A DNA stretch of 64,000 nucleotides from Streptomyces sp. NBC_00483 (lineage in GTDB: Bacteria > Actinomycetota > Actinomycetes > Streptomycetales > Streptomycetaceae): positions 7,874,001-7,938,000 of the forward strand of contig NZ_CP107880.1 in NCBI RefSeq assembly GCF_036013745.1, given 5' to 3'. The stretch's first letter is position 1; each line of letters opens with the position of its first letter. Positions 1 to 64,000 of this stretch are shown piece after piece. A model generated the notes under the pieces. The model had not been told where the DNA came from and did not search any database. It was given only the letters and a program-made list of their open reading frames with translations. Made by a program: the position numbers and the translations under genes.

Positions 1-431
1 GGTACGTGGTGGAGGAGTGCGCGAAGTGCTGGCGCGAGCCCCACCACACGGTCTGCCCGTGCTCGTCGCGCGGCAGCGTCCGCGGGTACAGGCGGCCGAG
101 CCAGGGCGGCGGGGACGCGGTCGGGGTGGCGAGCACGACGCCGATCCCGTGCGTGTGCAGCAGGTCCATCAGCCGGTCGAGCCAGCCGAAGTCCCTTACA
201 CCCGGCCGGGGTTCGAGCCTCGCCCACGCGAACACGCCCACCGTGACCGAGTTGACCCCGGCCTCCTTCATCAGCCGGACGTCCTCGGCCCACACCTCCT
301 CGGGCCACTGCTCGGGGTTGTAGTCCCCGCCGAACAGCAGGCGGCCGCCCTGGGACAAGCTCCTGCCCTCGGTCAAGCTCCTGCCCTCGGTCAAGGTCCC
401 GACCTCGGACAAACTCCGGCCCTCGGCCATG
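1..431 (-). CDS. GH42 beta-galactosidase, N-terminal part
   Basis: The gene runs off the window edge; about 143 N-terminal residues are visible. FGGDYNPEQWP at residues 33-43, followed by a W-x-E-D-V-R-L-M-K-E-AG-N stretch, is the opening beta-alpha unit of the GH42 TIM barrel. The family removes beta-linked galactose (sometimes arabinopyranose) from oligosaccharides, usually in the cytoplasm, and no signal peptide is visible here. The start ATG at 431 lies 13 bp after the stop of the upstream permease and has a GAGGGG ribosome site, so it is the last visible gene of a binding protein-permease-permease-GH42 operon. It would fit trimming of imported galactan from RG-I side chains. Oddly, the barrel is preceded by a hexapeptide-repeat extension (separate entry). 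Active-site glutamates lie outside the window. Confidence 0.88.
354..425 (-). repeat. Four tandem 18-bp units coding a hexapeptide repeat
   Basis: Four consecutive 18-bp units encode residues 3-26 of the GH42 protein: EGRSLS, EVGTLT, EGRSLT and EGRSLS. The last two units are nearly identical at DNA level, which suggests replication slippage. The insert sits between the start codon and the first barrel strand, where GH42 proteins normally have only a few residues. Confidence 0.8.
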
Positions 432-444
432 GCCTGCGCGCCCC

Positions 445-1410
445 TCACCCCTTCACCGCCCCGATCAGCATGCCCTTCTTGAAGTGCCGCTGGACGAACG
501 GGGACGCGACCGCGACCGGCGCGAGGGCGAGCACCATCATCGCCATCTGGAGCCCGAGCGCGGAGAGTTCACCCGCGTTGACCGCCTGGCTCAGCCCCGT
601 CGGCAGTGCCGTGTTCTTCTGCACGAGCTGCATCAGCACGTTCTGCAGCGGCAGTTTCGTCGGGTCGTCGATGTAGATCATCGCGTTGAACCAGGCGCTC
701 CAGTACGCCACCGCGTAGAACAGCGAGATGACGGCGATCACCGCGCGGGACAGTGGCAGCACGATCGTCCACAGGATCCTGAGGTCGCCGGCCCCGTCGA
801 TGCGGGCGCTGTCCGTCAGCTCCTGCGAGATGTTCATGAAGAACCCGCGCAGCACCAGGATGTTGAACACGCTCACCGCGCTCGGCAGGATCAGCGCCAG
901 ATAGCTGTCGGTCAGGCCGAGCGTCTGCACCAGCAGATACGTCGGGATGAGCCCGGCGCTGAAGAACATCGTCGTCAGCAGCGCCATCAGCAGCGCGCGG
1001 TGCGCGAACGAGCCCGGCCGGGACAGGCCGTACGCGGCGAGGACCGACACCCCCATCGAGAACACCGTGCCGACGCCCGTCACCCCGACCGAGACCAGCA
1101 TGGCCCGGCTGACCTGGCCGCCGCCGAGCAACTCCTGGTAGTTGACGAAGGTGATGGCCTCGGGCCACAGCACCAGGCCGCCCGCCGAGTCGATGACGTG
1201 CCGGGGCGACAGGCTCGTGACGATCACGACCCACAGCGGTCCGAGCACGGCGACGCAGCACACGGCGAGGATCAGGCCCTTGGCGCCGAGGCCCGCCCTG
1301 GTCGGCGGCTCCTCCCACACCGGGCGCTCGGGCGGCTGCCACTGCGGGCGCGGACGCGGGCTCCGACGCGGGCTCGGGCCGGAGCGCGGACGTTCGGCGG
1401 TGGCGCTCAT
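445..1410 (-). CDS. Carbohydrate ABC transporter permease (MalG/LplC type)
   Basis: Inner-membrane permease of 321 residues, one half of a heterodimeric sugar importer. After a proline- and arginine-rich cytoplasmic N-terminus (1-44) come about six hydrophobic helices. The EAA loop that docks the ATPase is at about 198-222 (SARIDGAGDLRILW then LPLS), and the typical C-terminal QRHFKKGMLIGAVKG is present. It begins 13 bp after the stop of the partner permease, with which it must be co-transcribed. No ATPase gene is present, so a shared ATPase such as MsiK is probably used. The closest known type is the LplC/YtcP group, often linked to pectic or other plant oligosaccharides; the substrate is inferred from the adjacent GH42 and GH3 genes. 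Confidence 0.9.
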   Translation of the reverse strand: MSATAERPRSGPSPRRSPRPRPQWQPPERPVWEEPPTRAGLGAKGLILAVCCVAVLGPLWVVIVTSLSPRHVIDSAGGLVLWPEAITFVNYQELLGGGQVSRAMLVSVGVTGVGTVFSMGVSVLAAYGLSRPGSFAHRALLMALLTTMFFSAGLIPTYLLVQTLGLTDSYLALILPSAVSVFNILVLRGFFMNISQELTDSARIDGAGDLRILWTIVLPLSRAVIAVISLFYAVAYWSAWFNAMIYIDDPTKLPLQNVLMQLVQKNTALPTGLSQAVNAGELSALGLQMAMMVLALAPVAVASPFVQRHFKKGMLIGAVKG

Positions 1411-1423
1411 GTCTCGTACACCT

Positions 1424-2479
1424 TCACTTCTTGTAGACCCCCTGCTCGCCGAGGAGATGGGCGAACTTGTTGGCCGCCAGGACCAGACAGATCCCGACCA
1501 CGCCCTTCACCAGGCCGACCGCCGCCGCGTAGCTGAAGTCGCCGTGCTGGATGCCGGTGCTCCACACGTACGTGTCGAGCACTTCGGAGGCACCCGCGCC
1601 CACCGCCCTGCGTTGCAGCAGGATCTGTTCGAAGCCCACGGTCAGCGCGTCGCCGACGCGCAGGACGAGCAGCAGCGCGATCACCGGGCGCAGCGCGGGC
1701 AGCGTGACGTGCCACATGCGGCGCCACCGGTTCGCGCCGTCCATCGCCGCCGCCTCGTACAGCTCCGGGCTGACGGAGGCGAGCGCCGCGAGGAAGACGA
1801 TGATGCCCCAGCCGGCGTCCTTCCAGACCATCTGCGCGGTGAGCAGGTACTTGAAGATCCCGGCGTCCGTCATCAGGTCGAAGCCGTCGACTCCGTGGTC
1901 CTGGAGCAGCTGCGCGATCAGTCCCGCGCCGCCGAACATCTGCTGGAAGACGGTGACGACGAGCACCCATGAGAAGAAGTGCGGCAGGTAGAGGATCGCC
2001 TGCGACAGGGCCCGCACCCGCGGCCTGATCACGCTGTTGATGAGCAGCGCGAGCGCGATCGGCACCGGGAAGAAGAGCAGCAGCTGGATGACGAAGAGGA
2101 CGAGGGTGTTCTGGAGCGCGTTCCAGAAGTCGGAGTCGCCGACCATCTTCTGGAACTGTTCGAGACCCACCATCGGTGAGTGCAGGATCGCCGTGACGCC
2201 GTTGGTGGAGACGTACGGGTTGTAGTCCTGGAACGCGACGACGTTGCCGAGCAGCGGCAGGTAGTTGAAGACGAGCAGCAGGACGATGACGGGCACGGTC
2301 ATCAGGATGAGTGCCCGGTCGCGGCGCAGCCGGATCCGCCAGGTGACGCCGGCGCCCCTGCCCGCCTTCTTCCCGGTACGGCGCCGCTCCCGGCCCCCGG
2401 CCGCCTTGCCGGACCCGGCGGTGTCGGTGGTGTCGGCGGTGGCGGTGGCCCGGGGCGGGCGCTGGGTCCCCAGCGCCAT
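1424..2479 (-). CDS. Carbohydrate ABC transporter permease (LplB type)
   Basis: Second permease of the importer, 351 residues. The ATG start at 2479 overlaps the stop of the binding-protein gene as ATGA, so translation is coupled; the reading frame stays open further upstream but that part is antisense-like and has no ribosome site. An N-terminal Ala/Gly/Arg-rich tail of about 50 residues precedes the helices. Typical LplB-group features are NYLPLLGNVVAFQDYNPY in the first periplasmic loop, YLPHFFSWV, the EAA loop YEAAAMDGANRWRRMWHVTLPALRP, and a C-terminal LLGEQGVYKK. The LplB/LplC pairing with a roughly 560-residue binding protein is the usual architecture for large plant-oligosaccharide importers. 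Confidence 0.92.
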   Translation of the reverse strand: MALGTQRPPRATATADTTDTAGSGKAAGGRERRRTGKKAGRGAGVTWRIRLRRDRALILMTVPVIVLLLVFNYLPLLGNVVAFQDYNPYVSTNGVTAILHSPMVGLEQFQKMVGDSDFWNALQNTLVLFVIQLLLFFPVPIALALLINSVIRPRVRALSQAILYLPHFFSWVLVVTVFQQMFGGAGLIAQLLQDHGVDGFDLMTDAGIFKYLLTAQMVWKDAGWGIIVFLAALASVSPELYEAAAMDGANRWRRMWHVTLPALRPVIALLLVLRVGDALTVGFEQILLQRRAVGAGASEVLDTYVWSTGIQHGDFSYAAAVGLVKGVVGICLVLAANKFAHLLGEQGVYKK

Positions 2480-4167
2480 CAGGAGGCGCCGCCGTTCTGG
2501 CCGTTCTCGTCGAGGAGCTTCTTGTACCAGTCGCGCAGCTTGTCGCCGCCGCGCGACTTCCAGTCGCTGACCGCCTGTTGGACGTCGCCGAGCGACTTGT
2601 TGCCGCGGACGTAGTCGTCCTCCAGCTGCTCGAACTTGTCCTCGAGCGTGGCGTAGCGCGAGGGCTCGACGATCGTCATGCCGTAGAAAGGCGACTTGGT
2701 GACGAACGCGCCCATCCGCTGCTGCCACTCGCACATCGCCTTGGTGATCTCGGGCAGATCGGGATAGGCGAAGAAGGGGGCGGGGCCCGACAGCATCTGC
2801 CAGGCGCTGACGACCTGCGCGTTGCCCGTCTTGGTCTTGGTCGGAACGCCGTCCTTGACCGTGAAGTGGGTGCCCTCCTGGCCGTAGTACGTGAGCATGT
2901 GCTCCTTGGTGCCGACGGGCGCGGCGGCGTAGTTGGCGGCGGCGAGCGCGTTCTTCACGGTCTCCTTGGACGCGTTCTTGCGGACGAACGCCCACACGTT
3001 GGCCGGCGTGCCCGCGTACAGCTTCGGGTCGCCGCCGTCGTGCCCGAAGATGTCCATCGCGGCCATCTCGAAGTCGGGGAACGCCTTGCTGCCCTGCATC
3101 TCCGCGCTCTTGCCGTACCAGTAGGCGATGTCGGCGTTGCACATCATGACCTTGCCGCTGGTGAAGCGGAGCAGTCCGTCACCGGTCTGCGCCTTCGCCT
3201 CGGGGTGCACGACCCCGGCCGCGTACAGCTTGCGGGTCCACTCCAGGGCCTCGAGGTACTCGTCCGTCTCCAGGCGCTTGACGAGCTTCTTGCCCTCCAG
3301 CTTCCAGCCGAGCGCCTTCTCGCTGCCGCCGAGCGAACCGAAGAAGTTGAAGGCCGACCACTTCATGTCGTCGCAGCCGTACACCCCCGCCTTCTTGCTG
3401 GTCATCTCCTTGGCGAGGTCGAAGAACTCCTGCGCCGACTTCGGCGGCTCCCAGCCCTTCTTGTCGAAGAGGTCCTTGCGGTAGAAGGGCGCGATGTTCG
3501 GGAGGTACGAGTACGGGTACGGGATGCCGCGCAGCTTGCCGCCGAAGATGCCGCGCCGCCAGGCGTCCGCCGGGACCGCCGCCAGGTTCGGGTAGTCGCG
3601 CACCTTGCTGCCGGCCACGTACGGGCCGAGGTCCATCATCTTCGCGACGAGCGCGGCGGGTATCTTCCCGGACAGCTCCCAGCCGGGGACGATCAGCACG
3701 TCGGGCAGCGAGCTGGAGGCGAGCACCGCGCCGATCTTCTCGCCGTAGGTGTTGCCGTCCTGGTTCTGCCAGCTGACCTGCACACCGGAGGCCTCGTTGA
3801 GCGCGGTGTAGTACTCGCAGTCGGCCTTCGGCGGCGGCCCCCAGAACGGGGCCATGATCTTCACCTTGGCCCCGGTGCCGAGCTTCTTCGGCACGGACGT
3901 CTCCAGCTTCGACAGCTCGACCTTGCTGGTGAAGCCGGAGCAGGAGCCGTTCTTCGACGCGATGTCGGGCGTGACGATGTTGCGCGCCGCGTACGTCGGC
4001 AGCAGCTTCTTCGCCGATTTCCCGGAGGTCGTCCCCTCGCCCGTCTCGGCGGTGCTCCCGCACGCGGTGAGCAGGGGCACGCCGCCGGCCACGGCCGCGG
4101 CGGCGACCGCGGTGGAGGCGAGGAAGCTTCTCCGACCGGGGCCGGTGGAGGGGGAGTTCGGCGTCAT
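2479..4167 (-). CDS. Extracellular solute-binding lipoprotein of the sugar ABC transporter
   Basis: Binding protein of 562 residues, the large LplA/YtcQ-like class. The N-terminus carries a twin-arginine motif (RRSFLAS, residues 12-18), a hydrophobic stretch and a lipobox LLTAC with the lipidated cysteine at about residue 36, so it should be exported folded and anchored outside the membrane. It captures oligosaccharides and delivers them to the two downstream permeases, to which it is linked by a 4-bp stop/start overlap. It is the first gene of its operon; its promoter must lie in the 4168-4403 region shared with the divergent GH3 gene, which has three palindromic operators. The ligand cannot be read from sequence; galactan- or arabinan-derived sugars are inferred from the neighbours. 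Confidence 0.92.
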   Translation of the reverse strand: MTPNSPSTGPGRRSFLASTAVAAAAVAGGVPLLTACGSTAETGEGTTSGKSAKKLLPTYAARNIVTPDIASKNGSCSGFTSKVELSKLETSVPKKLGTGAKVKIMAPFWGPPPKADCEYYTALNEASGVQVSWQNQDGNTYGEKIGAVLASSSLPDVLIVPGWELSGKIPAALVAKMMDLGPYVAGSKVRDYPNLAAVPADAWRRGIFGGKLRGIPYPYSYLPNIAPFYRKDLFDKKGWEPPKSAQEFFDLAKEMTSKKAGVYGCDDMKWSAFNFFGSLGGSEKALGWKLEGKKLVKRLETDEYLEALEWTRKLYAAGVVHPEAKAQTGDGLLRFTSGKVMMCNADIAYWYGKSAEMQGSKAFPDFEMAAMDIFGHDGGDPKLYAGTPANVWAFVRKNASKETVKNALAAANYAAAPVGTKEHMLTYYGQEGTHFTVKDGVPTKTKTGNAQVVSAWQMLSGPAPFFAYPDLPEITKAMCEWQQRMGAFVTKSPFYGMTIVEPSRYATLEDKFEQLEDDYVRGNKSLGDVQQAVSDWKSRGGDKLRDWYKKLLDENGQNGGAS

Positions 4168-4216
4168 GGGAGCAACCCTTCGGGGATTACGCGGGGGACT
4201 ACGCGTCGCGCAGATG

Positions 4217-4230
4217 TCGAAGCGCTTCGA
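4217..4230. promoter_or_regulatory. Palindromic operator TCGAAGCGCTTCGA
   Basis: Perfect 14-bp palindrome 50 bp upstream of the binding-protein start. The central AGCGCT core is the hallmark of LacI-family operators. The same 14 bases recur at 4343-4356, so one regulator probably controls both divergent transcription units. The cognate regulator is not next to this site. Confidence 0.75.
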
Positions 4231-4247
4231 TGTTGCCGTGACATTAA

Positions 4248-4259
4248 GGGAGCGCTCCC
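4248..4259. promoter_or_regulatory. Palindromic operator GGGAGCGCTCCC (CebR-box-like)
   Basis: Perfect 12-bp palindrome, extended on one side to GGGAGCGCTCCCA. It matches closely the box known for CebR, the cello-oligosaccharide repressor of streptomycetes (TGGGAGCGCTCCCA). Its presence between two TCGAAGCGCTTCGA sites suggests either a second LacI-family input or a relaxed site for one regulator. Confidence 0.65.
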
Positions 4260-4342
4260 ACGGTCACAAGACGCCTGCGTCAATTTCCCGAACGCGCTTT
4301 TCTTACTTCGCACTTGACACCTGGTCACCGCAGTACTCAGCA

Positions 4343-4356
4343 TCGAAGCGCTTCGA
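4343..4356. promoter_or_regulatory. Palindromic operator TCGAAGCGCTTCGA, GH3 side
   Basis: Second perfect copy of the 14-bp palindrome, 48 bp before the GH3 start. A TTGACA hexamer at 4314-4319 is a likely -35 for the GH3 gene, which would place this operator around the transcription start; no convincing -10 is visible. The arrangement is typical for repression by a LacI-family protein. Confidence 0.72.
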
Positions 4357-4403
4357 AGCGGCTCCGCTCTCTCCGACTTCTTCTCCGGCCAAGGGACGCG
4401 CAC

Positions 4404-7253
4404 GTGACCGAAAGATCTGCACTCCACCCCGGCTCCGCCGCCCCCGACGGCAAGCGCGTCGACGAGCTGCTCGCCCGGCTCTCGCTCGACGAACGCATCG
4501 CGCTCCTGCACCAGTTCGCGCCCGCGGTCCCGCGCCTCGACCTCGCCGCGTTCCGCACCGGACAGGAGGCGCTGCACGGCGTCGCGTGGATGGGAGAGGC
4601 CACCGTCTTCCCGCAGGCCGTCGGCCTCGGAGCCACCTGGAACGACGAGCTGCTGCACCGGATCGGTACGGCCGTCTCCGCGGAGGCCCGCGCGATGCGG
4701 CAGCACGACGACCGGGTCGGTCTCAACGTCTGGGCACCCGTGGTGAATCTGCTGCGCAACCCGCTGTGGGGCAGGAACGAAGAGGGCTACGCCGAGGACC
4801 CCCACCTCACCGCCGCGATCGCCACGGCGTACACCCGCGGCCTGCGCGGCGACCACCCCGAGTACTGGCGCACGGCCCCCGTCCTCAAGCACTGGCTCGC
4901 CCACAACAACGAGACGGACCGGGACACCTCCAACGCCTCCGTGCGCCCACGGGTGCTGCACGAGTACGACCTCCGGGCGTTCAAGCGGCCCGTCGAGGCG
5001 GGCGCGGTGGCCGGAGTCATGCCCGCCTACAACCTCGTCAACGGCCGCCCCAACCACGTATCGCCGTATCTGCGCGAGCAGTTGAGAACCTGGACCGACG
5101 ACGAGCTCCTCGTCTGCTCCGACGCGGGCGCGCCCAGCAACCTCGTCGACTCCGAGCACTACTTCGCCACGCACGAGGAGGCCGTCGCCGCCGCCCTGCG
5201 CGCGGGAGTCGACAGCTTCACCGACCACGGCACCGACTCCTCGACGATCGTCGGGCGGCTGCGACGCGCGTACGACCAGGGGCTGATCTCCGAGGCCGAC
5301 ATCGACGCGGCCGTGCGCAGACAGCTCGAAGTACGGGCCCGTCTTGGCGAGTTCGCGGACACCGACCCCTTCGACCAGGACTGGGGCTTCGACACCGACG
5401 CCCATCGCGCGCTCGCCCAGGAGGCCGCCGAGCAGGCGATCGTGCTGCTCAAGAACGACGGCCTGCTGCCGCTCGCCGAGCACACCCGGATCGCGGCCGT
5501 CGGCCTGCTCGCCGACGAGTGCAAGACGGACTGGTACAGCGGCACCCTCATCCGCCGCTCGACACCCCTCGACGGGCTGCGGGAACGCTTCGGCGCGGAG
5601 CGCGTCACGTACGCGGAGGGCGCGGACCGGGTGCGGCTGCGGTGCGCCGAGGGGTGGGTGTGCGTTCCCGAGGTACGGGACGAGGTGGCCTCCAAGGTCT
5701 CCGGTGCCGAGGCCGAGTCCGATGTCTCCGGTGCGGCCCTCGACCCCGCGCTGATCGCCGGTCGGACCGACCTGCCGCCGCTCCACGTCTCGCCGTCCGC
5801 CGAGGGCGCCGAACTCGCCCTGGTCGACTGGGGATCCGGCGTCCGCACGCTCCGCGCACCCGACGGCCACTACCTCTCGGTCGCCGACGACGGCTACGTC
5901 CGGGCCTCCGCGGAGCGGCCGGGCGGCTGGGTCGTCCAGGAGACGTACACGTTCGAACCGCACGGGAACGGTCACCTCCTCAGGCACGCAGGGACGGGTC
6001 GGTACGTGTCGGTCGCCGCCGACGGCCTGAAGGTTGCCGACCAGGGCACGGTTTTCGAGGTCGACGTCGTGGAGCGCGGCGCCGACGCCGTGGCGAGGGT
6101 GGCCGCCGACGCGGACGTGGTGCTCGTCTTCGCGGGTAACGACCCGCACATCAACGGCCGCGAGACCGAGGACCGCACGACCCTCGAACTCCCGCCACAG
6201 CAGGTGGAGTTGTGGCGCACGGCCCGCGCCGCCAACCCGCGCACGGCCCTCGCCCTCGTCTCCTCGTACCCGTACGCCGTCCCCGACGCGGACACCGAAC
6301 TGCCCGCCCTGCTGTGGACCGCGCACGGCGGCCAGGCCGCGGGCCGCGCGCTCGCCCGCGTCCTCGCAGGCGACGTGAGCCCGGCGGGCCGGCTCCCGCA
6401 GACCTGGTACGCGGCCGACACCGACCTGCCCGGCCTCCTTGACTACGACATCATCGGCTCGCGCCAGACGTACCTCTACTTCGAGGGCGCACCGCTCTAC
6501 CCGTTCGGACACGGCCTGTCCTACGCGCGGTTCACCTACGACGCGCTGTTCGTGTCCTGCCCGGACGACCTGACGGTGGAGGTCACCTTCACCGTCACGA
6601 ACACCGGCTCGCGCACGGCCGGCGAGGTGCCACAGCTGTATCTGCGCGCGGTGGACGCCGCTGTCCCACGCCCGCGCCGCCAACTCGTGGGGTACCGCCG
6701 CGTCACCCTCGGCGCCGGGGCGTCGGAGCGCGTCACCTTCCGCGTTCCGGTCGCCGAGTTCGGCCACTGGGACGTCGCGCCCGGCCGCTGGAGCGTCACC
6801 GAGGGGGCGTACGAACTGCTCGTCGGCGCCTCCAGCGCGGACATCCGCCTCGCCGAGACCCTGCGCATGGACGGCGACGCGCCCGCTCCTCGCCCCGCCC
6901 TCACCGAGGGCCTTGCCGCGGCGACGTACGACGAGCGGCGCGGCGACATCGAGATCGTCGACCGCACGAAGACACACGGCGACGCCGTGACCGGAACGGG
7001 CGAACTCCTCTACAGGGAATGTGACTTCGGGACAGATGGTGTCTCGGCGGTGCGCCTCGACGTCGCGGGCGAGGGGGCCGTGGATGTGGTCGACGGCCCT
7101 CGCGTCGAGGTGCCCGCGACCGGCGGACCGTACGACTACGTCACCGTCGACGCGCCCTTCGTCGCCACCGGAGTGCGCGATCTGCGCGTCCGGCTGGACG
7201 GTGGCGTCCGCCTGGCGCGCATCAACTTCGCCCAGCGGGGGACCGGTGCATGA
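4404..7253 (+). CDS. GH3 glycoside hydrolase with inserted fascin-like domain
   Basis: Retaining exo-glycosidase of 949 residues without a signal peptide, so probably cytoplasmic. The GTG at 4404 is preferred because AAGGGA lies 7 bp upstream; the frame is open further up but crosses the operator. The N-terminal barrel shows KHWLAHNNE (162-170) and the nucleophile loop LLVCSDAGAPSNL with Asp at about 240. The second domain is interrupted at about 465-555 by two repeats resembling a fascin/beta-trefoil module (APDGHYLSV, GTGRYVSV) before it resumes at VLVFAGNDP. A fibronectin-III-like domain (about 710-790) and a C-terminal carbohydrate-binding-like segment follow. Divergent from the ABC-GH42 operon under shared operators, it would split imported oligosaccharides; beta-xylosidase, beta-glucosidase and beta-galactosidase activities are all possible. 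Confidence 0.9.
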   Translation: MTERSALHPGSAAPDGKRVDELLARLSLDERIALLHQFAPAVPRLDLAAFRTGQEALHGVAWMGEATVFPQAVGLGATWNDELLHRIGTAVSAEARAMRQHDDRVGLNVWAPVVNLLRNPLWGRNEEGYAEDPHLTAAIATAYTRGLRGDHPEYWRTAPVLKHWLAHNNETDRDTSNASVRPRVLHEYDLRAFKRPVEAGAVAGVMPAYNLVNGRPNHVSPYLREQLRTWTDDELLVCSDAGAPSNLVDSEHYFATHEEAVAAALRAGVDSFTDHGTDSSTIVGRLRRAYDQGLISEADIDAAVRRQLEVRARLGEFADTDPFDQDWGFDTDAHRALAQEAAEQAIVLLKNDGLLPLAEHTRIAAVGLLADECKTDWYSGTLIRRSTPLDGLRERFGAERVTYAEGADRVRLRCAEGWVCVPEVRDEVASKVSGAEAESDVSGAALDPALIAGRTDLPPLHVSPSAEGAELALVDWGSGVRTLRAPDGHYLSVADDGYVRASAERPGGWVVQETYTFEPHGNGHLLRHAGTGRYVSVAADGLKVADQGTVFEVDVVERGADAVARVAADADVVLVFAGNDPHINGRETEDRTTLELPPQQVELWRTARAANPRTALALVSSYPYAVPDADTELPALLWTAHGGQAAGRALARVLAGDVSPAGRLPQTWYAADTDLPGLLDYDIIGSRQTYLYFEGAPLYPFGHGLSYARFTYDALFVSCPDDLTVEVTFTVTNTGSRTAGEVPQLYLRAVDAAVPRPRRQLVGYRRVTLGAGASERVTFRVPVAEFGHWDVAPGRWSVTEGAYELLVGASSADIRLAETLRMDGDAPAPRPALTEGLAAATYDERRGDIEIVDRTKTHGDAVTGTGELLYRECDFGTDGVSAVRLDVAGEGAVDVVDGPRVEVPATGGPYDYVTVDAPFVATGVRDLRVRLDGGVRLARINFAQRGTGA

Positions 7254-7293
7254 GGGCACGGGGGCGGGGGTGACACCACATCCCTGACGTGAG

Positions 7294-7312
7294 TAAGGTG
7301 AGCCTTACCTAA
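7294..7312. promoter_or_regulatory. Iron box (DmdR/IdeR/DtxR-type operator)
   Basis: The 19-bp TAAGGTGAGCCTTACCTAA, read on the other strand as TTAGGTAAGGCTCACCTTA, closely matches the DtxR-family iron box of actinobacteria (TTAGGTTAGSCTAACCTAA). It ends 13 bp before the start codon at 7326, so iron-loaded DmdR should repress the two genes that follow. Confidence 0.9.
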
Positions 7313-7325
7313 GTTTGGAGTGGAG

Positions 7326-8033
7326 ATGGTCAACCCAGTGGCGCACCAGGAGCTCACCCCCGCCGAGCGGGCGCGGACGATCCTCGCCGCGGCCGACACC
7401 TTGACCCTGACCCTGACCACCACGACCGAGGCCCGGATTCGGCTGGACTGCGTGGGGCTCTACGCCGTGGACGCCGCGTCCCGGCTCATCCTGCTCGACC
7501 CCGCGGACCCCCGGCTGACCGCGGCGCTCGCCACGGCGCCGCACTCGGGCCTCGCCGCGTACGCCGAGTTCACGGACGTGGCCCCCGTCGTCGTACGCGA
7601 CCGGGTGCGGGCCCGCCTCGCCTTCAGCGGGCGCCTCGGGGGTGCGGGTCCCGACACCCTGGTGTTCCGTCCCGCGCGGGCCGCCTTCGCCGAGGACGAC
7701 TCCGTGCGCGTCCTGGACGTGACGGAACTCGCCGCGGCGGCGCCCGACCCGCTGGCCGGGGTCGAGGCGGAACTGCTCTCGCACCTGGACACGGGCCACG
7801 CGGACCTGCTCGTCCAACTCGCGGAAATGGCCGGGGATCTGGACCTGTCCGAGGTGGCGGACATCCGGCCCGTACGCCTCGACCGCAGGGGTCTCGTCCT
7901 GCGCCTCGAACGCGCCGCCGAGGAGTACGAGGACGTCCGCATCACCTTCCACACCCCCGCGATCGGCCCCCACGAAGTGGGCCACCGCATCCAGGAACTC
8001 CTCGACGTCGCGGCCGCCCGCGCGCACCGCTGA
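7326..8033 (+). CDS. DUF2470 domain protein, iron-regulated
   Basis: Protein of 235 residues. The ATG at 7326 is chosen over the in-frame GTG at 7320 because GGAG lies 5 bp upstream. The N-terminal half (to about residue 140) is a split-barrel-like region (LDCVGLYAVD, LAFSGRLGGAG); the C-terminal part (FSMxxHL-like LLSHLDTGHADLLVQLAEMAG, then a LDRRGLVLRLE strand) is DUF2470, a domain otherwise found at the end of haem-utilisation HugZ-type proteins. It lies directly under an iron box and 11 bp before a siderophore-interacting protein gene, so an iron or haem role is likely. Its exact reaction is not known. Confidence 0.85.
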   Translation: MVNPVAHQELTPAERARTILAAADTLTLTLTTTTEARIRLDCVGLYAVDAASRLILLDPADPRLTAALATAPHSGLAAYAEFTDVAPVVVRDRVRARLAFSGRLGGAGPDTLVFRPARAAFAEDDSVRVLDVTELAAAAPDPLAGVEAELLSHLDTGHADLLVQLAEMAGDLDLSEVADIRPVRLDRRGLVLRLERAAEEYEDVRITFHTPAIGPHEVGHRIQELLDVAAARAHR

Positions 8034-8044
8034 ACGGAGGCGCC

Positions 8045-8881
8045 ATGCAGCGCGGCAACATCACCGCCACCCGCGTCAAGCCCGAGTCGGCGCGGCCCCT
8101 GCGCCTGCACGTCCTGCGCAGCGAACGCCTCTCGCCGCACTTCGTCCGGGTCACCCTCGGGGGCGGTGACATCGCGCACTTCCGGCCGATGGGCTACGAC
8201 CAGTGGTTCCGCCTCTTCCTCCCGGCGGGGCCCGACGTGGACGCCTCGCTCGGGCGGGTCCCTGACCGGCTGAGTGCGGTCAGCTACCTGAAACTCCTCG
8301 GCGGCCCCAAGGAATCCCGGCCCGTCCTGCGCAACTACACGGTCCGCGCGCATCGTGCCGAAGGCCCCCAAGGCCCGGAACTGGACGTCGACTTCGTGCT
8401 CCACGGTCACGACGACGAGGCCGCGGCCGGTCCCGCCGCGACCTGGGCGAGCAGCTGTGGACCCGGCGACGCGGTCGTCCTCGTCGACGAGGGCACCGGC
8501 TTCAACATGCCCGAGGAGATCGGCCAAGTCGCCCTCGCCGCCGACGAGTCGGGTGTGCCCGCGCTCGCCGGTGTGCTCGCCTCGCTGCCCGCCGACACCA
8601 CGGGCTGGGCTGTCGCGGAAGTGCCGACCGCCGAGGACCGCCAGAAACTCACGGCGCCGCCCGGCGTCGAGGTCATGTGGGTCGACCGGGGCGACGACAC
8701 GACCCCGCCGGTGCCCGGTGCGACGGCCCTGGACTGCATCCGTCAACTTCCGCTTCCCGAGGGTCCGTTGTACGGATGGGCGGTCGGGGAGTCGGGGCTC
8801 GCCACCGGGGTGCGTCGGCACTGGGTGGCTCAGGGGGTACCGAAGGACCGCATCATGTTCTGCGGGTACTGGAAACACTGA
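8045..8881 (+). CDS. Siderophore-interacting protein (FAD-dependent ferric reductase family)
   Basis: Flavoprotein of 278 residues of the ViuB/SIP family, which reduces ferric-siderophore in the cytoplasm using NAD(P)H or ferredoxin to release iron. The FAD-binding domain has the conserved RNYTVR at 96-101, with DFVLH and GPAATWA following. The C-terminal pyridine-nucleotide domain shows LAADESGVPAL and ends MFCGYWKH. GGAGG lies upstream of the ATG. It forms a two-gene operon with the DUF2470 gene under the iron box at 7294-7312, so it should be induced in iron limitation. Confidence 0.92.
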   Translation: MQRGNITATRVKPESARPLRLHVLRSERLSPHFVRVTLGGGDIAHFRPMGYDQWFRLFLPAGPDVDASLGRVPDRLSAVSYLKLLGGPKESRPVLRNYTVRAHRAEGPQGPELDVDFVLHGHDDEAAAGPAATWASSCGPGDAVVLVDEGTGFNMPEEIGQVALAADESGVPALAGVLASLPADTTGWAVAEVPTAEDRQKLTAPPGVEVMWVDRGDDTTPPVPGATALDCIRQLPLPEGPLYGWAVGESGLATGVRRHWVAQGVPKDRIMFCGYWKH

Positions 8882-9039
8882 GCGCCTGCGTCTGCGCCAG
8901 GGGGGGGCGGGCTCGGCCGTTCGGACGAACAGTGCCCCATGCACGTCGAGTGGAACACCATGAACTCGCTGCTTTCCCCGAGCGACTACGGGAACGCGGC
9001 GTACAAGCGGTCCGGTGCCGGGGGCGTGAGCACGCGGCA

Positions 9040-9063
9040 GCCGCCGGACGGGGCCCCGGCGGC
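9040..9063. terminator. Hairpin between convergent genes
   Basis: GCCGCCGG and CCGGCGGC pair over an 8-base loop, 160 bp after the siderophore-interacting protein stop and 11 bp after (in transcription direction) the stop of the convergent transporter. A bidirectional G+C-rich terminator without a U-tract is likely. No gene was seen in the rest of 8882-9073. Confidence 0.6.
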
Positions 9064-9073
9064 TGAACCGCTC

Positions 9074-10348
9074 TCAGCGATCGAGCTCCCGGTGCGCGCT
9101 CTCCGGGAGCCGCAGATACACGACCGAGGACACGAGGCACAGCACGGCGACGTACCAGGGGAAGAGCCCGCTGTGCCCGAGGTCCTTGAACAGCGTGCCC
9201 ATGTACGGCGCCGTGCCGCCGAACAGCGCCACCGTCAGCGAGTACGGGAAGCCGATGCCCGCCGCCCGCACCCGCGCCGGGAACACCTCCGCGTTGACCG
9301 CGGCCGAGATCGATGTGAAGCCGGTCAGCAGCACCATGCCGGCGCACTGCGTGAACAGCAGCGAGGCGAAGGAACCCGTCAGCGAGTGCAGCAACGGCAC
9401 GCTCAGCAGCGCGAACCCGAGCCCGAAGAACAGCAGCAGCGGCTTGCGGCCGAAGCGGTCGGAGAGCATCCCGCCGATCGGCTGCAGCAGCGCGAAGAAC
9501 GCCAGCGAGATCGTCCCCACGGTCAGCGCCTGCGACTTGTCGATGTCCGTGTTCAGCTCCGCGTACGTCGGCAGGTACGAGGTCCACGTGTAGTACGCGA
9601 GCGTGCCACCGGCCGTGATGCCGCAGATGAGCAGCGACTGGCGCGGGTACTGGCGCAGCGCGTCGAACAGCCCCGGCCGCTCGTGCACCTCGCTCCGCGT
9701 CTCCTGCGCGCCCTGCCGGATCCAGAACCCGACAAGGCTGAGCACGGCCCCCGCGAGGAACGGCACTCGCCACCCCCAGCCGTCCATCTGCCCCTCGGCG
9801 AGCGTGGCCACGAGCACCGCGGCGACGCCGGACGCGATCAACTGCCCGATGGACGTGGACACATACTGGAACGACGAGAACAGCCCGCGCCGTCCGGGCC
9901 CCGCGGACTCCACGAGAAACGTCGTCGACGCCGCGAACTCCCCGCCCACGGACAGCCCTTGAAGCAGCCTGGCAAGCACCAGCACGATCGGCGCGAGCAC
10001 CCCGACCGACGCGTACGTCGGCGTGATCCCGACCAGCAGACTGCTGCCACCCATCAGCAGAATGGTCACCGTCAACGCGGCCCGCCGCCCACGCCGGTCG
10101 GCGACGGCCCCCATCAACAACCCACCCACCGGCCGCATGAAGAACCCGACCGCGAACACCGCGAAGGTGGCGAGCAACGGAACGAGCGAGTTCTCGGCAC
10201 CCTTCGGAAACACCTGATCGGCGATGTACGTCGCCAGAAAGGTGTACGCATACCAGTCGTACCACTCGACGGCGTTGCCGACGGAGGCGGCGAGCAGTTG
10301 CCGGACCGGGTGGGTCGGCGGGGCGGCGGTCTTGATCGTCTCTGTCAT
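9074..10348 (-). CDS. MHS-family major facilitator transporter
   Basis: Twelve-helix proton symporter of 424 residues. The N-terminal ASVGNAVEWYDWYAY signature, the GRRAAL-type loop 2-3 motif, and SDRFGRKPLL between helices 8 and 9 place it in the metabolite:H+ symporter group, which imports organic acids, betaines and aromatic acids. The ATG at 10348 opens MTETIKTAAP; an ATG 11 codons upstream is also possible. It stands alone: the upstream gene is a divergent integrase and the downstream neighbour is convergent, so context gives no substrate. A second MHS transporter at 55296 is only distantly similar. Confidence 0.88.
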   Translation of the reverse strand: MTETIKTAAPPTHPVRQLLAASVGNAVEWYDWYAYTFLATYIADQVFPKGAENSLVPLLATFAVFAVGFFMRPVGGLLMGAVADRRGRRAALTVTILLMGGSSLLVGITPTYASVGVLAPIVLVLARLLQGLSVGGEFAASTTFLVESAGPGRRGLFSSFQYVSTSIGQLIASGVAAVLVATLAEGQMDGWGWRVPFLAGAVLSLVGFWIRQGAQETRSEVHERPGLFDALRQYPRQSLLICGITAGGTLAYYTWTSYLPTYAELNTDIDKSQALTVGTISLAFFALLQPIGGMLSDRFGRKPLLLFFGLGFALLSVPLLHSLTGSFASLLFTQCAGMVLLTGFTSISAAVNAEVFPARVRAAGIGFPYSLTVALFGGTAPYMGTLFKDLGHSGLFPWYVAVLCLVSSVVYLRLPESAHRELDR

Positions 10349-10531
10349 GATCTCGACGCTATCCCCGGAAAAACCCAGCTCACACATGGTTTGACGGAGT
10401 CGAAACATTCCCGTCAACCAGGACGTGCCGGCGCGGCCGACCGGCTGCGCCGTTTGGTGCGGCCGGAGATCGCGAACACAATCACGGGCGCTGAGTCAGC
10501 AAAAGGTCAGCGAGAGCCCGAGGTCAGTACA

Positions 10532-11689
10532 TTGCCATCCATCCCCAAGCAGCTCGCCCGCGGCATGGGCACCTTCGCCAAGCCGTGCAGCTGCAGCCAG
10601 CCCACCCGTTGCCCGCACCCTTACTTCATCCGCTACCGCGACGCGGCCGGCAAGCAGCGGGAGGAGTCAGGCTTCCGAACCCAGGACGCCGCCAAGGAGC
10701 GGCTCGTCGAGCTGTACGCGCGGAAGTCCAGCACTCCCGCGTCCAAGGCCGAGCTCATCCGCCACTACGGGCAGATGCGGTTCGAGGAGTTCATCGGCGA
10801 CTACATGGGCCGACAGCGACGCCTGGCGTACGGCACGGCGTACGAGTACGAGCACCTCGCGAGGAACCACCTGATCCCGGAACTCGGATCACGGCGTGTG
10901 GAGACCTTCAGCCCGATGGTGGTCGAGAACTTCCTCACGACGATGGACCGCCTCGGGACACCCGACCCCACGCAGTTCAAGGTCTACGTCCTCCTCAAGA
11001 CGCTCCTGCTCGACGCCCACCGCAAGGGCGCGATCGGCGAGCACCCTCTGCAGGATGTAGACGCGCCGCAGTACGAGGCCGAGCGGGCCATCGTGCCCAC
11101 CAAGGAACAGATCGCGGGGATCAAGACGGCTGCGAACCACGACCGCTTCTCGATGTTCGTGGACATGATGGTCGGCTGCGGTCTGCGCAATGGAGAGGCG
11201 TTGGCCCTGAACGTGAACAACATCGTGGCTGACGACGTCTACCGCGTATCGGAGCAGGTCCACTACCGGACGAAGCAGATAGAGAAGCTCAAGCACAGGA
11301 AACCGGGGGAGTTTCGCGAGGTCCCGCTACCTCGGAGCATCCGTGAAGCGATTGAGCGCTTCGTCGACAAGCACGGAACCACCGCAGACGGCTACGTGCT
11401 GCAAGGGACCCGTGCCAAGCACATGAACCACAGCACGATCAATTACATCTGGTACCGGAAGCTGCCCGGCAAGGACGTGGACATGCCGGAGGGCATGTCC
11501 ATCTACGGGTACCGGCACTTCTTCGCGGCGAACTGCCTGGCGAACAACATCCCCATCACGGATGTCGCCGAGTGGATGGGGCACAAGAGCATCGAGGTCA
11601 CGTTCCGGATCTACCGGCATCTCATGCCGGCTTCGATCGGTCGGGCGGCGAGGCTCCTCGATCGAGGGCTTCACGACCTCGCTGCCTGA
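10532..11689 (+). CDS. Tyrosine recombinase (integrase)
   Basis: Site-specific recombinase of 385 residues. The TTG start at 10532 has GAGG 8 bp upstream and gives the start PSIPKQLARGMGTF, typical of Streptomyces integrative-element integrases. An N-terminal zinc-ribbon-like CSCSQPTRCPHPY (19-31) precedes the SAM-like core-binding domain (about 85-165). Catalytic residues visible are Arg219 (GCGLRNGEAL), Arg328, His351 (GHKS) and the nucleophile Tyr361 (FRIYRHL). The usual His of the HxxR box is Tyr325 (YGYRH). An excisionase-like gene follows in convergent orientation, but no replication, transfer or second attachment site was found, so this looks like a remnant or a very small element. Confidence 0.92.
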   Translation: MPSIPKQLARGMGTFAKPCSCSQPTRCPHPYFIRYRDAAGKQREESGFRTQDAAKERLVELYARKSSTPASKAELIRHYGQMRFEEFIGDYMGRQRRLAYGTAYEYEHLARNHLIPELGSRRVETFSPMVVENFLTTMDRLGTPDPTQFKVYVLLKTLLLDAHRKGAIGEHPLQDVDAPQYEAERAIVPTKEQIAGIKTAANHDRFSMFVDMMVGCGLRNGEALALNVNNIVADDVYRVSEQVHYRTKQIEKLKHRKPGEFREVPLPRSIREAIERFVDKHGTTADGYVLQGTRAKHMNHSTINYIWYRKLPGKDVDMPEGMSIYGYRHFFAANCLANNIPITDVAEWMGHKSIEVTFRIYRHLMPASIGRAARLLDRGLHDLAA

Positions 11690-11760
11690 GGGTGGCTCGG
11701 TAACCGACGCGCGGAACAGCGGTGGCTCCGGTAGCGCGAAGTTTCGGAGTCAGCGCTGCA

Positions 11761-11946
11761 TCAGCCCAGACGTTGCTGCCGGGCCCATGCGTCTACATCG
11801 GAGACCTTGTACTGCAACTTCGCGTTCCGTCCGGTACCGAACTTGTAGGCGGCCAGGCCAAGCCGAGGAGCGTCCCGGTAGACCCACGTGACGGACATGT
11901 TGAGGTACTCGGAGGTCTGCTTGGCATCCATGAACTGCGGGGGCAT
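11761..11946 (-). CDS. Excisionase-like helix-turn-helix protein
   Basis: Small DNA-binding protein of 61 residues. MDAKQTSEYLNMSVTWVYRD followed by a wing ending QYKVSDVDAWARQ is the winged-helix excisionase/AlpA fold (HTH_17), which bends DNA at attachment sites to set the direction of integrase. GGAGG lies 5 bp before the ATG. It converges on the integrase, with only 71 bp between the stops; in most Streptomyces elements xis precedes int on the same strand, so this arrangement is unusual and would uncouple their expression. Confidence 0.85.
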   Translation of the reverse strand: MPPQFMDAKQTSEYLNMSVTWVYRDAPRLGLAAYKFGTGRNAKLQYKVSDVDAWARQQRLG

Positions 11947-12283
11947 CGGACCTCCAGATCGGGCGTGGGAGATCAGTGTGGGAGCAAAGCGCGACTTGGC
12001 TGTGCCGGAAGCGATCTGATACCCGAGCTAGGAGTCACCCACGCAACCCGGAGCGAGATAATGATGCTCTTCGTCGACCCAAACCGTACGGGTTCGAAAG
12101 TGGCAGTTACTGACCTTTCCGGGGTGTTGTCGGGTGGTGGGTGAGGGGTTCGGATGTCCCGTACTCCGTCATTGCAGTGCAGGACCTCGTTGGTAGTAGC
12201 TCGGACTGGCCTGACGGCCCTCCGGGAGGGCGCCGCTGGCCGAGGTATACCGTCTGCCGCAGATATGAAGCCGGGGGGCATGA
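11947..12283. other. Intergenic region, no gene seen
   Basis: No convincing coding region. It contains direct repeat copy A (12103-12146), a short GGTTCGAA near 12090 that resembles a T-loop but has no tRNA fold around it, and a GGCCCTCCGGGAGGGC-type hairpin near 12217-12232 ahead of the lipoprotein gene. An attachment site could lie here but cannot be proved from one copy. Confidence 0.5.
12103..12146 (+). repeat. Direct repeat copy A flanking the lipoprotein gene
   Basis: This 44-bp stretch matches 12803-12845 at all but about six positions and one 1-bp gap. The conserved core is GGGGTGTTGTYGGGTGGTGGGT. Both copies point the same way and bracket a single small gene. Reading the opposite strand, both could encode THHPTTPRK near a C-terminus, so they may be ends of a lost transposable element. 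Confidence 0.75.
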
Positions 12284-12709
12284 ATGCAACATCGTTTGGC
12301 AGCCACGATCCTCCTCTGCCTCGCTACTGCCCTTGCCGCCGCATGCTCCCCGGAGCCCGAAGCAGAAGACGTCAACCGCTCCGACCTCGTGGGCCACTGG
12401 CATGCCGGCGGGGCCTGCGGCTCCTCTCTCGTGTTGGAGAAGAGCGGTTCGGCCCGATGGAAACACTGGGCGACGGGCTACAGCGTGAGTGAATCCCGCA
12501 TCACCGGCAGAGAGGACGGCCAGGGGAGCTGGACGCTGGAGACAGTGCACGGCGAGGAGTATTTCGAGGTGGAGACGGACAAAGCCCGTGAATCGTTGAC
12601 CATGGTGCAGGGGGATGACCGGTTGATCCTCCTACAGACCCCAGGAGGCGACCCGGACAACAGCATCGGGTGCCGTTTCAAGCAAGTCGATGACCGGAAG
12701 CACGACTGA
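12284..12709 (+). CDS. Small secreted lipoprotein of unknown function
   Basis: Protein of 141 residues. The first 21 residues form a lipoprotein signal (LLCLATALAAAC), with Cys at about 21, so it should be anchored outside the membrane. The mature part has LVGHWHAGGACGSSLVLEKSGSARW and later SWTLETVHGEEYFEVE, a pattern of beta-strands resembling lipocalin-like or DUF-type Streptomyces lipoproteins. GGGGGG lies 5 bp before the ATG. It is flanked by direct repeats and sits next to int/xis genes, which suggests it was acquired. I do not recognise a specific family. Confidence 0.75.
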   Translation: MQHRLAATILLCLATALAAACSPEPEAEDVNRSDLVGHWHAGGACGSSLVLEKSGSARWKHWATGYSVSESRITGREDGQGSWTLETVHGEEYFEVETDKARESLTMVQGDDRLILLQTPGGDPDNSIGCRFKQVDDRKHD

Positions 12710-13134
12710 CACACCCTCACCCACCCCGCGCTGCCTGGCTCGGTCTCTTCCCCGGACCGCTGTCATCCTTCTGCCCCTGTTGCCGCTCGAGCCGTGAGGC
12801 CTGCGGTTATTGACTTTTCGGGGTGTTGTTGGGTGGTGGGTAAGGCTGAAGCCGGTGCCGGCGAGGCAGTCATCGATAAGTTCAGGGTGACGTTGGATGC
12901 GACGTGGTCCGCTGCGCAGGACAGGAGGGCAGTTGCACGATGGTGAACCAGTCATGGTCCGCGGCGGACTGGCGCATTCCGGCGGCCCGATGAGTGTTGA
13001 GGTGCGCAGCTGTGAGCTGACGCTCGTCACATGCTGACCGATTGCCGACGCTACTGGCAGGGCGTCAGCCGAGGTGTGTCGGCGGGTGCGACGCTGTGTC
13101 GTCGTCCAAGCTCGGTGGCCTCGTCAGCGGGACG
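12710..13134. other. Intergenic region with possible transposase 3' remnant
   Basis: No intact gene. It contains direct repeat copy B. On the minus strand around 12815-12910 a frame reads RHPELIDDCLAGTG followed by LTHHPTTPRK, which has the look of a transposase C-terminus, but it has no start and no catalytic residues. The rest (12930-13134) shows only very short open frames. Confidence 0.4.
12803..12845 (+). repeat. Direct repeat copy B flanking the lipoprotein gene
   Basis: 43 bp, same orientation as copy A 700 bp upstream, differing at scattered positions. See copy A for the shared core. The divergence means the duplication is not very recent, or that the two are separate family members. 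Confidence 0.75.
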
Positions 13135-14223
13135 TCACAAGACCACGACGGACCTCAAGACGTCCCCTGTGTGCATCTTTTCGAAAGCCTTCTCGATGTC
13201 GTTGAGACCGATTTCCTCGGTGACGAACCGCTCCAGCGGAAGCCGTCCTTGTAGGTGCAGGTCCACCAGCACGGGGAAGTCCCGGGAGGGGAGGCAGTCG
13301 CCGTACCAGGACGATTTCAGGGCGCCGCCGCGGCCGAAGTACTCCACCAGCGGGATGTCGGGGGCCATCATCGTGGGTGTCGGTACCCCGACCAGGACGA
13401 CCGTACCGGCCAGGTCGCGTGCGAAGAACGCCTGTTTCCAGGTCTCCGGACGTCCGACGGCGTCGATGACCACGTCGGCGCCGAAGCCGTTGGTGATCTC
13501 GCGGATCCTCTCGACCGGGTCGGTTTCGCGCGCGTCGACGGTATGGGTGGCGCCCAACTCGGTAGCGGTCAGGAGCTTTTGTGGGTCGCGGTCGACGGCG
13601 ATGACGGTGGTGGCGCCGGCCAGCCGCGCTCCGGCCACGGCCGCGCTGCCAACTCCTCCGCATCCGATGACGGCGACACTGTCGCCACGACCGACGCCGC
13701 CGGTGTTGACGGCGGCACCGATGCCGGCCATCACGCCGCAGCCGAGCAGCCCGGCGACCTGCGGGCTGACGGCGGGGTCAACTTTTGTGCACTGGCCGGC
13801 AGCGACGAGAGTCTTTTCGGCGAAGGCCCCGATTCCCAGGGCGGGGGTGAGTTCCCTGCCGTCGGACAGAATCATCCGCTGGACGGCGTTGTGCGTGTCG
13901 AAGCAGTACTGCGGCTTGCCCTTGCGGCAGGCTCGGCAGGTTCCGCACACGGCACGCCAGTTGAGGATCACAAAGTCCCCAGCTGCGATGCCGGTGACGC
14001 CGTCGCCGACCGTTTCCACGAAGCCGGCGGCTTCGTGTCCCAGCAGGAAGGGGAAGTCGTCATTGATGCCCCCGTCCCGGTAGTGCAGGTCGGTGTGGCA
14101 GACACCGCATGCCTGCACCTTCACCACGGCTTCACCCGGTCCCGGCTCGGGGATCGTGATGGTTTCCAGTGAGACTGGACGGCCTGCGCCGAGCGCGACG
14201 ACGCCGAGAACGTTCTGAGACAT
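13135..14223 (-). CDS. mscR: S-(hydroxymethyl)mycothiol dehydrogenase
   Basis: Zinc-dependent class III-like alcohol dehydrogenase of 362 residues that oxidises the mycothiol adduct of formaldehyde with NAD+. Catalytic zinc ligands are Cys42 and His63 (GHEAAG with Glu64); structural zinc cysteines are at about 93, 96, 99 and 107 ([15 protein letters not shown]). The Rossmann motif [10 protein letters not shown] and the C-terminal [10 protein letters not shown] fit MscR. The ATG at 14223 has GAAAGG upstream. It follows an IPNS-like oxygenase by 70 bp on the same strand, so it is probably the last gene of the module at 13135-18626, where it could remove formaldehyde released by oxidative demethylation. 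Generic formaldehyde detoxification is the alternative. Confidence 0.88.
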
Positions 14224-14293
14224 GCGGGCCTTTCTGGGGCGGAGTGCCGTCACGCGGGATGGGCCGCTGCGGTGCCCGCGGTGAGGGGCGTAG

Positions 14294-15253
14294 TCAGTTG
14301 ACGGTGGCGGCCAGTGCGCGCTGGCGCATGTACTCCCCGGCTGTCACAGCGGGTTCGGCGGTGTCTCGGCCGATGGGCTCGATGAGGGTGCCGACGTTCG
14401 CGTCGCAGAACTGGATGAGGGAGATCAGCTCCTCCTGCGGCATGTCGGGCTGCGGGGGCAGCACGCGGTGGCGTGTGGAGCGCCAGCGGTCACCGGTCCA
14501 GCGGGCCATGAGGTCACCGATGTTGATGACGAGTGCTCCCTCGACGAAGGGAGCGTCGAACCAGGCTCCGTCGCTCTCGATCTGCAGCCCGCCGTAGCCG
14601 GGCTGCCGGTCCAGGAGGGTGAAGATGCCCCAGTCGGTGTGCGGGCCGACCCGGAACTGGCCCTCCTGCGCTGCGCCGGACTCCTGGAGGGACGGGTAGC
14701 GGTTGATGTTGAGAGTGCGGGTGCCCTGAGAGGTGCGCTCGATGAACCACTGCGCGTCCAGGCCGAGCGCGAGGGCGCAGATCTGTAGGAGGTCGTCGTA
14801 CACGTGGCACATCGCATCCATGAAGCGGAGGGCGTTGTGTTGGAGGTCCGGCACTTCCTTGGGCCACACGTTGGGGCGGAACCAGGTCGCGTCGACCTTG
14901 GCGTCGCCCGTGAGGTGGTCACGGCCGACGGTGTAGGTCTCCTTCATGTCCGGCCGGGAGACGTCCGCGTCCACGCCGAGGAAGGAGTTGGCCTCCTTTC
15001 CGGTGGGAATCCACCCGCGCCCGCCGACGGTCGTCGCGTAGCCGTTCTTTGCTTCGGTGGGCAGCGAGAAGAACTGCTTGGCGCTGCGCCGCAGTTCAGT
15101 GAACATCTCCGCGGGCACCTGGTGACCGCTCAGGAGGAGGAATCCCGACGTGCGCAGCGCGTGGTCCAGTTCCAGGGCGAGTTCCTTGCGGATGGCGTCG
15201 TCCCCGGTGCGCCACACACTGAGGTCGAGAAGGGGGATGTGGGGCTCGTTCAA
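14294..15253 (-). CDS. IPNS-like 2-oxoglutarate/Fe(II) oxygenase 1
   Basis: Non-haem iron oxygenase of 319 residues, isopenicillin-N-synthase/gibberellin-oxidase fold. The start is a TTG at 15253 with AAGGAG 6 bp upstream; the overlapping ATG leads straight to a stop. The N-terminal cap domain (IPLLDLSVW to [10 protein letters not shown]) is followed by the double-stranded beta-helix with iron ligands His205, Asp207 (PHTDWG) and His262 (STRHRV). The Arg of the usual R-x-S co-substrate motif seems to be Leu276 (LIS), while the second oxygenase at 16105 keeps RRS. It is the fourth gene of a run permease-oxygenase-hydrolase-oxygenase-mscR. Substrate unknown; a nucleobase or N-methylated purine is inferred from the permease. 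Confidence 0.88.
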
Positions 15254-15352
15254 GACATGCTCCTTGTCAGTGGTGTGCGGCCGACGGACGTGCGGGGGCG
15301 CGGCTGTTGCCGCTCGTGTGAGGGGCGCGGCGGCAAGTGGTCCCTCGGCGGC

Positions 15353-16108
15353 TCAGGTTGTCCGCGTCGCGCCGGACACAACGGTGCAGAAGGAGGCGAG
15401 AGCCTCGGCGAGCGGGCCCGCCGCCGACAGTTGCGGGGCGTGGTCGCAGTCGAGGGAGACCACCGCCGTGTTCGGCGTCAGGTACTGCATGTGACGCTGA
15501 GCGGCGAGCGGGATGGAGCGGTCCTGCCGCGCCTCGACGTAGAGGCGGGGTAGTCGTCCGTAGCGTTCGGGGGTCCACGTGGGAGTGATGAGACGGGCCG
15601 TCTCCATCTGTGGAACCATCCGCCGTGCCGCCGCGATCGCGGCGGCGGGTGGCGCCTGAGGGAAGAAGACCGCCGCAGCCGCCTCCGGGGAAACGATGCT
15701 GTGCCGGCCGTCGGGTGTCAGCGTCAGATGGGTGCCAATGCCGACGTCGGAGGGAAGGCCTGCTTCGGCGCAGACTTCGGTGAAGGGCCGGTCGGACGGG
15801 AGCATGATCCCGGCGACGTGCACGACACCGACGACCCGGTGGGATATCTCCTCCGCGACCTGGGTGGCGACGACGCTGCCTCCCGAATGGCCGACCAGGA
15901 TCAACGGCTTTTCCAGGTGGTCCACTTGGCTGATCACGGCCCGGGTGAGGGTGTCCAGCGTGACGTTCTCCGGCTGCCCGAGGCCGGTGCCGGGCAGGGC
16001 CACGGCGTGGGGGGTGTGGCCGGCGGCTGCCAGAGGTTCGGTGATCGTGTCCCATACCCAGGGGCCTGCCCACGCTCCATGGATGAGTACGACATGGGCG
16101 CCGCTCAC
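15353..16108 (-). CDS. Alpha/beta hydrolase
   Basis: Cytoplasmic hydrolase of 251 residues. VLIHGAWAGPWVW (7-19) is the oxyanion-hole region and GHSGGS holds the nucleophile Ser75; the catalytic His is probably His223 in DCDHAPQLS. The overall pattern (HGAW near the start, short cap) is like EstC/methylesterase-type enzymes that cut small esters or amides. The GTG start at 16108 overlaps the stop of the second oxygenase as GTGA, so the two proteins are made together and probably act in one pathway. The substrate is unknown; it might open or trim the oxygenase product. Confidence 0.85.
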   Translation of the reverse strand: MSGAHVVLIHGAWAGPWVWDTITEPLAAAGHTPHAVALPGTGLGQPENVTLDTLTRAVISQVDHLEKPLILVGHSGGSVVATQVAEEISHRVVGVVHVAGIMLPSDRPFTEVCAEAGLPSDVGIGTHLTLTPDGRHSIVSPEAAAAVFFPQAPPAAAIAAARRMVPQMETARLITPTWTPERYGRLPRLYVEARQDRSIPLAAQRHMQYLTPNTAVVSLDCDHAPQLSAAGPLAEALASFCTVVSGATRTT

Positions 16109-17178
16109 GCCGTGGCGCTTTCCGCGGCCGCCAGCACGCGAGCCGCTTCGCGGACGGCCGTGGTGTTGGCCTTGCCCTGCCGGGAACCGGCGAGCTTGGC
16201 CTTGATGTGGTCCCGGATGATGACGGGCTCGTAGGCCAGGCCGTTGTCGGCGTCGAGGTGGCTGGGCAGCGTGGAGATGACGGCGTCGACGTTGCCGTCG
16301 TGGAAGAACGCGACCGAGCGGCGGCGCTTGATGGTGCCGTCGATGACCGGCGGCTTGACGCGGTGCAGAGTGGACATCCAGCGGTCGTTGGTCAGACGGG
16401 CTGTCAGATCACCGAGGTTGACCAGCAGGGCTCCGTCGGTGGGCTGTACGTCGTGCCATGCGCCGTCGCTGCCCAGAACCTGCAGACCGGGGACCTGGTC
16501 GGCCCACAGGACGGTGAGGATGCCGAAGTCGGTGTGCTCGCCCATGCCGGTCAGGTCGCCGTCGAGGGTGACGGTGCCTTCCGGCAGTGCGTAGTTGTTC
16601 ATGCGCAGGACGTCGACCGAGTGATCGGTGAGGTACTCGAAGAAGTCGCCGGGCAGGTCCAGTGCGTCGGCGAGGACGGTGGTGAGTGTGCGGGCCACTC
16701 GGCCCGCCTCGCCGTAATAGGACTCGACCTGGTCCCGGAAGGCTTCGATGCTGGGCCAGACGTTGGTGCCGTAGTCCTCCTCGGAGAGGTCGAGGAGCGG
16801 GAACGACCGGGCTTCCGTACCGACGTTGAACGCTTCGAAGAAGTCGTTCATGCGACTGGCCGACTCCACCCCCAGGCTCAGGCTCAGCGACTCGCTCTTG
16901 GGTGGGCTGTACCCGCGGTTGGCGCCCTCCACCCGGTATTCCTTCTTGGCGGCCAGGGACAGGGAGAAGAAGGAATCGACCGCGTCGGTCAGGCCGTCGA
17001 GAGTGTCCTCGGGAATGCCGTGGCCGAGGACCTGCACGAATCCGACTGTGGCACAGGCGGCGTCTATCTGCCGGCTGACCTCGGCCTTCTCCTCTGGGGT
17101 ACCGCCGAGGACGTAGGCGCTGATGTCGACGACCGGCACGGTGAAGGCACCAGCGTTGTCAGCGGTGTGCTGCGACAT
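16105..17178 (-). CDS. IPNS-like 2-oxoglutarate/Fe(II) oxygenase 2
   Basis: Oxygenase of 357 residues. The ATG at 17178 has AGGAGA upstream; the frame is open far beyond but that part is antisense to other genes. PVVDIS and LGHGIP mark the cap domain; iron ligands are His215, Asp217 (EHTDFG) and His272 (STLHRV), and the 2-oxoglutarate-binding R-x-S is intact at 286-288 (RRSVAFF). It is more canonical than its neighbour at 14294. The same fold includes fungal thymine 7-hydroxylase and several oxidative demethylases. It lies 65 bp after the NCS2 permease stop and overlaps the hydrolase start, so one operon is likely. Confidence 0.9.
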   Translation of the reverse strand: MSQHTADNAGAFTVPVVDISAYVLGGTPEEKAEVSRQIDAACATVGFVQVLGHGIPEDTLDGLTDAVDSFFSLSLAAKKEYRVEGANRGYSPPKSESLSLSLGVESASRMNDFFEAFNVGTEARSFPLLDLSEEDYGTNVWPSIEAFRDQVESYYGEAGRVARTLTTVLADALDLPGDFFEYLTDHSVDVLRMNNYALPEGTVTLDGDLTGMGEHTDFGILTVLWADQVPGLQVLGSDGAWHDVQPTDGALLVNLGDLTARLTNDRWMSTLHRVKPPVIDGTIKRRRSVAFFHDGNVDAVISTLPSHLDADNGLAYEPVIIRDHIKAKLAGSRQGKANTTAVREAARVLAAAESATA

Positions 17179-17243
17179 GGGGTCTCCTGTCGAAAGGGGG
17201 CGGGAGGAAATCCGAGGGCGATCGGAGTCGAGTCCGATGGCTG

Positions 17244-18626
17244 TCAGAGGGGAGTGGGTTCCGGAGAGGCTGCGGTGCTGAAGGCGCGGCGGGCGTTGGC
17301 GCCGAGGCGCGTGTGGTTGAGCAGCAGGTTGAGTGCGAAGGCCACGATGGCGGTGAGCGTGATACCGCTTCCGAGGATGATCTGCGCGGAGTCCGGGAAC
17401 CTGGCGAACATCCCCGGTACCAGGGTCGGCAGCAGACCCACGCCGACCGATGCGGCGGCGATGGTCATGTTGATTGAGTCGGACAGATCGACCTTGCGCA
17501 GGGTGTCGATGCCGACGACCGCTACGACGGAGAACATGATCAGCCCCACACCCCCGACGACGGGCTGGGGAAGGCCCGAGACGAGGGCTCCCAGTTTGGG
17601 CATGAGGCCGAGCACGATGAGGATGCCGCCGCTGACGGCGGTGACGTACCGGCTGTGGACCCGAGTGGTGGCGACGGCGCCGACGTTGTTGGTGTAGACG
17701 GTGTCGACAAAGGAGTTGAAGACGGCGCCGACGATTCCGGAGAGGCTGTCGCCGGTCAGACCGCGGGCGAGATTGGCCCGGTTGACGGGCTTGCCCGTGA
17801 TCTCGCCGAGCGCGAGCATGCTGGCGGTCGATTCGGCGAACACCACGATCATGACGATGCTCATCGCGACAACTGCCGTCAGGGGAAACTGCGGTGCGCC
17901 GAAATGGAAGGGCTCGGGGACACCGAACCAGGCGGTGCGTGCGAGGGATCCCAGGTCGTACAGGCCGAGCGGCAATGAGATCACCGTGCCCACCAACAAG
18001 GCGATGAGCACGCCCAGTTGACGCCAAAGGTTCCTGCCCAGGCACAGCAGGGCTATGGCCACGAGCATGACCACGGCGGCGAGTCCCAGGTTGGCGGGCG
18101 CGCCGAAGCTGTCGGATGTGGGGTCCTGGCCCACGATGAGCCCGCCTGCCACCCCGATCAGGGACAGGCCCACGACGGTGAGCACGGAACCGGTGACCAG
18201 TGCCGGGAAGAAGCGCAGCAGTCGGGCGAAGGCCCAGGCCAGGGGGATGCCGATCAAGCCGCCGACCAGCATTGATCCGTAGACGGCGGGCATGCCGTAT
18301 TGTCCGGCGATCAGGATCATCGGTGAAAGTGCCGCGAAGGAGCCGCCGCAGACGACCGGCAGTCGTACTCCGACGGCCTTGCCGAGGCCGAGGCTCTGGA
18401 CCAGCGTGATGAGGCCGGAGATCAAGAGGTCGGCGCAGATGAGCATTGCGGTCGTGTCGGCGTCGAGGCCTACGGCGGCGCCGAAGACCAGCGGCACGCT
18501 GACACATCCGGTGTACATGATGAGGACGTGCTGGAGGCCGAAGGCCAGGAGCCGCGGCGCGGGAAGGTGGCTGTCGACGGCCGAAGGCGGGATGCGGGGC
18601 TCCACTGGGGAGCGGGGCTCTGGCAT
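17244..18626 (-). CDS. NCS2 nucleobase permease (uracil/xanthine type)
   Basis: Proton-coupled nucleobase transporter of 460 residues with about 14 membrane segments. The QH motif of the first helix is at 32-33 (FGLQHVLIMY), the acidic residue of helix 8 is in FAESTAS (about 265), and the NCS2 signature N-x-G-x4-T-R is at about 313-322 (NNVGAVATTR). The family imports uracil, xanthine, urate and related bases. It is the first gene of the module 13135-18626, which suggests that the downstream oxygenases act on an imported base or modified base. The start at 18626 (MPEPRSPVEP) lacks a strong ribosome site. A divergent XRE-cupin regulator begins 103 bp upstream. Confidence 0.9.
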   Translation of the reverse strand: MPEPRSPVEPRIPPSAVDSHLPAPRLLAFGLQHVLIMYTGCVSVPLVFGAAVGLDADTTAMLICADLLISGLITLVQSLGLGKAVGVRLPVVCGGSFAALSPMILIAGQYGMPAVYGSMLVGGLIGIPLAWAFARLLRFFPALVTGSVLTVVGLSLIGVAGGLIVGQDPTSDSFGAPANLGLAAVVMLVAIALLCLGRNLWRQLGVLIALLVGTVISLPLGLYDLGSLARTAWFGVPEPFHFGAPQFPLTAVVAMSIVMIVVFAESTASMLALGEITGKPVNRANLARGLTGDSLSGIVGAVFNSFVDTVYTNNVGAVATTRVHSRYVTAVSGGILIVLGLMPKLGALVSGLPQPVVGGVGLIMFSVVAVVGIDTLRKVDLSDSINMTIAAASVGVGLLPTLVPGMFARFPDSAQIILGSGITLTAIVAFALNLLLNHTRLGANARRAFSTAASPEPTPL

Positions 18627-18639
18627 GCCGATATTCTTG

Positions 18640-18653
18640 GAAGTAATTATTTC
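18640..18653. promoter_or_regulatory. AT-rich palindrome, possible regulator site
   Basis: GAAGTAATTATTTC is a palindrome with one mismatched pair in an unusually AT-rich patch between the NCS2 permease and the divergent XRE-cupin regulator. It sits just upstream of the permease start. A binding site for the regulator at 18730 is a reasonable guess only. Confidence 0.4.
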
Positions 18654-18729
18654 TTTCTGTGGGTAATGTTGTGACGATGGTGTTACGGGCGTTCCCCAGG
18701 CAGTGACATCGCCTTGATAGCGTCCGGCC

Positions 18730-19293
18730 ATGGAGGACGAAGAACACCAGGACCTCGCGCGATCCATCGGAGCGTCCATTCGTGCGGCCAGGCGGGAAGC
18801 CCAGCTCACGCTGACGCAGCTGGCCAAGGAAGCGGGCGTGTCCCAGCCCTTCCTGAGCCAGGCCGAGAACGGCAAACTGATGCCGAGTGTCATCAACCTC
18901 CACCGGATCGCGCAGGCTCTCAACACGACGGCCCACGAGATCCTCGAGCGCGGTGCTCGCCCGGCCGTCAGGGTTGTGCGGGCGACGGAAGGGCGCTCCT
19001 ACCCGCTCGGGCCGGATGCCACTGTCCGTTTCTGCGTCGGACGCAACCGCCTCATGGACTGCAACGAGGTGATGGCCGGCCCCCACAGTGCCGCGGAATC
19101 GGCTACCACTCACCAGGGCGAGGAATTCGTCTACGTGATCGACGGAAGCATCCGCATGGTCATCGGGGAGAGCGAACACCTGCTGGGCGCAGGCGACACG
19201 GTCTACTACGCCGCCACCGTGCCCCACCAATGGTTCAACGACTCCGACACCCCGGCCAGGTTCTTGTTCACCAGCTCCCCGCCCGGTTTCTGA
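18730..19293 (+). CDS. XRE-family regulator with C-terminal cupin domain
   Basis: Transcription factor of 187 residues. Residues 12-66 form a Cro/C1-type helix-turn-helix (LTLTQLAKEAGVSQPFLSQAENGK). Residues about 98-185 form a small cupin (TTHQGEEFVYVIDGS, LLGAGDTVYYAATVPHQW) that senses a small ligand; His at HQGEE and HQW would be the metal or ligand positions. Members of this family (PuuR-, SutR-like) usually control the adjacent catabolic genes. It is divergent from the NCS2-oxygenase-hydrolase operon with 103 bp between starts, so autoregulation and operon control from that gap are likely. Confidence 0.9.
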   Translation: MEDEEHQDLARSIGASIRAARREAQLTLTQLAKEAGVSQPFLSQAENGKLMPSVINLHRIAQALNTTAHEILERGARPAVRVVRATEGRSYPLGPDATVRFCVGRNRLMDCNEVMAGPHSAAESATTHQGEEFVYVIDGSIRMVIGESEHLLGAGDTVYYAATVPHQWFNDSDTPARFLFTSSPPGF

Positions 19294-19340
19294 CGACTGC
19301 GGGGACGCTCACGACCGCGGCCGAGGGCAGCGGAGCTGGA

Positions 19341-19394
19341 TTCGGTGGCTCTCCGCCCGTTGCCGGCACCGGCAACGGGCGGAGAGCCACCGAA
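19341..19394. terminator. Very long perfect hairpin between convergent genes
   Basis: A perfect 26-bp inverted repeat with only a 2-base loop (arms 19341-19366 and 19369-19394). It starts 48 bp after the XRE-cupin stop and ends 16 bp from the stop of the convergent PL9 gene, so it can stop transcription from both sides. It lacks a U-tract, as is common in streptomycetes. Confidence 0.88.
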
Positions 19395-19409
19395 GGTTGC
19401 ACAGCAGGA

Positions 19410-20771
19410 TCAGCCGACCTCGAATGCACCGAGGTCGGGTGCTTCGCCCTTGTACGGCAGTCCGACGTCGCTGCCCTGGTCGATCAGGTCGCTCGTCGCC
19501 GCAGGGCGCAGGTTCGGCAGAGACGGGAGGCTGCCGTCCGACTGCCGGGGGGCGTCCCACCCGGTGCTCGACGTGCTCTGGAACTGTCCGTCGGACAGCG
19601 GTGTACCGAGGTCCCAAGTGTTGTGGGCCGAGTCGGTGCCGGTCAGGTTCGAGGTCAGGGTGCCGCCGTAGGCGATGTTGTTGCGGAGTTTGCCCAGACC
19701 GGTGGACTCGCCGCTGGGCGAGACGCCGAGCATGTTGAAGTCGGGGTGGTTGTTGAATCCGGTGTTGTTGAAGAAGTCGTTCGCCACGGTGTGGTGGTTC
19801 GCGTAGAAGCCCGCTGCCCCGTTGTTGAAGGCGACGGACTGACGCACGGTGTGCTTGACCCCGTAGTCGACGTAGTCGCCGCCGTAGCCGCCAGCCTTGA
19901 AGCCGTTGCCGTCCCCGGCCCGTGTGTTGGTTCCCGGGACGTATCCGCTGGACCATGCCCACGACGACTCGATGGTCACCGAGGAGCGGGCGTTGATGAG
20001 GTCGAAACCGTCGTCGGAGTTGTTCCAGGCCCGGTTTCCCCGGAAGACGTTGCCGGGATTGTCCGCGGGGATGTGTGCGCCGAAGCCGTCGGCGTTGGTG
20101 CCTGCGCCGCTGGAGCTCTTCGCGTCGTAGTTGTCGTGCGAGTCCGTGTTGAGGACGAGGTTGTGGCCGCCGTCCTGCAGGAACAGGCCCGGTCCCGTGA
20201 TGTCGTGGATGTCGAGGTTCTCGTAGGTGTTGTTGCTTCCGGAGCTCCAGACGCCCCAGGACTCGTGGTTGAGGATGTTGTTCTGCGGAACCCCGGCTAT
20301 TTCCAGGCCCTTGAGGTGGATCCAGCTGCCGGTGACGTCGAAGCCCTTGATACGGCAGTCGTCGGTCATGTCAGAGAAGTCGAAGACCGGCTTCTCTCCT
20401 GGGTAGGCCCAGTAGCGGATCGGGCTCCCCGAGGCGCCGCTCTTGTTCAGCGTGACGGCATCGACCCGGGCTGTCTGGCTCGAACAAGTCGTGTTCGCGT
20501 GGGTGTACTTGTACGTGCCGCTGCGGAAGTAGACGGTGTCGCCCGGTTCGGCGACTTCCTGGGCATGCGCGAGCGAGGCCCAGGGGGCGTCCTTCGTGCC
20601 GGTTGCGCTGTCGCTGCCGCTTGGTGCGACGTAGTACACGCCGCCGGCCAGCGCATGCGGGTCGCCAGTGGTTGTCTCGCTCGCGGCTGCCGAGTTGGTG
20701 ACGACAGCGAGGACGCTCATGATTGCGACCGAGCCCAACAGAGCTTTCGTCGTGCGCTTTGACGTTGTCAT
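19410..20771 (-). CDS. PL9 pectate lyase (right-handed parallel beta-helix)
   Basis: Secreted lyase of 453 residues; residues 1-30 are a Sec signal (SVLAVVTNSAAA). VYYVAPSGSDSATGTKDAPW opens a parallel beta-helix. The PL9 active site is recognisable: calcium-site aspartates at about 210, 253, 254 and 257 (NSDDGFD), spaced as in Erwinia Pel9A, and the catalytic base Lys292 in GNGFKAGG. It cleaves polygalacturonate, or the galacturonate-rhamnose backbone of RG-I, by beta-elimination outside the cell. GGAG lies 7 bp before the ATG. It is the last gene of the long minus-strand run, 77 bp after the CE12 esterase. Confidence 0.92.
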   Translation of the reverse strand: MTTSKRTTKALLGSVAIMSVLAVVTNSAAASETTTGDPHALAGGVYYVAPSGSDSATGTKDAPWASLAHAQEVAEPGDTVYFRSGTYKYTHANTTCSSQTARVDAVTLNKSGASGSPIRYWAYPGEKPVFDFSDMTDDCRIKGFDVTGSWIHLKGLEIAGVPQNNILNHESWGVWSSGSNNTYENLDIHDITGPGLFLQDGGHNLVLNTDSHDNYDAKSSSGAGTNADGFGAHIPADNPGNVFRGNRAWNNSDDGFDLINARSSVTIESSWAWSSGYVPGTNTRAGDGNGFKAGGYGGDYVDYGVKHTVRQSVAFNNGAAGFYANHHTVANDFFNNTGFNNHPDFNMLGVSPSGESTGLGKLRNNIAYGGTLTSNLTGTDSAHNTWDLGTPLSDGQFQSTSSTGWDAPRQSDGSLPSLPNLRPAATSDLIDQGSDVGLPYKGEAPDLGAFEVG

Positions 20772-20848
20772 TCGCTTACTCCGAATTGTCTGGTTGTACA
20801 GGTGAGTTGGGGGTTGATGACTCAGGACATGTCAGGGGCCGCCCTGGG

Positions 20849-21952
20849 TCACCGCTCGTCTGTCTTCTGTGGTGCGTTGAGGGATCGCGCCGCCGGCAGG
20901 TGCGCCCGGGCGATCTCACGTGCCACGAGACCGGCCACGGTGGTGGCGCCCGAGGTGTTGAAGTGGGTCTGGCTGCGACCTGCGGGAAGTTCGGCGTACA
21001 ACTGCCAGGAGGCGTCCGGGCCGAGCTGTTCCATGAGTGCCGTGCTGTCGGCCGTCAGGTCCAGCAGCGGTACGTCCTGCTGCTGCGCGACATCGCGCAT
21101 GACCGCAGGTAGATCCACACCGAGGCTGTTGACGATCCGCCCGGTGTCAGTGATCTTCCCGTTGGCGTCGTACAGATGCCGCACCGGCGGGGTGACCAGG
21201 ACGGGTCGGCCGCCCCTGGAGCGGACACCATCGAGGAGGCTGAGGAGATTGGCACGGTAGGTGTCTTCGGCGGTGGTCTTGTCGTTGTGCGCGAGCTGGA
21301 TGAGCACCGTGTCGCCCCGATGGATCCGGGGCTTGAGTGCCTCGAACAGCGCGGGGTTCTGCAGCCACGAGACGGTACTGGATCCGGCGGCAGCCCAGTT
21401 GGCGACAGCGAGGCCCGGGCCGAAGTACTGCGGCAGCTCCTGTGCCCAACCCCGCTGGACAGTGTTCAGCCAGTCACTAGCCGTCGAGTCGCTGACCACG
21501 AAGAGCCGTGGTGCGTGCGGCCGGGGAGTCACCCGCAGGTCGGTGAGTGCGGGCGCCGAACCGGTGAGCTTGAGCTGCAGGCCCGCGGTGCCATCGCCCT
21601 CCTGCCCGTCGGGCATGCTTTCGGGGGTGCGTACGTCGACGGTGACGGACCGTGCGGCAGTGTGGCCGGCCCGCGTGGTCACCGGGGCGAGCACGGTCCG
21701 GTTCGCTTCGACCTCTAGCCCGGTGTTCGCGGCGGCGGTGCGACTGCCCAACGTGACGCGCACGTCGTAGGCCCCCGGAGGGACGTCGAACGAGCAGGTC
21801 AGACCAGTGCTTTCGGTGCTTTGTGTGCAGTTCCGGCGTATCTGGTCACTGAGTAGTGGGGCACCGGCGGTCGCGACAGCGGTACCTGGCACCGTGACTG
21901 CGGCGACCGTGGTGACGGTCAGCGCGCCCAGCAGGCGGCTGAATCTCTTCAT
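20849..21952 (-). CDS. CE12-type rhamnogalacturonan acetylesterase 1
   Basis: Secreted SGNH-fold esterase of 367 residues with a Sec signal (1-29) and AGGAG before the ATG at 21952. Residues about 35-145 form a beta-sandwich module (CSFDVPPGAYDVRVTLG) that often precedes CE12 domains. The catalytic domain shows VSDSTASDW (nucleophile Ser156, SDS in place of GDS), NWAAAGSST and QLAHNDKT. The C-terminal block is SQTHFN: the His (about 330) is present, but the Asp of the D-x-x-H dyad appears to be Ser327. The paralogue at 40486 keeps DNTH. It would remove acetyl groups from RG-I ahead of the lyases, unless the missing Asp impairs it. Confidence 0.87.
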   Translation of the reverse strand: MKRFSRLLGALTVTTVAAVTVPGTAVATAGAPLLSDQIRRNCTQSTESTGLTCSFDVPPGAYDVRVTLGSRTAAANTGLEVEANRTVLAPVTTRAGHTAARSVTVDVRTPESMPDGQEGDGTAGLQLKLTGSAPALTDLRVTPRPHAPRLFVVSDSTASDWLNTVQRGWAQELPQYFGPGLAVANWAAAGSSTVSWLQNPALFEALKPRIHRGDTVLIQLAHNDKTTAEDTYRANLLSLLDGVRSRGGRPVLVTPPVRHLYDANGKITDTGRIVNSLGVDLPAVMRDVAQQQDVPLLDLTADSTALMEQLGPDASWQLYAELPAGRSQTHFNTSGATTVAGLVAREIARAHLPAARSLNAPQKTDER

Positions 21953-22014
21953 GAGCACTCCTGTTGAAGGGATGGGGCGAGAGACAGGTGGCGTGGAGAT
22001 GGGCCGATGGGCGG

Positions 22015-24744
22015 TCACGGGGCCTGGTCCGGGGCGACGGCGAGGAGCGCGATGATCGCCAGGTTGTTCTGGGCGACATCGTTGGTGCTGAAGCTGGTCC
22101 GGGGCATCTCGTCGACCTTGCTGAACACCGCGGACCCGTCGACGTGCACAGGTTCGGGCCAGCTCTCGTCCCCGCCGTTCTTGAGGAAGGCATCCCAACC
22201 GCGCTGCTGCACGGCCGGTTCCTTGGTCTGCTCGCCGGCCCACGCCGTCATCCGGGAGTAGAAGACTCCGGGGGCACTGGTACTGAACTTGAAGCCGAAA
22301 TGGTCGGTGATCTCGGAGGTCGGTGCCTGCACGTAGCGGCAGAACTCGACCAGCTTCGCCCGGAATTCGGGTACGTCGATCAGGTCGGTGGTCTCCCACA
22401 TGATCTGCTCGCCGCAGAAGACCATCGACAGGTTCACCTTGCCCCAGTCGCCGCCGAGCTTGAGGTCGCTGATGTGGCCGGTGGCCGGGTCGTAGCCGAC
22501 GGCGCCCCCTTGCTGCCCGGTGAAGAGTCCGGCCGGGAGCTTGGCGATGTCCCGCATGCCGGTGACGATGCGGTCGCGCCACTTGCTGTCGCCGGTGCGC
22601 TCCCATTCGGTGAGCCAGTTGCTCACGAGCGCGTACCAGTCGGGGCCGAGCCGAATCACGGTCGGGACACCTGCGGGGGCGTCGAGGTAGTCGCGCAGCG
22701 GCGGGTACTTCAGCAGGGTCGAGTCCAGCTGCAGCGGTACGCGCATGGCGTCGCCGATGAACTCGTCCGCGGTCAGGTAGTACATGAAGCGCTTGGTGTA
22801 GGCCTCGGAGACGCGGGGTTCCTTGCCGCCGTCGGCGTAGTGCTGCACGTCGTGGCGCGAACCGAGCCCGGCGAACGGCCCGGCGTGGATGGTGTCCGTC
22901 TCGGTCACGTGCCGGGTCATCGCCCGGGCGAGGTGGAACGTCTGCGGGTCTCCTGTGCGCAGGAACTGGTACCAGAGCGCCGCGTCCGAACCGAGTTCCG
23001 CGTTGTCCCAGGCGTAGCCGCCGACGTCGTAGCGCCAGGTGTGCCGGTCACTGTCGTAGGTGTGCATGATGTCGCCGTAGTCCCAGAACCCGTACCAGTG
23101 GCGCTGCTTGACCTGCTCGGTGTAGAAGTCGACGCTGCCGGCGATCGAGTCCTCGAGCTGCTTGCGGGCCGGGGTGCTGCGGTCGGGAAGGCTCCACCGG
23201 CCGAACACCTTGACGCCGTGGTAGGTCTTCGGGTCGGCGACCAACTGGGGGCGGGCGAGGGTGGAAGCGAGGGTGGCCACATCGCCCCGGGAGGGCGTGG
23301 CGTCCAGCGCCCACAGCTGCATGTCCGTGGAACGGGCCATGCCGGTGGACACTCCGAAGCCGTAACGCTCGTCCTCGTAGGCCAGGTCGAGGCCGTGGCT
23401 GGACGCGTCGTAGGAACGCAGGTCCATCGCCTCGGCGTGCGGCGACCAGGACCACAGGGTGACCGTCGCCGTGTCCTTGGTGGCGTCACGGACGTCCAGG
23501 GCGCGCGGAAACTGCTGCCAGAAGTCCCGCAGACCGACCCCAAGACCGCCGCTGACCCCGCCGACGTACCCGATCCCGGGTGCACGGTCGGCGAAGCCGG
23601 CGTGCTTGAGCCAGGCAGCCTTGTGCGAGGTGCGCTTCCACACCGCGCACTGCGTGGCTGAGTGCTGGATCAGGCTGAAGTCCCCCCACTGCGGAAGGTC
23701 CTTCCAACCGCCCTGAACGGTGGACTCCCATTCCGACACCGGCGGTGTCGCGGTGCCGGCGATCTGGGCCGACCGCACTGCTTCACCTGGGTCGCGGCGC
23801 AGCCCCGTCAGTCCGACGACCGCCTCGCCCCACACACCCTTGTCGGGGCCGGCGAAGCGGATGTGCCGGTTGTAGGGCTGGTCACTCATCGGTACGGACA
23901 GTTGCAGGCCCAGCCCTCGGATGAAGTCGCTCGACGCCTTGCCGTCCCAGACGAACTGGTGCATCACCCGCAGCGACTCGTCCCCGGCACCCAGGTACAC
24001 GCGCATCGTCCAGGGGAGGATCGCCCGGTTGCCCTTCCCGTGACGCGAGGACGAGTCCTGCCGGTACCTGCCGGTCAGCTTTACCACGGCACGCACCGGT
24101 CCGGACTGCTCGATCTCGGCCTTCTCGACGACGCCGCTCCACGCGGTGTGTCGGGGGCTCGCCGTGTCCTCGGGCTCGTCCTGCAGCATCAGTATCAAGC
24201 GGCCGTCGTGCGCGATGGTCCTGCTGCCGCGGGCTATCGAGCGGATCGCCACGGGGCCGCTGCGCGCGATGCGGATGTCCACGACGCCGTTGGCCAGCCG
24301 GATCTCGTCCCCACTGCGCTTCGCCGTCACCGGCTGCTTCGGGGCTGATGGCTTTCCCGGGGCCAGGTGGAAACCGTCGGCGAGGGCGGAGGAAGCCACG
24401 GCGTGGCCGGTCCACTTCAGCGTCCCGTCCGGCCAGTACGCCAGGGGCCAGGACTGCACCGGCACCTGGTCGTTGTCGTGGTCCTGCAGCGCGAACGTCG
24501 TGTCGGCTGCGACCTTGCCCTCGGGCCAGGGGACGCCCCAGGCGGTGCCGGTGGTGGCGGCGGGCCGGCCGTCCAGCCAGTGCAGGTCCACCCCCTGAGC
24601 CGTATCGCTCGACGATGCGGCCGTTGCGGCACGGGGGCCACCGGCAGCGGCTGCCCGGCCACCGGGGCCGAGGGCGAGGGCGGCCGCGGCGATCGATGCG
24701 CCGCTGAGGAACGTGCGTCGGTTGAGGGGGGATCCCTCGGACAT
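22015..24744 (-). CDS. Exo-rhamnogalacturonan lyase, PcRGLX/YetA-like, copy 1
   Basis: Tat-exported protein of 909 residues (NRRTFLSGAS at 8-17, Ala-rich signal to about 45). The order is an N-terminal beta-rich RIFT-barrel-like domain opening with LHWLDG and WGVPWPEG, a central beta-sandwich (RVYLGAGDESLRVMHQFVWDG, RHIRFAGPDKGVWGEAV) and a C-terminal alpha/alpha toroid (WYGFWDYGDIMHTYD, GGYAWDNAELG). This is the architecture of the Penicillium exo-RG lyase PcRGLX (PL26) and Bacillus YetA, which release unsaturated galacturonyl-rhamnose from RG-I chain ends. GGAGG precedes the ATG. It lies between DUF2264 and CE12 genes in the same operon. A full-length paralogue is encoded at 34066. Confidence 0.88.
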   Translation of the reverse strand: MSEGSPLNRRTFLSGASIAAAALALGPGGRAAAAGGPRAATAASSSDTAQGVDLHWLDGRPAATTGTAWGVPWPEGKVAADTTFALQDHDNDQVPVQSWPLAYWPDGTLKWTGHAVASSALADGFHLAPGKPSAPKQPVTAKRSGDEIRLANGVVDIRIARSGPVAIRSIARGSRTIAHDGRLILMLQDEPEDTASPRHTAWSGVVEKAEIEQSGPVRAVVKLTGRYRQDSSSRHGKGNRAILPWTMRVYLGAGDESLRVMHQFVWDGKASSDFIRGLGLQLSVPMSDQPYNRHIRFAGPDKGVWGEAVVGLTGLRRDPGEAVRSAQIAGTATPPVSEWESTVQGGWKDLPQWGDFSLIQHSATQCAVWKRTSHKAAWLKHAGFADRAPGIGYVGGVSGGLGVGLRDFWQQFPRALDVRDATKDTATVTLWSWSPHAEAMDLRSYDASSHGLDLAYEDERYGFGVSTGMARSTDMQLWALDATPSRGDVATLASTLARPQLVADPKTYHGVKVFGRWSLPDRSTPARKQLEDSIAGSVDFYTEQVKQRHWYGFWDYGDIMHTYDSDRHTWRYDVGGYAWDNAELGSDAALWYQFLRTGDPQTFHLARAMTRHVTETDTIHAGPFAGLGSRHDVQHYADGGKEPRVSEAYTKRFMYYLTADEFIGDAMRVPLQLDSTLLKYPPLRDYLDAPAGVPTVIRLGPDWYALVSNWLTEWERTGDSKWRDRIVTGMRDIAKLPAGLFTGQQGGAVGYDPATGHISDLKLGGDWGKVNLSMVFCGEQIMWETTDLIDVPEFRAKLVEFCRYVQAPTSEITDHFGFKFSTSAPGVFYSRMTAWAGEQTKEPAVQQRGWDAFLKNGGDESWPEPVHVDGSAVFSKVDEMPRTSFSTNDVAQNNLAIIALLAVAPDQAP

Positions 24745-24900
24745 GGGGTGCCTCCGGTCGGAACAGATCTACGTAGGTGAAGGGGGGGGTGTGGGGGAGC
24801 CGGGGTGCGCGAGCGCCGACAAGTGGCTCCGGGGGAGATGCCGGAGCCGGCCATGTGCCGGACGACCCGTGGTCGGTGAGCTGTTGTCAGGGCGCTCCGC

Positions 24901-26901
24901 CTATGAGGGCGGCGCGTCACCGCTGACGGAGCGGGCCAACAGCTCTGCTGAGACACGGCGTTGGGCGCCGTCGGGGAACGTCAGTACCAGTTCCTGACCT
25001 GTCCCGAACGTGGCGCGTGCGCCACGGTGAAGCGTCTGTGTGTCGTGCCGGACGGCGGGATCACGGGTGAGTACGACCAGCGTGACCAGTACTTGCACGC
25101 CGGCTGCGGTCGTGGTGAGCAGCGGGACCGCCGAATGCCGGCCGAAGGCGTTGAGCCCCTCGTCGCGAACGATGTCGGCCGTGTCCGGCCGTCGCTGTCC
25201 TTCGCGCGCCCAGCCCAGCAGCCCGGCGACGACGCTGGTCAGTCCGTCCGGGCGGCGGGCCAGCGCCCATCCGTCGCCGGTTTCGCCGGCCACCATGGGA
25301 CGGTCGTCGGCCACCGCCCACCCGCTCTCGCGGATCGTGACAGCGTGCTCGGTCTCGACGCGGTGCAGACGCATTTCCCAGGGGCCATGAACCACGCTGA
25401 CTGTGCTGATGACCACGTCGGGGTGGTCAGAGAGCGTGGAGGCGCTGTGCCACGATGCGGCGCGATCGTCCTGGCAGTGCAGCGGGTGGATCCGGCCGCG
25501 GCGCGTTGCGGGCCCCGTCTGCGCCTCAGCCCAGATGTGGTTGTCCGCGACCATGGGCACATCGTCGGGCGGAGTCTGAGGGGCGGTGGCGCTGGAGTAG
25601 GCGAACCGTGTGTAGTGCGGGCTTTCGGGGAGTGCAGAGGGCGCGGGCGGCTGTCGGTCGCTGCCGTGGTTGACCAGGCGGACGATTCCGTCGCCGGCAG
25701 TGGAATGCAGCAGCCAGCCGGGCGCGGGCAGTGACACCACCTGGTCGTTGCTGTCGACCGGTCCCGGTTCCTCGGTCGCTGTCCACACCGGATGGTCGGC
25801 ATCCAGCAGCAGCCCCAGGAACGCCTTGCTCGCCCAATACGGGGATGCTGGGCCGGAATAGGCCTGGGTGGCGGGAAGGTAGGGCCGGTACCAGCCCAAC
25901 GTGAGCAGGCCGTCCTCGCCCGGGACCCCGCGGTCGGCGAAGTGCTTGAGTGCCCCGGACGCCAGACGTCGGGTACGGCCGGGAGACAGAGGATTGGCAT
26001 CGGCCAGGGCCGCCACCCACAAGGGCGCCGCGGCGGCGTAGCGGTACGTCAGGGATCTGCCCTGGTGGATCGGCGCACCGTCGGAGCCGAAGAAGTGCTG
26101 GTGTGCAGAGACGAATGCGCGCAGGCGTTCCTGGTGCACGGCCACGAGCCCGGCATCCGCGCGCGGTCCGGCGATGCGAGCCCACAGAGCCGGATACAGG
26201 TGCAGGGCCAGCGCGTTGTAGTAGTCGAACTTCTGGCCGTCGCCGTCCGTGTACCAGCCGTCTCCCCGGTACCAGTCGTCCAGCCGCGCCAGCCCGGCGT
26301 CGATCTCGGCTCGACTGTGCGGGGCATCGATCGAGGCGAGGAACTCCTCCACGACAACCTGGAAGAGGCGCCAGTTGGAGTCATTGGTCGTGGCGCCGAC
26401 GAAGCCGCCCAGCCATACCGCGGTGTTGTGCCGTACCCGTTCGTCGAGGTGTTCCCACAACCACTGCCGGGTCTCGTGCAGCGCGACGGCGATGGACGCT
26501 GCCTCGACCATGGACTGCGAGCGGTCGGTGATCGGTGGCCAGTGCTCCGGGTGCGCCGGATCTGTTCCGGCGGCCAGTCCGGCCGCGTACCGCTCGATCA
26601 ACTGCGAGATCACGTTGCTGCCGACGGCGTCCTGTCCCTTGGCTCCCGCGATGCGGAATGCCGCGAGCATGAAGGACCGTGCGTAACCTTCCAGGCCGTC
26701 GGACCACGCCCCGGCATACCCGGTCCGCCCGGGAAGGCTGTACTGGGCCCGTGCCGGCGAGGCGTGAGGGAGAAGCCCCGCGAGGAGACGGTCGGCCGCC
26801 GACTCCCAGTGCCCGCGCGTGTAGCCGGTGTACGGGGACAGGCCTCGGTGCAGAGTGGGCGAGGCAGAGGTGACGTTGATGCTGTGTTGCGGCGCGGTCA
26901 T
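24901..26901 (-). CDS. DUF2264 protein, probable unsaturated-uronyl or beta-glucuronyl hydrolase
   Basis: Protein of 666 residues without a signal peptide, so cytoplasmic. The N-terminal two thirds match DUF2264 (TGYAGAWSDGLEGYARSFMLAAFRIAG, FVGATTNDSNWRLFQVVVEEFL, GDGWYTDGDGQKFDYYNALALH), an (alpha/alpha)6 barrel; a beta-rich C-terminal domain follows. As far as I recall, DUF2264 proteins have been placed in CAZy family GH154, with beta-glucuronidase activity, and they occur in uronic-acid polysaccharide loci. The ATG at 26901 overlaps the stop of the LacI gene as ATGA. No GH105 enzyme was recognised nearby, so this may be the enzyme that splits the unsaturated disaccharides made by the exo-lyases; that is inference. 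Confidence 0.8.
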   Translation of the reverse strand: MTAPQHSINVTSASPTLHRGLSPYTGYTRGHWESAADRLLAGLLPHASPARAQYSLPGRTGYAGAWSDGLEGYARSFMLAAFRIAGAKGQDAVGSNVISQLIERYAAGLAAGTDPAHPEHWPPITDRSQSMVEAASIAVALHETRQWLWEHLDERVRHNTAVWLGGFVGATTNDSNWRLFQVVVEEFLASIDAPHSRAEIDAGLARLDDWYRGDGWYTDGDGQKFDYYNALALHLYPALWARIAGPRADAGLVAVHQERLRAFVSAHQHFFGSDGAPIHQGRSLTYRYAAAAPLWVAALADANPLSPGRTRRLASGALKHFADRGVPGEDGLLTLGWYRPYLPATQAYSGPASPYWASKAFLGLLLDADHPVWTATEEPGPVDSNDQVVSLPAPGWLLHSTAGDGIVRLVNHGSDRQPPAPSALPESPHYTRFAYSSATAPQTPPDDVPMVADNHIWAEAQTGPATRRGRIHPLHCQDDRAASWHSASTLSDHPDVVISTVSVVHGPWEMRLHRVETEHAVTIRESGWAVADDRPMVAGETGDGWALARRPDGLTSVVAGLLGWAREGQRRPDTADIVRDEGLNAFGRHSAVPLLTTTAAGVQVLVTLVVLTRDPAVRHDTQTLHRGARATFGTGQELVLTFPDGAQRRVSAELLARSVSGDAPPS

Positions 26902-28007
26902 GCTGGTGTGGCCTCTTCGCTGGTGAGTAGCGCGCTGGGCGGGCGTCGCTGCTGGTCGTCCGCTGCCCGGCCGGGGTGAACGCGGCGCGGGGCCACGCTG
27001 TCGCGCAGGACCACGCTGGTGGGAAGCACGAGAGCGGGGGCAGCGGGATCGACCGCGAGCTGTACTGCGGCGCGTCCGAGTTCTTCGGTGGGAGTGTGGA
27101 CCGTGGTCAGGGCGGGGCTGAGGTCCTGGGCGAGCGGGAGGTCGTTGAATCCGACCACGGAGATGTCGTGGGGAACCCGCAGCCCGTGTTCTCTGACGGC
27201 TCGGATGGCACCGGCGGCGCCCAGGTCGTCTCCCGCGACCACCGCAGTGAAGTCCGGCTGTCGAGCCAGACGTTCACTGATCGCCAGATACCCCTGCGTA
27301 CGGCCTCCGCCACAGTTGATGACCGAGGCCGCATCCGGAGGCAGCCCATGAGCTGCGAGCGCGGCACGGTACCCGGCCACCCGGGCATCGAGCACCGTGT
27401 TCCCGGGGGTTCCACCGCAGAAGACGATGCGTTCGTGACCGGCGGAGAGCAGGTGGCCGGTGATGGCACGGGTGCCTCCGGCGTTGTCGTACTCGACCAC
27501 GGAGACAGGCAATTCCGGCCCGGGGGAGGGACGACCGCACAACACCAGCCGGGATCCGATGGACTGCAGCGCGTCAGCGTAATGGGCGATGCGTCTTCGA
27601 TACATGTGATCTTCCGTGGCATCTCCGACCAGGATCACGGCTTGCGCGCCCTCTTCTCGCATCAGCCGTATGAAGTCGGCCTCCCGGCGAGGGCTGCCGT
27701 CCGTGCTGGAGATCAGGCACAGCCAGCCGTGGCGGGCCGCCTCGGCTTCCACCGCCTCGGCCACCTGCGCACTGAAGGCGTGCGTGACGTGGCGCAGGAC
27801 CACTCCGACACTTGCCCGGCCCGCGCCGACCAGGGCGCGGGCATGGGTGCTGGACACATACTCCAAGGCGTGAGCCGCTTCGAGTACGCGTGCACGGGTG
27901 GTGGGCGGCACAGGGTGGTTGCCACTGAGTACCCGTGAGACCGTGGCCGGAGACACCTGTGCTCGCGCTGCCACGTCACGGATGGTGATCCGGCCGCTGG
28001 CCGTCAT
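26898..28007 (-). CDS. LacI-family transcriptional regulator of the RG-I operon
   Basis: Regulator of 369 residues from the ATG at 28007, preferred over GTG 28013 because AAAGGA lies 8 bp upstream. The LacI headpiece is at 5-55 (TIRDVAARAQVSPATVSRVLSGNHPV) with hinge helix RALVGAGRA; the rest is a periplasmic-binding-protein-like sensor domain (VVEYDNAGG, GHERIVFCGG, AVVAGDDLGAAGAIRA). A 30-residue polar tail follows. It is inside the ABC-DUF2264-lyase operon, 43 bp after the binding-protein stop and overlapping the next start, so it probably represses its own operon until an RG-derived sugar binds. Confidence 0.9.
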   Translation of the reverse strand: MTASGRITIRDVAARAQVSPATVSRVLSGNHPVPPTTRARVLEAAHALEYVSSTHARALVGAGRASVGVVLRHVTHAFSAQVAEAVEAEAARHGWLCLISSTDGSPRREADFIRLMREEGAQAVILVGDATEDHMYRRRIAHYADALQSIGSRLVLCGRPSPGPELPVSVVEYDNAGGTRAITGHLLSAGHERIVFCGGTPGNTVLDARVAGYRAALAAHGLPPDAASVINCGGGRTQGYLAISERLARQPDFTAVVAGDDLGAAGAIRAVREHGLRVPHDISVVGFNDLPLAQDLSPALTTVHTPTEELGRAAVQLAVDPAAPALVLPTSVVLRDSVAPRRVHPGRAADDQQRRPPSALLTSEEATPA

Positions 28008-28049
28008 CTCCACGATCCTTTCTCGCGTCGGTGTGTGTGGTCTGCCGCA

Positions 28050-29699
28050 TCACGCGTTGGCGGCGTGCTCCTTCGCGAGCTCTTGGGCGATCTTGTCGCC
28101 GCCGCGCGAACGCCACTTCTTCACTGCAGCGTCCAGGTCGGAAATGGAGGAGCGGCCCGCGATCACGGCCGTGATGGTGTCGTCCATCAGCGCACGCAAG
28201 GTAGCTCCCTGTGCGACGTCGGTACGCGAGACGAGACCGAACGCGGCGTTACGGATGGTCACCGGCACGACCTTCTCCTGCCAGGCGTGCAGGGTGCGCA
28301 CCGCTTCAGGGCGCCCCGGCACGAACAACACCTGTGGGCCTTCGGCCAGGTATCGGAACGGCAGGTTGGTGATGTTCTCCACCTCGCCCAGCTTGGTGCG
28401 CTCCGGGGTACCGTCCTTGGCACGGTCGAAGTGCACGCCCTCGACACCGAACTGAAGCAGCTCCCACTCCTTCGTGCCGAAGGGGGACGCCAGGTAGTCG
28501 AGGACGCGGAGCAGCATCTGGATGCGCTCCTTCTTGGCCTTCTTGAGGATGGTGTAGCCGAACGAGCGGCGCGCGGCGACCTGGCCGCCGGGCGTGCCGT
28601 CCACGGCGTACGGCAGCGCGGGGGTCGGCGTCAGAAGCCCCTTCGAGTCCGGGTACAGCGTGGTGTACGCGCCGAAGCCGTTCTGCATGGAGGCCACGGT
28701 GCCGTTCAGGAACAGCGTGTTGAGGTCGGGCGAAGAGAGCGAGGTCGCGTCGGGGTGGTACAGGCCCGCCTTGCGCAGCTGCGCCTGGTACGCGATGGAC
28801 TTCCGGAACCGCTCGTCGGCGTAGTTGGACTGGAAGTCACCGCTCTTGTCGACGGCCCAACCCTGCGGGGCGTTGTGCGCGGCGGAATGGACCGCGTTGC
28901 AGAAGTTCGAGCCGATCGCGGCGCCCAGCGCGTACTTCTTGCCGTGGGTGGCCTTCTTGGCGACGGCGGCGAAGTCGTCGGACGTCCAGCCCGCCTTCAT
29001 TCCGGCGTCGGTGAAGACGCCCTGGTTGACCCAGAGAGTCGAGCCGGTCAGTGGGCGCTCCAGCGGGACGCCGTAGATCTTGCCGCCGATCAGGCCCATG
29101 TCGCGCCAGGCGTGGGTGGGGATGCCGGCCAGGTTGGGGTAGTCGTGAATCGCGTCGCCGGACAGGTAGGGGGTGAGGTCCTGGGCCCGGCTCTGCACGA
29201 ACTGGGCCTCGCGGGGCAGGGTGTAGCCGGAGAACATGTTGATGATGTCCGGCAGCGCGTCGGGCTCGCCGGCCATGACCGTGGCCATCTTCTTCTGGTA
29301 GTCGGCCTGCGGAATGACCGTGTACTCGATCTTCACGCCGAGAGCCTTCTCGACGGCTTTCCAGTACTGGTTCTGGGCGGCCGCCTTCGGCGGGGTGCCG
29401 AAGGTGACGGACATGACCTTGATGGTGCTGCCGTCACCGGGTGTGCGCTTGACCGCTGTGGCCAGGTCGGACGGGTAGTGGGTGTAGCCGGACTGGACAC
29501 CCGCCTCCGTCGGAGCGAGGTCGGGCTTGGCGCCGGTGGGTGCCTTGTAGGCGGGCCAAGTGGCCTGCTTCTTGCCCGCGTTGGTGACGTCACCGCCGCC
29601 GGAGGAGTCGGAGCAGGCGGTGAGCAGGGGCGAGGCGGCAGCGGCGGCTCCCGCGACGGCCGCGGTGCGCAGGACGGTTCTCCGCGATATTCCGGGCAT
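28050..29699 (-). CDS. Extracellular solute-binding lipoprotein, RG-I operon
   Basis: Large LplA/YesO/YtcQ-like binding protein of 549 residues. The start holds a twin-arginine motif (SRRTVLR, 5-11), an Ala-rich core and lipobox LLTAC with Cys at about 29. Its C-terminal KWRSRGGDKIAQELAK resembles the C-terminus of the binding protein at 2479, so the two transport systems are paralogous. It lies 46 bp after the second permease and before the LacI gene. It would bind oligosaccharides released by the PL9, PL11 and exo-RG lyases. Confidence 0.92.
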   Translation of the reverse strand: MPGISRRTVLRTAAVAGAAAAASPLLTACSDSSGGGDVTNAGKKQATWPAYKAPTGAKPDLAPTEAGVQSGYTHYPSDLATAVKRTPGDGSTIKVMSVTFGTPPKAAAQNQYWKAVEKALGVKIEYTVIPQADYQKKMATVMAGEPDALPDIINMFSGYTLPREAQFVQSRAQDLTPYLSGDAIHDYPNLAGIPTHAWRDMGLIGGKIYGVPLERPLTGSTLWVNQGVFTDAGMKAGWTSDDFAAVAKKATHGKKYALGAAIGSNFCNAVHSAAHNAPQGWAVDKSGDFQSNYADERFRKSIAYQAQLRKAGLYHPDATSLSSPDLNTLFLNGTVASMQNGFGAYTTLYPDSKGLLTPTPALPYAVDGTPGGQVAARRSFGYTILKKAKKERIQMLLRVLDYLASPFGTKEWELLQFGVEGVHFDRAKDGTPERTKLGEVENITNLPFRYLAEGPQVLFVPGRPEAVRTLHAWQEKVVPVTIRNAAFGLVSRTDVAQGATLRALMDDTITAVIAGRSSISDLDAAVKKWRSRGGDKIAQELAKEHAANA

Positions 29700-29745
29700 G
29701 GCTGATCGACCTTTCGGGTGCGGCTCGTACGGAGGAAGGAGAGGT

Positions 29746-30636
29746 TCAGCTCTTGATGGCGCCGGTGAGCACGCCCTTGGTGAAGTACTTCTGCAGGAAC
29801 GGGTACACGACGAGGATCGGCACGGTCGCGATCACCAGCACCGCCATCTGAACGGTCTGCGGGGCGTTGACCTTGCCCTCGCCGGTGGTGGTGTCGGTGA
29901 GGCCCTCGCCCGCCACCACGTAGGTGCGCAGCACCTGTTGGAGCGGCCAGTGCCCGCTCTCCATGTACAGCGACGCGTAGAACCAGGAGTTCCAGTACGC
30001 CACCGCGTAGAACAGTCCGACGACGGCGAGCGCGGCCTTCGACAGCGGCAGCACGATCGACCACAGGATGCGCAGGTCGCTTGCTCCGTCGAGGCGGGCC
30101 GCCTCGTACATCTCCTCGGGAATGCCCTGGAAGAAGCCGCGCAGAACGACCAGGTTGAACACGTTGACCAGCACCGGAAGGATCAACGACGTGTAGGAGT
30201 CGAGCATCCCGAGTTCCTTGACGACCAGGAACGCGGGGATCATGCCGGGCGGGAAGAGGAAGGTGAACAGGACCAGGAGCAGGATCGGCTTGCTGCCGTA
30301 GACGTTCGGCCGTGACAGCGCGTAGGCCAGGATCACCGTGCAGGCGAGGCTGAGCGCCGTGCCGATGACGGTGACGCCGATGCTCACCCACAGGGCGTGC
30401 GTGACGATGCCGCCGTCGAGGATGTTGCGGTACGCCTCCAACGTCGGGTGCTGCGGCCACAGGACCCAGCCGCCGTTGTCGACGACCTCGGCCTGCGAGG
30501 CGAGCGAGGTGGACAGGATGGTCAGGAACGGTACGCACACGAGGGCGACGACGACGACCAGTGCGATCGCCTTGCCGGCCTGCGTGAGCGGCTTCGGCTT
30601 TTCCATCCAGCCGGGGCGTGCCGATGTCGTACTCAT
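29746..30636 (-). CDS. Carbohydrate ABC transporter permease (LplC type), RG-I operon
   Basis: Inner-membrane permease of 296 residues. The ATG at 30636 overlaps the stop of the partner permease as ATGA. Six helices follow a short cytoplasmic tail (MSTTSARPGWMEKPKPL). The EAA loop is YEAARLDGASDLRILWSIVLPLSKA and the C-terminus is FLQKYFTKGVLTGAIKS, parallel to the permease at 445. It has no ATPase partner in the window. Confidence 0.92.
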   Translation of the reverse strand: MSTTSARPGWMEKPKPLTQAGKAIALVVVVALVCVPFLTILSTSLASQAEVVDNGGWVLWPQHPTLEAYRNILDGGIVTHALWVSIGVTVIGTALSLACTVILAYALSRPNVYGSKPILLLVLFTFLFPPGMIPAFLVVKELGMLDSYTSLILPVLVNVFNLVVLRGFFQGIPEEMYEAARLDGASDLRILWSIVLPLSKAALAVVGLFYAVAYWNSWFYASLYMESGHWPLQQVLRTYVVAGEGLTDTTTGEGKVNAPQTVQMAVLVIATVPILVVYPFLQKYFTKGVLTGAIKS

Positions 30637-31625
30637 CTGTAGACCCCCTGCTCGCCGAGGCGATGTGCCACCTTGTTCGCGGCGTACACGAGTGCGGCTC
30701 CGATGAGGCCCTTGAACAGGCCCGCCGCAGCCGCGTATCCGTAGTCGCCGCCGACGATGCCCTGGTAGTAGACGAACGTGTCGATGATCTCGGCGGCCTG
30801 AGGGCCGACAGCGTCGCGCTGCAGCAGCATCTGCTCGAAGCCGACGGAGAGGATGTCCCCGAGTCGCATGATCAGCAGGAGCACCACGACGGGACGGATG
30901 GCGGGCAGCGTGACGTGCCAGAAGCGGCGCCAGGGCCCCGCGCCGTCGATGGCGGAGGCTTCGTACTGCTGCTCGTCGACCTGGGAGAGGGCGGCGAGGA
31001 AGATGATCGTGCCCCAGCCCGCGTCCTTCCAGATCACCTCGGCCACGACGAGCGGCTTGAACGCGTCCGGGTTGCCGATGATGTCGACGGTGTGCAGTCC
31101 GGCGTCCCCGAGGAGGCCGTTGACCATCCCGGTGTCGCCGAGTACCTGCTGGAACAGCGCGACCACGATCACCCACGACACGAAGTGCGGGAGGTAGGCG
31201 ATCGACTGGACGAAGCGGCGCACCGTGCTCGAGGTGAGGCTGTGCAGCAGCAGGGCCAGGGCGAGCGGGACGGGGAAGTAGAAGACGAGCTGGAGCACGG
31301 CGATCACCATGGTGTTGGTGACCGCGTGCCAGAACTCCCCGTCCTCCAACATGCGTTGGAAGTTGTCGGTGCCGACCCAGGGGCTGCCCCAGATGCCGTC
31401 GAAGGGCGCGTAGTCCTTGAAGGCGATGACGTTGCCGACGAGTGCTCCGTAGTGGAAGACCACGAAGTAGGAGAAGCCTGCGAGCATGAGCAGGGACAGC
31501 GCGAGCGTGCGCCTGTTGTGAAGGCCCGATCGCTTGAGTTTTCGTTTGTTCCGAGCGCCGGACGGACGGTGGGAAGGGCGGCGGGGTGCCGTTTTCCCGG
31601 GGCGCTCGCGCAGCAGTGCTGCCAC
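30633..31625 (-). CDS. Carbohydrate ABC transporter permease (LplB type), RG-I operon
   Basis: Permease of 330 residues starting at GTG 31625 with GAGGAGG upstream. The Lys/Arg-rich N-terminus (1-37) is cytoplasmic. LplB-group marks are FHYGALVGNVIAFKDYAPF, YLPHFVSWVIV, EAA loop YEASAIDGAGPWRRFWHVTLPAIRP and C-terminal HRLGEQGVYR. It pairs with the next gene by a 4-bp overlap, and follows the 2-hydroxyacid dehydrogenase gene by 89 bp on the same strand. Confidence 0.92.
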   Translation of the reverse strand: MAALLRERPGKTAPRRPSHRPSGARNKRKLKRSGLHNRRTLALSLLMLAGFSYFVVFHYGALVGNVIAFKDYAPFDGIWGSPWVGTDNFQRMLEDGEFWHAVTNTMVIAVLQLVFYFPVPLALALLLHSLTSSTVRRFVQSIAYLPHFVSWVIVVALFQQVLGDTGMVNGLLGDAGLHTVDIIGNPDAFKPLVVAEVIWKDAGWGTIIFLAALSQVDEQQYEASAIDGAGPWRRFWHVTLPAIRPVVVLLLIMRLGDILSVGFEQMLLQRDAVGPQAAEIIDTFVYYQGIVGGDYGYAAAAGLFKGLIGAALVYAANKVAHRLGEQGVYR

Positions 31626-31714
31626 GGAGCCTCCTCGGTTGTGAAGGGATGTTGGACGGGGCTGGAGCGTTCTCAGGGAACTGATGACGCGTGGTGTGGA
31701 GAGGGCCGGACCGG

Positions 31715-32821
31715 TCAGGCGCGGAGAAGCAGGGCGCGTGAAGAGACGGAATGCTGAGGATCGGATCCCGCGCTGATGCGGCGCAGTTCAGCGATCACCA
31801 GCTGTCCCATGCCGCGCCGCTCGTCGCCGACGGTTCCGGCGACGTGTCCGGTGAGCATCACGTTGGGAAGTGCGTACAGATACGAGGAGGCAGGCAGCGG
31901 CTCGCACGTGGTCACGTCGAGCACGGCGTACAGGTCGGGCCGCTCCTGCAGCACGCGAGTGAGACCGTCCTCGTCGACGACTGCCCCGCGAGCGGTGTTG
32001 ATCAGCGTGGCGTTGCGTGGCAGCAGGCGCAGCAGGTCCTCGCTGATCAGGTTCTCGGTCTGCCCGGGGATCAGCGGAGTGTGGACGCTCAGGACCTGGG
32101 ACCGGGCGAACAGTTCGTCGATACTGGCCACCCGTTCCACCTGCAGGTGGTCGAAGGTCTCCTCGGGGACGAAGGGGTCCCAGGCGATGACGTTCGCCTC
32201 CAGTCGGCGCAGCAGAGCGGCTGCCTTGCGCGCGACGGACCCGAAGGAGATCAGCCCCACGGTCTGTCGATAGATGCCCGGGATGTGTTCCAGGGACGGC
32301 AGCCCGGTCTCGGACTTGATGCGATGCGCCCGCCGGTGCACGTCTTTGAGAGCGAGAACGGTCTGGGCGTAGACGTACTCGGCCACCGGTTCGTTGTTGG
32401 CCTCGGCTGCCGATATGACGACGATTCCGCGCCCCCACACGGCATCGCTGACGATCTTGCGGACGGAACCCGCGGCATGCACGACCACGCGCAGCGAGGG
32501 CAGTTCACGCAGGAAGTCCTCGGTGAGCCGGGGCATCCCCCAGGACGTGATGAGTACGTCCACCTCACCGCGCCGCGGGTGCAGGGCCAGAGCCGGGCTG
32601 TCCTCGCAGTCGGCCACGATGTCGACCAGACCGGCCAACTCTTCCCACTGAACCGGGCCGAACACTTCGCTCCTGAGCGCGGAACTCAGGACTACAGCGG
32701 CCCGAAGACGCGAGGACAACCGGTGCTCCTTCGAATGATGGGGGGCACCCTCGCCCGATGCCACGGGCCGAGGGAGGCCGGCGAGTTCCGGCGAACGGTG
32801 CTGTGCCAAGGACGGCTTCAT
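31715..32821 (-). CDS. D-isomer-specific 2-hydroxyacid dehydrogenase family protein 1
   Basis: NAD-dependent dehydrogenase of 368 residues. The catalytic triad is visible: Arg278 (NTARGAVVDE), Glu307 (TCEPLP) and His326 (LTGHVAG). The nucleotide loop reads GLISFGSVAR (189-198), where the usual G-x-G-x-x-G is GxxxFGSVA. The ATG at 32821 overlaps the stop of the SGNH esterase gene as ATGA, and 35 or so extra N-terminal residues precede the first strand. Within an RG-I operon it may reduce or oxidise a sugar-derived keto or hydroxy acid; no substrate can be named. A second, distant family member is at 60649. Confidence 0.88.
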   Translation of the reverse strand: MKPSLAQHRSPELAGLPRPVASGEGAPHHSKEHRLSSRLRAAVVLSSALRSEVFGPVQWEELAGLVDIVADCEDSPALALHPRRGEVDVLITSWGMPRLTEDFLRELPSLRVVVHAAGSVRKIVSDAVWGRGIVVISAAEANNEPVAEYVYAQTVLALKDVHRRAHRIKSETGLPSLEHIPGIYRQTVGLISFGSVARKAAALLRRLEANVIAWDPFVPEETFDHLQVERVASIDELFARSQVLSVHTPLIPGQTENLISEDLLRLLPRNATLINTARGAVVDEDGLTRVLQERPDLYAVLDVTTCEPLPASSYLYALPNVMLTGHVAGTVGDERRGMGQLVIAELRRISAGSDPQHSVSSRALLLRA

Positions 32822-33444
32822 GACACGCCGGCCAGCTTCAACCAGGCTTCGGCGAGAACGTCGTGACCCGTATCCGTGAGGTGGACGCCGTCACCGGTGA
32901 GCGCCGACGGGTCCCCATGGTCCCGGGCGGCCTGATTGAGAATCCCGTCGGCGGCGAGCAGCGGTGCGTCGAACTCCCAGGCCAATCGCCGTACCACGGC
33001 GATGCGCTGGTCGAGATCCTCGCGCCAGGCCCACTGTTCGGCCCGTACGGGAATCAGGAACGGCTCGACCAGGACCAGCGCGCTGCCCTGCTCGGCCGAT
33101 CGGATCAGGATGTCGCGGTACGACCGTTCGTAAGTCCCGGCCGAGGTGGGGTCGTTGCGGTCGAAGCGGCGCCAGGTGTCGTTCACCCCGACCATGATCG
33201 ACACCAGGTCCGGTTGAAGCGCGAGGCTGTCGTCCTGCCAGCGCCGGACCAGATCCGCGGCGCGATTGCCGCTGACGCCTCGATTGGTGACGCGCAGGTT
33301 CGGATGGGTGCCGGCCAAGGTCTGGGCAATGCGGACGACGAAGCCGTGCCCCAGGTCGGAGCTGTCGTCAAGGTCGCGTTTGGCGGCGGTGATGCTGTCG
33401 CCCTGGAACAACAGGCAGCCGGTCGTGGGCAGTTGGAGGGCCAT
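32818..33444 (-). CDS. SGNH/GDSL esterase, cytoplasmic, YesT/YesY-like
   Basis: Esterase of 208 residues with no signal peptide. The ATG at 33444 has AGGAGAGG upstream. Block I is LFQGDSIT with nucleophile Ser17, block II NRGVSGN, block III GVND (Asn88), and block V DGVHLTDTGH with Asp185 and His188. The compact size and lack of export suggest it removes acetyl groups from oligosaccharides after uptake, complementing the two secreted CE12 enzymes. It is the first gene of the ten-gene minus-strand run ending with PL9 at 19410. Confidence 0.9.
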   Translation of the reverse strand: MALQLPTTGCLLFQGDSITAAKRDLDDSSDLGHGFVVRIAQTLAGTHPNLRVTNRGVSGNRAADLVRRWQDDSLALQPDLVSIMVGVNDTWRRFDRNDPTSAGTYERSYRDILIRSAEQGSALVLVEPFLIPVRAEQWAWREDLDQRIAVVRRLAWEFDAPLLAADGILNQAARDHGDPSALTGDGVHLTDTGHDVLAEAWLKLAGVS

Positions 33445-34065
33445 CGCCTCTCCTCTCATCGCGCAGGTTCTTGCCCCGGACGGCACGCCTGCGGTTCTGC
33501 CGGGAGGCACTGGAAAAACGATTCAAGAGCCGCTGACGCCGCGGCGATACGCATTGTGCACGTGACGTGGAGCTTGGACAATATTCTTCACAGAGAATCA
33601 TGTTGATTCATGGCGGGTGGGTGTGGAGGCGACTGCCGTCACCGGGTCGCTGGGACGACTGGCCGGTCAGAGAAGGGCGTTGTTGAGGCAGGCCGCGCCA
33701 AGTCCCTCTGTGGTGTGGTGACGTGCCGCAACGGCCGAGTCCACGTGAATGCACATAACGCACCTTGCGTCAGATCTGGTCCAACTGATGCGTTTGGTGT
33801 AAGCATGTGCGTCGGCAGCGAGTCATCGCCCGGACCTCAAACGCCCCTCGCGTCACGTCACTTCATGCTGCTCGGCGTTGCCATTCCTCGCGCGCCGGTC
33901 AACCGGGTGTCTCCGGGGAACTCCTCACGATCACCGCATCCACCGGCGGGGCGGTGGTGTCGGCACGGCCGGCCCTGAACGGGGCGCGTCGTGGCTGCCT
34001 TCTCAGCGCTTCCTCGCCTCATCCCATGGCGCCATCGTGCCGCCATCACAAGGGAGTTGAACACT
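33445..34065. promoter_or_regulatory. Divergent control region between the RG-I operons
   Basis: No gene is seen in this 621-bp stretch, which separates the SGNH-led minus-strand operon from the plus-strand exo-RG lyase gene. At 33595-33609 GAATCA and TGATTC form a dyad around TGT, about 150 bp before the SGNH start. The core TGAATCAA recurs twice in the 41548-41974 gap, so it may be a shared regulatory element. Lesser G+C and a GAATATT near 33580 on the minus strand suggest a promoter close by. The long leader on the plus side is unexplained. Confidence 0.5.
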
Positions 34066-36804
34066 GTGGTTCAGATCAGCCGACGCTCAGTACTCGCCAC
34101 TGCCGCAGCAGGCGGAGCAGCTGCCCTCCTTGTCCCGTCCGCAACGGCGCGCGCCGATCAGATGCGCACTCAGTCCGCGAGCGCCCCACTCAGAGCGGAA
34201 GGCCACGACCCCGTCACGCTGCACTGGCTGGAGAAGGAGGCACCCGCCGAACTAACCGGGGGAGCTACCTGGGGAGTTCCGTGGCCGGCCGGTTCGTTCA
34301 AGCCGGACCAGGATTTCTCCCTCACCACGGCGTCCGGCAAGCAGGTCCCGGTACAGAGCTGGCCGACGGGCTGGTGGCCGGACGGTTCGGTCAAGTGGAC
34401 AGCCCATGCCATCAGTTCCACGGCCGAGCGCAGTGACACCTACACGCTGGCCGCGGGAGAGTCGGCCCAGCAGACCAGTGCGGTCACGGTGCACACCGGC
34501 CGCGACCAGTACACCGTGAGCACAGGCGTGATCGATGTGGTGTTCCCGCGCAAGGGCGACCGCCTGATTTCGTCGATCCGGCGTGGTGACACGGTGATCG
34601 CCAAGGACGGGCGCCTGGTCGCCTCCCGCCAGGACCGACCCGATACCGACGGGGCGACGGTGATCAAAACGGAGCCCTTCACCGGCTTCGTCAGCTCGGT
34701 CAAGGTGGAGCAGGAAGGCCCCGTCCGCGCGGTGGTCAAGGTGGAAGGCAAGCACCAGAAGGGACGTCGCGCCTGGTTGCCCTTCACGGTGCGGTTCTAC
34801 CTCTATGCCGGCTCCGACGCGATCCGCACCGTGCACACCTTCGTTTTCGACGGCAACGAGAACAAGGACTTCCTCAACGGGCTCGGCATCCGGTTCACCG
34901 TACCGATGCGCGGCGAACTGCACGACCGGCACATCCGGTTCGCCGGCCAGGACAAGGGCGTGCTCTCCGAAGCTGTGCGCGGCATCACCGGCCTGCGACG
35001 CGACCCCGGAGCGTCGGTCCGCACCGCGCAGCACGAGGGCAAGGCGACGCCGGCGACCAGCACCTGGGACAGCCGGGTCACCTCCCGCCTGCAGTACATT
35101 CCCGCATTCGGCGACTACAGCCTCAGCCAGCTCAACGCCCATGGCTTCGAACTGCGCAAGCGCACCAAGCTGGGGCGCTCCTGGATCCGGGTCGACGGCG
35201 GCAAGCGCGCCGAGGGCCTGGCCTATGTGGGCTCCCCGAGCGGCGGGTTCGCCTTCGGTATGCGCAACTTCTGGCAACTGCACCCCACCGAGCTGCAGAT
35301 CGAGGGCGCTGCCAGTGAAGAGGCACAGACGACCGTGTGGATGTGGTCGCCGCGGGCCGGCGCGATGGACCTGCGTTTCTACCACGACGGTATGGGCCAG
35401 GACACCTACCCTGAGCAGCTGGAGGGACTGGAGATCACCTACGAGGACTACGAGCCCGGCTTCGGTACCCCTTACGGCGTGGCCCGCACCACCGAAATGA
35501 CCTTCTGGGCCCTGGGCGCGACGCCGACCGCCGAGCGCTTCTCGCAGCTCGCGGCGGCCAACGCCACACCGCCGCAGCTGGTCGGCAGTCCCGAACATCA
35601 CCACTCGGCCAAGGTGTTCGGCTCCTGGAGTCCGGTCGACCGGTCCGTGCCGGCCAAAGCGAAGTTCGAGGACAGGCTTCAGGCAATGCACGACTACCAC
35701 CGCGGCCAGGTGGACCAGCGCTCCTGGTACGGGTTCTGGGACTACGGCGACATCATGCACAGCTACGACGGGGACCGGCACACGTGGTCGTACGACGTCG
35801 GCGGCTACGCCTGGGACAACTCCGAGCTCTCCACGGACCTGTGGCTCTGGTACCACTACCTGCGCACCGGCGACGCCGAGGCCTTCCGCTTCGTCGAAGC
35901 CATGTGCCGCCACACCAGCGAGGTGGACATGTACCACATCGGCAAGTACCAGGGTCTGGGCACGCGGCACGGTGTCATGCACTGGGGAGACAGCGCCAAG
36001 CAGGTCCGCATCAGCAACGCCGGGTACAAGCGGTTCTACTACTTCCTCACCGGCGACGAACGCGTCGGCGACATCCTGCACGAACTCGTGGACGCCGACC
36101 GCAGCTTCCTCGTCCTCGACCCCGGTCGCAAACTCCGGGAGGGCGATCCGTTCGAGCCCGACCCCAAGGCGATGCCGGTCGGCACCACGACCGACTGGGG
36201 ATCGCTGGCCATGGCCTGGCTCGCCGAGTGGGAGCGCAATGGCAACCCCATCGCCAAGAAGAAGCTCCTCAACGGCGCCCAGAGCATCGCCGCCCTGCCC
36301 AACGGCTGGGTGCAGAGCGGCGACATCACCTACAACCTCGCCGACGGGAAGTTCACCGGACCCAGCGAGCCGAGCGTGTACGTGGGCTCGCTCAGCTCGG
36401 TCTTCGGACTCGTCGAGGTCATGACCGAAGTCGTCGCCCTCACCGACGACGAGACGGTGAAGAAGCAATGGGTGACCTTCTGCCGCCTCTACAACGCGAC
36501 CAAGGCCGAGCAGAAGGAGGTCACAGGATCGGACTGGGGCAATCTCAACCTCCGTCAGGCCTACGCGCGGGCCACCGCCTACGCCGCCAGCCAGCTCGAC
36601 GACACCACCCTTGCCAAGCGCGCCTGGCAGGAACTGCGAACGGGCCACGCCGGCTACCCGGATGACCACGACTTCTCCGCCCACCGCATCGAGGGACCCG
36701 ACGCACTCAACCCGGTCGACGAGGCGAGCCTTTCCGCCAACGCCAGCGCCCAGTTCGGCCTCGCCACGATCCAGTGCCTGGCCCTTGTCGGCGACGAAAT
36801 CTGA
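34066..36804 (+). CDS. Exo-rhamnogalacturonan lyase, PcRGLX/YetA-like, copy 2
   Basis: Tat-exported protein of 912 residues. The GTG at 34066 has AAGGGAG 9 bp upstream and gives MVQISRRSVLATAAAGG with the twin arginines at 6-7. Domain order matches copy 1 at 22015: LHWLEKEAPAELTGGATWGVPWPAG, central RHIRFAGQDKGVLSEAVRGITGLRRDPG, then toroid WYGFWDYGDIMHSYDGDRHTW and GGYAWDNSELS. Full-length alignment with copy 1 is possible by eye with many substitutions, so the two are old paralogues rather than a recent duplication. It leads a plus-strand set with a DeoR/LacI regulator and a PL11 lyase. Different chain-end or acetylation preferences could explain keeping both. Confidence 0.88.
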   Translation: MVQISRRSVLATAAAGGAAALLVPSATARADQMRTQSASAPLRAEGHDPVTLHWLEKEAPAELTGGATWGVPWPAGSFKPDQDFSLTTASGKQVPVQSWPTGWWPDGSVKWTAHAISSTAERSDTYTLAAGESAQQTSAVTVHTGRDQYTVSTGVIDVVFPRKGDRLISSIRRGDTVIAKDGRLVASRQDRPDTDGATVIKTEPFTGFVSSVKVEQEGPVRAVVKVEGKHQKGRRAWLPFTVRFYLYAGSDAIRTVHTFVFDGNENKDFLNGLGIRFTVPMRGELHDRHIRFAGQDKGVLSEAVRGITGLRRDPGASVRTAQHEGKATPATSTWDSRVTSRLQYIPAFGDYSLSQLNAHGFELRKRTKLGRSWIRVDGGKRAEGLAYVGSPSGGFAFGMRNFWQLHPTELQIEGAASEEAQTTVWMWSPRAGAMDLRFYHDGMGQDTYPEQLEGLEITYEDYEPGFGTPYGVARTTEMTFWALGATPTAERFSQLAAANATPPQLVGSPEHHHSAKVFGSWSPVDRSVPAKAKFEDRLQAMHDYHRGQVDQRSWYGFWDYGDIMHSYDGDRHTWSYDVGGYAWDNSELSTDLWLWYHYLRTGDAEAFRFVEAMCRHTSEVDMYHIGKYQGLGTRHGVMHWGDSAKQVRISNAGYKRFYYFLTGDERVGDILHELVDADRSFLVLDPGRKLREGDPFEPDPKAMPVGTTTDWGSLAMAWLAEWERNGNPIAKKKLLNGAQSIAALPNGWVQSGDITYNLADGKFTGPSEPSVYVGSLSSVFGLVEVMTEVVALTDDETVKKQWVTFCRLYNATKAEQKEVTGSDWGNLNLRQAYARATAYAASQLDDTTLAKRAWQELRTGHAGYPDDHDFSAHRIEGPDALNPVDEASLSANASAQFGLATIQCLALVGDEI

Positions 36805-36899
36805 CATCGGAGACAAGCTGTCGCCGGAGCGCCCAGCTCGGAGCATGATCGAGCAGCTTCCTCTACGATCGTTAAGAACTGTTCACCAGAGGGGGCCCA

Positions 36900-38003
36900 A
36901 TGACTGACATGCTCGTCGCCCAGCGGCGTGAGCAACTGCTCAACGAGCTGCAGGCGTCCGGCGGCCTCAAGGTCATCGATCTCGCAGCGCGCCTGGGTGT
37001 CTCCCGGGCGACCGTCCGGCGTGACCTTCTCGACCTGGAAAACGAAGGAAAGCTGAGCCGTGTACGGGGTGGCGCCATGCTGGCCACCAGGCACGACAGC
37101 GCAGCGCCCGCGCAGGCCGTGGTGCCCGCACCCCGCTCGGCGCCGCCGCAGGACGGGCCGACCGTGGGCCTGATCGTGCCGTCGGCGACCTACTACTATC
37201 CGCGGGTCGTCGCCGGGGTGCAGGCCGTTGCGGCCGAGCGGGGGGCACGGGTGGTCATCACGCTCTCCGACTACAGCGGGGACGGTGACGCGCAACGCAT
37301 CGAGGAGCTTGCCGGCTCCGGGGCCTCCGGACTGCTCGTCGCTTCGCCGGGCGGCCACGAACTGCCCGAGAAGAACCTGCACCAGCTCGAGGACCTGGGT
37401 CTGCCCTTCGTCCTGTTGGAGCGGCAGCCTCATGACCCCTTCACCACCTGCGAGTTCGTCGCCTCCGACCACCGTCAGGGCGCATACGCGGCCGTGCGTC
37501 ACCTGGCGCGACTCGGCCACCAGAAGGTGGCCTTGTTCACCAACGGGAGTCCCACCGCGGCGCTTCTTCACGACGGGCACAAGGCGGCGCTGCGACGCCT
37601 GGAACTTGACGGCGATGTCCCCGTCGTGGACAGCGGCCGCCCGACCCTGGGCTCCGATGAGGCCACCCAGTGCTACGACCGCTTCATCAGTGCTTGTCAG
37701 GAGAGCCAGGTCCGGGCGGCGCTCGTCCACTCCGACCACGACGCCATTGAACTGATGCGCAGAATGCGACTCCAGGGCCTTCAGGCCCCCAAGGACCTCG
37801 CACTCATCGCGTACGACGACGAGATCGCCTCGCTCGCCGATGTACCGCTCACTGCTGTGGCCCCGCCGAAGCGCACCATCGGGGAGTACGCGGCACGCCT
37901 GCTCCTGGACCGGCTGGCCGCCCCGGACCCGGACACCATCCCTGTCCGCCAGATGCTCCTGCAGCCCCGTCTGACGATCAGAGCCTCCTGCGGTACGGCC
38001 TGA
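36900..38003 (+). CDS. Hybrid regulator: DeoR-type DNA-binding, LacI-type sensor
   Basis: Regulator of 367 residues. Residues 5-62 form a DeoR winged helix (RREQLLNELQASGGLKVIDLAARLGVSRATVRRDLLDLENEGK) ending in RVRGGA. From about 80 the DeoR sugar-phosphate domain is replaced by a LacI/periplasmic-binding-like domain (VGLIVPSATYYYPRVVAGVQAVAAERGARVVITLS, HLARLGHQKVALFTNG, LIAYDDEIASLADVPLTAV). GAGGGGG precedes the ATG. It sits 95 bp after the exo-lyase gene, so it is probably co-transcribed and controls this lyase set in response to a free sugar. Confidence 0.9.
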   Translation: MTDMLVAQRREQLLNELQASGGLKVIDLAARLGVSRATVRRDLLDLENEGKLSRVRGGAMLATRHDSAAPAQAVVPAPRSAPPQDGPTVGLIVPSATYYYPRVVAGVQAVAAERGARVVITLSDYSGDGDAQRIEELAGSGASGLLVASPGGHELPEKNLHQLEDLGLPFVLLERQPHDPFTTCEFVASDHRQGAYAAVRHLARLGHQKVALFTNGSPTAALLHDGHKAALRRLELDGDVPVVDSGRPTLGSDEATQCYDRFISACQESQVRAALVHSDHDAIELMRRMRLQGLQAPKDLALIAYDDEIASLADVPLTAVAPPKRTIGEYAARLLLDRLAAPDPDTIPVRQMLLQPRLTIRASCGTA

Positions 38004-38011
38004 CCCGCCTT

Positions 38012-38051
38012 TGTCTGGGGCCCGCTCGTCATGACGAGCGGGCCCCAGACA
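38012..38051. terminator. Perfect 40-bp palindrome, terminator
   Basis: Two 20-bp arms with no unpaired loop (TGTCTGGGGCCCGCTCGTCA and its complement), 8 bp after the DeoR/LacI regulator stop. It separates this gene from the PL11 gene, which has its own promoter downstream. Confidence 0.9.
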
Positions 38052-38092
38052 TGTTCATGGCGAAGAAAACTGCCGCAACTTGGCTGTAGGCA

Positions 38093-38121
38093 TTGACGGT
38101 TGAGTCAGGTGTGGCCACTAT
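38093..38121 (+). promoter_or_regulatory. Probable promoter of the PL11 lyase gene
   Basis: TTGACG (38093-38098) and CACTAT (38116-38121) are separated by 17 bp, fitting a vegetative actinomycete promoter. It lies between the palindromic terminator and the PL11 start, leaving a leader of about 130 nt. Confidence 0.5.
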
Positions 38122-38256
38122 GCGCGGAAGCGAAGCAATTCGACGCATCAGAATGCGGCTGCATACATGACGCTTCATCAGCGTCCACTTCGCGACGAAG
38201 GTGGCAGCCCTCCGGAAGCAAGCCCGGAACCAAGCAACGAAGCCAGGGAGGCTTTC

Positions 38257-40149
38257 GTGCGCCATAATCATCAACGGAGAACAACCCGCTGGCTGGCGTT
38301 AGCCGTAGCCGCGGCTGTTTCCGTAGCCGCAGCTCTCATCGCCGGCCTGAGCCCCATCGAGGCGGCGCAGGCAGAGCCCGTGGAGGGCCAGAAGACGTCC
38401 GCTGCCGCTCCAGCACGCGCCATGGAGAACCTCGACCGCGCAGTGGTCGCGGTCAGAAGCAGCAGCACCGACGTCCTGGTCTCCTGGCGGCTGCTCGGCC
38501 TGGATCCGGATGGCATCGGCTTCAACCTCTACCGCTCCACCGGTGGTGCCTCATCCACCAAGCTCAACAGCGAAGTGCTGACCGGCAGGACGAACTTCGT
38601 CGACACCACCGCCGATCTGACCAAGTCCAACAGCTACCGGGTCCGGCCCGTCGTCGACGGCAAGGAACAGTCCTCCAGTAAAACCTTCACCCTCAGCGCC
38701 GACCACGCCCAGGAACCTGCGGTGCGCATTCCGCTGCAAGCCGGGGGCCCCATCAAGTTCACCTGGGTCGGAGACCTGGACGGCGACGGCACGTACGACT
38801 ACGTCGTGGACCGGCAGACCTCACCGCAGAGCATCGAGGCCTACCGCAGCGACGGCACCCTCCTGTGGAAGATGGACCTGGGAGCCAACAGCACCAATCA
38901 GACCAACATCGAGCCGGGCTCGTCGACCATCGACGTCGGCAACTGGGACGGCGTCACCGTCCACGACCTCGACGGCGACGGCCGAGCCGAGGTCGCGATC
39001 CGTATCGCCAACGGTGTCACCTTCGGCGACGGCAAGAAGTTCACCTACAGCGACGACACACACCAGTTCATCGCCATCCTCGACGGCCGGACCGGTGCCG
39101 CCCGCGCCACCGCCCCAGTCCCCGACGACTACATCGCGGACGGCCCCATGGGCGCACGCTTCGGCGTCGGCTACCTGAACGGCTCCACACCGAGTCTCGT
39201 CGCTTTCATGAAGAACCGCGTCGGCAGCGGTGACTTCAACCTGATGTACACGGCGTGGCAGTTCGACGGCAGCACCGTCAAGCAGCAGTGGAAGTGGCTG
39301 CGCGGCGACCAGGATGCCCCCGACGGGCACAACACCCGCATCGTGGACGTGGACGGCGACGGCAAGGACGAGATCGCCGAGATCGGCTTCGTCCTGAACG
39401 GCGACGGTACGCTGCGCTACTCGCTCGCCTCCAAGGGCGTCGTCCACGGCGACCGCTTCTACATCGGCAAGATGGACCCGGACCGCCCAGGCCTGCAGGG
39501 GTACGGCATCCAGCAGAACAACGCCAGCGGCCTGCGCGAGTACTACTACGACGCCACCGACGGCAAGATGATCTGGCAACACAGCGCTGACGGTGTCACC
39601 GACGTCGGCCGCGGCCTGGTCGGCGACATCGACCCTCGGTACAAGGGCATGGAGGCCTGGTCGTTCTCAGGCATCTACAACGCCCCCACCAACAAGCTGA
39701 CCGAGTCGGACACGTCACTGAGCCCGTGGCCGTCGCTCGGCATCTGGTGGGACGGCGACCTGGGCATGGAACTCCTCAACAACCAGCGGATCGAGAAGTG
39801 GGACCCGGACAACCCCGCGTCGAGCAGTTCGCTTCCCCGCCTGGAGAGCCTCTACAAGTACGGTGCCGTCGGAGTGGGAAGTCCGGGCAACCCGACCCTC
39901 GTTGGCGACCTCATGGGTGACTGGCGCGAAGAAGCGGTGTACCCCAACGCTGACAACGACGGGCTCGTCGTCTTCACCACCGACCAGCCGACCGACACCG
40001 GCCTCTACACGCTCGCCCACAACCCGGCCTACCGGAACGCCATGACGGTCAAGGGATACCTGCAGTCCCACGAACTCGACTACTACCTGGGCAACGGCAT
40101 GAGCACCCCGCCGCGGCCCAATATCACCTATACGTCCAGCGGCTCCTGA
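38257..40149 (+). CDS. PL11 rhamnogalacturonan lyase
   Basis: Secreted lyase of 630 residues. The GTG at 38257 has GGGAGG 5 bp upstream and begins a signal sequence (RWLALAVAAAVSVAAALIAG) running to about residue 40. The rest is the PL11 eight-bladed beta-propeller with repeated calcium loops (DLDGDGTYDYV, DLDGDGRAEVA, DVDGDGKDEIAE) and an N-terminal FN3-like strand set (AVRSSSTDVLVSWRLLGLDPDGIGFNLYRS). The family includes Bacillus YesW and YesX and cuts the RG-I backbone between rhamnose and galacturonate by calcium-dependent beta-elimination. The ending NITYTSSGS shows there is no extra binding module. Confidence 0.94.
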   Translation: MRHNHQRRTTRWLALAVAAAVSVAAALIAGLSPIEAAQAEPVEGQKTSAAAPARAMENLDRAVVAVRSSSTDVLVSWRLLGLDPDGIGFNLYRSTGGASSTKLNSEVLTGRTNFVDTTADLTKSNSYRVRPVVDGKEQSSSKTFTLSADHAQEPAVRIPLQAGGPIKFTWVGDLDGDGTYDYVVDRQTSPQSIEAYRSDGTLLWKMDLGANSTNQTNIEPGSSTIDVGNWDGVTVHDLDGDGRAEVAIRIANGVTFGDGKKFTYSDDTHQFIAILDGRTGAARATAPVPDDYIADGPMGARFGVGYLNGSTPSLVAFMKNRVGSGDFNLMYTAWQFDGSTVKQQWKWLRGDQDAPDGHNTRIVDVDGDGKDEIAEIGFVLNGDGTLRYSLASKGVVHGDRFYIGKMDPDRPGLQGYGIQQNNASGLREYYYDATDGKMIWQHSADGVTDVGRGLVGDIDPRYKGMEAWSFSGIYNAPTNKLTESDTSLSPWPSLGIWWDGDLGMELLNNQRIEKWDPDNPASSSSLPRLESLYKYGAVGVGSPGNPTLVGDLMGDWREEAVYPNADNDGLVVFTTDQPTDTGLYTLAHNPAYRNAMTVKGYLQSHELDYYLGNGMSTPPRPNITYTSSGS

Positions 40150-40161
40150 CGCCGCATCGAA

Positions 40162-40220
40162 CCCCTGCCTGCTGTGCGCCGCCGTCTCGCTCAACCGGAC
40201 CGGCCCACGGCGGGCAGGGG
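40162..40220. terminator. Imperfect hairpin between PL11 and CE12 genes
   Basis: A 19-bp stem (40162-40180 with 40202-40220) with three mismatches lies just after the PL11 stop. The remaining part of the 40150-40485 gap, up to the convergent CE12 gene, shows no gene or other clear signal. Confidence 0.6.
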
Positions 40221-40485
40221 CCACTTGTACGCAGGCTGCCCGGCGCGCGGAGTCGGGCGACGGCCCCTCCCTCGGGGAGTGCGCGAGAACAGGCACACCC
40301 CGAGGGGGAGGGCCAGCCGGTTTCCGGCGCCTGGCCGAGGTGGCTGACCGTCCGAGGCCGGCGGTGGTTCGGTCAGAACCCTGTGGCGACGACGGGCGTT
40401 GGCGCTGCCCAGCGTGCGGAGGGCTGCGTCCGCATGAGGTGGTGAGGGCGAAGACCACGGTCCTGCCAGTGCGAACGACCGCTGA

Positions 40486-41547
40486 TCACCGGATGACCCG
40501 AGCGGGGATGAGACGCTGCGCCTTGAGATCCTCAAGCACGAGATCGGCGAACGTGGTGGCCCCGTACACCGACGTGTGGGTGTTGTCGCCGTTGATATTG
40601 GTCAGGTAGAGGTCACCGGAGCCGGCCGGACCCAGGCTCTCCACAAGCTTCTGCGTCATGGCCGTCAGGTCGACGAGCGGGACGTCCAGTTCCTTGGCCA
40701 GGGAACGCATCTCCACGGGCAGGTTGGCGGCCATGACGTGCAGGGCGACGTCGTTGAGGGTGCCGTCGCTGTTGAAGCGGCGACGCACGATGGGTGTGAC
40801 GAAGACAGGCTCGCCGCCCTTGGCCCTGACCCGCTCCGCCATGCTCGTGAGGTTCCTGCGGTAGTCGGCCGCCGTGGTGGTCTTGTCGTTGTGGGCGAGC
40901 TGGATGAGTACCAGATCTCCCTTTCGGATCCGGGCCTCGAGGGTGTCGAACAGGGCCGGGTTGTCCAGGAAGCTCTGCGATGACTCGCCGGAATCCGCGT
41001 AGTTGGCAACCGAGATGCCGTGCCCCAGGAACTGGGTTATCTCCTGCCCCCACCCGGTGTATGGCTCGGCGGCCTGGTCGCACACGGTGGAGTCGCCTGC
41101 GAGCAGGAGCTTGGGCACGTGATGAGCCGGAGCGACGTTCAGGGAGGCGAGTTGGGGCGCGGAGCCCTCGAAGCGCAGATCCAGCCCAGGGCTTCCCGAC
41201 GGGCCGGTCGGCTCGCCTTCGGGTTCGCGGACGTTCACGGTGAAGCTGCGTCGCGTCAGATGGCCGGCCGCGGTCGACGTCTCCGGCAGCATCGCGCGGC
41301 GTGTCTCCGCCGAGACGCTGGTGCTGCCGGCGTTCCGTCCGCCGAGCAGGGCGCTGACGTTGTAGTCGCCGGGCGGGACGTCGAAGTGGCAGACGATCGG
41401 CCCACTGCCGGTGCACTCCTTGGGCAGGTGAGCTCCGGCGGCGCTGTGTGCTTGTGCCGGACCGCTCAGCAGTGTCGAGATGCCGACGACCGCGCCAATC
41501 AGCGCGGTACAACTGGCGGTTTTGCGCCTGGAGATGGAGAGAGGCAT
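40486..41547 (-). CDS. CE12-type rhamnogalacturonan acetylesterase 2
   Basis: Secreted SGNH esterase of 353 residues with a Sec signal (1-33, GPAQAHS). The N-terminal beta-sandwich (VCHFDVPPGDYNVSALLGG) and the catalytic part are colinear with the paralogue at 20849. Catalytic positions are complete: Ser153 in AGDSTVCD, HNDKT, and Asp321-x-x-His324 in GDNTHTS. It removes acetyl groups from RG-I. It is a lone minus-strand gene whose upstream region carries two TGAATCAA elements, also seen ahead of the SGNH operon at 33595. Confidence 0.92.
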   Translation of the reverse strand: MPLSISRRKTASCTALIGAVVGISTLLSGPAQAHSAAGAHLPKECTGSGPIVCHFDVPPGDYNVSALLGGRNAGSTSVSAETRRAMLPETSTAAGHLTRRSFTVNVREPEGEPTGPSGSPGLDLRFEGSAPQLASLNVAPAHHVPKLLLAGDSTVCDQAAEPYTGWGQEITQFLGHGISVANYADSGESSQSFLDNPALFDTLEARIRKGDLVLIQLAHNDKTTTAADYRRNLTSMAERVRAKGGEPVFVTPIVRRRFNSDGTLNDVALHVMAANLPVEMRSLAKELDVPLVDLTAMTQKLVESLGPAGSGDLYLTNINGDNTHTSVYGATTFADLVLEDLKAQRLIPARVIR

Positions 41548-41884
41548 GACGGTAACCCTTCGCTGTGGTGGTGTCTCAGGTGCTTTCGACCATGGAGGTC
41601 TCGAGGAGAAGAGAAGACGGCCCCTGCACGGGGCAGCACGGAGCTATGCGATAGCCGGGGGAGCGGCTTCGGGCTCAGGAGGACGCGGGCAACGGTGCCG
41701 GGCCGCATGCAATCCGGCGAATGGCACTTTGATTCAGAACTGAGCACCCGTCAATGTCTACGTACAGATTGATTCAGCTGGGATCGCACCTGAACGTTGA
41801 GATCCGCTGCTCTGAGTGGTCAACAGGTCTGTTGGAAAGGCAAGTTGATGTCCAGCGGCTTCCCTGTGAGTACGGTCAGACCCG

Positions 41885-41913
41885 TTGACACGGTCCATGA
41901 CGGTTCATAGCGT
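41885..41913 (+). promoter_or_regulatory. Promoter of the 41975 gene
   Basis: TTGACA (41885-41890), 17-bp spacer, TAGCGT (41908-41913): a near-consensus vegetative promoter. The operator at 41932-41945 lies about 20 bp beyond, a typical repressor position. Confidence 0.78.
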
Positions 41914-41931
41914 TCACATCAGTTCAAAGAC

Positions 41932-41945
41932 CTGTAACGTTTCAA
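41932..41945. promoter_or_regulatory. LacI operator CTGTAACGTTTCAA
   Basis: Matches the TGWAACGCTTCAA consensus found at 48064, 49418, 52185 and 52449, with one change (T for C in the core). It lies between the promoter and the ribosome site of the 41975 gene and places that gene in the regulon of the repressor at 48379. Confidence 0.7.
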
Positions 41946-41974
41946 GATCGGCTCGTGGGCCGAAGGGGGAGACC

Positions 41975-44068
41975 GTGGGATCCCATCCCGAACACTCCAC
42001 ACACAGCTTCGTGTTCGGCGCCGGGGCGGTGGACCTCTCCGCGGAGACCGGTGCTCCCACGCGGTTCACCGATCCCGACGCCCCAGAGCGCAACTATCTG
42101 CTGGACCCGCGTACGACGCCCTGGCACTCGATCGAGCACCAGTGGGGGTCGGGGCACCTGGTGAGCGACCAGGGAAGTGCCCGGTGGTGCCTTCCCGATC
42201 AGCTCCAGTTCGACGGGGCAGGATCGCGATCAGTCCACCGACTGCTCCCGTCTCTACAGCTCCACGTGGAGCGCTCAGCGGCTGCCGAGACGTTCACCGA
42301 GCAGTACACCCTGCGCAACACCGGGCCGGAGCCCGTCACGATCAACGCGTGGGGGATCCAGACCCCTTTCGGTGACCTGTACGACGGTGCCGAGCATGCG
42401 CTCCAACAGGCAGTCCACGCACATGTCTTCACCGGCGGAACCTGGGCCTGGGCGCTGGCCCAGCCGATGGACGCCCGCGGTCGCCATCTCGGCCTGGTCC
42501 TGCGGGAGGGCGCGCTGCACGCCTACGCTGTGGAGTCCAGGAACAAGAACTCCTTGTCCAACGCACGAGGGCACCTGGTCCTCCTGGCCACCGACCGCGC
42601 CCGCAACCCCCAGGCGTTCGGTGGTCAGCCCCGCCTCGTCCTCGCGCCGAACCAGGAGACGACGGTGCGCTGGGAGATCGGCTGGTACGACTCGCCCGCT
42701 GATTTCCTCCACACGGTCCGTCCACCGGCGCGCCTGTCCCACTACGCGATGCAGATCGGTGATCCCCTCACGGTCGAAGCGGCGGAGGTGTCCAGCCCGT
42801 CCAACGAGCTGCACGTGGCGGAGGACAGCCCGGGCCGATATCGCATCACCGCCGCGCACCCCGGCATGTACGACCTGCACTTCGGCACCGCTCGGACCCA
42901 GGTGCTCTTTCACCCGCCCCTGCGGCACGTGGTGGAGCGTCGAGCCGACTACATGCTGCGGCATCAGCGCGCTGACACGCGGCCGGGACTCCTCGCTCAT
43001 GCCTTCGTGCCGCTCGACACGCGCACTCTCCTCACACAGGCCACCAACGGCTGGTCCGACTGGAGCGACGGATCCGAGCGGATCGCCATGCCGCTCCTGC
43101 TGCAGCTGGCCACCGCGCGCGGCTGGCTCGATCGCACACGGACCGAGCCTGCGCTGAGGAAATGGGCGCTGTTCGCACGCGCCCACCTGCTGGACGAGAC
43201 GGCCGCACCACGGCGCGGCTCCCAGGACAGGCACACCGGGGTGCGACTGTACGACTCACCCTGGCTCGCCCAGTTCTTCCACGACCACTACCGCCTTCTC
43301 GGCGACGCCGATGACCTCGACGTCGCCGCCCGCATCATGGAACGCAACTTCGAGCTCGGCGGACGCGAGTTTCTGGCCCTGACCCTCTCCACGACCACCC
43401 GAGCCATTGCCGACTCCCTGGACACCGCAGGCATGCCGCGCCGCGCCCAGGCGCTGCGTGCCCAAGTGGTCGACAGCGCAAGGCACTTCGTCAAGGCCGG
43501 CATCCACCTGCCGCACCATGAAGTCGCCTACGAACAGTCCATGGTCGCCCCGCTCCTGGACCTGTTCACCGACGCCTACGCCCTGACCCAGGACCCGCAG
43601 TTCTACGACGCTCTGGCAGACCGACTGCCCTGGCTGCTCGCCTTCAGCGGACCGCAACCGCACGCCCGCCTCCACGGGATCGCGATCCGGCACTGGGACG
43701 GCTACTGGTTCGGCGCCAACCGTCTGTGGGGCGATGTCTTCCCCCACCACTGGAGCACGCTCACCGCCAACACCCTGCTGCGCCTGCCCGAAGGGCTGCG
43801 GACCGAGCACACCGCCCGTCTCGCTGAGGCAATCCTGCATGCCAACATGGCCAATTACTACGAAGACGGCTCTGCGACCTGCGCCTTCGTGATGCCGTCC
43901 ACTGTCGACGGACGCCCGGCGCACACCGCAGATCCGTTGGCCAACGATCAGGACTGGCATCTGGTGTTGTGGTTGCGTCTTCTCGACGAACTACCTGAGG
44001 GCGTCTGCTCCGACGCTGCGGAGTGTGCCGCCGGTACCCCTGAGGGGACGACGGCCGCCTCCTTGTGA
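41975..44068 (+). CDS. Unrecognised cytoplasmic protein, probable alpha/alpha-barrel carbohydrate-active enzyme
   Basis: Protein of 697 residues; I do not recognise the family. The GTG at 41975 has AAGGGGGA 4 bp upstream. There is no signal peptide. The first 300 residues are beta-rich (ERNYLLDPRTTPWHSIEHQWGSGHL, YTLRNTGPEPVTINAWGIQTPFGDL, PNQETTVRWEIGWYDSP), as in the supersandwich domain of six-hairpin enzymes. The rest is helical with aromatic- and acid-rich turns (NGWSDWSDGSERIAMPLLL, YDSPWLAQFFHDHYRLLGD, HEVAYEQSMVAPLLDLF, GYWFGANRLWGDVFPHHWSTLTANTLLR) typical of (alpha/alpha)6 toroids. Operator and context tie it to rhamnose-linked genes. A glycosidase or a rhamnose-glucuronate-type lyase are both possible. 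Confidence 0.85.
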   Translation: MGSHPEHSTHSFVFGAGAVDLSAETGAPTRFTDPDAPERNYLLDPRTTPWHSIEHQWGSGHLVSDQGSARWCLPDQLQFDGAGSRSVHRLLPSLQLHVERSAAAETFTEQYTLRNTGPEPVTINAWGIQTPFGDLYDGAEHALQQAVHAHVFTGGTWAWALAQPMDARGRHLGLVLREGALHAYAVESRNKNSLSNARGHLVLLATDRARNPQAFGGQPRLVLAPNQETTVRWEIGWYDSPADFLHTVRPPARLSHYAMQIGDPLTVEAAEVSSPSNELHVAEDSPGRYRITAAHPGMYDLHFGTARTQVLFHPPLRHVVERRADYMLRHQRADTRPGLLAHAFVPLDTRTLLTQATNGWSDWSDGSERIAMPLLLQLATARGWLDRTRTEPALRKWALFARAHLLDETAAPRRGSQDRHTGVRLYDSPWLAQFFHDHYRLLGDADDLDVAARIMERNFELGGREFLALTLSTTTRAIADSLDTAGMPRRAQALRAQVVDSARHFVKAGIHLPHHEVAYEQSMVAPLLDLFTDAYALTQDPQFYDALADRLPWLLAFSGPQPHARLHGIAIRHWDGYWFGANRLWGDVFPHHWSTLTANTLLRLPEGLRTEHTARLAEAILHANMANYYEDGSATCAFVMPSTVDGRPAHTADPLANDQDWHLVLWLRLLDELPEGVCSDAAECAAGTPEGTTAASL

Positions 44069-44906
44069 ACGTTCCCGGCTCCGGGCCGAGGGGAAGGCCA
44101 GGGCGATTCGTTCGGAGATCGGCGCCTGAGCCGGGGCGGGCCGGGGGCGGCGGTTCTGTCGCTCACCACTTCCAGCTGCCGCGCCGGCTGATCCAGAGGC
44201 CGCGCTGCGCGGGACACGGCACATGCCGATCGCGACCTCGACGGCCTCCACGGTGAGCTGAGACCCCATGAGCCTTCCCGGCGTCGGTGCCGTGAGTGCG
44301 GAGCGACTGCGTGAGCAGCCCCTCCCAGTCCTCGAATGTCTCGGCGGCGGCGAGCGCTGACGGGACCCAGTACCCTGCGTTCGCCGCGCGGATCGGCGAG
44401 TGCGGTCGTGGGTTCGTCCGGTACCGGGTTGGCGATCTCCACGGCGGACGGCCCGATCGCGCGGCCGATGCCGCCGCCCTCCATGACCCTGGGGCCGTAG
44501 GTCGTACTCATGTCCGGCCCCTTCCAGAGAGTTGGGGTCAGGCCGACCGCGGGAGCTGGTACGGGGCACTGCTCTCCTTCGCGGGCCCCATACGCGAAAC
44601 CGCAGCCCTGGCCGGCATGCAACTCGGGATCCAGGCGCTGGGCACCAATGCGCGCAGGAGCGCGAAGACAGGAGCCGGTGGGTGGGGCGAAAGGCGTTAG
44701 CCATAGGCCCCGCAGCGGCATGTCGCGGCGTGCTGGGCCGAGACTCTGCCGGACGTTGTCGACGACGGTCGAAAAGTGAACCGGGATCGACGCGCGGAAC
44801 CTATGGAGCCCTGCGCCCTTTATGCCGTACTCGAACAAGAAGGTGCTGGCTGCGGCTACCGCTGGGGTGCCCGGCTGATGCGCACTGGGAGACATGCGCT
44901 CCGGCC
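44069..44906. other. Gene-poor stretch with possible decayed fragments
   Basis: No intact gene. On the minus strand a frame from ATG 44511, with GGAAGGGG upstream, reads MSTTYGPRVMEGGGIGRAIG and then loses coding character; coding-like text continues in the other two frames (AAAETFEDWEGLLTQSLRTHG, then GSQLTVEAVEVAIGM), which suggests a frameshifted pseudogene ending near 44200. On the plus strand 44530-44700 reads WYGALLSFAGPIRETAALAG in a frame with no clear start. Neither is recognisable. Confidence 0.4.
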
Positions 44907-46172
44907 TCACTGCGATGTGGTTGCCTTGTCCATGCTCTTCAGCGCGTCATCGATGGTGGCGTCGCCGGCGAACAGCTTCTGGATGGCGGTGAAGTGGGCC
45001 TGCTGGATTTTGGGGTTCGGCCAGCGCTGGTCCATGAAGGGAACGGTCTTGCCGTTCTTCTGCATCGCTATGAGTGAGGCGAGCGCAGGATCGGCCTTGA
45101 AGGAGTCGTTGGGCAGCGCGGGAAGCGTGCCGCCCTTCTCCGCATAGATCTCCTGGCCCTGTGGCGAGCCGAGGAACTCGGCGAACTTCTTGGCGTCGGC
45201 CATGTGCTTGCTCTGTGCGTTGACGCCGTAGGCTGCCGACACCGCGCCGGGGATGCGGGTGTCGGCAGCGGCGTTCGAGGCGGGCAGCGCGAACAGTCCC
45301 AGCTCGGCGTCCGCCCCGGCTTCCTTCTGGACCTGCGGGATGCTGGTGGTGACCTGGACGACGCCGACGGCCTTGCCCTGGGCGACGTCGGTGATGGAGG
45401 TCTCGTAACTGGTGCCCAACGCGTTCTTGGTGAAGCAGCCCTCCTTGTTGAGCTTCAGGTACTGCTTCAAGGTGTCACGCCATGCCGAATCGCTGAACGT
45501 GGCCTTGCCCGCGCTGAGCTGTTCGTCGAAGTCCGGTGTCTTGGTGTAGACGGTGGTCGCGGCCAGGGAGTAGTCGACGAGCTGGGTGATCCATGGGGTC
45601 TGATTGCCGAGGGCGAACAGGACCTTGCCCTTCCTCTTGGCCTTGCCGCAGAGGCCGATGAGGTCATCCCAGGTTCTGGGTTCGCTGCCGCCGATCTCCT
45701 GCAGTGTCTCCTTGTCGTAGATGGCTCCGATGCCGTTGAACGTCACGGGGACGATGTAGGTCTTGCCGTCGACCTGGGTGACGCTCTTGTCGCCGTCGGC
45801 GATCTTGGCGGCAAATGGTGCCTTGCTCAGATCTGCGAGGTATCCAGCTTTTTGGAGGATCTGCAGGGCGGCCGGGTTGCCGTTGCCGGGCCACACGGTG
45901 AAGACGTCGGGCGCGGTGCCTGAGGACAGCTGGGTGCGCAAGGTGGACTGAAGCTGGTCCGTGTCGGCGTAGGTGATCTCCACCTTGGTGTCCGGGTTCT
46001 TCTTGCGGAAGGCCGCGACAACGGCGTCCATGGGAATCCGGTCGGTGGAACTGGCAGCCACGCGCAGCCCGCCACTGCCCCCGCTACCGGCTACGTCGGA
46101 GCTGCAGCCCGTGCCGAAGACGGCCATGCACAGCGCGGCAGATGTGGTCGCGAGCAGACGGTTTGTTCTCAT
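44907..46172 (-). CDS. Sugar ABC transporter solute-binding lipoprotein, rhamnosidase cluster
   Basis: Family-1-type binding protein of 421 residues. The lipobox is VFGTGC with Cys at about 23. LRVAASSTDRIPMDAVVAAFRKKNPDTKVEITYAD and GTAPDVFTVWPGNGNP are typical of actinobacterial oligosaccharide-binding proteins. It is shorter than, and not closely related to, the large binding proteins at 2479 and 28050. It is the last gene of a permease-permease-binding protein operon led by the promoter at 48089-48117. Next to a GH78 rhamnosidase, rhamnose or rhamnosyl-oligosaccharides are the likely cargo. Confidence 0.92.
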   Translation of the reverse strand: MRTNRLLATTSAALCMAVFGTGCSSDVAGSGGSGGLRVAASSTDRIPMDAVVAAFRKKNPDTKVEITYADTDQLQSTLRTQLSSGTAPDVFTVWPGNGNPAALQILQKAGYLADLSKAPFAAKIADGDKSVTQVDGKTYIVPVTFNGIGAIYDKETLQEIGGSEPRTWDDLIGLCGKAKRKGKVLFALGNQTPWITQLVDYSLAATTVYTKTPDFDEQLSAGKATFSDSAWRDTLKQYLKLNKEGCFTKNALGTSYETSITDVAQGKAVGVVQVTTSIPQVQKEAGADAELGLFALPASNAAADTRIPGAVSAAYGVNAQSKHMADAKKFAEFLGSPQGQEIYAEKGGTLPALPNDSFKADPALASLIAMQKNGKTVPFMDQRWPNPKIQQAHFTAIQKLFAGDATIDDALKSMDKATTSQ

Positions 46173-46232
46173 GACGGCTCCTGAAAGTACGTGTGGGTGG
46201 AGAGTGGTCTGATGGTGTAGGTGGGAGAACGT

Positions 46233-47054
46233 TCAGCCCTTCAAGCCCCCCGCGAAGCCCTGGATGATGCGCTTCTGCATGGCGAAGTAGGCGATGAGTA
46301 CGGGAATCACGCCGATGATCAGGCCGGCGAAGACCATCGGCCACTGCGAGACGTACTGGCCGATGAACCCGAACAAGGCCACGGGGATGGTCTGGCGGCC
46401 CGATCCGCTGAGGTAGAGCAGCGGGGTGAGGAAGTCGTTCCACACGAAGATGACATTGAGGATGACCACGGTGCCGGTGATGGGGCGCATCAGCGGGAAG
46501 ACCACGCTGAAGAAGGCACGAACCGGGCCGGCGCCGTCCATGCGGGCCGCTTCCTCGTAGCCGGGGTCCAGCGAGCGCAGGAAGCCGGTGTACATGAAGA
46601 CGGAGAACGGCAGTTGGAGACCCGTGTAGAAGACGATCAGGGCCAGCGGATTGCCGAGGATGCCGAGGTCGCGCATGGTCTGGTAGAGCGGAATGAGGGC
46701 GAGCTGGAAAGGCAGCAGCAGACCTAGCATGAACACCGCGAACACTGACTTCGACCAGCGCCGAGTGGAGCGGGCGAGCGGATACGCCGCCATGGCCGCG
46801 AGCGCGACGATCAGGACGACACTCCCCGCGGTGACCATCAGGCTGTTGCCGATTGCCGGGCCCAGGCCCGCTCGCTGCCAGGCGTCTCCGAAGTTGGCAA
46901 AGGTGGGGCTGTTGGGCAGGGCGATGGGTGAGGAGTCGTCCCCTTCGGCGCGCAGGGCCATGGAGACGAGGACGTAGACCGGGAAGGCGAAGACCAACGC
47001 GACGGCGATCATGACCGCTTCGAGGCCGGCAGTGCGCCATGTATAGCGGTTCAT
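46233..47054 (-). CDS. Sugar ABC transporter permease (MalG type), rhamnosidase cluster
   Basis: Permease of 273 residues whose ATG at 47054 overlaps the stop of the partner gene as ATGA. Six helices are present. The EAA loop is YEEAARMDGAGPVRAFFSVVFPLMRP and the C-terminus QKRIIQGFAGGLKG is typical of MalG/AraQ-type subunits. It precedes the binding-protein gene by 60 bp. Confidence 0.92.
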   Translation of the reverse strand: MNRYTWRTAGLEAVMIAVALVFAFPVYVLVSMALRAEGDDSSPIALPNSPTFANFGDAWQRAGLGPAIGNSLMVTAGSVVLIVALAAMAAYPLARSTRRWSKSVFAVFMLGLLLPFQLALIPLYQTMRDLGILGNPLALIVFYTGLQLPFSVFMYTGFLRSLDPGYEEAARMDGAGPVRAFFSVVFPLMRPITGTVVILNVIFVWNDFLTPLLYLSGSGRQTIPVALFGFIGQYVSQWPMVFAGLIIGVIPVLIAYFAMQKRIIQGFAGGLKG

Positions 47055-48001
47055 GCGCTGTTCCTCTCCTGACGGCTGAGGTAGCGGTACTGCACCGAGC
47101 TGATGACGATCACGAAGACGGTGAGGATCACGGCGATAGCGGTGCTGTACGCGTATTGGTTGAACTGGAATGCCTGCTTGTAGATGACGGTGGACAGCGT
47201 GTCCGTAGCCCCGCCGGGTCCGCCCTGCGTCATCACCCAGACCTGGTCGAACAGCTTCAGGCCGCCGATGACCGACAGCATCAGATTGATGGTGATCGCC
47301 GGTGCGAGCATCGGGCGGACGACGTACCAGAAGCGGCGCACAGGACCGGCGCCGTCGATGGCGGCGGCCTCGTAGATCTCGCCGGGAATGCTCTGCAGGC
47401 CGGCCAGGAAGATCACCATCGAGTATCCGGAGAACTGCCAGATCACGACAGCGACCACCGACCACAGGGCGAGGTCGGGGTCGCCGAGCCAGTCCTGCTT
47501 CCAACCGTCCAGACCCACGGCACCCAGCAGGGAGTTGAGGGCGCCGTCGGGGGCGTAGAGGTACTTCCACAGGTAGGCGGTGACCACCGGCGTGATCACC
47601 GCGGGAGCGAAGAAGAACACTCGCAGGACGTTGCGCGATTTGATGCGGGAGTTCACGCCGAGCGCCAGCAGGAGACCGATCGTGTTCTGCACGATGGTGA
47701 TCGCCACCGCGGCCAGCAGCGTGGTGACGACGGCGTCCCTGGCCGCGGTGTCGTCCAGCAGCTTGCGGAACTGGTCCAGGCCGACGAAGTGCTTGACCGG
47801 GCTGATGCCGTCCCAGTCGGTGAAGGCGAACCAGCCACCCTGCACGCTCGGCACGAGCACGGTGAAAGCGAAGAAGGCCAATGCAGGCAGCACGAACCAC
47901 CAGGGCGCTCCTGACCGTGCGCGCGGGCCGCGGCCGCGTGGCGGCGGCTGCGGTGGCCGGTCGTGTTTCTGAGGGGAAGGTGTGGTCGCCACTGTGGCCA
48001 T
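47051..48001 (-). CDS. Sugar ABC transporter permease (MalF type), rhamnosidase cluster
   Basis: Permease of 316 residues, first gene of the operon. The N-terminus to residue 32 is rich in Pro, Arg and Gln; WWFVLPALAFFAFTVLVPSVQGGWFAFTDWDG opens the membrane part, and the EAA loop is YEAAAIDGAGPVRRFWYVVRPMLAP. FDQVWVMTQGGPGGATDTLSTVIYKQAF is the conserved MalF-type loop. A strong promoter and a LacI operator lie 65-115 bp upstream. No ATPase is encoded nearby. Confidence 0.92.
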   Translation of the reverse strand: MATVATTPSPQKHDRPPQPPPRGRGPRARSGAPWWFVLPALAFFAFTVLVPSVQGGWFAFTDWDGISPVKHFVGLDQFRKLLDDTAARDAVVTTLLAAVAITIVQNTIGLLLALGVNSRIKSRNVLRVFFFAPAVITPVVTAYLWKYLYAPDGALNSLLGAVGLDGWKQDWLGDPDLALWSVVAVVIWQFSGYSMVIFLAGLQSIPGEIYEAAAIDGAGPVRRFWYVVRPMLAPAITINLMLSVIGGLKLFDQVWVMTQGGPGGATDTLSTVIYKQAFQFNQYAYSTAIAVILTVFVIVISSVQYRYLSRQERNSA

Positions 48002-48063
48002 CTCGGCTCTCCATCAACTGGTCTCGCGGTCTGAACCGCCCGCAGCGCCGGAAGTTAACTCGT

Positions 48064-48077
48064 CTGAAACGCTTCAA
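48064..48077. promoter_or_regulatory. LacI operator CTGAAACGCTTCAA, ABC operon
   Basis: Consensus site, on the downstream edge of the ABC promoter at 48089-48117 and about 60 bp before the first permease start. Binding of the repressor made from 48379-49374 here would block transcription start. Confidence 0.82.
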
Positions 48078-48088
48078 CGCTCGGCGAA

Positions 48089-48117
48089 AAAATAGGTTCG
48101 CCACCAGGGTGTGTCAA
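48089..48117 (-). promoter_or_regulatory. Promoter of the ABC transporter operon
   Basis: Read on the minus strand: TTGACA (48117-48112), 17-bp spacer, TATTTT (48094-48089). The operator at 48064-48077 follows immediately downstream. Both hexamers and the spacing are near consensus. Confidence 0.82.
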
Positions 48118-48234
48118 GGGGTGGAGAGCCTCTGGCCATGTCGGGCAGGGGGGAGCTGGCCCTTGGTGTGTGTACGGGTGGGCCCAGGGAGTTGGGGCCT
48201 GACCTGCTCGGTCGGCTCTTTCTTCGATGTGCCG

Positions 48235-48252
48235 GGTTCAATGAATTGAACC
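48235..48252. promoter_or_regulatory. Dyad GGTTCAAT-N2-ATTGAACC
   Basis: Perfect 8-bp arms in the 48002-48378 gap between the LacI gene and the ABC operon. A partial LacI site, TTGAAACGCTGTTC, follows at 48267-48280. The dyad differs from the TGWAACGCTTCAA operator, so it may bind another regulator. Nothing else was recognised in this gap beyond the listed ABC promoter and operator. Confidence 0.55.
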
Positions 48253-48378
48253 GTTTTATTGCAGCATTGAAACGCTGTTCCGCTTCATCGCGGCTCGAAG
48301 TACCGCTCAGGAGAGGCATCCTGGCCTGGGCCACGCGTTCGGTCCAGGGAGTCGCGCCCACGAGGGGCGCGGTCCGCG

Positions 48379-49374
48379 TCAGCTGGAATTGCGCTCGATC
48401 AGGCTCGGCGGGAAGACCAGGCGGCGGTGTTCGTGATCGGGCCGGTCCTCGTCGAGCAGCAAACGCGCCGCGGAGCTGCCCAGTTCGTAACCTCCGACGT
48501 GCACCGAGGTGAGAGGGATCCCAGAGGTGGCGGCCGAGTGGATGTCGTCGTAGCCCACGACGGCGAGCTCGTCCGGGACCCCGAGTTTGGCGCGGAAGGC
48601 GGTCTGCATGACACCGAGCGCGAGGAGGTCGTTGGCGCAGAAGACGGCGGAGACCTGCTTTCCCGCCGCGAGCAACTGCTCGCCCGCCCGGCGTCCGTTG
48701 TCGACGGTGAACGCGGCTGTCTCCACGACCTGCAGGGTGTCGGCGGGGCGGTCCGCGCGGGCCAGGGCCTGCCGGGATCCGGCGAGCCGGTCCTGTGACT
48801 GGCGCATGTGCAGTGGCCCGGTGACGAAGGCGATGCGTTCATGCCCACGGGCCAGGAGATGGGTGACGGCCGAGTCGGCTCCCGCGACGTCGTCGACGGC
48901 GACCGAGCACACATCGGGGTAGTTGTCCGAGCTGTCCAGAAGAACCACCCGGAGCCCACGGGCCCGCAGTTGGTCGACCCATTCCCGGCTGAGATCGGCA
49001 GGGGTGACCAGGACGCCCACCGCGTTGTTCTGGGCCAGGAGATTGAGGTAGCGCTCCTCCTTGTCGGGCAGGACGTCCGTGTTGCACAGGGTGACCGTGA
49101 GCCCCGCGGCGTGCAGGAAGTCCTCGGCGCCGCGGGCGATGTCGGTCAGGAACGGGTTGCGAACGTCGAACAGGACCAGTCCTACAGTGGTGCCCCGGGT
49201 GCCGGACAGCTGCCGGGCAGCCGCGTTCGGCACGTAGCCGAGGAGGGTGATCGCCTCCTCGACCCGTGTACGCGTAGGTGGGCTGACCTTCTCGGGTCGG
49301 TTGAGGACGTTGGAGACCGTGGCGATCGAGACGCCCGCCCGCAGCGCTACGTCCTTGATGCCGATGGTCGTCAT
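48379..49374 (-). CDS. LacI-family repressor of the rhamnosidase/GH27 regulon
   Basis: Regulator of 331 residues. The headpiece (GIKDVALRAGVSIATVSNVLNRPEKVS, 5-31) and hinge AARQLSGTRGTTVGLVLFDVRNPFL are classic LacI/GalR; the sensor domain ends VPDELAVVGYDDIHSAATSGIPLTSVHV and LIERNSS. Five TGWAACGCTTCAA-type operators lie upstream of this gene and its neighbours (41932, 48064, 49418, 52185, 52449), so autoregulation and control of the ABC operon, GH78, GH27 and the 41975 gene are expected. The gene lies 58 bp after the GH78 stop. The inducer is probably rhamnose, galactose or an oligosaccharide. Confidence 0.92.
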   Translation of the reverse strand: MTTIGIKDVALRAGVSIATVSNVLNRPEKVSPPTRTRVEEAITLLGYVPNAAARQLSGTRGTTVGLVLFDVRNPFLTDIARGAEDFLHAAGLTVTLCNTDVLPDKEERYLNLLAQNNAVGVLVTPADLSREWVDQLRARGLRVVLLDSSDNYPDVCSVAVDDVAGADSAVTHLLARGHERIAFVTGPLHMRQSQDRLAGSRQALARADRPADTLQVVETAAFTVDNGRRAGEQLLAAGKQVSAVFCANDLLALGVMQTAFRAKLGVPDELAVVGYDDIHSAATSGIPLTSVHVGGYELGSSAARLLLDEDRPDHEHRRLVFPPSLIERNSS

Positions 49375-49414
49375 GTCCTCTGCCCTTTCGTGTCGCCACC
49401 TGTCTGGGGCCTAA

Positions 49415-49434
49415 GAATTGTAACGCTTCAATTC
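49415..49434. promoter_or_regulatory. LacI operator within GAATTG...CAATTC palindrome
   Basis: The site TTGTAACGCTTCAA (49418-49431) is embedded in a larger dyad GAATTG-N8-CAATTC. It overlaps the last codons of GH78. On the minus strand it also contains TACAAT (49423-49418), a plausible -10 for the repressor gene, so binding would give autorepression. Confidence 0.8.
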
Positions 49435-52087
49435 AGTGCTGCAGAAGGCCGACCCCGGTGGCGTGGACCGGCTTGGCGAGTGGTTGCCCGGGTTGCCAGG
49501 TGCAGGTGAAACGGTGGCTGCCACTGCCGACCACCTGGAGCGGCAGTCCGGGTATGTCCACATGGGCTGTGGTGTTGGCGGGCACGAGGGCGTCGACGGT
49601 GAGGACATTGTCGGTCAGTTGCCAGGCGACCTCCGCCTCTCCGCAGGGCGTCAGGTGACGGGCCCGGGCGTGCGTCAGACCGCCGCCGGGACGCGGGGCG
49701 ATGCGCAGTTCCCGGTAACCGGGGGCAGCAGGAGCGAGTCCCGCGACGGTGCGGTGCAGGAAGTCGGCGACGGCACCGAGCGCGTAGTGGTTGAAGGAGG
49801 TCATTTCCCCGGGGTTGACGCGGCCATCCGGGAGCATGCTGTCCCATCGTTCCCAGATGGTTGTCGCGCCTTGGGTGACCGGGTAGAGCCAGGAAGGGCA
49901 GGCCTGTTGCAACAGCAACGCGAAGGCGGTGTCGTGGTGTCCCGTATCGGCCAGCGCGTCGCACACCTCCGGGGTGCCGGCGAACCCGGTGGCGATTCGA
50001 TACCCCTCCTCCGCCACGAGTTCGGCCAGCCGGTGACCGGCCGCGGTCGCCTCGTCCGCGTCGGGCAGCAGAGCGAACCGCAGGGCGAGAGCGTAGGCCG
50101 TCTGTGTGTCGGACGACAGCCGACCGCCAGGCTTCCCATAGGTGCGCCGGAAAGCGGCGCGGGCCCGGTCGGCGATACCCACGTAGTGCTCGTGATCGCC
50201 GCTCTCTCCCAACTCCGCCGCCATGTAGGCCAGTACACGCGCGGAGTGCGCGAAGTATGCCTGGGCGACGAGGTGTGGATCGGTGCGCGCCTGCCAGGGG
50301 CCCTCCGGCGGCGTGGCCGGATCGAGCCAGTCGCCGAGCTGCCGGCCCTGTCGCCACACCCCCTCTGCATCGCACTGCGAGGCCACCAGGTCGACCCAGG
50401 CGCGCGCGCTGGCGTACTGGGCGCGCAGCACGCCCCGGTCGCGGTACCGCTGGAAGAGGGTCCAGGGCACCAGCACGGCGGCGTCGCCCCATACGGCGGC
50501 CGCCCATGCCGGGGTCCAGAAGGGGGCCGGGATGGCTGGCACGATGAACGGGACGGTTCCGTCCTCGTACTGGTCGGCGGCCAGGTCGGCGAGCCAGGAG
50601 GTGAGCATGCCCGCGCAGTCGTACAGGAAGGACGCGGTAGGAGCGAAGACCTGGATGTCGCCGGTCCAGCCGAGCCGTTCGTCGCGCTGCGGGCAGTCGG
50701 TGGGCACGTCCACGAAGTTGCCGCGCATGCTCCACAGCACATTGTCGTGCAACCGGTCGAGCAGGGCGTCGCTGGAATTGAACCAACCGGTGCGGCGCAT
50801 GTCGGTGTGCAGTACCTGGGCGGTGAGGTCCGCTTTGGTCAACTCGCCTGGCCACCCGGTGACTTCGACATAGCGGAAGCCATGGATGGTGAAGCGTGGC
50901 TCCCACTCCTCGACGCCGTCCCCCTTCAGGATGTAGGTGTCCGTGGCCTCCGCGTAACGCAGTGGGCGTGTGTAGAGCTCACCGTCCTGGACCACTTCGG
51001 CGTGGCGCAGGGTGACGACGGTCCCGGTGGCCCCGCTGACGCGGATGCGGACCCGGCCCGCGATGTTCTGTCCGAAGTCCACGATGGTGCGTCCGGACGG
51101 CGACGTGACGATGCTCTCCGGTGCGAGCGACTCCACTCGACGCACGGGCGGGCCGGGGGGAGCGACCAGGACGGCGGGGTCGAAGGGGACCGCGGTCACC
51201 GACTGCCAGGCCGAGTCGTCGAACCCGGGCTGCGACCAGCCGTGCCATTCGGCGCGGGCGTCGTAGCGTTCGCCGTCGTACAGGCTGGAGGACAGGATCG
51301 GGCCGTGGGCGCAGAGCCACGTCTCGTCGGTGCCAACAGTGAGCCGACTGCCGTCGGCGCACTCGATCTCGAGCTGAAGAACGAGCCCGGTGGCATCGCC
51401 GTAGATGTTCGTGCGGCCGCCGTGGATCCCGAAGCGACCGGCGAACCATCCCTCGCCCAGCCAGGCGCCGAGCGCGTTGGCGCCTATGGTCAGCAGGTGC
51501 GTGACGTCGTGCGTGGCGTAGCGCAGACGGTGGTGGTAACTGCTCCAGCCCGGCGCGAGCACCTCGTCGCCCACCCGCTCGCCGTTCACCTCCACCTCGT
51601 ACAGGCCGTGGGCCGTGACATACAGGCGAGCCCGGACAGCCGCCGCGGGCAGGACGAACGACGTGCGCACTGCCGCAGGGCGCTGCAATTCGGGCGTCAT
51701 CGGCCCGACCATGCGGGCCGTGACATCGGCAGGCGACAACAGGCCTGCCTCCACGGTCAGTTCGGGGCTCCACTCGGAGCTGCTTCCGTCCTCGCCCCAG
51801 ACTCGAACCCGCACCGAACAGCGCTCGCGGGATGCCAATGGGGGCGCTTCGTCGGGCCAGGGCACGAGCACCGACTCGGCGCCGAGAGTACGGCCCGTGG
51901 TCCAGGTGGTCCCCAATTCCGGTTGCACCTGAATCTCGTAGGCGGCCTGGATCCAGTTTCCGGGGGCGGCGCTCACTGTCCAGGACAGCCGTGGTCTCGA
52001 CGTTCCGATCCCCAGAGCCGGCGTTCGATGCTCACAGGTGGGAACGGCCAAGGTCACGGTGGAAGCGGCCGGGGACACGTCGAGCAT
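49433..52087 (-). CDS. GH78 alpha-L-rhamnosidase
   Basis: Inverting rhamnosidase of 884 residues without a signal peptide, so acting on imported oligosaccharides. Domain order is a fibronectin-like N-terminal domain (about 15-115), the Bac_rhamnosid N and concanavalin-like domains (about 120-425), and an (alpha/alpha)6 catalytic barrel with the signature PTDCPQRDERLGWTGD at 462-477, which holds the catalytic acid region. A C-terminal beta-sandwich (about 785-884, RPGGGLTHARARHLTPCGEAEVAW) closes the protein. AGGAGT precedes the ATG. It would remove terminal rhamnose from RG-I or arabinogalactan fragments. The operator at 52185 lies about 100 bp upstream. Confidence 0.94.
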   Translation of the reverse strand: MLDVSPAASTVTLAVPTCEHRTPALGIGTSRPRLSWTVSAAPGNWIQAAYEIQVQPELGTTWTTGRTLGAESVLVPWPDEAPPLASRERCSVRVRVWGEDGSSSEWSPELTVEAGLLSPADVTARMVGPMTPELQRPAAVRTSFVLPAAAVRARLYVTAHGLYEVEVNGERVGDEVLAPGWSSYHHRLRYATHDVTHLLTIGANALGAWLGEGWFAGRFGIHGGRTNIYGDATGLVLQLEIECADGSRLTVGTDETWLCAHGPILSSSLYDGERYDARAEWHGWSQPGFDDSAWQSVTAVPFDPAVLVAPPGPPVRRVESLAPESIVTSPSGRTIVDFGQNIAGRVRIRVSGATGTVVTLRHAEVVQDGELYTRPLRYAEATDTYILKGDGVEEWEPRFTIHGFRYVEVTGWPGELTKADLTAQVLHTDMRRTGWFNSSDALLDRLHDNVLWSMRGNFVDVPTDCPQRDERLGWTGDIQVFAPTASFLYDCAGMLTSWLADLAADQYEDGTVPFIVPAIPAPFWTPAWAAAVWGDAAVLVPWTLFQRYRDRGVLRAQYASARAWVDLVASQCDAEGVWRQGRQLGDWLDPATPPEGPWQARTDPHLVAQAYFAHSARVLAYMAAELGESGDHEHYVGIADRARAAFRRTYGKPGGRLSSDTQTAYALALRFALLPDADEATAAGHRLAELVAEEGYRIATGFAGTPEVCDALADTGHHDTAFALLLQQACPSWLYPVTQGATTIWERWDSMLPDGRVNPGEMTSFNHYALGAVADFLHRTVAGLAPAAPGYRELRIAPRPGGGLTHARARHLTPCGEAEVAWQLTDNVLTVDALVPANTTAHVDIPGLPLQVVGSGSHRFTCTWQPGQPLAKPVHATGVGLLQH

Positions 52088-52184
52088 GGGGCGACTCCTG
52101 TTGTCTGTTCACGATGGGCTGGGCGGCGACACGGCAGTGACCCGGTATGTGGCGCTGAACGGAAACCGCCCACATCTGCGGGGG

Positions 52185-52198
52185 GTAAAACGCTTCAA
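52185..52198. promoter_or_regulatory. LacI operator GTAAAACGCTTCAA, GH78
   Basis: Close match to the regulon consensus, 98 bp before the GH78 start. A minus-strand TTGACG at 52242-52237 may be the -35, but the -10 is not clear. The rest of the 52088-52670 gap up to the GH27 promoter at 52409 shows no gene. Confidence 0.72.
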
Positions 52199-52408
52199 TT
52201 CTTGGCGGAGTCACCGTAGGAACCTGCCTGTTGCTCCGTCAAGCGACGGCCTGGCCCGATCGTGATCGATGTGGCCTGTATGCCTGCACACCAAGCGCGC
52301 TCCCCATCTGCGCAGTTGTGTCTCTGTTGCGGTGCTCGCCATGCCGGTGCTCACGCCGATGGCGCTGCGGCTCCGGTGCGATCCTCGCGATGCCGTGTGC
52401 GAGAACTC

Positions 52409-52437
52409 TTGACACGGCTCGTATTGGTACCTAGCTT
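52409..52437 (+). promoter_or_regulatory. Promoter of the GH27 gene
   Basis: TTGACA (52409-52414), 17-bp spacer, TAGCTT (52432-52437), followed 11 bp later by the operator at 52449-52462. The leader to the ATG is about 225 nt. Confidence 0.82.
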
Positions 52438-52448
52438 CTGCGATGCGC

Positions 52449-52462
52449 TTGAAGCGTTTCAT
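52449..52462. promoter_or_regulatory. LacI operator TTGAAGCGTTTCAT, GH27
   Basis: The reverse complement ATGAAACGCTTCAA matches the consensus exactly over 13 bp. Its place at about +5 to +18 relative to the predicted start fits roadblock repression by the protein encoded at 48379. Confidence 0.82.
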
Positions 52463-52670
52463 TTCTGTTAACCGTCATACGGGCCTTGCAAGGCGCTGGG
52501 GCGTGCAGTCGGGGAGACCTGGGCTTGGCGTCCGACGAGCGGCGCGCTTGAGCCCTCCACGGCGGCGGCCTCACCCGCCACCGACGACGTCCACGCCCTC
52601 GATCCCGCCAGGGACCGGGCGGGCACGAGGACACCGCATACGCACCTCGGATCCAGCGGAAGGACAGCAC

Positions 52671-54773
52671 ATGGTTGCGCGCAGGTGGCTTGGGCCGACC
52701 CGCAGTTCGACACGGAGACTGAAGGGGATCGGAGCCTTGGCGGGTGGGCTGCTGCTCGTGGCAGCGCACCCGCAGCCCGCTCAGGTCCAGATTGCCAGGG
52801 ATGCCGGGCCGACCGCGGCCGTGCAGATTGACACGGCGGTCACCGAGGCGGGCAAGAAGCCGCTGATGGGGTGGAGCAGCTGGAGCCTGGAGGCCTACGG
52901 CCCCTACAACCCTGACGGCGTGGCCAGTTGGCTGACGGAGAGCAACCTGCTCGCCCAGGCTGACGCCATGGCCGACAAGCTCAAGCCATACGGCTACGAA
53001 TACGTCAACATGGACGGCGGCTGGTACACCTCGTTCGACGAACACGGCCGCCCGGTCCCCGACTCAGCGAAGTTCCCGCACGGGCTGAAGTACGTTGCTG
53101 ACCACATCCACGCCAAGGGCCTGAAGTTCGGCATCTACTCCGAGATCGGCCTGCTCAAGGCGGCCTACGGAGACGGCACCGCGACCGTGGCCGGCGCTCC
53201 CGACTGTCACCTGAGCGACGTCGCCTATCCCGACTTGCGGCCCACGAGTGGGTTCACCGGACATGCCTACAAGATCAACTTTGGTACGCCGTGCGGTCAG
53301 GCCTACATCGACTCGATCGTGGCCCAGTACGCCGAGTGGGGTGTGGACTTCCTCAAGCTGGATGCCGTGGGCCCTGGTAGCTACAGGAGCGGTGACAACT
53401 ACGACAACCGGCAGGACGTCGCCGCATGGTCGAAGGCTCTGACGGAGTCCGGACGGTCCATCCGGTTCGTGGTGTCCTGGTCGCTGAGCCCCCGCCACGT
53501 GGAGACGTGGCAGAAGTACACCAACGGCTGGCGCATCGACAACGATGTGGAATGTCACTGCAGCACGTTGGTGAAGTGGAACACGCGGCTGAAGGACCGG
53601 TGGAACGACGTCGTGCAGTGGATTCCGCACGCGGGTCCCGGGCACTGGAACGACCTGGATTCCATGAACGTGGGCAACGGCGCCATGGACGGTCTCAATG
53701 ACGCGGAACGCCAGAGCGTGGCCACTCTATGGGCGATCGAGTCGGCGAACTTCTATATGGGCGACGACCTGACCAAGCTGGACGACCTCGGGTTGAAGCT
53801 GCTGACCAACAAGGAGGTCATCGCGGTCAACCAGGCGGGCAACCCTGCCAAACCGCTCAGCCAGACCACCCCGCAGCAGGTGTGGTACGCGCGCAACGCG
53901 GATGGCAGTTACACCGTGGCCCTGTTCAACCTCGGCGACAGCAGCGCTCCGGTCACCGCTCACTGGGACGACCTAGGCGTCTCCGGTGCCGCCTCGGTCC
54001 GCGATCTGTGGAGCCGCAAGGACATCGGCAAGTCCGCCGACAGCTTCAGTGCCACCCTGCCCGCCCATGGGTCGCGGCTGCTGCGCGTCACCCCTGATCT
54101 CCCGAAGGGCGTCACGCCCACCATGCCGGGCCATCTGCGCGCCACCGCCGCGAGTGACACGAGTGTCTCCCTGGCCTGGGATCCGTCCTGGCGGCGCGGC
54201 CATGGCGCAACGCCCCGCTACAGCGTCTATGTTGACGGTGCCAAGGCCGCCACTGTCACCGAGCCCGCTGCCACGGTCAAGGACCTCCGGCCCGGCGCCG
54301 CCCACCGCTTCACCGTGGTCGCCGAGGGGCCCGGACACGGACCCCGTTCGGCGCCGAGCAAGACTCTGACGCTCGTCACCCCGGGCGCGGGCGGCCCGAC
54401 GACGTACGAGGCCGAGTCCCCCGGCAACACCCTCGCCGGGGGTGCGGCCGCCGTCTCCTGCGCGGGTTGCTCGGGTGGCAAGCGGGTCGGCAAGCTCGGC
54501 ACCGGCGGAACGGTGACCTTCACCGGTGTCACCGCGCCGCGCGACGGCACGTACCTGATGAAGGTCGCCTTCCTCGACGGTGACTCCGGCCGGAAGGCCC
54601 TCGTCAAGGTCAACGGCTCCTCCTTCGAACTCCCCGTCGGCGGCAACAACGAGAGCGACTGGAACACCCCGAACACCATCACGGTCCCGGTCGAACTGCA
54701 GGCCGGCCAGAACACCGTCGAGTTCGGCAACCCCGGCGCGGCCGCCTACGACATCGACAACATCACCCTGTGA
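52671..54773 (+). CDS. GH27 alpha-galactosidase or beta-L-arabinopyranosidase with FN3 and CBM35
   Basis: Secreted enzyme of 700 residues; the ATG at 52671 has GGAAGGA upstream and a signal (GALAGGLLLVAAHPQPAQ) to about residue 40. The GH27 barrel starts at PLMGWSSW (64-71); the nucleophile is Asp231 (FLKLDAV) and the acid/base lies in RIDNDV (290 or 292). The substrate loop reads YVNMDGGW where classical alpha-galactosidases have IDDCW, so a different pyranose specificity is possible. A beta-sandwich domain (to about 480), an FN3 domain (about 485-575) and a C-terminal CBM35 (about 580-700, TYEAESPGNTLAGGA) follow. It would trim galactose- or arabinopyranose-capped side chains outside the cell. 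Confidence 0.92.
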   Translation: MVARRWLGPTRSSTRRLKGIGALAGGLLLVAAHPQPAQVQIARDAGPTAAVQIDTAVTEAGKKPLMGWSSWSLEAYGPYNPDGVASWLTESNLLAQADAMADKLKPYGYEYVNMDGGWYTSFDEHGRPVPDSAKFPHGLKYVADHIHAKGLKFGIYSEIGLLKAAYGDGTATVAGAPDCHLSDVAYPDLRPTSGFTGHAYKINFGTPCGQAYIDSIVAQYAEWGVDFLKLDAVGPGSYRSGDNYDNRQDVAAWSKALTESGRSIRFVVSWSLSPRHVETWQKYTNGWRIDNDVECHCSTLVKWNTRLKDRWNDVVQWIPHAGPGHWNDLDSMNVGNGAMDGLNDAERQSVATLWAIESANFYMGDDLTKLDDLGLKLLTNKEVIAVNQAGNPAKPLSQTTPQQVWYARNADGSYTVALFNLGDSSAPVTAHWDDLGVSGAASVRDLWSRKDIGKSADSFSATLPAHGSRLLRVTPDLPKGVTPTMPGHLRATAASDTSVSLAWDPSWRRGHGATPRYSVYVDGAKAATVTEPAATVKDLRPGAAHRFTVVAEGPGHGPRSAPSKTLTLVTPGAGGPTTYEAESPGNTLAGGAAAVSCAGCSGGKRVGKLGTGGTVTFTGVTAPRDGTYLMKVAFLDGDSGRKALVKVNGSSFELPVGGNNESDWNTPNTITVPVELQAGQNTVEFGNPGAAAYDIDNITL

Positions 54774-54836
54774 GCCCCGAGCTGCGGCGGGCGGTCCGCG
54801 CCCCGCGCCAGGGAGCCCGTCTGCGGCCGTGGTCCT

Positions 54837-55178
54837 GTGTCGAACGACGAACCGTCGGCCTGCGCCCTCGATTGCCCGCAACAGAAGAGCCCCCGCCACC
54901 ATGCCTTGCCACTGCTCGTGGCAGCCAGTTCACTCGAAGTCGTGGCCAAGGTCTGGGCGACGGCCTCGCAGTGGCAGATCCCGTGCCTGGTCATCCACGG
55001 AACCGCCGACACCTCGACCCACCTCAGGTGCAGCCGCCGACTGGCGGAGCTCTTGCGCAGCGAAGGCAGCACCCATCTGCCGATCAAGGACGGACGGCAC
55101 GAACTCCTTCACGACGACGATGCCGCCCTCGTCCTCCGGCACGTATTCACCTTTGTGGACCGGTGCCTGGACACCTGA
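54837..55178 (+). pseudogene. C-terminal remnant of an alpha/beta-hydrolase (lipase-like)
   Basis: Only about 100 C-terminal residues remain: QIPCLVIHGTADTSTHLRCSRRLAELL carries the acid residue of the triad (GTAD), and KDGRHELLHDDD carries the His. The nucleophile GxSxG and the oxyanion part are gone. The pattern fits monoacylglycerol-lipase-type hydrolases. It follows GH27 by 64 bp on the same strand and ends just before a strong hairpin. It is probably non-functional. Confidence 0.7.
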
Positions 55179-55205
55179 AGTCGTCGCGAGCTGTGCAGTG
55201 ATCAG

Positions 55206-55271
55206 CCGGCGGGCGTGGGCCCAAGGCCAGGTAGCTGCTTGGCTACCCGGCCTTGAGCCCACGCCCGCCGG
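55206..55271. terminator. Long near-perfect hairpin between convergent genes
   Basis: Stem of about 29 bp with two unpaired positions and a 6-base loop, containing GGCGGGCGTGGGC and its complement. It lies 28 bp after the lipase remnant and 25 bp from the stop of the convergent MHS transporter, so it should work both ways. Confidence 0.88.
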
Positions 55272-55295
55272 TATCTGTACGGGCCTGTTCGTCGG

Positions 55296-56654
55296 CTACG
55301 CAGACACCTTGGTGGCGGTGGTCGGGTCGGCCGGGTCGGTGAGGTCGCGGTCGACCGTCTCGGGAGAAAGGCGTACGGCGATCAGGCTGATCAGACCCAT
55401 GACCATCATGTAGACGGCGACCGGGACCCAGGAGCCGGAGAACGCGGAGATGAGTCCCGTGCAGATGAGGGGTGCGACGCCGCCGCCGAGGACGGAGGAG
55501 AATTCGCGGCCCAGGGTGACCCCGGCGTAGCGGTAGCGGGCGCCGAACATTTCGGGGAAGTAGCTCATCTGGACGCCGACGGCTCCGTGTGCGGCGAACA
55601 CGAACCCGAGGATGATCACGACGGTGATGGCGACGGTGGAGCCGGTGTTGAGGGCGATGAAGCTGGGCGCGGGCAGGACGACCAGGGCGCTCATGATGGC
55701 GGTGCTGACCGGTCGGCGGCCGAACCGGTCGGAGAGCCGGCCCGTGCAGAGGGCGGCGACGCCACCGCACAGTGCGCCGATGAGTAGTACTTGCGGTACG
55801 AGTTCGGAGTCCACGCCGACGGCGGTGATCAGGTAGGAGGCCATGAACACCTGGTAGGTGTACGACTGGGCGCTGACGCCGAGGCTCATGAACATCACCA
55901 GGAGCAGTGGACGGCGGCCGCCCCGCAGTACCTCGCCAACGGGGGAGACGGGCTTGGCCTGCTGCGCCTTGAGTTCCTGGAAGACGGGGCTCTCGTTCAG
56001 CCCGCGGCGGATGAGGAGCGCGCCGACGGTGACGAAGATGCTGCTCGCGAAGACCAGCCGCCAGCCCCATGTCATGAGGTCGTCGTGGGGCAGGAGTTGG
56101 ACCAGGGCCCAGGCCCCTGCTCCGAGCGCGGTGCCGAGGGCGGCGCCGGTCATCACCATGGCGGCGAGGGTGCCGCGTCGGCCCGTGCGTGCTGTTTCGG
56201 TGAGCAGGGTGGAGCCGCCGGACTGTTCCGCGCCGGCGCCGAAGCCCTGGGCCATCCTGCACAGCACCAGCAGGGCGGGCGCGAGGATGCCGGCCTGGGA
56301 GTAGGTGGGCAGCAGGCCGATGGCGAGGGTGGATCCGCCCATCAGCAACAGGGTGGCGACCAGGACCCACTTGCGGCCGAGGCGGTCGCCGTAGCGGGAG
56401 AAGAACAGGCCGCCGAGCGGGCGGGCCGCGAAGCCGACGGCGTAGGTGCCGAAGCTCGCGAGGATGCCGACGGCCGGGGACGCTCCGGCGAAGAACAGGT
56501 CGCTGAAGACCAGCGCCGAGGCGGTGCCGTAGATGACGAAGTCGTACTGTTCCAGGGCCGTTCCGACCAGGCCGGCGAGGGCGGCCCGGCGCACGGTGCG
56601 GGGGTCCGCGGGCGGCTGCCCGGTCGTGGGCACGGCGGTTGCGGTGGACTCCAT
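55296..56654 (-). CDS. MHS-family transporter of the gulonate/mannonate operon
   Basis: Twelve-helix symporter of 452 residues. LVGTALEQYDFVIYGTASAL is the MHS-type first helix, with GDRLGRKWVL between helices 2 and 3 and SDRFGRRPVS in the middle loop. GGAGG lies 8 bp upstream of the ATG. It is the last gene of an operon with hexonate-metabolising enzymes, so it probably imports the acid sugar they use. The substrate is inferred from its neighbours. Confidence 0.9.
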   Translation of the reverse strand: MESTATAVPTTGQPPADPRTVRRAALAGLVGTALEQYDFVIYGTASALVFSDLFFAGASPAVGILASFGTYAVGFAARPLGGLFFSRYGDRLGRKWVLVATLLLMGGSTLAIGLLPTYSQAGILAPALLVLCRMAQGFGAGAEQSGGSTLLTETARTGRRGTLAAMVMTGAALGTALGAGAWALVQLLPHDDLMTWGWRLVFASSIFVTVGALLIRRGLNESPVFQELKAQQAKPVSPVGEVLRGGRRPLLLVMFMSLGVSAQSYTYQVFMASYLITAVGVDSELVPQVLLIGALCGGVAALCTGRLSDRFGRRPVSTAIMSALVVLPAPSFIALNTGSTVAITVVIILGFVFAAHGAVGVQMSYFPEMFGARYRYAGVTLGREFSSVLGGGVAPLICTGLISAFSGSWVPVAVYMMVMGLISLIAVRLSPETVDRDLTDPADPTTATKVSA

Positions 56655-56718
56655 CGTCCATGCCTCCTTGGATGGGTCGGGCTTCGGTGGAGTTACGCGG
56701 TACGGGGTGGGCCTGCGG

Positions 56719-57780
56719 TCAGTGAGCAGCCGCCGTGTCGCCGGGGCGGATGACGACCTTCAGGTGGGTGGGGTCGGTGGCCGGTGCGCGCAGCGCGTCG
56801 GCGGCGCGGTCCAGGGGGAAGCGGCCGGTGAGGACGGCGGCCAGGTCGACGCGGCCCTCTGCGGCGAGTGCGATCGCGGCCGGGAAGGCGTGTGCGTAGC
56901 GGAAGGCGCAGCTCAGGTCGATCTCGTTGCGCTGGAGCTGGGCGAGGGGGAGTCCGTCGACCGTGGGGGCTGCCTGGCCGACGACGGTGGCGCGGGCCCC
57001 GGGGCGCAGGGTGTGCAGGCCCTGCCAGAGCGCGGCCGGGTGGGCCGAGCACTCCAACAGTCGGTCCACGTCCGTGAGTTCGAGCTTCTCGCGGGCGGTG
57101 TTGACGGTGTGGGTGGCGCCCAGTTTGCGAGCCTGGGCGAGGCGGGCGTCGTTGACGTCGGTGACGGTGATCTCGACGGCGCCGGCGGCGCGGGCGACCT
57201 GGGCGCACAGGATGCCGATGGGGCCCGCCCCGGTGATCAGGACCCGGTCGCCGAAGGTCACCTCGGCGCGGCGTACGGCGTGCACGGCGACGGCCAACGG
57301 CTCGATGAGCGCGCCGAGTTCGAGTGGGATCGTGTCGGGGAGCGGGTGTACGGCGCGGCTCGGAGTCACCAGGTGGGTGGAGATGGTGCCGTGGGTGGGT
57401 GGTGAGCCGAAGCAGGTGCCGGTCGGGCAGAGGTTGTAGCGCCCCGAGCGGCAGGTGGCGCAGGTGCCGCAGCCGATGGCGGGTTCGACGGCGACCCGGG
57501 TGCCGGGGGCGACGGTGGCCGCATCGCCGGTGGCGAGGACGGTGCCCGAGGCTTCGTGGCCGAGGGCGGTGGGCTGTCGCAGCACGTTGCTGCCGTTGCG
57601 GCCGGAGGCGAAGTAGTGCATGTCGGAGCCGCAGACGCCGACCGCGTCGACCGCGATCAGGACGTCGTCCGGGCCGAGCGGACGCAGCGGCAGCTCCTCG
57701 ATCCGCAGGTCCTCGGCGGCGTGCAGTACGGCGGCACGGGCCGTCGTGGGCAGAGCTGTGCCAGGTGTATTGGCTGTCAT
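56719..57780 (-). CDS. Zinc alcohol dehydrogenase, possible L-gulonate/L-idonate 5-dehydrogenase
   Basis: MDR enzyme of 353 residues. Catalytic zinc ligands are Cys50 and His75-Glu76 (GHEASG); structural zinc cysteines are at 104, 107, 110 and 118 (CGTCATCRSGRYNLC). The nucleotide loop is GAGPIGILCAQ. It resembles the L-idonate/RspB/threonine dehydrogenase group. In a cluster with a mannonate dehydratase and a fructuronate reductase it fits the gulonate 5-dehydrogenase step, giving D-fructuronate. That role is known for RspB-like proteins; it is inferred here. Confidence 0.86.
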   Translation of the reverse strand: MTANTPGTALPTTARAAVLHAAEDLRIEELPLRPLGPDDVLIAVDAVGVCGSDMHYFASGRNGSNVLRQPTALGHEASGTVLATGDAATVAPGTRVAVEPAIGCGTCATCRSGRYNLCPTGTCFGSPPTHGTISTHLVTPSRAVHPLPDTIPLELGALIEPLAVAVHAVRRAEVTFGDRVLITGAGPIGILCAQVARAAGAVEITVTDVNDARLAQARKLGATHTVNTAREKLELTDVDRLLECSAHPAALWQGLHTLRPGARATVVGQAAPTVDGLPLAQLQRNEIDLSCAFRYAHAFPAAIALAAEGRVDLAAVLTGRFPLDRAADALRAPATDPTHLKVVIRPGDTAAAH

Positions 57781-57834
57781 GGATTCACGTCCCGACGAGA
57801 AGGGGGGGCGAACGCCCTTGGGGATGAGGGAAGT

Positions 57835-59349
57835 TCAGGCGGACTCTGCGGCTTCGGCCGCCGCCGCGCGCGGCCCGCGGGTCTGCAGAAGGTCGACGAA
57901 CTCGCCGACCCGGGCTGCGAACGCGGGGTACTGCGGAAGCTCGTCACCGAGCAGCCCGTCGTCGAGGACGGCGGTGGCGAACGATGTGCCGTCGGCGGTC
58001 TTGGCCCGCAGCGCGGCCAGCCGTTCGCGGGCCGGGTCCACCATGGCGGCCGCGTGCTCGCCCGGGTCGAAGCCCGCGGACGGGGCCAGGCAGCACAGGT
58101 AGGCGGCGACGGTGAGGGCGAGATGGTGCGGCATCCGGCCGGAGCGCAGGTGGAGCAGTGCCGGGTCCGGGATGCGCTGGCGCAGCTTCACCGATCCGTC
58201 CGAGCCAACCTGCCGGGTGCGGTGTCCGAGCGCCGAGTTGGCCCAGCGGGTGAACAGCTGTTTCACGTACGCGTCCAGGTCGACGCCGTCGGGAACGGTC
58301 AGGCTCGGCAGGTACTCGTCCCACAGCACCGCACGCGCCGCCTCCGTCACGAAGGGCTGTGCGCTCGATTCCGGGATGGTGTCGCGGCCGTCGAGGGCCC
58401 CCAGGTAGGCGATGAGCGAGTGGGTGCCGTTGAGCAGCCGGACCTTGAGCAGCTCGTACGGGGTCACGTCGTCGGTGAACAGCGCCCCGCCCGCCTCCCA
58501 CGCGGGACGCGCCGCGGCGAAGTGGTCCTGCAGCACCCACATGCTGAACGGCTCGGCGGGCACCGGGACTTCGTCGTGCAGGCCGAGCGCCCCGGCGACG
58601 GCGGTGCGCTCCGCGTCCGTGGTGGCGGGCACGATGCGGTCGACCATGGTGTCGGGGAAGGTGACGTTCCCGGCGGCGAGCCAGGCAGCCACCTCCTCGC
58701 CCTCCCCGGCGGGCAGTTGGGCGATGAACTCCTCGACGAGACGGCGGGTGTGGTGGCCGTTGCCGACGAGGTTGTCGCAGCTGAGGACGGTGACCGGGGC
58801 ACCGTGCCCGGCGGCCCGCTCCTGCAGAGCGCGCACGATACGCCCCAGGGTGGTCACCGGTGCGGTGCGGTTGCCGCTCAGGTCGGCCCGGACACCTGGG
58901 TGGTCCAGGTCGAGGCCGCCGGTGCGGGGCGAGAAGGTGTAGCCGTGCTCGGTCACCGTCAGGGAGATCACGCGGGTGCCGGGCGCGGCGAGTGCCTGCT
59001 GTACGTGCTCGGGCTCGCGCGCGGCGACCAGAACGCCGGTGTGCACGGCGGGGACCGTGCAGCGCAGACCGTCGGGGGAGACCTCGGCGACGGTGTAGCG
59101 CAGGTCCTGGGCGCGCAGCGCGTCGGCGACGCCGGTGGAGCGGCCGGCCACCCCGACGATGCCCCAGGGGCCCGCCTCCTGGGCGAGCGCGGCGGCGGTG
59201 TAGACGGCCTGGTGGGCGCGGTGGAAGTTGCCGAGTCCGAGGTGCACGATGCCGGTGTCGGCCGCGGTCAGGGTGCGGCTGTGCAGCAGCGCGCTGGACG
59301 GCGCGGCGGCCGCGGACAGGCGGGGTGTGCGGGCGGGGGCGGTGGTCAT
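57835..59349 (-). CDS. Mannitol dehydrogenase family, probable D-fructuronate reductase (UxuB-like)
   Basis: Long-chain polyol dehydrogenase of 504 residues. The N-terminal HLGLGNFHRAHQAVY (36-50) is the nucleotide-binding signature, SCDNLVGNG (190-198) is conserved, and the catalytic Lys302-x4-Asn307-x-x-His310 appears as LKVRLLNGTH. The family interconverts D-fructuronate and D-mannonate, or fructose and mannitol. Position directly after mannonate dehydratase favours fructuronate reductase. Start and stop are separated by 54-76 bp from the neighbours in a same-strand operon. Confidence 0.9.
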   Translation of the reverse strand: MTTAPARTPRLSAAAAPSSALLHSRTLTAADTGIVHLGLGNFHRAHQAVYTAAALAQEAGPWGIVGVAGRSTGVADALRAQDLRYTVAEVSPDGLRCTVPAVHTGVLVAAREPEHVQQALAAPGTRVISLTVTEHGYTFSPRTGGLDLDHPGVRADLSGNRTAPVTTLGRIVRALQERAAGHGAPVTVLSCDNLVGNGHHTRRLVEEFIAQLPAGEGEEVAAWLAAGNVTFPDTMVDRIVPATTDAERTAVAGALGLHDEVPVPAEPFSMWVLQDHFAAARPAWEAGGALFTDDVTPYELLKVRLLNGTHSLIAYLGALDGRDTIPESSAQPFVTEAARAVLWDEYLPSLTVPDGVDLDAYVKQLFTRWANSALGHRTRQVGSDGSVKLRQRIPDPALLHLRSGRMPHHLALTVAAYLCCLAPSAGFDPGEHAAAMVDPARERLAALRAKTADGTSFATAVLDDGLLGDELPQYPAFAARVGEFVDLLQTRGPRAAAAEAAESA

Positions 59350-59425
59350 GAGGGGGTGTGTCCTTGCGCAGGGGTGCGGCCGGCGGCGTATGTCTGGCGT
59401 GTCCGGGCCATCGGGGCGGGCCGGG

Positions 59426-60649
59426 TCACCAGTCGGTCATGGAGCCGTCGCGCCGGCGGGCGACGGGCAGGTATGCCGCCTGGTACGGGTGACGGGCGGC
59501 GAGTTCCTCGTCCACCTCGATGCCGAGTCCGGGGGCTTCGCCGGGGTGCAGGTGACCGTCCGCGTACGACCAGGAGTGCTGGAACACCTCGTGCACCAGC
59601 GGGTCGTAGCCCATGTACTCCTGGATGGCGAAGTTGGGTGTGGCCAGGCCGACATGGAGCGAGGCGGCGAGCGCGACGGGGGAGACGTCCGAGGGGCCGT
59701 GCGGGCCGAGCTTGATCTGCCAGACGTCGGCGAGCGCGGCGATGCGGCGCAGGTGGCTGATGCCTCCGGCGTGGGTGACACAGCAGCGTACGAAGTCGAT
59801 GAGCTGCTCGGTGATCAGGCCCTGGCACTCCCAGAGTGTGTTGAACACCTCGCCGATGGCCAGTGGAACGGTGGTCTTCGCCCGGATCGGGCGCAGCACT
59901 TCCTGGTTCTCGGCGGGGGTGACGTCCTCCAGCCAGAACAGGTCGACGTCCTCCAGCGAACGGCCAAGGCGTGCCGCCTGGTTGGGCGTGAGGCGGTGGT
60001 GGGCGTCGTGCAGCAGCTTGATGTCGTCGCCGACGTGCGAGCGGGCCGCCGCGAGCGCCTTGGGGGCGTGGCGCAGATAGGCGTCGGTGTCCCAGGTCTC
60101 CTCGAACGGGGCGAGGCCGCGTCCGGCGGGCTCGTACCCGGCGCCGTCCTTGCTGACGCCGTAGACGACGTCCAGGCCGGGGACCCCGGTCTGTGCCCGG
60201 ACGGCCTGGAAGCCCTCGGCCAGCCGGGCGTCGATGGAGTCGAGGAGCTGGGGGACGTCCCAGCCGGTGGCATGGGTGTAGGACAGGATCCGGTCGCGGA
60301 CGGCACCACCGAGGAGCTGGTAGACCGGCAGGCCGACGGACTTGCCCTTGATATCCCACAGCGCCAGGTCGACCGCGCCGATGGAGGTCATGGTGACCGG
60401 GCCGCGCCGCCAGTACACGCCCCGGTACAGGTACTGCCACATGTCCTCGATACGGGCCGGGTCGCGCCCGATGAGCAGCGGCGCCACGTGGTCGCGGAGG
60501 TAGGCAGCGACGGCCAGTTCACGGCCGTTGAGGGTGGCGTCGCCCCAGCCGACGAGCCCCTGCTCGGTGGTTATCTTGAGGGTGACGAAGTTGCGGGTCG
60601 GGCTGGTGACCAGGACGTCGGCGGCGACGATGCGGTCGGGCTTGCTCAT
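59426..60649 (-). CDS. manD: D-mannonate dehydratase (enolase superfamily, ManD/RspA)
   Basis: Enolase-superfamily dehydratase of 407 residues converting D-mannonate to 2-keto-3-deoxy-D-gluconate. Magnesium ligands are Asp215, Glu241 and Glu267; His217 (LHDAHHR) and His317 ([11 protein letters not shown]) are the family acid/base residues, and [28 protein letters not shown] forms the capping region typical of ManD. The start overlaps the stop of the upstream dehydrogenase as TGATG. The subgroup also contains D-gluconate dehydratases of low activity, so mannonate is likely but not proven. Confidence 0.93.
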
Positions 60650-61650
60650 CAGGGGTGCTCCACGATGTTGGTGAGTTCCCCGCCCGTGGCCAACTGCCGG
60701 ATGTTGGCGGCGATTTCGGCTGCGCGGGCGGCGAAGGTGTGACGTGTCAGTCCGCTGGAGTGCGGCGTCATCAGGACGTTGGACAGGGTGTGGAAGGGGT
60801 GGCGGCTGGGCTGCTGCCGTGCGCCGGGAGCGGCCGGGTAGGAGTACCAGACGTCCAGCGCGGCCCCACCCAGGCGGCCGGAGCGCAGCGCCTCGTACAG
60901 CGCGTCCTCGTCGACGACCGGCCCGCGTCCGACATTGATCAGGACCGACTCGGGGTGCAGCCGGGCGAGTTCGGCCGCGCCGAGCATCCCCCGGGTGGCG
61001 TCGCTGAGCGGTGCGGCGACGACCACGACGTCACTGCGGTCGAGCAGATGCGGCAGATCGTCGACGGAGCCGGACCACTCCAGACCCTGGGCGATCGCGT
61101 CCACCTCGCCGCGCCGGGTGACGGCGATCCCGCGCGCCCCGAAGGCCCGCAGCACCTGCCAGGCACGGGCGCCGATGTGTCCGAACCCGACGAAGCCGAC
61201 GGTCGCTCCGGCGAGGGTGGGCTGCCATCCGGCCTCCTGCGGGGCGTACACGGGGCTGAGCCAGTGGCCCTCGCGCAGGGCGGCGTCCTGACGGAGCAGG
61301 CCGCGCCGCAGCAGGACGGCGGAGGCGGCCACGTACTCCGCCATGGAGTCCTCGTGGTGGTACGTGCACGCCACCCGGGTGCCGGGCGACAGCGCGGAAC
61401 GGTCGATGCCGTCCGTGCCCGCGCCCGGGGCGTGCACCAGCCGCAGGCGTTGCCCGGCGCGGGCGATGGCAGCCGTGCACGCACCGGACACCAGGACGTC
61501 GGCCTCGACGACTGCCTTCTCGACCGCCTCCGGGTCGCTCGGCTCGCACCACACCACCGTGCTGTCCGCCGGGAGTTGGCGTTCGAACTCGGTGCGCAGC
61601 ATCTGCAGATTGGCGTCGGCCACGACGACGCGTATGCCGTGCCCGCTCAT
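60649..61650 (-). CDS. D-isomer-specific 2-hydroxyacid dehydrogenase family protein 2
   Basis: NAD-dependent dehydrogenase of 333 residues. GFGHIG (155-160) is the nucleotide loop; Arg242 ([10 protein letters not shown]) and His297 (MTPHSSG) are catalytic. The catalytic Glu region reads LDVWYSYPA, lacking the common EP, as in a subset of the family. The ATG at 61650 overlaps the LacI stop as ATGA. It may handle a side product of hexonate catabolism such as a 2-keto acid; the substrate is unknown. Confidence 0.9.
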
Positions 61651-62672
61651 GCGCGGGCCGCCGTGAGCGCGGGGGCGGTGGCCGGTACGGGACCGGTGGA
61701 GCCGCGGACGTGGAGCTGGGTGGCGAGGCGCAGCGTGCTCGGCCGTGCGGGCCCGGTGTCGGACAGTGCGGCGGAGATCCGCTCCACGGCGCTCGCCCCG
61801 GCGCGCGCCATGGGAACCGAGACGCTGGTCAGCGCCGGGTGGGAGACCTCGGCGAAGGGAATGTCGTCGAAGCCGACGACGCTGAGGTCCTCGGGAACCC
61901 GGACGCCGAGCGTGCGGGCGCCGGTGAGGATGCCGAGCGCCACCAGGTCGTTGTGGGCGAGCACGGCGCTGGCGCCGGAGGCGAGCACACTGGCCGCGGC
62001 AGCGGTGCCGCCGGCGACGGTTTCCGACTGGCGCCCCAGCACGTCGAGTTCGAGGCCGGCTTCGGACGCCAACTCACGGGCCAGCGCTACTCGATGCGTG
62101 TTCGACCAGGACCGCTCCGACCCCTGAACGTAGGCGATCTTGCGGTGACCGAGGGCCGCCAGGTACTCCACGGTCTGGCGCAGCCCCTCACTCGCGTCGG
62201 CCAACACGCAATCGGCCTCCTCCGCCTCCCGGTTGACCAGAACCAGCGGCGTGTCACCGCACAGCCCGATCACCTCGTCGGCCTCGAGACGTGGCGAGCA
62301 GACGACAAGCCCGGCGGCGCGCCGGCGCAGCGTCCCGATCAGCTCGCGCTCGCGTTCGGGCTCGAAGTCCGTGTCGGCCAGGACGATGGTCAGCCGGCGG
62401 TGCCAGCCCTCGCGCTGCGCACTCTTGACGAAGGAACCAAAGACAGGGTTCGCCACGTCAGGCACGATCACGGCGATCGTGTCCTCCGTCTCGGCCCGGC
62501 CCCCGGCACCGCCCACGCGGCCGGGCGGTGTCTCGTACCCGAGCTCCCGAGCGGCTTCGACAACTTTGCGCAAGGTTTCCGGCCCCAGCCGGTCCGGGTC
62601 GTTGAACGCGCGGGACGCCGTGGACAGCGCGACACCAGCGCGCTTGGCCACGTCCGTCAGTGTGGGGGCCAC
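61647..62672 (-). CDS. LacI-family regulator of the gulonate/mannonate operon
   Basis: Regulator of 341 residues starting at GTG 62672, with GGAGG 5 bp upstream. The headpiece is TLTDVAKRAGVALSTASRAFNDPDRLGPETLRKV (4-37); the sensor domain has IAVIVPDVANPVFGSFVKSAQ, LGHRKIAYVQGSERSWSN and VPEDLSVVGFDDIPFAEVSHPALTSVSVP. It is the first gene of the six-gene operon ending at 55296, so it should autoregulate through the TTGCGCAA site in the promoter at 62741-62770. Confidence 0.92.
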   Translation of the reverse strand: MAPTLTDVAKRAGVALSTASRAFNDPDRLGPETLRKVVEAARELGYETPPGRVGGAGGRAETEDTIAVIVPDVANPVFGSFVKSAQREGWHRRLTIVLADTDFEPERERELIGTLRRRAAGLVVCSPRLEADEVIGLCGDTPLVLVNREAEEADCVLADASEGLRQTVEYLAALGHRKIAYVQGSERSWSNTHRVALARELASEAGLELDVLGRQSETVAGGTAAAASVLASGASAVLAHNDLVALGILTGARTLGVRVPEDLSVVGFDDIPFAEVSHPALTSVSVPMARAGASAVERISAALSDTGPARPSTLRLATQLHVRGSTGPVPATAPALTAARA

Positions 62673-62740
62673 CTTGCCTCCTGACGAGAAACGTGTTGCC
62701 GCAGGGCCTCCGGCGACAGGCGCGAAGGGCGGCATGCCTC

Positions 62741-62770
62741 ATGTTCGGCAAGGTTGCGCAATGTTGTCAA
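62741..62770 (-). promoter_or_regulatory. Promoter and TTGCGCAA operator of the LacI-led operon
   Basis: On the minus strand TTGACA (62770-62765), 18-bp spacer, GAACAT (62746-62741). The palindrome TTGCGCAA (62754-62761), typical of LacI-family sites, lies inside the spacer, so the repressor would compete with RNA polymerase. Confidence 0.68.
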
Positions 62771-62959
62771 TGGTTTGCCGCGAGGTTTCGGTGGCTCGAC
62801 GCGTGTGTAGCGCAATGGGGCTGGGCTCGCGGGTCCGGCATCGCGACGCCGCATTCCATCCGTGCGGTCCTGGTGGCCCGGGGAGTGCTATGGGTCCTCG
62901 TCGGATGCGCCTTGGAATCGCACAATGTCCGAGCATGCGTCGTGGCGTCCCCTCCTTGT

Positions 62960-63736
62960 TCACAAGCGCAGCAGCACGACAAGACGTTGATCCTGTTTGC
63001 TCATCGGGACCAGGGCTGTGATGCGCACTCGGATTTCCTTGCCTCCGTGGAAGGGCAGACAGAATCGGCGTTCGTCACCGTCGGGGTGGGCCTGTGCCTG
63101 ATGTGTGGCCCAGAGGTCTCGCGCTTCGTCGTTTCCTTCCAGGATCTCGTCGCGGAGTCGGAGCAGTTCCGGCGTGTCGGGATGCATGGCAATGGCGAAC
63201 CGGATCTGCGCCAGGAAGGGAATCGCCCAATCTTCTCGCCAGTTGACGAGCTGGTCGCGCGCTTCCGGGTAGAGAAAGGCGAAGCGCATCAGGTTTCGCT
63301 CGTAGGGCAGCCAAGGGAACCAGTCCTCTTGGGGCTGGTTGTGGGCGATGATGTCCCACCAGAGGTTCGATACGTAGGCAGGGTGGGGGAGCAGTGAGTC
63401 CAGCACTGCCTGCAGATGTACGTCGGCCTGCTGGCCGAGGTGGGCGTCCGATGGCGGAGGGGTGTGTCCCAGTGCCAGTTGATACAGCACGACTCGCTCG
63501 GCTTCCTCGAGCCTGAGCGTCATGGCCAGGCGCTGAACGAACTGCTCGGACACCGGGCGCGGACTGCCACCCTCCAGCTGGCGGTACCAAGAACTGGCGA
63601 CACCCGTGAGAGAGGCCACCTCATCCTGGGTCAAGCCGTCCTTCAATCGTCTGCGTGTGGAATCGATGCCTGGAATGCGGCGGTAGTCGAGCCGCTTTCT
63701 CCAATGGCGGAGCAGTGGCCCCAGCTCGGGAGTCAC
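62960..63736 (-). CDS. XRE regulator with MmyB-like ligand-binding domain
   Basis: Transcription factor of 258 residues. The GTG at 63736 has AGGGAAG about 8 bp upstream; the frame is open to TTG 63793, but with poor ribosome sites. The helix-turn-helix (about 25-75) includes GLTQDEVASLTGVASSWYRQLEGG; the C-terminal MmyB-like part has DSLLPHPAYVSNLWWDIIAHN and LMRFAFLYPEARDQLVNW, and these domains bind fatty acids or other hydrophobic ligands in known members. Such regulators usually control a divergent oxidoreductase or transporter gene, here perhaps the one starting at the window edge. Confidence 0.88.
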   Translation of the reverse strand: MTPELGPLLRHWRKRLDYRRIPGIDSTRRRLKDGLTQDEVASLTGVASSWYRQLEGGSPRPVSEQFVQRLAMTLRLEEAERVVLYQLALGHTPPPSDAHLGQQADVHLQAVLDSLLPHPAYVSNLWWDIIAHNQPQEDWFPWLPYERNLMRFAFLYPEARDQLVNWREDWAIPFLAQIRFAIAMHPDTPELLRLRDEILEGNDEARDLWATHQAQAHPDGDERRFCLPFHGGKEIRVRITALVPMSKQDQRLVVLLRL

Positions 63737-63806
63737 TGCGTGCTTCCCTGTATGGGCTGCATCACTCACGTGTACACCGCACCCGCCTTCCAAACGAGTA
63801 AGTTAG

Positions 63807-63842
63807 TGGCATATGTCCATTATCTTCAGGGGTTGGCATATG
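63807..63842. repeat. Direct repeat TGGCATATG upstream of the MmyB regulator
   Basis: TGGCATATG occurs at 63807-63815 and 63834-63842, 27 bp apart, in an AT-rich patch upstream of the XRE/MmyB gene. CATATG is itself palindromic. This is a plausible pair of binding sites for the regulator. Confidence 0.55.
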
Positions 63843-63977
63843 CAGGCCGTGACATTCCGGTAGCGGGTCACGTATCGCCGGAATGGGTGGCGGTAGAGGC
63901 GCTACTGCTGGTGGCGGAAGTTCCTGTGCAGCATTGCTTGTGCAAAAGCAGTGTGAGTAAAGGGAGCTGACCGGCCA

Positions 63978-64000
63978 TGTCCATGTTGTGGCGAACAGCC
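63978..64000 (+). CDS. Possible start of a divergent gene, cut by the window edge
   Basis: ATGTCCATGTTGTGGCGAAC is preceded by AAAGGGAG about 12 bp upstream; only eight codons are visible (MSMLWRTA). A gene divergent from the MmyB-type regulator is expected here from the family's usual layout. Low confidence because the sequence ends. Confidence 0.3.

Follow-up and report, generated by a model that had tools for sequence, protein, structure and literature searches.

A locus that joins a nucleobase permease, two isopenicillin N synthase (IPNS)-like oxygenases, an alpha/beta hydrolase and a formaldehyde dehydrogenase under one regulator raises the question of which compound it breaks down. The original prediction proposed a pathway for N-methylated purines, in which oxidative demethylation releases formaldehyde and MscR removes it. 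We followed up this proposal in the 64,000-nt stretch of DNA that carries the locus, hereafter the window.

Gene content of the locus

All six genes were found at the positions predicted for them. Their families were assigned by Pfam and NCBIfam profile matches, which together with the reading frames confirmed the layout of five same-strand genes with a GTGA overlap under an XRE-cupin gene. The features are as follows:

13135..14223, minus strand: mscR, S-(hydroxymethyl)mycothiol (formaldehyde) dehydrogenase, at the end of the operon (TIGR03451)
14294..15253, minus strand: oxyB, IPNS/thymine-7-hydroxylase (T7H)-fold Fe(II) enzyme without two 2-oxoglutarate (2OG) arginines (DIOX_N and 2OG-FeII_Oxy)
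15353..16108, minus strand: abh, alpha/beta hydrolase resembling hydroxynitrile lyases and methylesterases (PF12697, Abhydrolase_6)
16105..17178, minus strand: oxyA, Fe(II)/2OG oxygenase with a T7H-like nucleobase site (DIOX_N and 2OG-FeII_Oxy)
17244..18626, minus strand: ncs2, nucleobase:cation symporter of the xanthine-permease (PbuX) subfamily (PF00860, TIGR03173)
18631..18655, minus strand: conserved element AAGAAATAATTACTTCCAAGAATAT in the divergent promoter, probable XRE-cupin operator (motif search)
18730..19293, plus strand: XRE-family regulator with a C-terminal cupin, divergent from the operon (PF01381 and PF07883)

The likely true starts are ATG 14223 for mscR, whose open frame extends to 14253 and whose database relatives have 362 aa, ATG 17178 for oxyA, from a database length of 357 aa, and ATG 18626 for ncs2. 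The GTGA at 16105-16108 holds both the abh start and the oxyA stop, a 4-base overlap. No tRNA was found in the window, which leaves the reading of a tRNA-linked insertion without support. Pectate-lyase and rhamnogalacturonan-lyase-like genes adjoin the locus at 19410-24744.

Active sites of the two oxygenases

T7H, which oxidises the methyl group of thymine and converts thymine to 5-carboxyuracil, was the top match to OxyA by both sequence profile and structure (Neurospora T7H, PDB 5c3p-5c3s). Identity to T7H is 28-32%. The HxD...H iron triad and the 2OG residues R190, Y194, R286 and S288 are each present in 119 or 120 of 120 OxyA sequences (R190 in 119; Y194, R286 and S288 in all). At the base-binding sites, N87 and F292 are kept in 120/120 and position 217 is F or Y; the window OxyA has N87, F292 and all four 2OG residues. 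OxyA departs from T7H at two base contacts, E122 being N and N294 being D in 120/120. These residues support the view, taken from sequence comparison, of OxyA as a T7H-like oxygenase that keeps the iron, 2OG and main base-stacking residues.

The iron triad is likewise intact in 120/120 OxyB sequences, while R190 is replaced in every one of them (N in 119, D in one) and the arginine of the RxS motif, the binder of the 2OG C5-carboxylate, is L in 119 and I in one. OxyB thus differs from T7H in lacking R190, R286 and N87, and it may not use 2OG. The original prediction of two 2OG/Fe(II) oxygenases holds in that both proteins belong to the 2OG-oxygenase superfamily and OxyA has a full 2OG site; since both 2OG arginines are lost in OxyB, however, the term 2OG dependent is not secure for both enzymes.

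At E <=0.001, at least 2577 database proteins match OxyA (the 7999 candidates with the most shared words were scored) and 1999 match OxyB, distant members included in both counts. DIOX_N and 2OG-FeII_Oxy were the only domains matched in OxyA and OxyB at E 0.001. The XanA family of xanthine hydroxylases belongs to TauD, and no TauD domain was matched in either oxygenase at this threshold.

We then compared the two enzymes with the IPNS-like (pcbC) dioxygenases controlled by the xanthine (NMT1) riboswitch, for which purine substrates have been predicted (PMC7373994). These proteobacterial enzymes share the OxyA superfamily and have deaminase neighbours, and N87, R190, Y194, R286, S288 and F292 are identical to those of OxyA in 8/8 of them, at 27-32% identity to OxyA or OxyB. 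One xanthine-riboswitch locus carries an abh 47% identical to the window abh together with an OxyA-like partner, the abh family being adjacent in 1/8. The riboswitch loci read have NMT1-type ABC transport genes in contrast to the NCS2 gene of the window, and they are under a riboswitch instead of an XRE-cupin regulator. In the tree, a starred branch set apart each of three groups: OxyA, OxyB and the riboswitch-linked dioxygenases. Long, unstarred branches underlay the OxyA-OxyB grouping, the grouping of T7H with the riboswitch-linked enzymes and the separation from the outgroup, so no deep conclusion was drawn.

Neighbourhoods of oxyA relatives

Purine markers were counted at the best 80 of 254 oxyA loci, 20 of the 80 being shorter than 20 kb. 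A nucleobase permease or purine enzyme was present in 34 loci, a purine enzyme (uricase, HIUase, XDH, allantoicase, racemase or ADA type) in 27 and a close NCS2 gene in 23, counts that overstate independent events because many marker-bearing loci come from close relatives (Rhodococcus, Gordonia). Another 46 loci were marker-free, among them all 10 Microbacterium loci. XDH-type genes lay within ~10 kb of oxyA in 10 of the 80 loci, the frames being >5 kb from oxyA in 10/11 cases. In a comparison set made up of OxyB-paralogue loci together with mscR loci, markers occurred in 2/16, both times as an NCS1 permease near the OxyB relative.

As for the expected co-occurrence of the five families, xre, ncs2 and oxyA recur with abh or oxyB, but mscR does not (0/80). 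The orders xre-ncs2-oxyA-abh and xre-ncs2-oxyA-oxyB are found in other genera, indicating a grouping beyond chance. A Rhodococcus qingshengii plasmid (NZ_CP042916.1) carries xre-ncs2-oxyA-oxyB in the same order at 62, 76, 77 and 67% identity; abh and mscR were not found in that stretch, and a VOC-family gene comes next. In three Rhodococcus species the core is flanked by an NCS1 permease and racemase and by amidohydrolase-HIUase-uricase-XDH. Deaminases of the ADA and dCMP/cytidine-deaminase types adjoin oxyA or oxyB, two loci (L044 and L046) having the order NCS1-oxyB-adenosine deaminase family-oxyA, and one OxyB relative is grouped with PucR, a deaminase and an NCS1 permease.

Among genomes of the genus that the window comes from, the module is not conserved. 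OxyA was found at E <=1e-140 in just 5/392 genomes, its own included; purine markers occurred at 0/5 of the remaining oxyA loci there (a second own copy and four more), and the closest of them (81% identity) consists of XRE-oxyA and an MFS symporter only. Uricase is encoded in the window's genome, along with 13 matches to XDH-type domains.

A strict count places abh directly 3' of oxyA at 29 loci among the best 80 of 254 (a looser family gave 71, which may include out-of-frame shadow reading frames), and 21 of the 29 show the same 4-base overlap. The PDB relatives of Abh are a pyrethroid hydrolase, a hydroxynitrile lyase and SABP2. The permease scored 429 bits against the TIGR03173 cut-off of 414.15, which places it in the xanthine-type family, a subfamily name that does not prove the transported substrate.

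Regulation by a putative XRE-cupin operator

XRE-cupin relatives (>=45% identity) occurred in 15 of the best 80 of 254 oxyA loci, and all 15 are encoded in the opposite direction to oxyA. Of 18 divergent promoter regions, 13 entered a motif search; L153, L026, L034, L036 and L039 were omitted as near copies. The AAGAAATAATTACTTCCAAGAATAT motif reached an information content of 27.4, compared with 14.5-15.6 in 12 shuffled sets, by a method that forces one site per sequence and ran 15 restarts per shuffled set versus 60 for the real set. The 10.24-Mb genome holds a single copy of AAGAAATAATTACTTCCAAGAATAT even when as many as 3 mismatches are tolerated. The XRE-cupin protein probably uses this element as its operator. 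Control by a riboswitch was rejected both for the window and for seven oxyA loci of Proteobacteria: the window gave no Rfam match at gathering score, RF03054 included, the seven loci gave no riboswitch match, and RF03054 was unmatched throughout those seven genomes.

MscR and the possible formaldehyde link

MscR scored 648.3 bits against the TIGR03451 equivalog cut-off of 512.9, which upholds its identity as a true member of the S-(hydroxymethyl)mycothiol dehydrogenase family, and it is predicted from that family to oxidise the formaldehyde-mycothiol adduct. Three close copies of mscR occur in the genome, the window gene among them as an extra copy. At >=45% identity, mscR was present in 0/80 stretches around the other oxyA loci (best 80 of 254), and MscR as a standard member of the module was rejected. 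Among 120 listed mscR relatives, none was placed on the 18,634-base contig that apparently bears an 81% OxyA (P0003) and a 69% OxyB (P0123). Zinc dehydrogenases at 27-33% identity are present in some oxyA loci.

An MscR never linked to the other four genes had been named as grounds for giving up the pathway, and the finding comes near to that, linkage being seen in the window only. The argument for formaldehyde removal by MscR is weakened accordingly, yet it stays alive through a true, same-strand, extra MscR, another mscR copy of the same genome that adjoins a Rieske oxygenase, and published demethylase clusters with formaldehyde genes. The frmA/frmB genes flank caffeine N-demethylase genes (PMC4408171) and mycothiol-dependent formaldehyde genes adjoin vanA2B2 (PMC9618137). 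The ndmABCDE cluster of Pseudomonas putida CBB5 (PMC4408171) likewise combines several oxygenases with a thiol-dependent formaldehyde dehydrogenase, but these are Rieske or Rieske-dependent oxygenases with a reductase and glutathione-dependent FrmA/FrmB; no Rieske oxygenase and no reductase was found among the five window operon genes. Abh is unlikely to be an S-formylmycothiol hydrolase, since abh accompanies oxyA where mscR is not near. An mscR copy elsewhere (L149) adjoins a metallo-beta-lactamase-fold gene, which also counts against that role.

A proposed pathway and its rivals

A purine or nucleobase role of the module is probable, and demethylation by it stands at about an even chance. 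As the best explanation we tentatively propose, at somewhat below even confidence, an inducible catabolic operon that would import an N-methylated purine, a methylxanthine being the first guess, and demethylate it oxidatively. The XRE-cupin protein would bind the 18631-18655 element and answer to the substrate, and the NCS2-family permease would import the base. OxyA, with its Fe(II)/2OG site and T7H base pocket, would hydroxylate a ring methyl; an N-hydroxymethyl group is lost as formaldehyde by established chemistry. OxyB, having lost the 2OG arginines, would act at another position, using an unusual co-substrate or no co-substrate at all. Abh, whose gene is coupled to oxyA, would hydrolyse an intermediate arising from OxyA action, perhaps one with an N-formyl group or an opened ring, and MscR would oxidise formaldehyde as the mycothiol adduct. 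Xanthine would drain via the genome's own XDH-type enzymes and uricase. A role for Abh in plain N-demethylation is not evident, which counts against this explanation, as do the missing 2OG arginines of OxyB and the two altered T7H base contacts of OxyA. The original N-methylated purine pathway keeps its nucleobase, most likely a purine, from the oxyA neighbourhoods, but not a general MscR/formaldehyde link.

The main rival to demethylation is molybdenum-free ring hydroxylation, in which OxyA (and OxyB) would act on ring carbons from hypoxanthine through xanthine to urate, MscR being an accidental or detoxifying neighbour. The riboswitch-controlled dioxygenases, with the OxyA active site and predicted purine action (PMC7373994), speak for it, as do the deaminases beside oxyA or oxyB. 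Fungal XanA (PMC5746545) and Klebsiella HpxDE (PMC7373994) are precedents for an oxygenase replacing xanthine dehydrogenase. Such a substitute is unneeded, however, given the XDH-type genes in 10 of the best 80 of 254 loci and the 13 matches in the genome. Moreover, MscR is left unexplained and the nearest structure, T7H, oxidises a methyl group; we regard this reading as doubtful.

T7H as best match and the retained N87, R190, R286 and F292 would also suit a thymine or 5-methylcytosine route, in which OxyA oxidises the C5 methyl and MscR, a zinc alcohol dehydrogenase, might take the hydroxymethyl product; the OxyB relative beside PucR, deaminase and NCS1 permease fits as well. This route is quite improbable, because the neighbours elsewhere are purine and not pyrimidine enzymes, the permease is of the xanthine subfamily and MscR scores as a mycothiol-formaldehyde equivalog. 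Hardly better placed is a non-nucleobase substrate such as a plant hormone, alkaloid or pectin-derived compound, suggested by the adjoining lyase genes, the resemblance of abh to plant methylesterases and hydroxynitrile lyases and the 0/5 marker count in the genus. It is opposed by the nucleobase-type permease and the many nucleobase-type neighbourhoods elsewhere, and pectin genes were not among the conserved families ranked and read at 80 oxyA loci, a ranking that is not an exhaustive annotation.

In the open-access literature, no paper was recognised as describing this five-gene set. Known routes of methylxanthine breakdown are the Rieske and C-8 routes. It is conceivable, though unlikely, that the operon represents a Rieske-free actinobacterial demethylation of N-methylated purines by a T7H-like OxyA and an OxyB from a family that has wholly abandoned 2OG, with all electrons coming from the base or another co-substrate; OxyB would then lend itself to tests of non-2OG chemistry in the IPNS/T7H fold. 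If the N-methylated purine pathway is true, an iron/2OG route would join the two known ones, and the finding would bear, from another phylum, on the role of the xanthine-riboswitch-linked IPNS-like dioxygenases. Large families annotated only as isopenicillin N synthase-like would thereby gain a purine function.

The operon and its probable regulator

As originally predicted, five same-strand genes with a GTGA overlap and an XRE-cupin regulator were all confirmed in the window sequence; the GTGA at 16105-16108 is common to the oxyA stop and the abh start. A literature search of open-licence PMC papers found none describing this gene set.

Features of the operon
18626-13135, minus strand: ncs2-oxyA-abh-oxyB-mscR, encoding in order permease, oxygenase, hydrolase, second oxygenase and MscR
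18730 (start), divergent from the operon: XRE-cupin gene
18631-18655: AT-rich promoter element

MscR and the NCS2 permease both exceeded curated NCBIfam cut-offs, which upholds the identity of MscR. We found an AT-rich element common to the divergent promoter regions at 13 non-redundant loci, with an information content of 27.4 vs 14.5-15.6 in 12 shuffled sets. Allowing up to 3 mismatches, a genome-wide search matched the window element at a single site, and at loci with oxyA directly after the XRE gene (L006, L008, L009) the element precedes oxyA. We infer that the XRE-cupin protein binds this element as its predicted operator.

The last fifth of an open frame at 8939-11689, 1.4 kb past the operon end, encodes a phage-integrase domain. 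The initial portion of this frame is overlapped on the other strand by an MFS metabolite symporter gene (9074-10417), relatives of which (34-35%) also lie near oxyA in loci L006 and L153. Adjoining the operon, 19410-26901 holds pectin-type genes encoding a PelN-like pectate lyase (below cut-off), a PcRGLX rhamnogalacturonan-lyase-like protein and a DUF2264 protein.

Distribution of the module

The closest named relatives of OxyA include several from Streptomyces. Within the genus, OxyA at E 1e-140 or better was found in only 5/392 genomes, the window's own included. That genome, a single contig of 10.24 Mb, carries a second OxyA copy (78% identity) far from the operon, near which no other module gene was recognised. 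Purine markers (nucleobase permease or purine enzyme) were found at 0/5 other oxyA loci of the genus, namely this second copy and four others; one locus paired XRE-oxyA with an MFS symporter, and another had an ADA-family gene after oxyA (27% identity, below the marker threshold). Since the genus as a whole does not conserve the module, the operon seems to have been acquired sporadically. An oxyA-related frame with one TGA in a further genome of the genus (G128:C2:590231-591265) may be broken or misread.

We then surveyed the best 80 of 254 OxyA loci (64-81% identity) from one scan of named species genomes, counting neighbours up to 10 kb each side of oxyA. The abh gene was present in 29/80 (at least 40% identity), ncs2 in 23/80 (at least 50%), an XRE gene in 15/80 (at least 45%), oxyB in 5/80 (at least 40%) and mscR in 0/80 (at least 45%). 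The ncs2 gene shared the strand of oxyA in 23/23 and XRE was on the opposite one in 15/15; abh, also on the oxyA strand, lay directly 3' of oxyA in 29/29, with the four-base stop/start overlap of the window in 21 of them. The oxyA-abh pairing occurred in Rhodococcus, Gordonia and Alphaproteobacteria (Mesorhizobium and Kaistia among them), in the last of which it looks like a two-gene cassette. Gordonia sputi (L007) and a Rhodococcus qingshengii plasmid carried xre-ncs2-oxyA-oxyB without abh, and two mycobacterial loci (L044, L046) had the order XRE (34-35%), NCS1 permease, oxyB, adenosine deaminase family gene, oxyA. The window is therefore a union of layouts recurring elsewhere, plus mscR. 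Co-occurrence of the families held for permease, oxygenase, hydrolase and XRE subsets across genera, but mscR was linked at none of the 80 loci.

Small VOC-fold proteins follow oxyB at L040:12064-12507 and L126:10253-10645, with relatives in 5/80 OxyA loci. A DUF6986 protein was present in 11/80 (L015, L024, L025, L030, L032, L033, L036, L038, L039, L047, L055), nine of which also had allantoicase.

Active sites of OxyA and OxyB

Among solved structures, T7H (thymine-7-hydroxylase) matched the family profile of OxyA best (145.6 bits; next 143.9) and came second for the OxyB profile (182.4 bits vs 192.9 for an ancestral ethylene-forming enzyme). When predicted models (mean pLDDT 81.7 for OxyA, 92.7 for OxyB) were compared, re-examined Foldseek matches placed T7H first for both, with 3oox 1.0 below it for OxyA and TraH tied with it for OxyB (35.1 vs 35.7).

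Residues were counted in the 120 best matches for each oxygenase, the window's own included, with roles in T7H taken from excerpts of PMC4787775. In OxyA, N87, Y194, R286, S288, F292 and the iron triad were present in 120/120 and R190 in 119/120, and position 217 was F or Y. OxyA thus shares these six residues with T7H, but differs at E122 and N294, which are N and D in 120/120. N87, R190, Y194, R286, S288 and F292 were also common to 8/8 dioxygenases at xanthine riboswitches. Position 87 was not N in three other PDB relatives, so an asparagine here is no common feature of the fold.

OxyB kept the iron triad, but R190 was replaced in every sequence (119 N, 1 D), and so was R286 (119 L, 1 I). 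A separate MAFFT alignment showed both arginine changes in 16/16 OxyB rows, four of them genus paralogues of 45-49% identity (L095, L145, L146, L148). Together with the lack of lysine or arginine between the HRV motif and the serine in window OxyB, these replacements argue that OxyB has no plain 2OG site. The prediction of two 2OG/Fe(II) oxygenases accordingly fits OxyA, which keeps its iron and 2OG residues, but is not secure for OxyB, which lacks both 2OG arginines in 120/120.

Paralogues of that kind or better occurred in 162/392 genomes of the genus (E 1e-60), at 46-50% identity in most matches listed. The relative in the window's own genome (L095, C1:5592887-5593837) lies ~3 kb from an NCS1 permease gene.

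Links to purine metabolism

A nucleobase permease or purine enzyme was found in 34 of the best 80 of 254 OxyA loci; 27/80 had a purine enzyme and 46/80 had neither. Kinship among the loci means that these do not count as independent events, though the positive ones span Rhodococcus, Gordonia, Nocardia, Dietzia and Mycobacterium. Of 16 comparison loci centred on an OxyB paralogue or on MscR, two carried a marker, in each case an NCS1 permease gene close to an OxyB relative. NCS2, uricase, HIUase, racemase and ADA genes lay within 5 kb of oxyA wherever found, as did allantoicase in 8 of its nine loci and XDH in only 1/11. In R. wratislaviensis, R. jostii and R. opacus the operon core lies inside a purine cluster, with gene content read in L033 and markers alone found in the other two. 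The L033 cluster comprises NCS1 permease, Asp/Glu/hydantoin racemase, XRE, NCS2, OxyA, Abh, an amidohydrolase that most resembles 8-oxoguanine deaminase but scores under that family's cut-off, HIUase, uricase and XDH subunits. At L144 (G474:C1), 5966-10365 holds consecutive genes for a PucR-type purine regulator, a dCMP/cytidine-deaminase-type protein, an OxyB relative and an NCS1 permease.

Excerpts of PMC7373994 describe a proteobacterial xanthine (NMT1) riboswitch regulon that includes IPNS-like dioxygenases of unproved function, with action on purines predicted by the authors. Among 297 genomes of the order to which one proteobacterial carrier of OxyA belongs, the riboswitch was above cut-off in 8, and an IPNS-like gene stood at a riboswitch copy in 8/8 loci. 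At one locus of eight (L171), an oxygenase 33% identical to OxyA and then a hydrolase 47% identical to window Abh lay beside the riboswitch and IPNS-like genes, near a dCMP/cytidine-deaminase-type gene and amidohydrolases. Thus an Abh relative and an OxyA-like oxygenase accompany xanthine-sensing genes in a distant phylum. The riboswitch loci provide a second, independent purine link. Positions 5546-16365 of L171 (G781:C6:337000-355000) contain two xanthine riboswitches, three IPNS-like oxygenases, the Abh relative and a flavodoxin-fold gene. A role of the operon in purine or nucleobase metabolism is supported and, in our judgement, likely.

Formaldehyde and the predicted reaction

The formaldehyde case rests on the window, where the gene for a true MscR, an extra copy, lies on the same strand 70 bases after oxyB. 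That mscR was linked to none of the 80 other OxyA loci counts against the formaldehyde reading. Parallels to the window mscR come from excerpts of two reports, in which formaldehyde genes lie beside demethylases: frmA/frmB flank caffeine N-demethylase genes (PMC4408171), and mycothiol-dependent formaldehyde genes adjoin vanA2B2 (PMC9618137). Among the matches listed, the closest to window MscR (82-83%) were a metagenome protein and proteins of Saccharopolyspora, Amycolatopsis and Pseudonocardia, so mscR may have joined the operon through a separate transfer.

The genome holds three close MscR copies (100, 77, 72%). A metallo-beta-lactamase-fold gene follows the copy at L149. Immediately after the copy at L150 (C1:9716699-9717799) comes a gene for a Rieske ring-hydroxylating oxygenase (nearest GbcA, far below cut-off); with genes for a ferredoxin-reductase-like protein and a regulator of GntR type (L150:7718-12387), this set is likely another demethylation operon.

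The strongest rival explanation is ring hydroxylation. Oxidative N-demethylation would also account for MscR and for the likeness to T7H. We give the full explanation, with all its details, a little under an even chance, and predict with about even confidence that the operon carries out oxidative N-demethylation.
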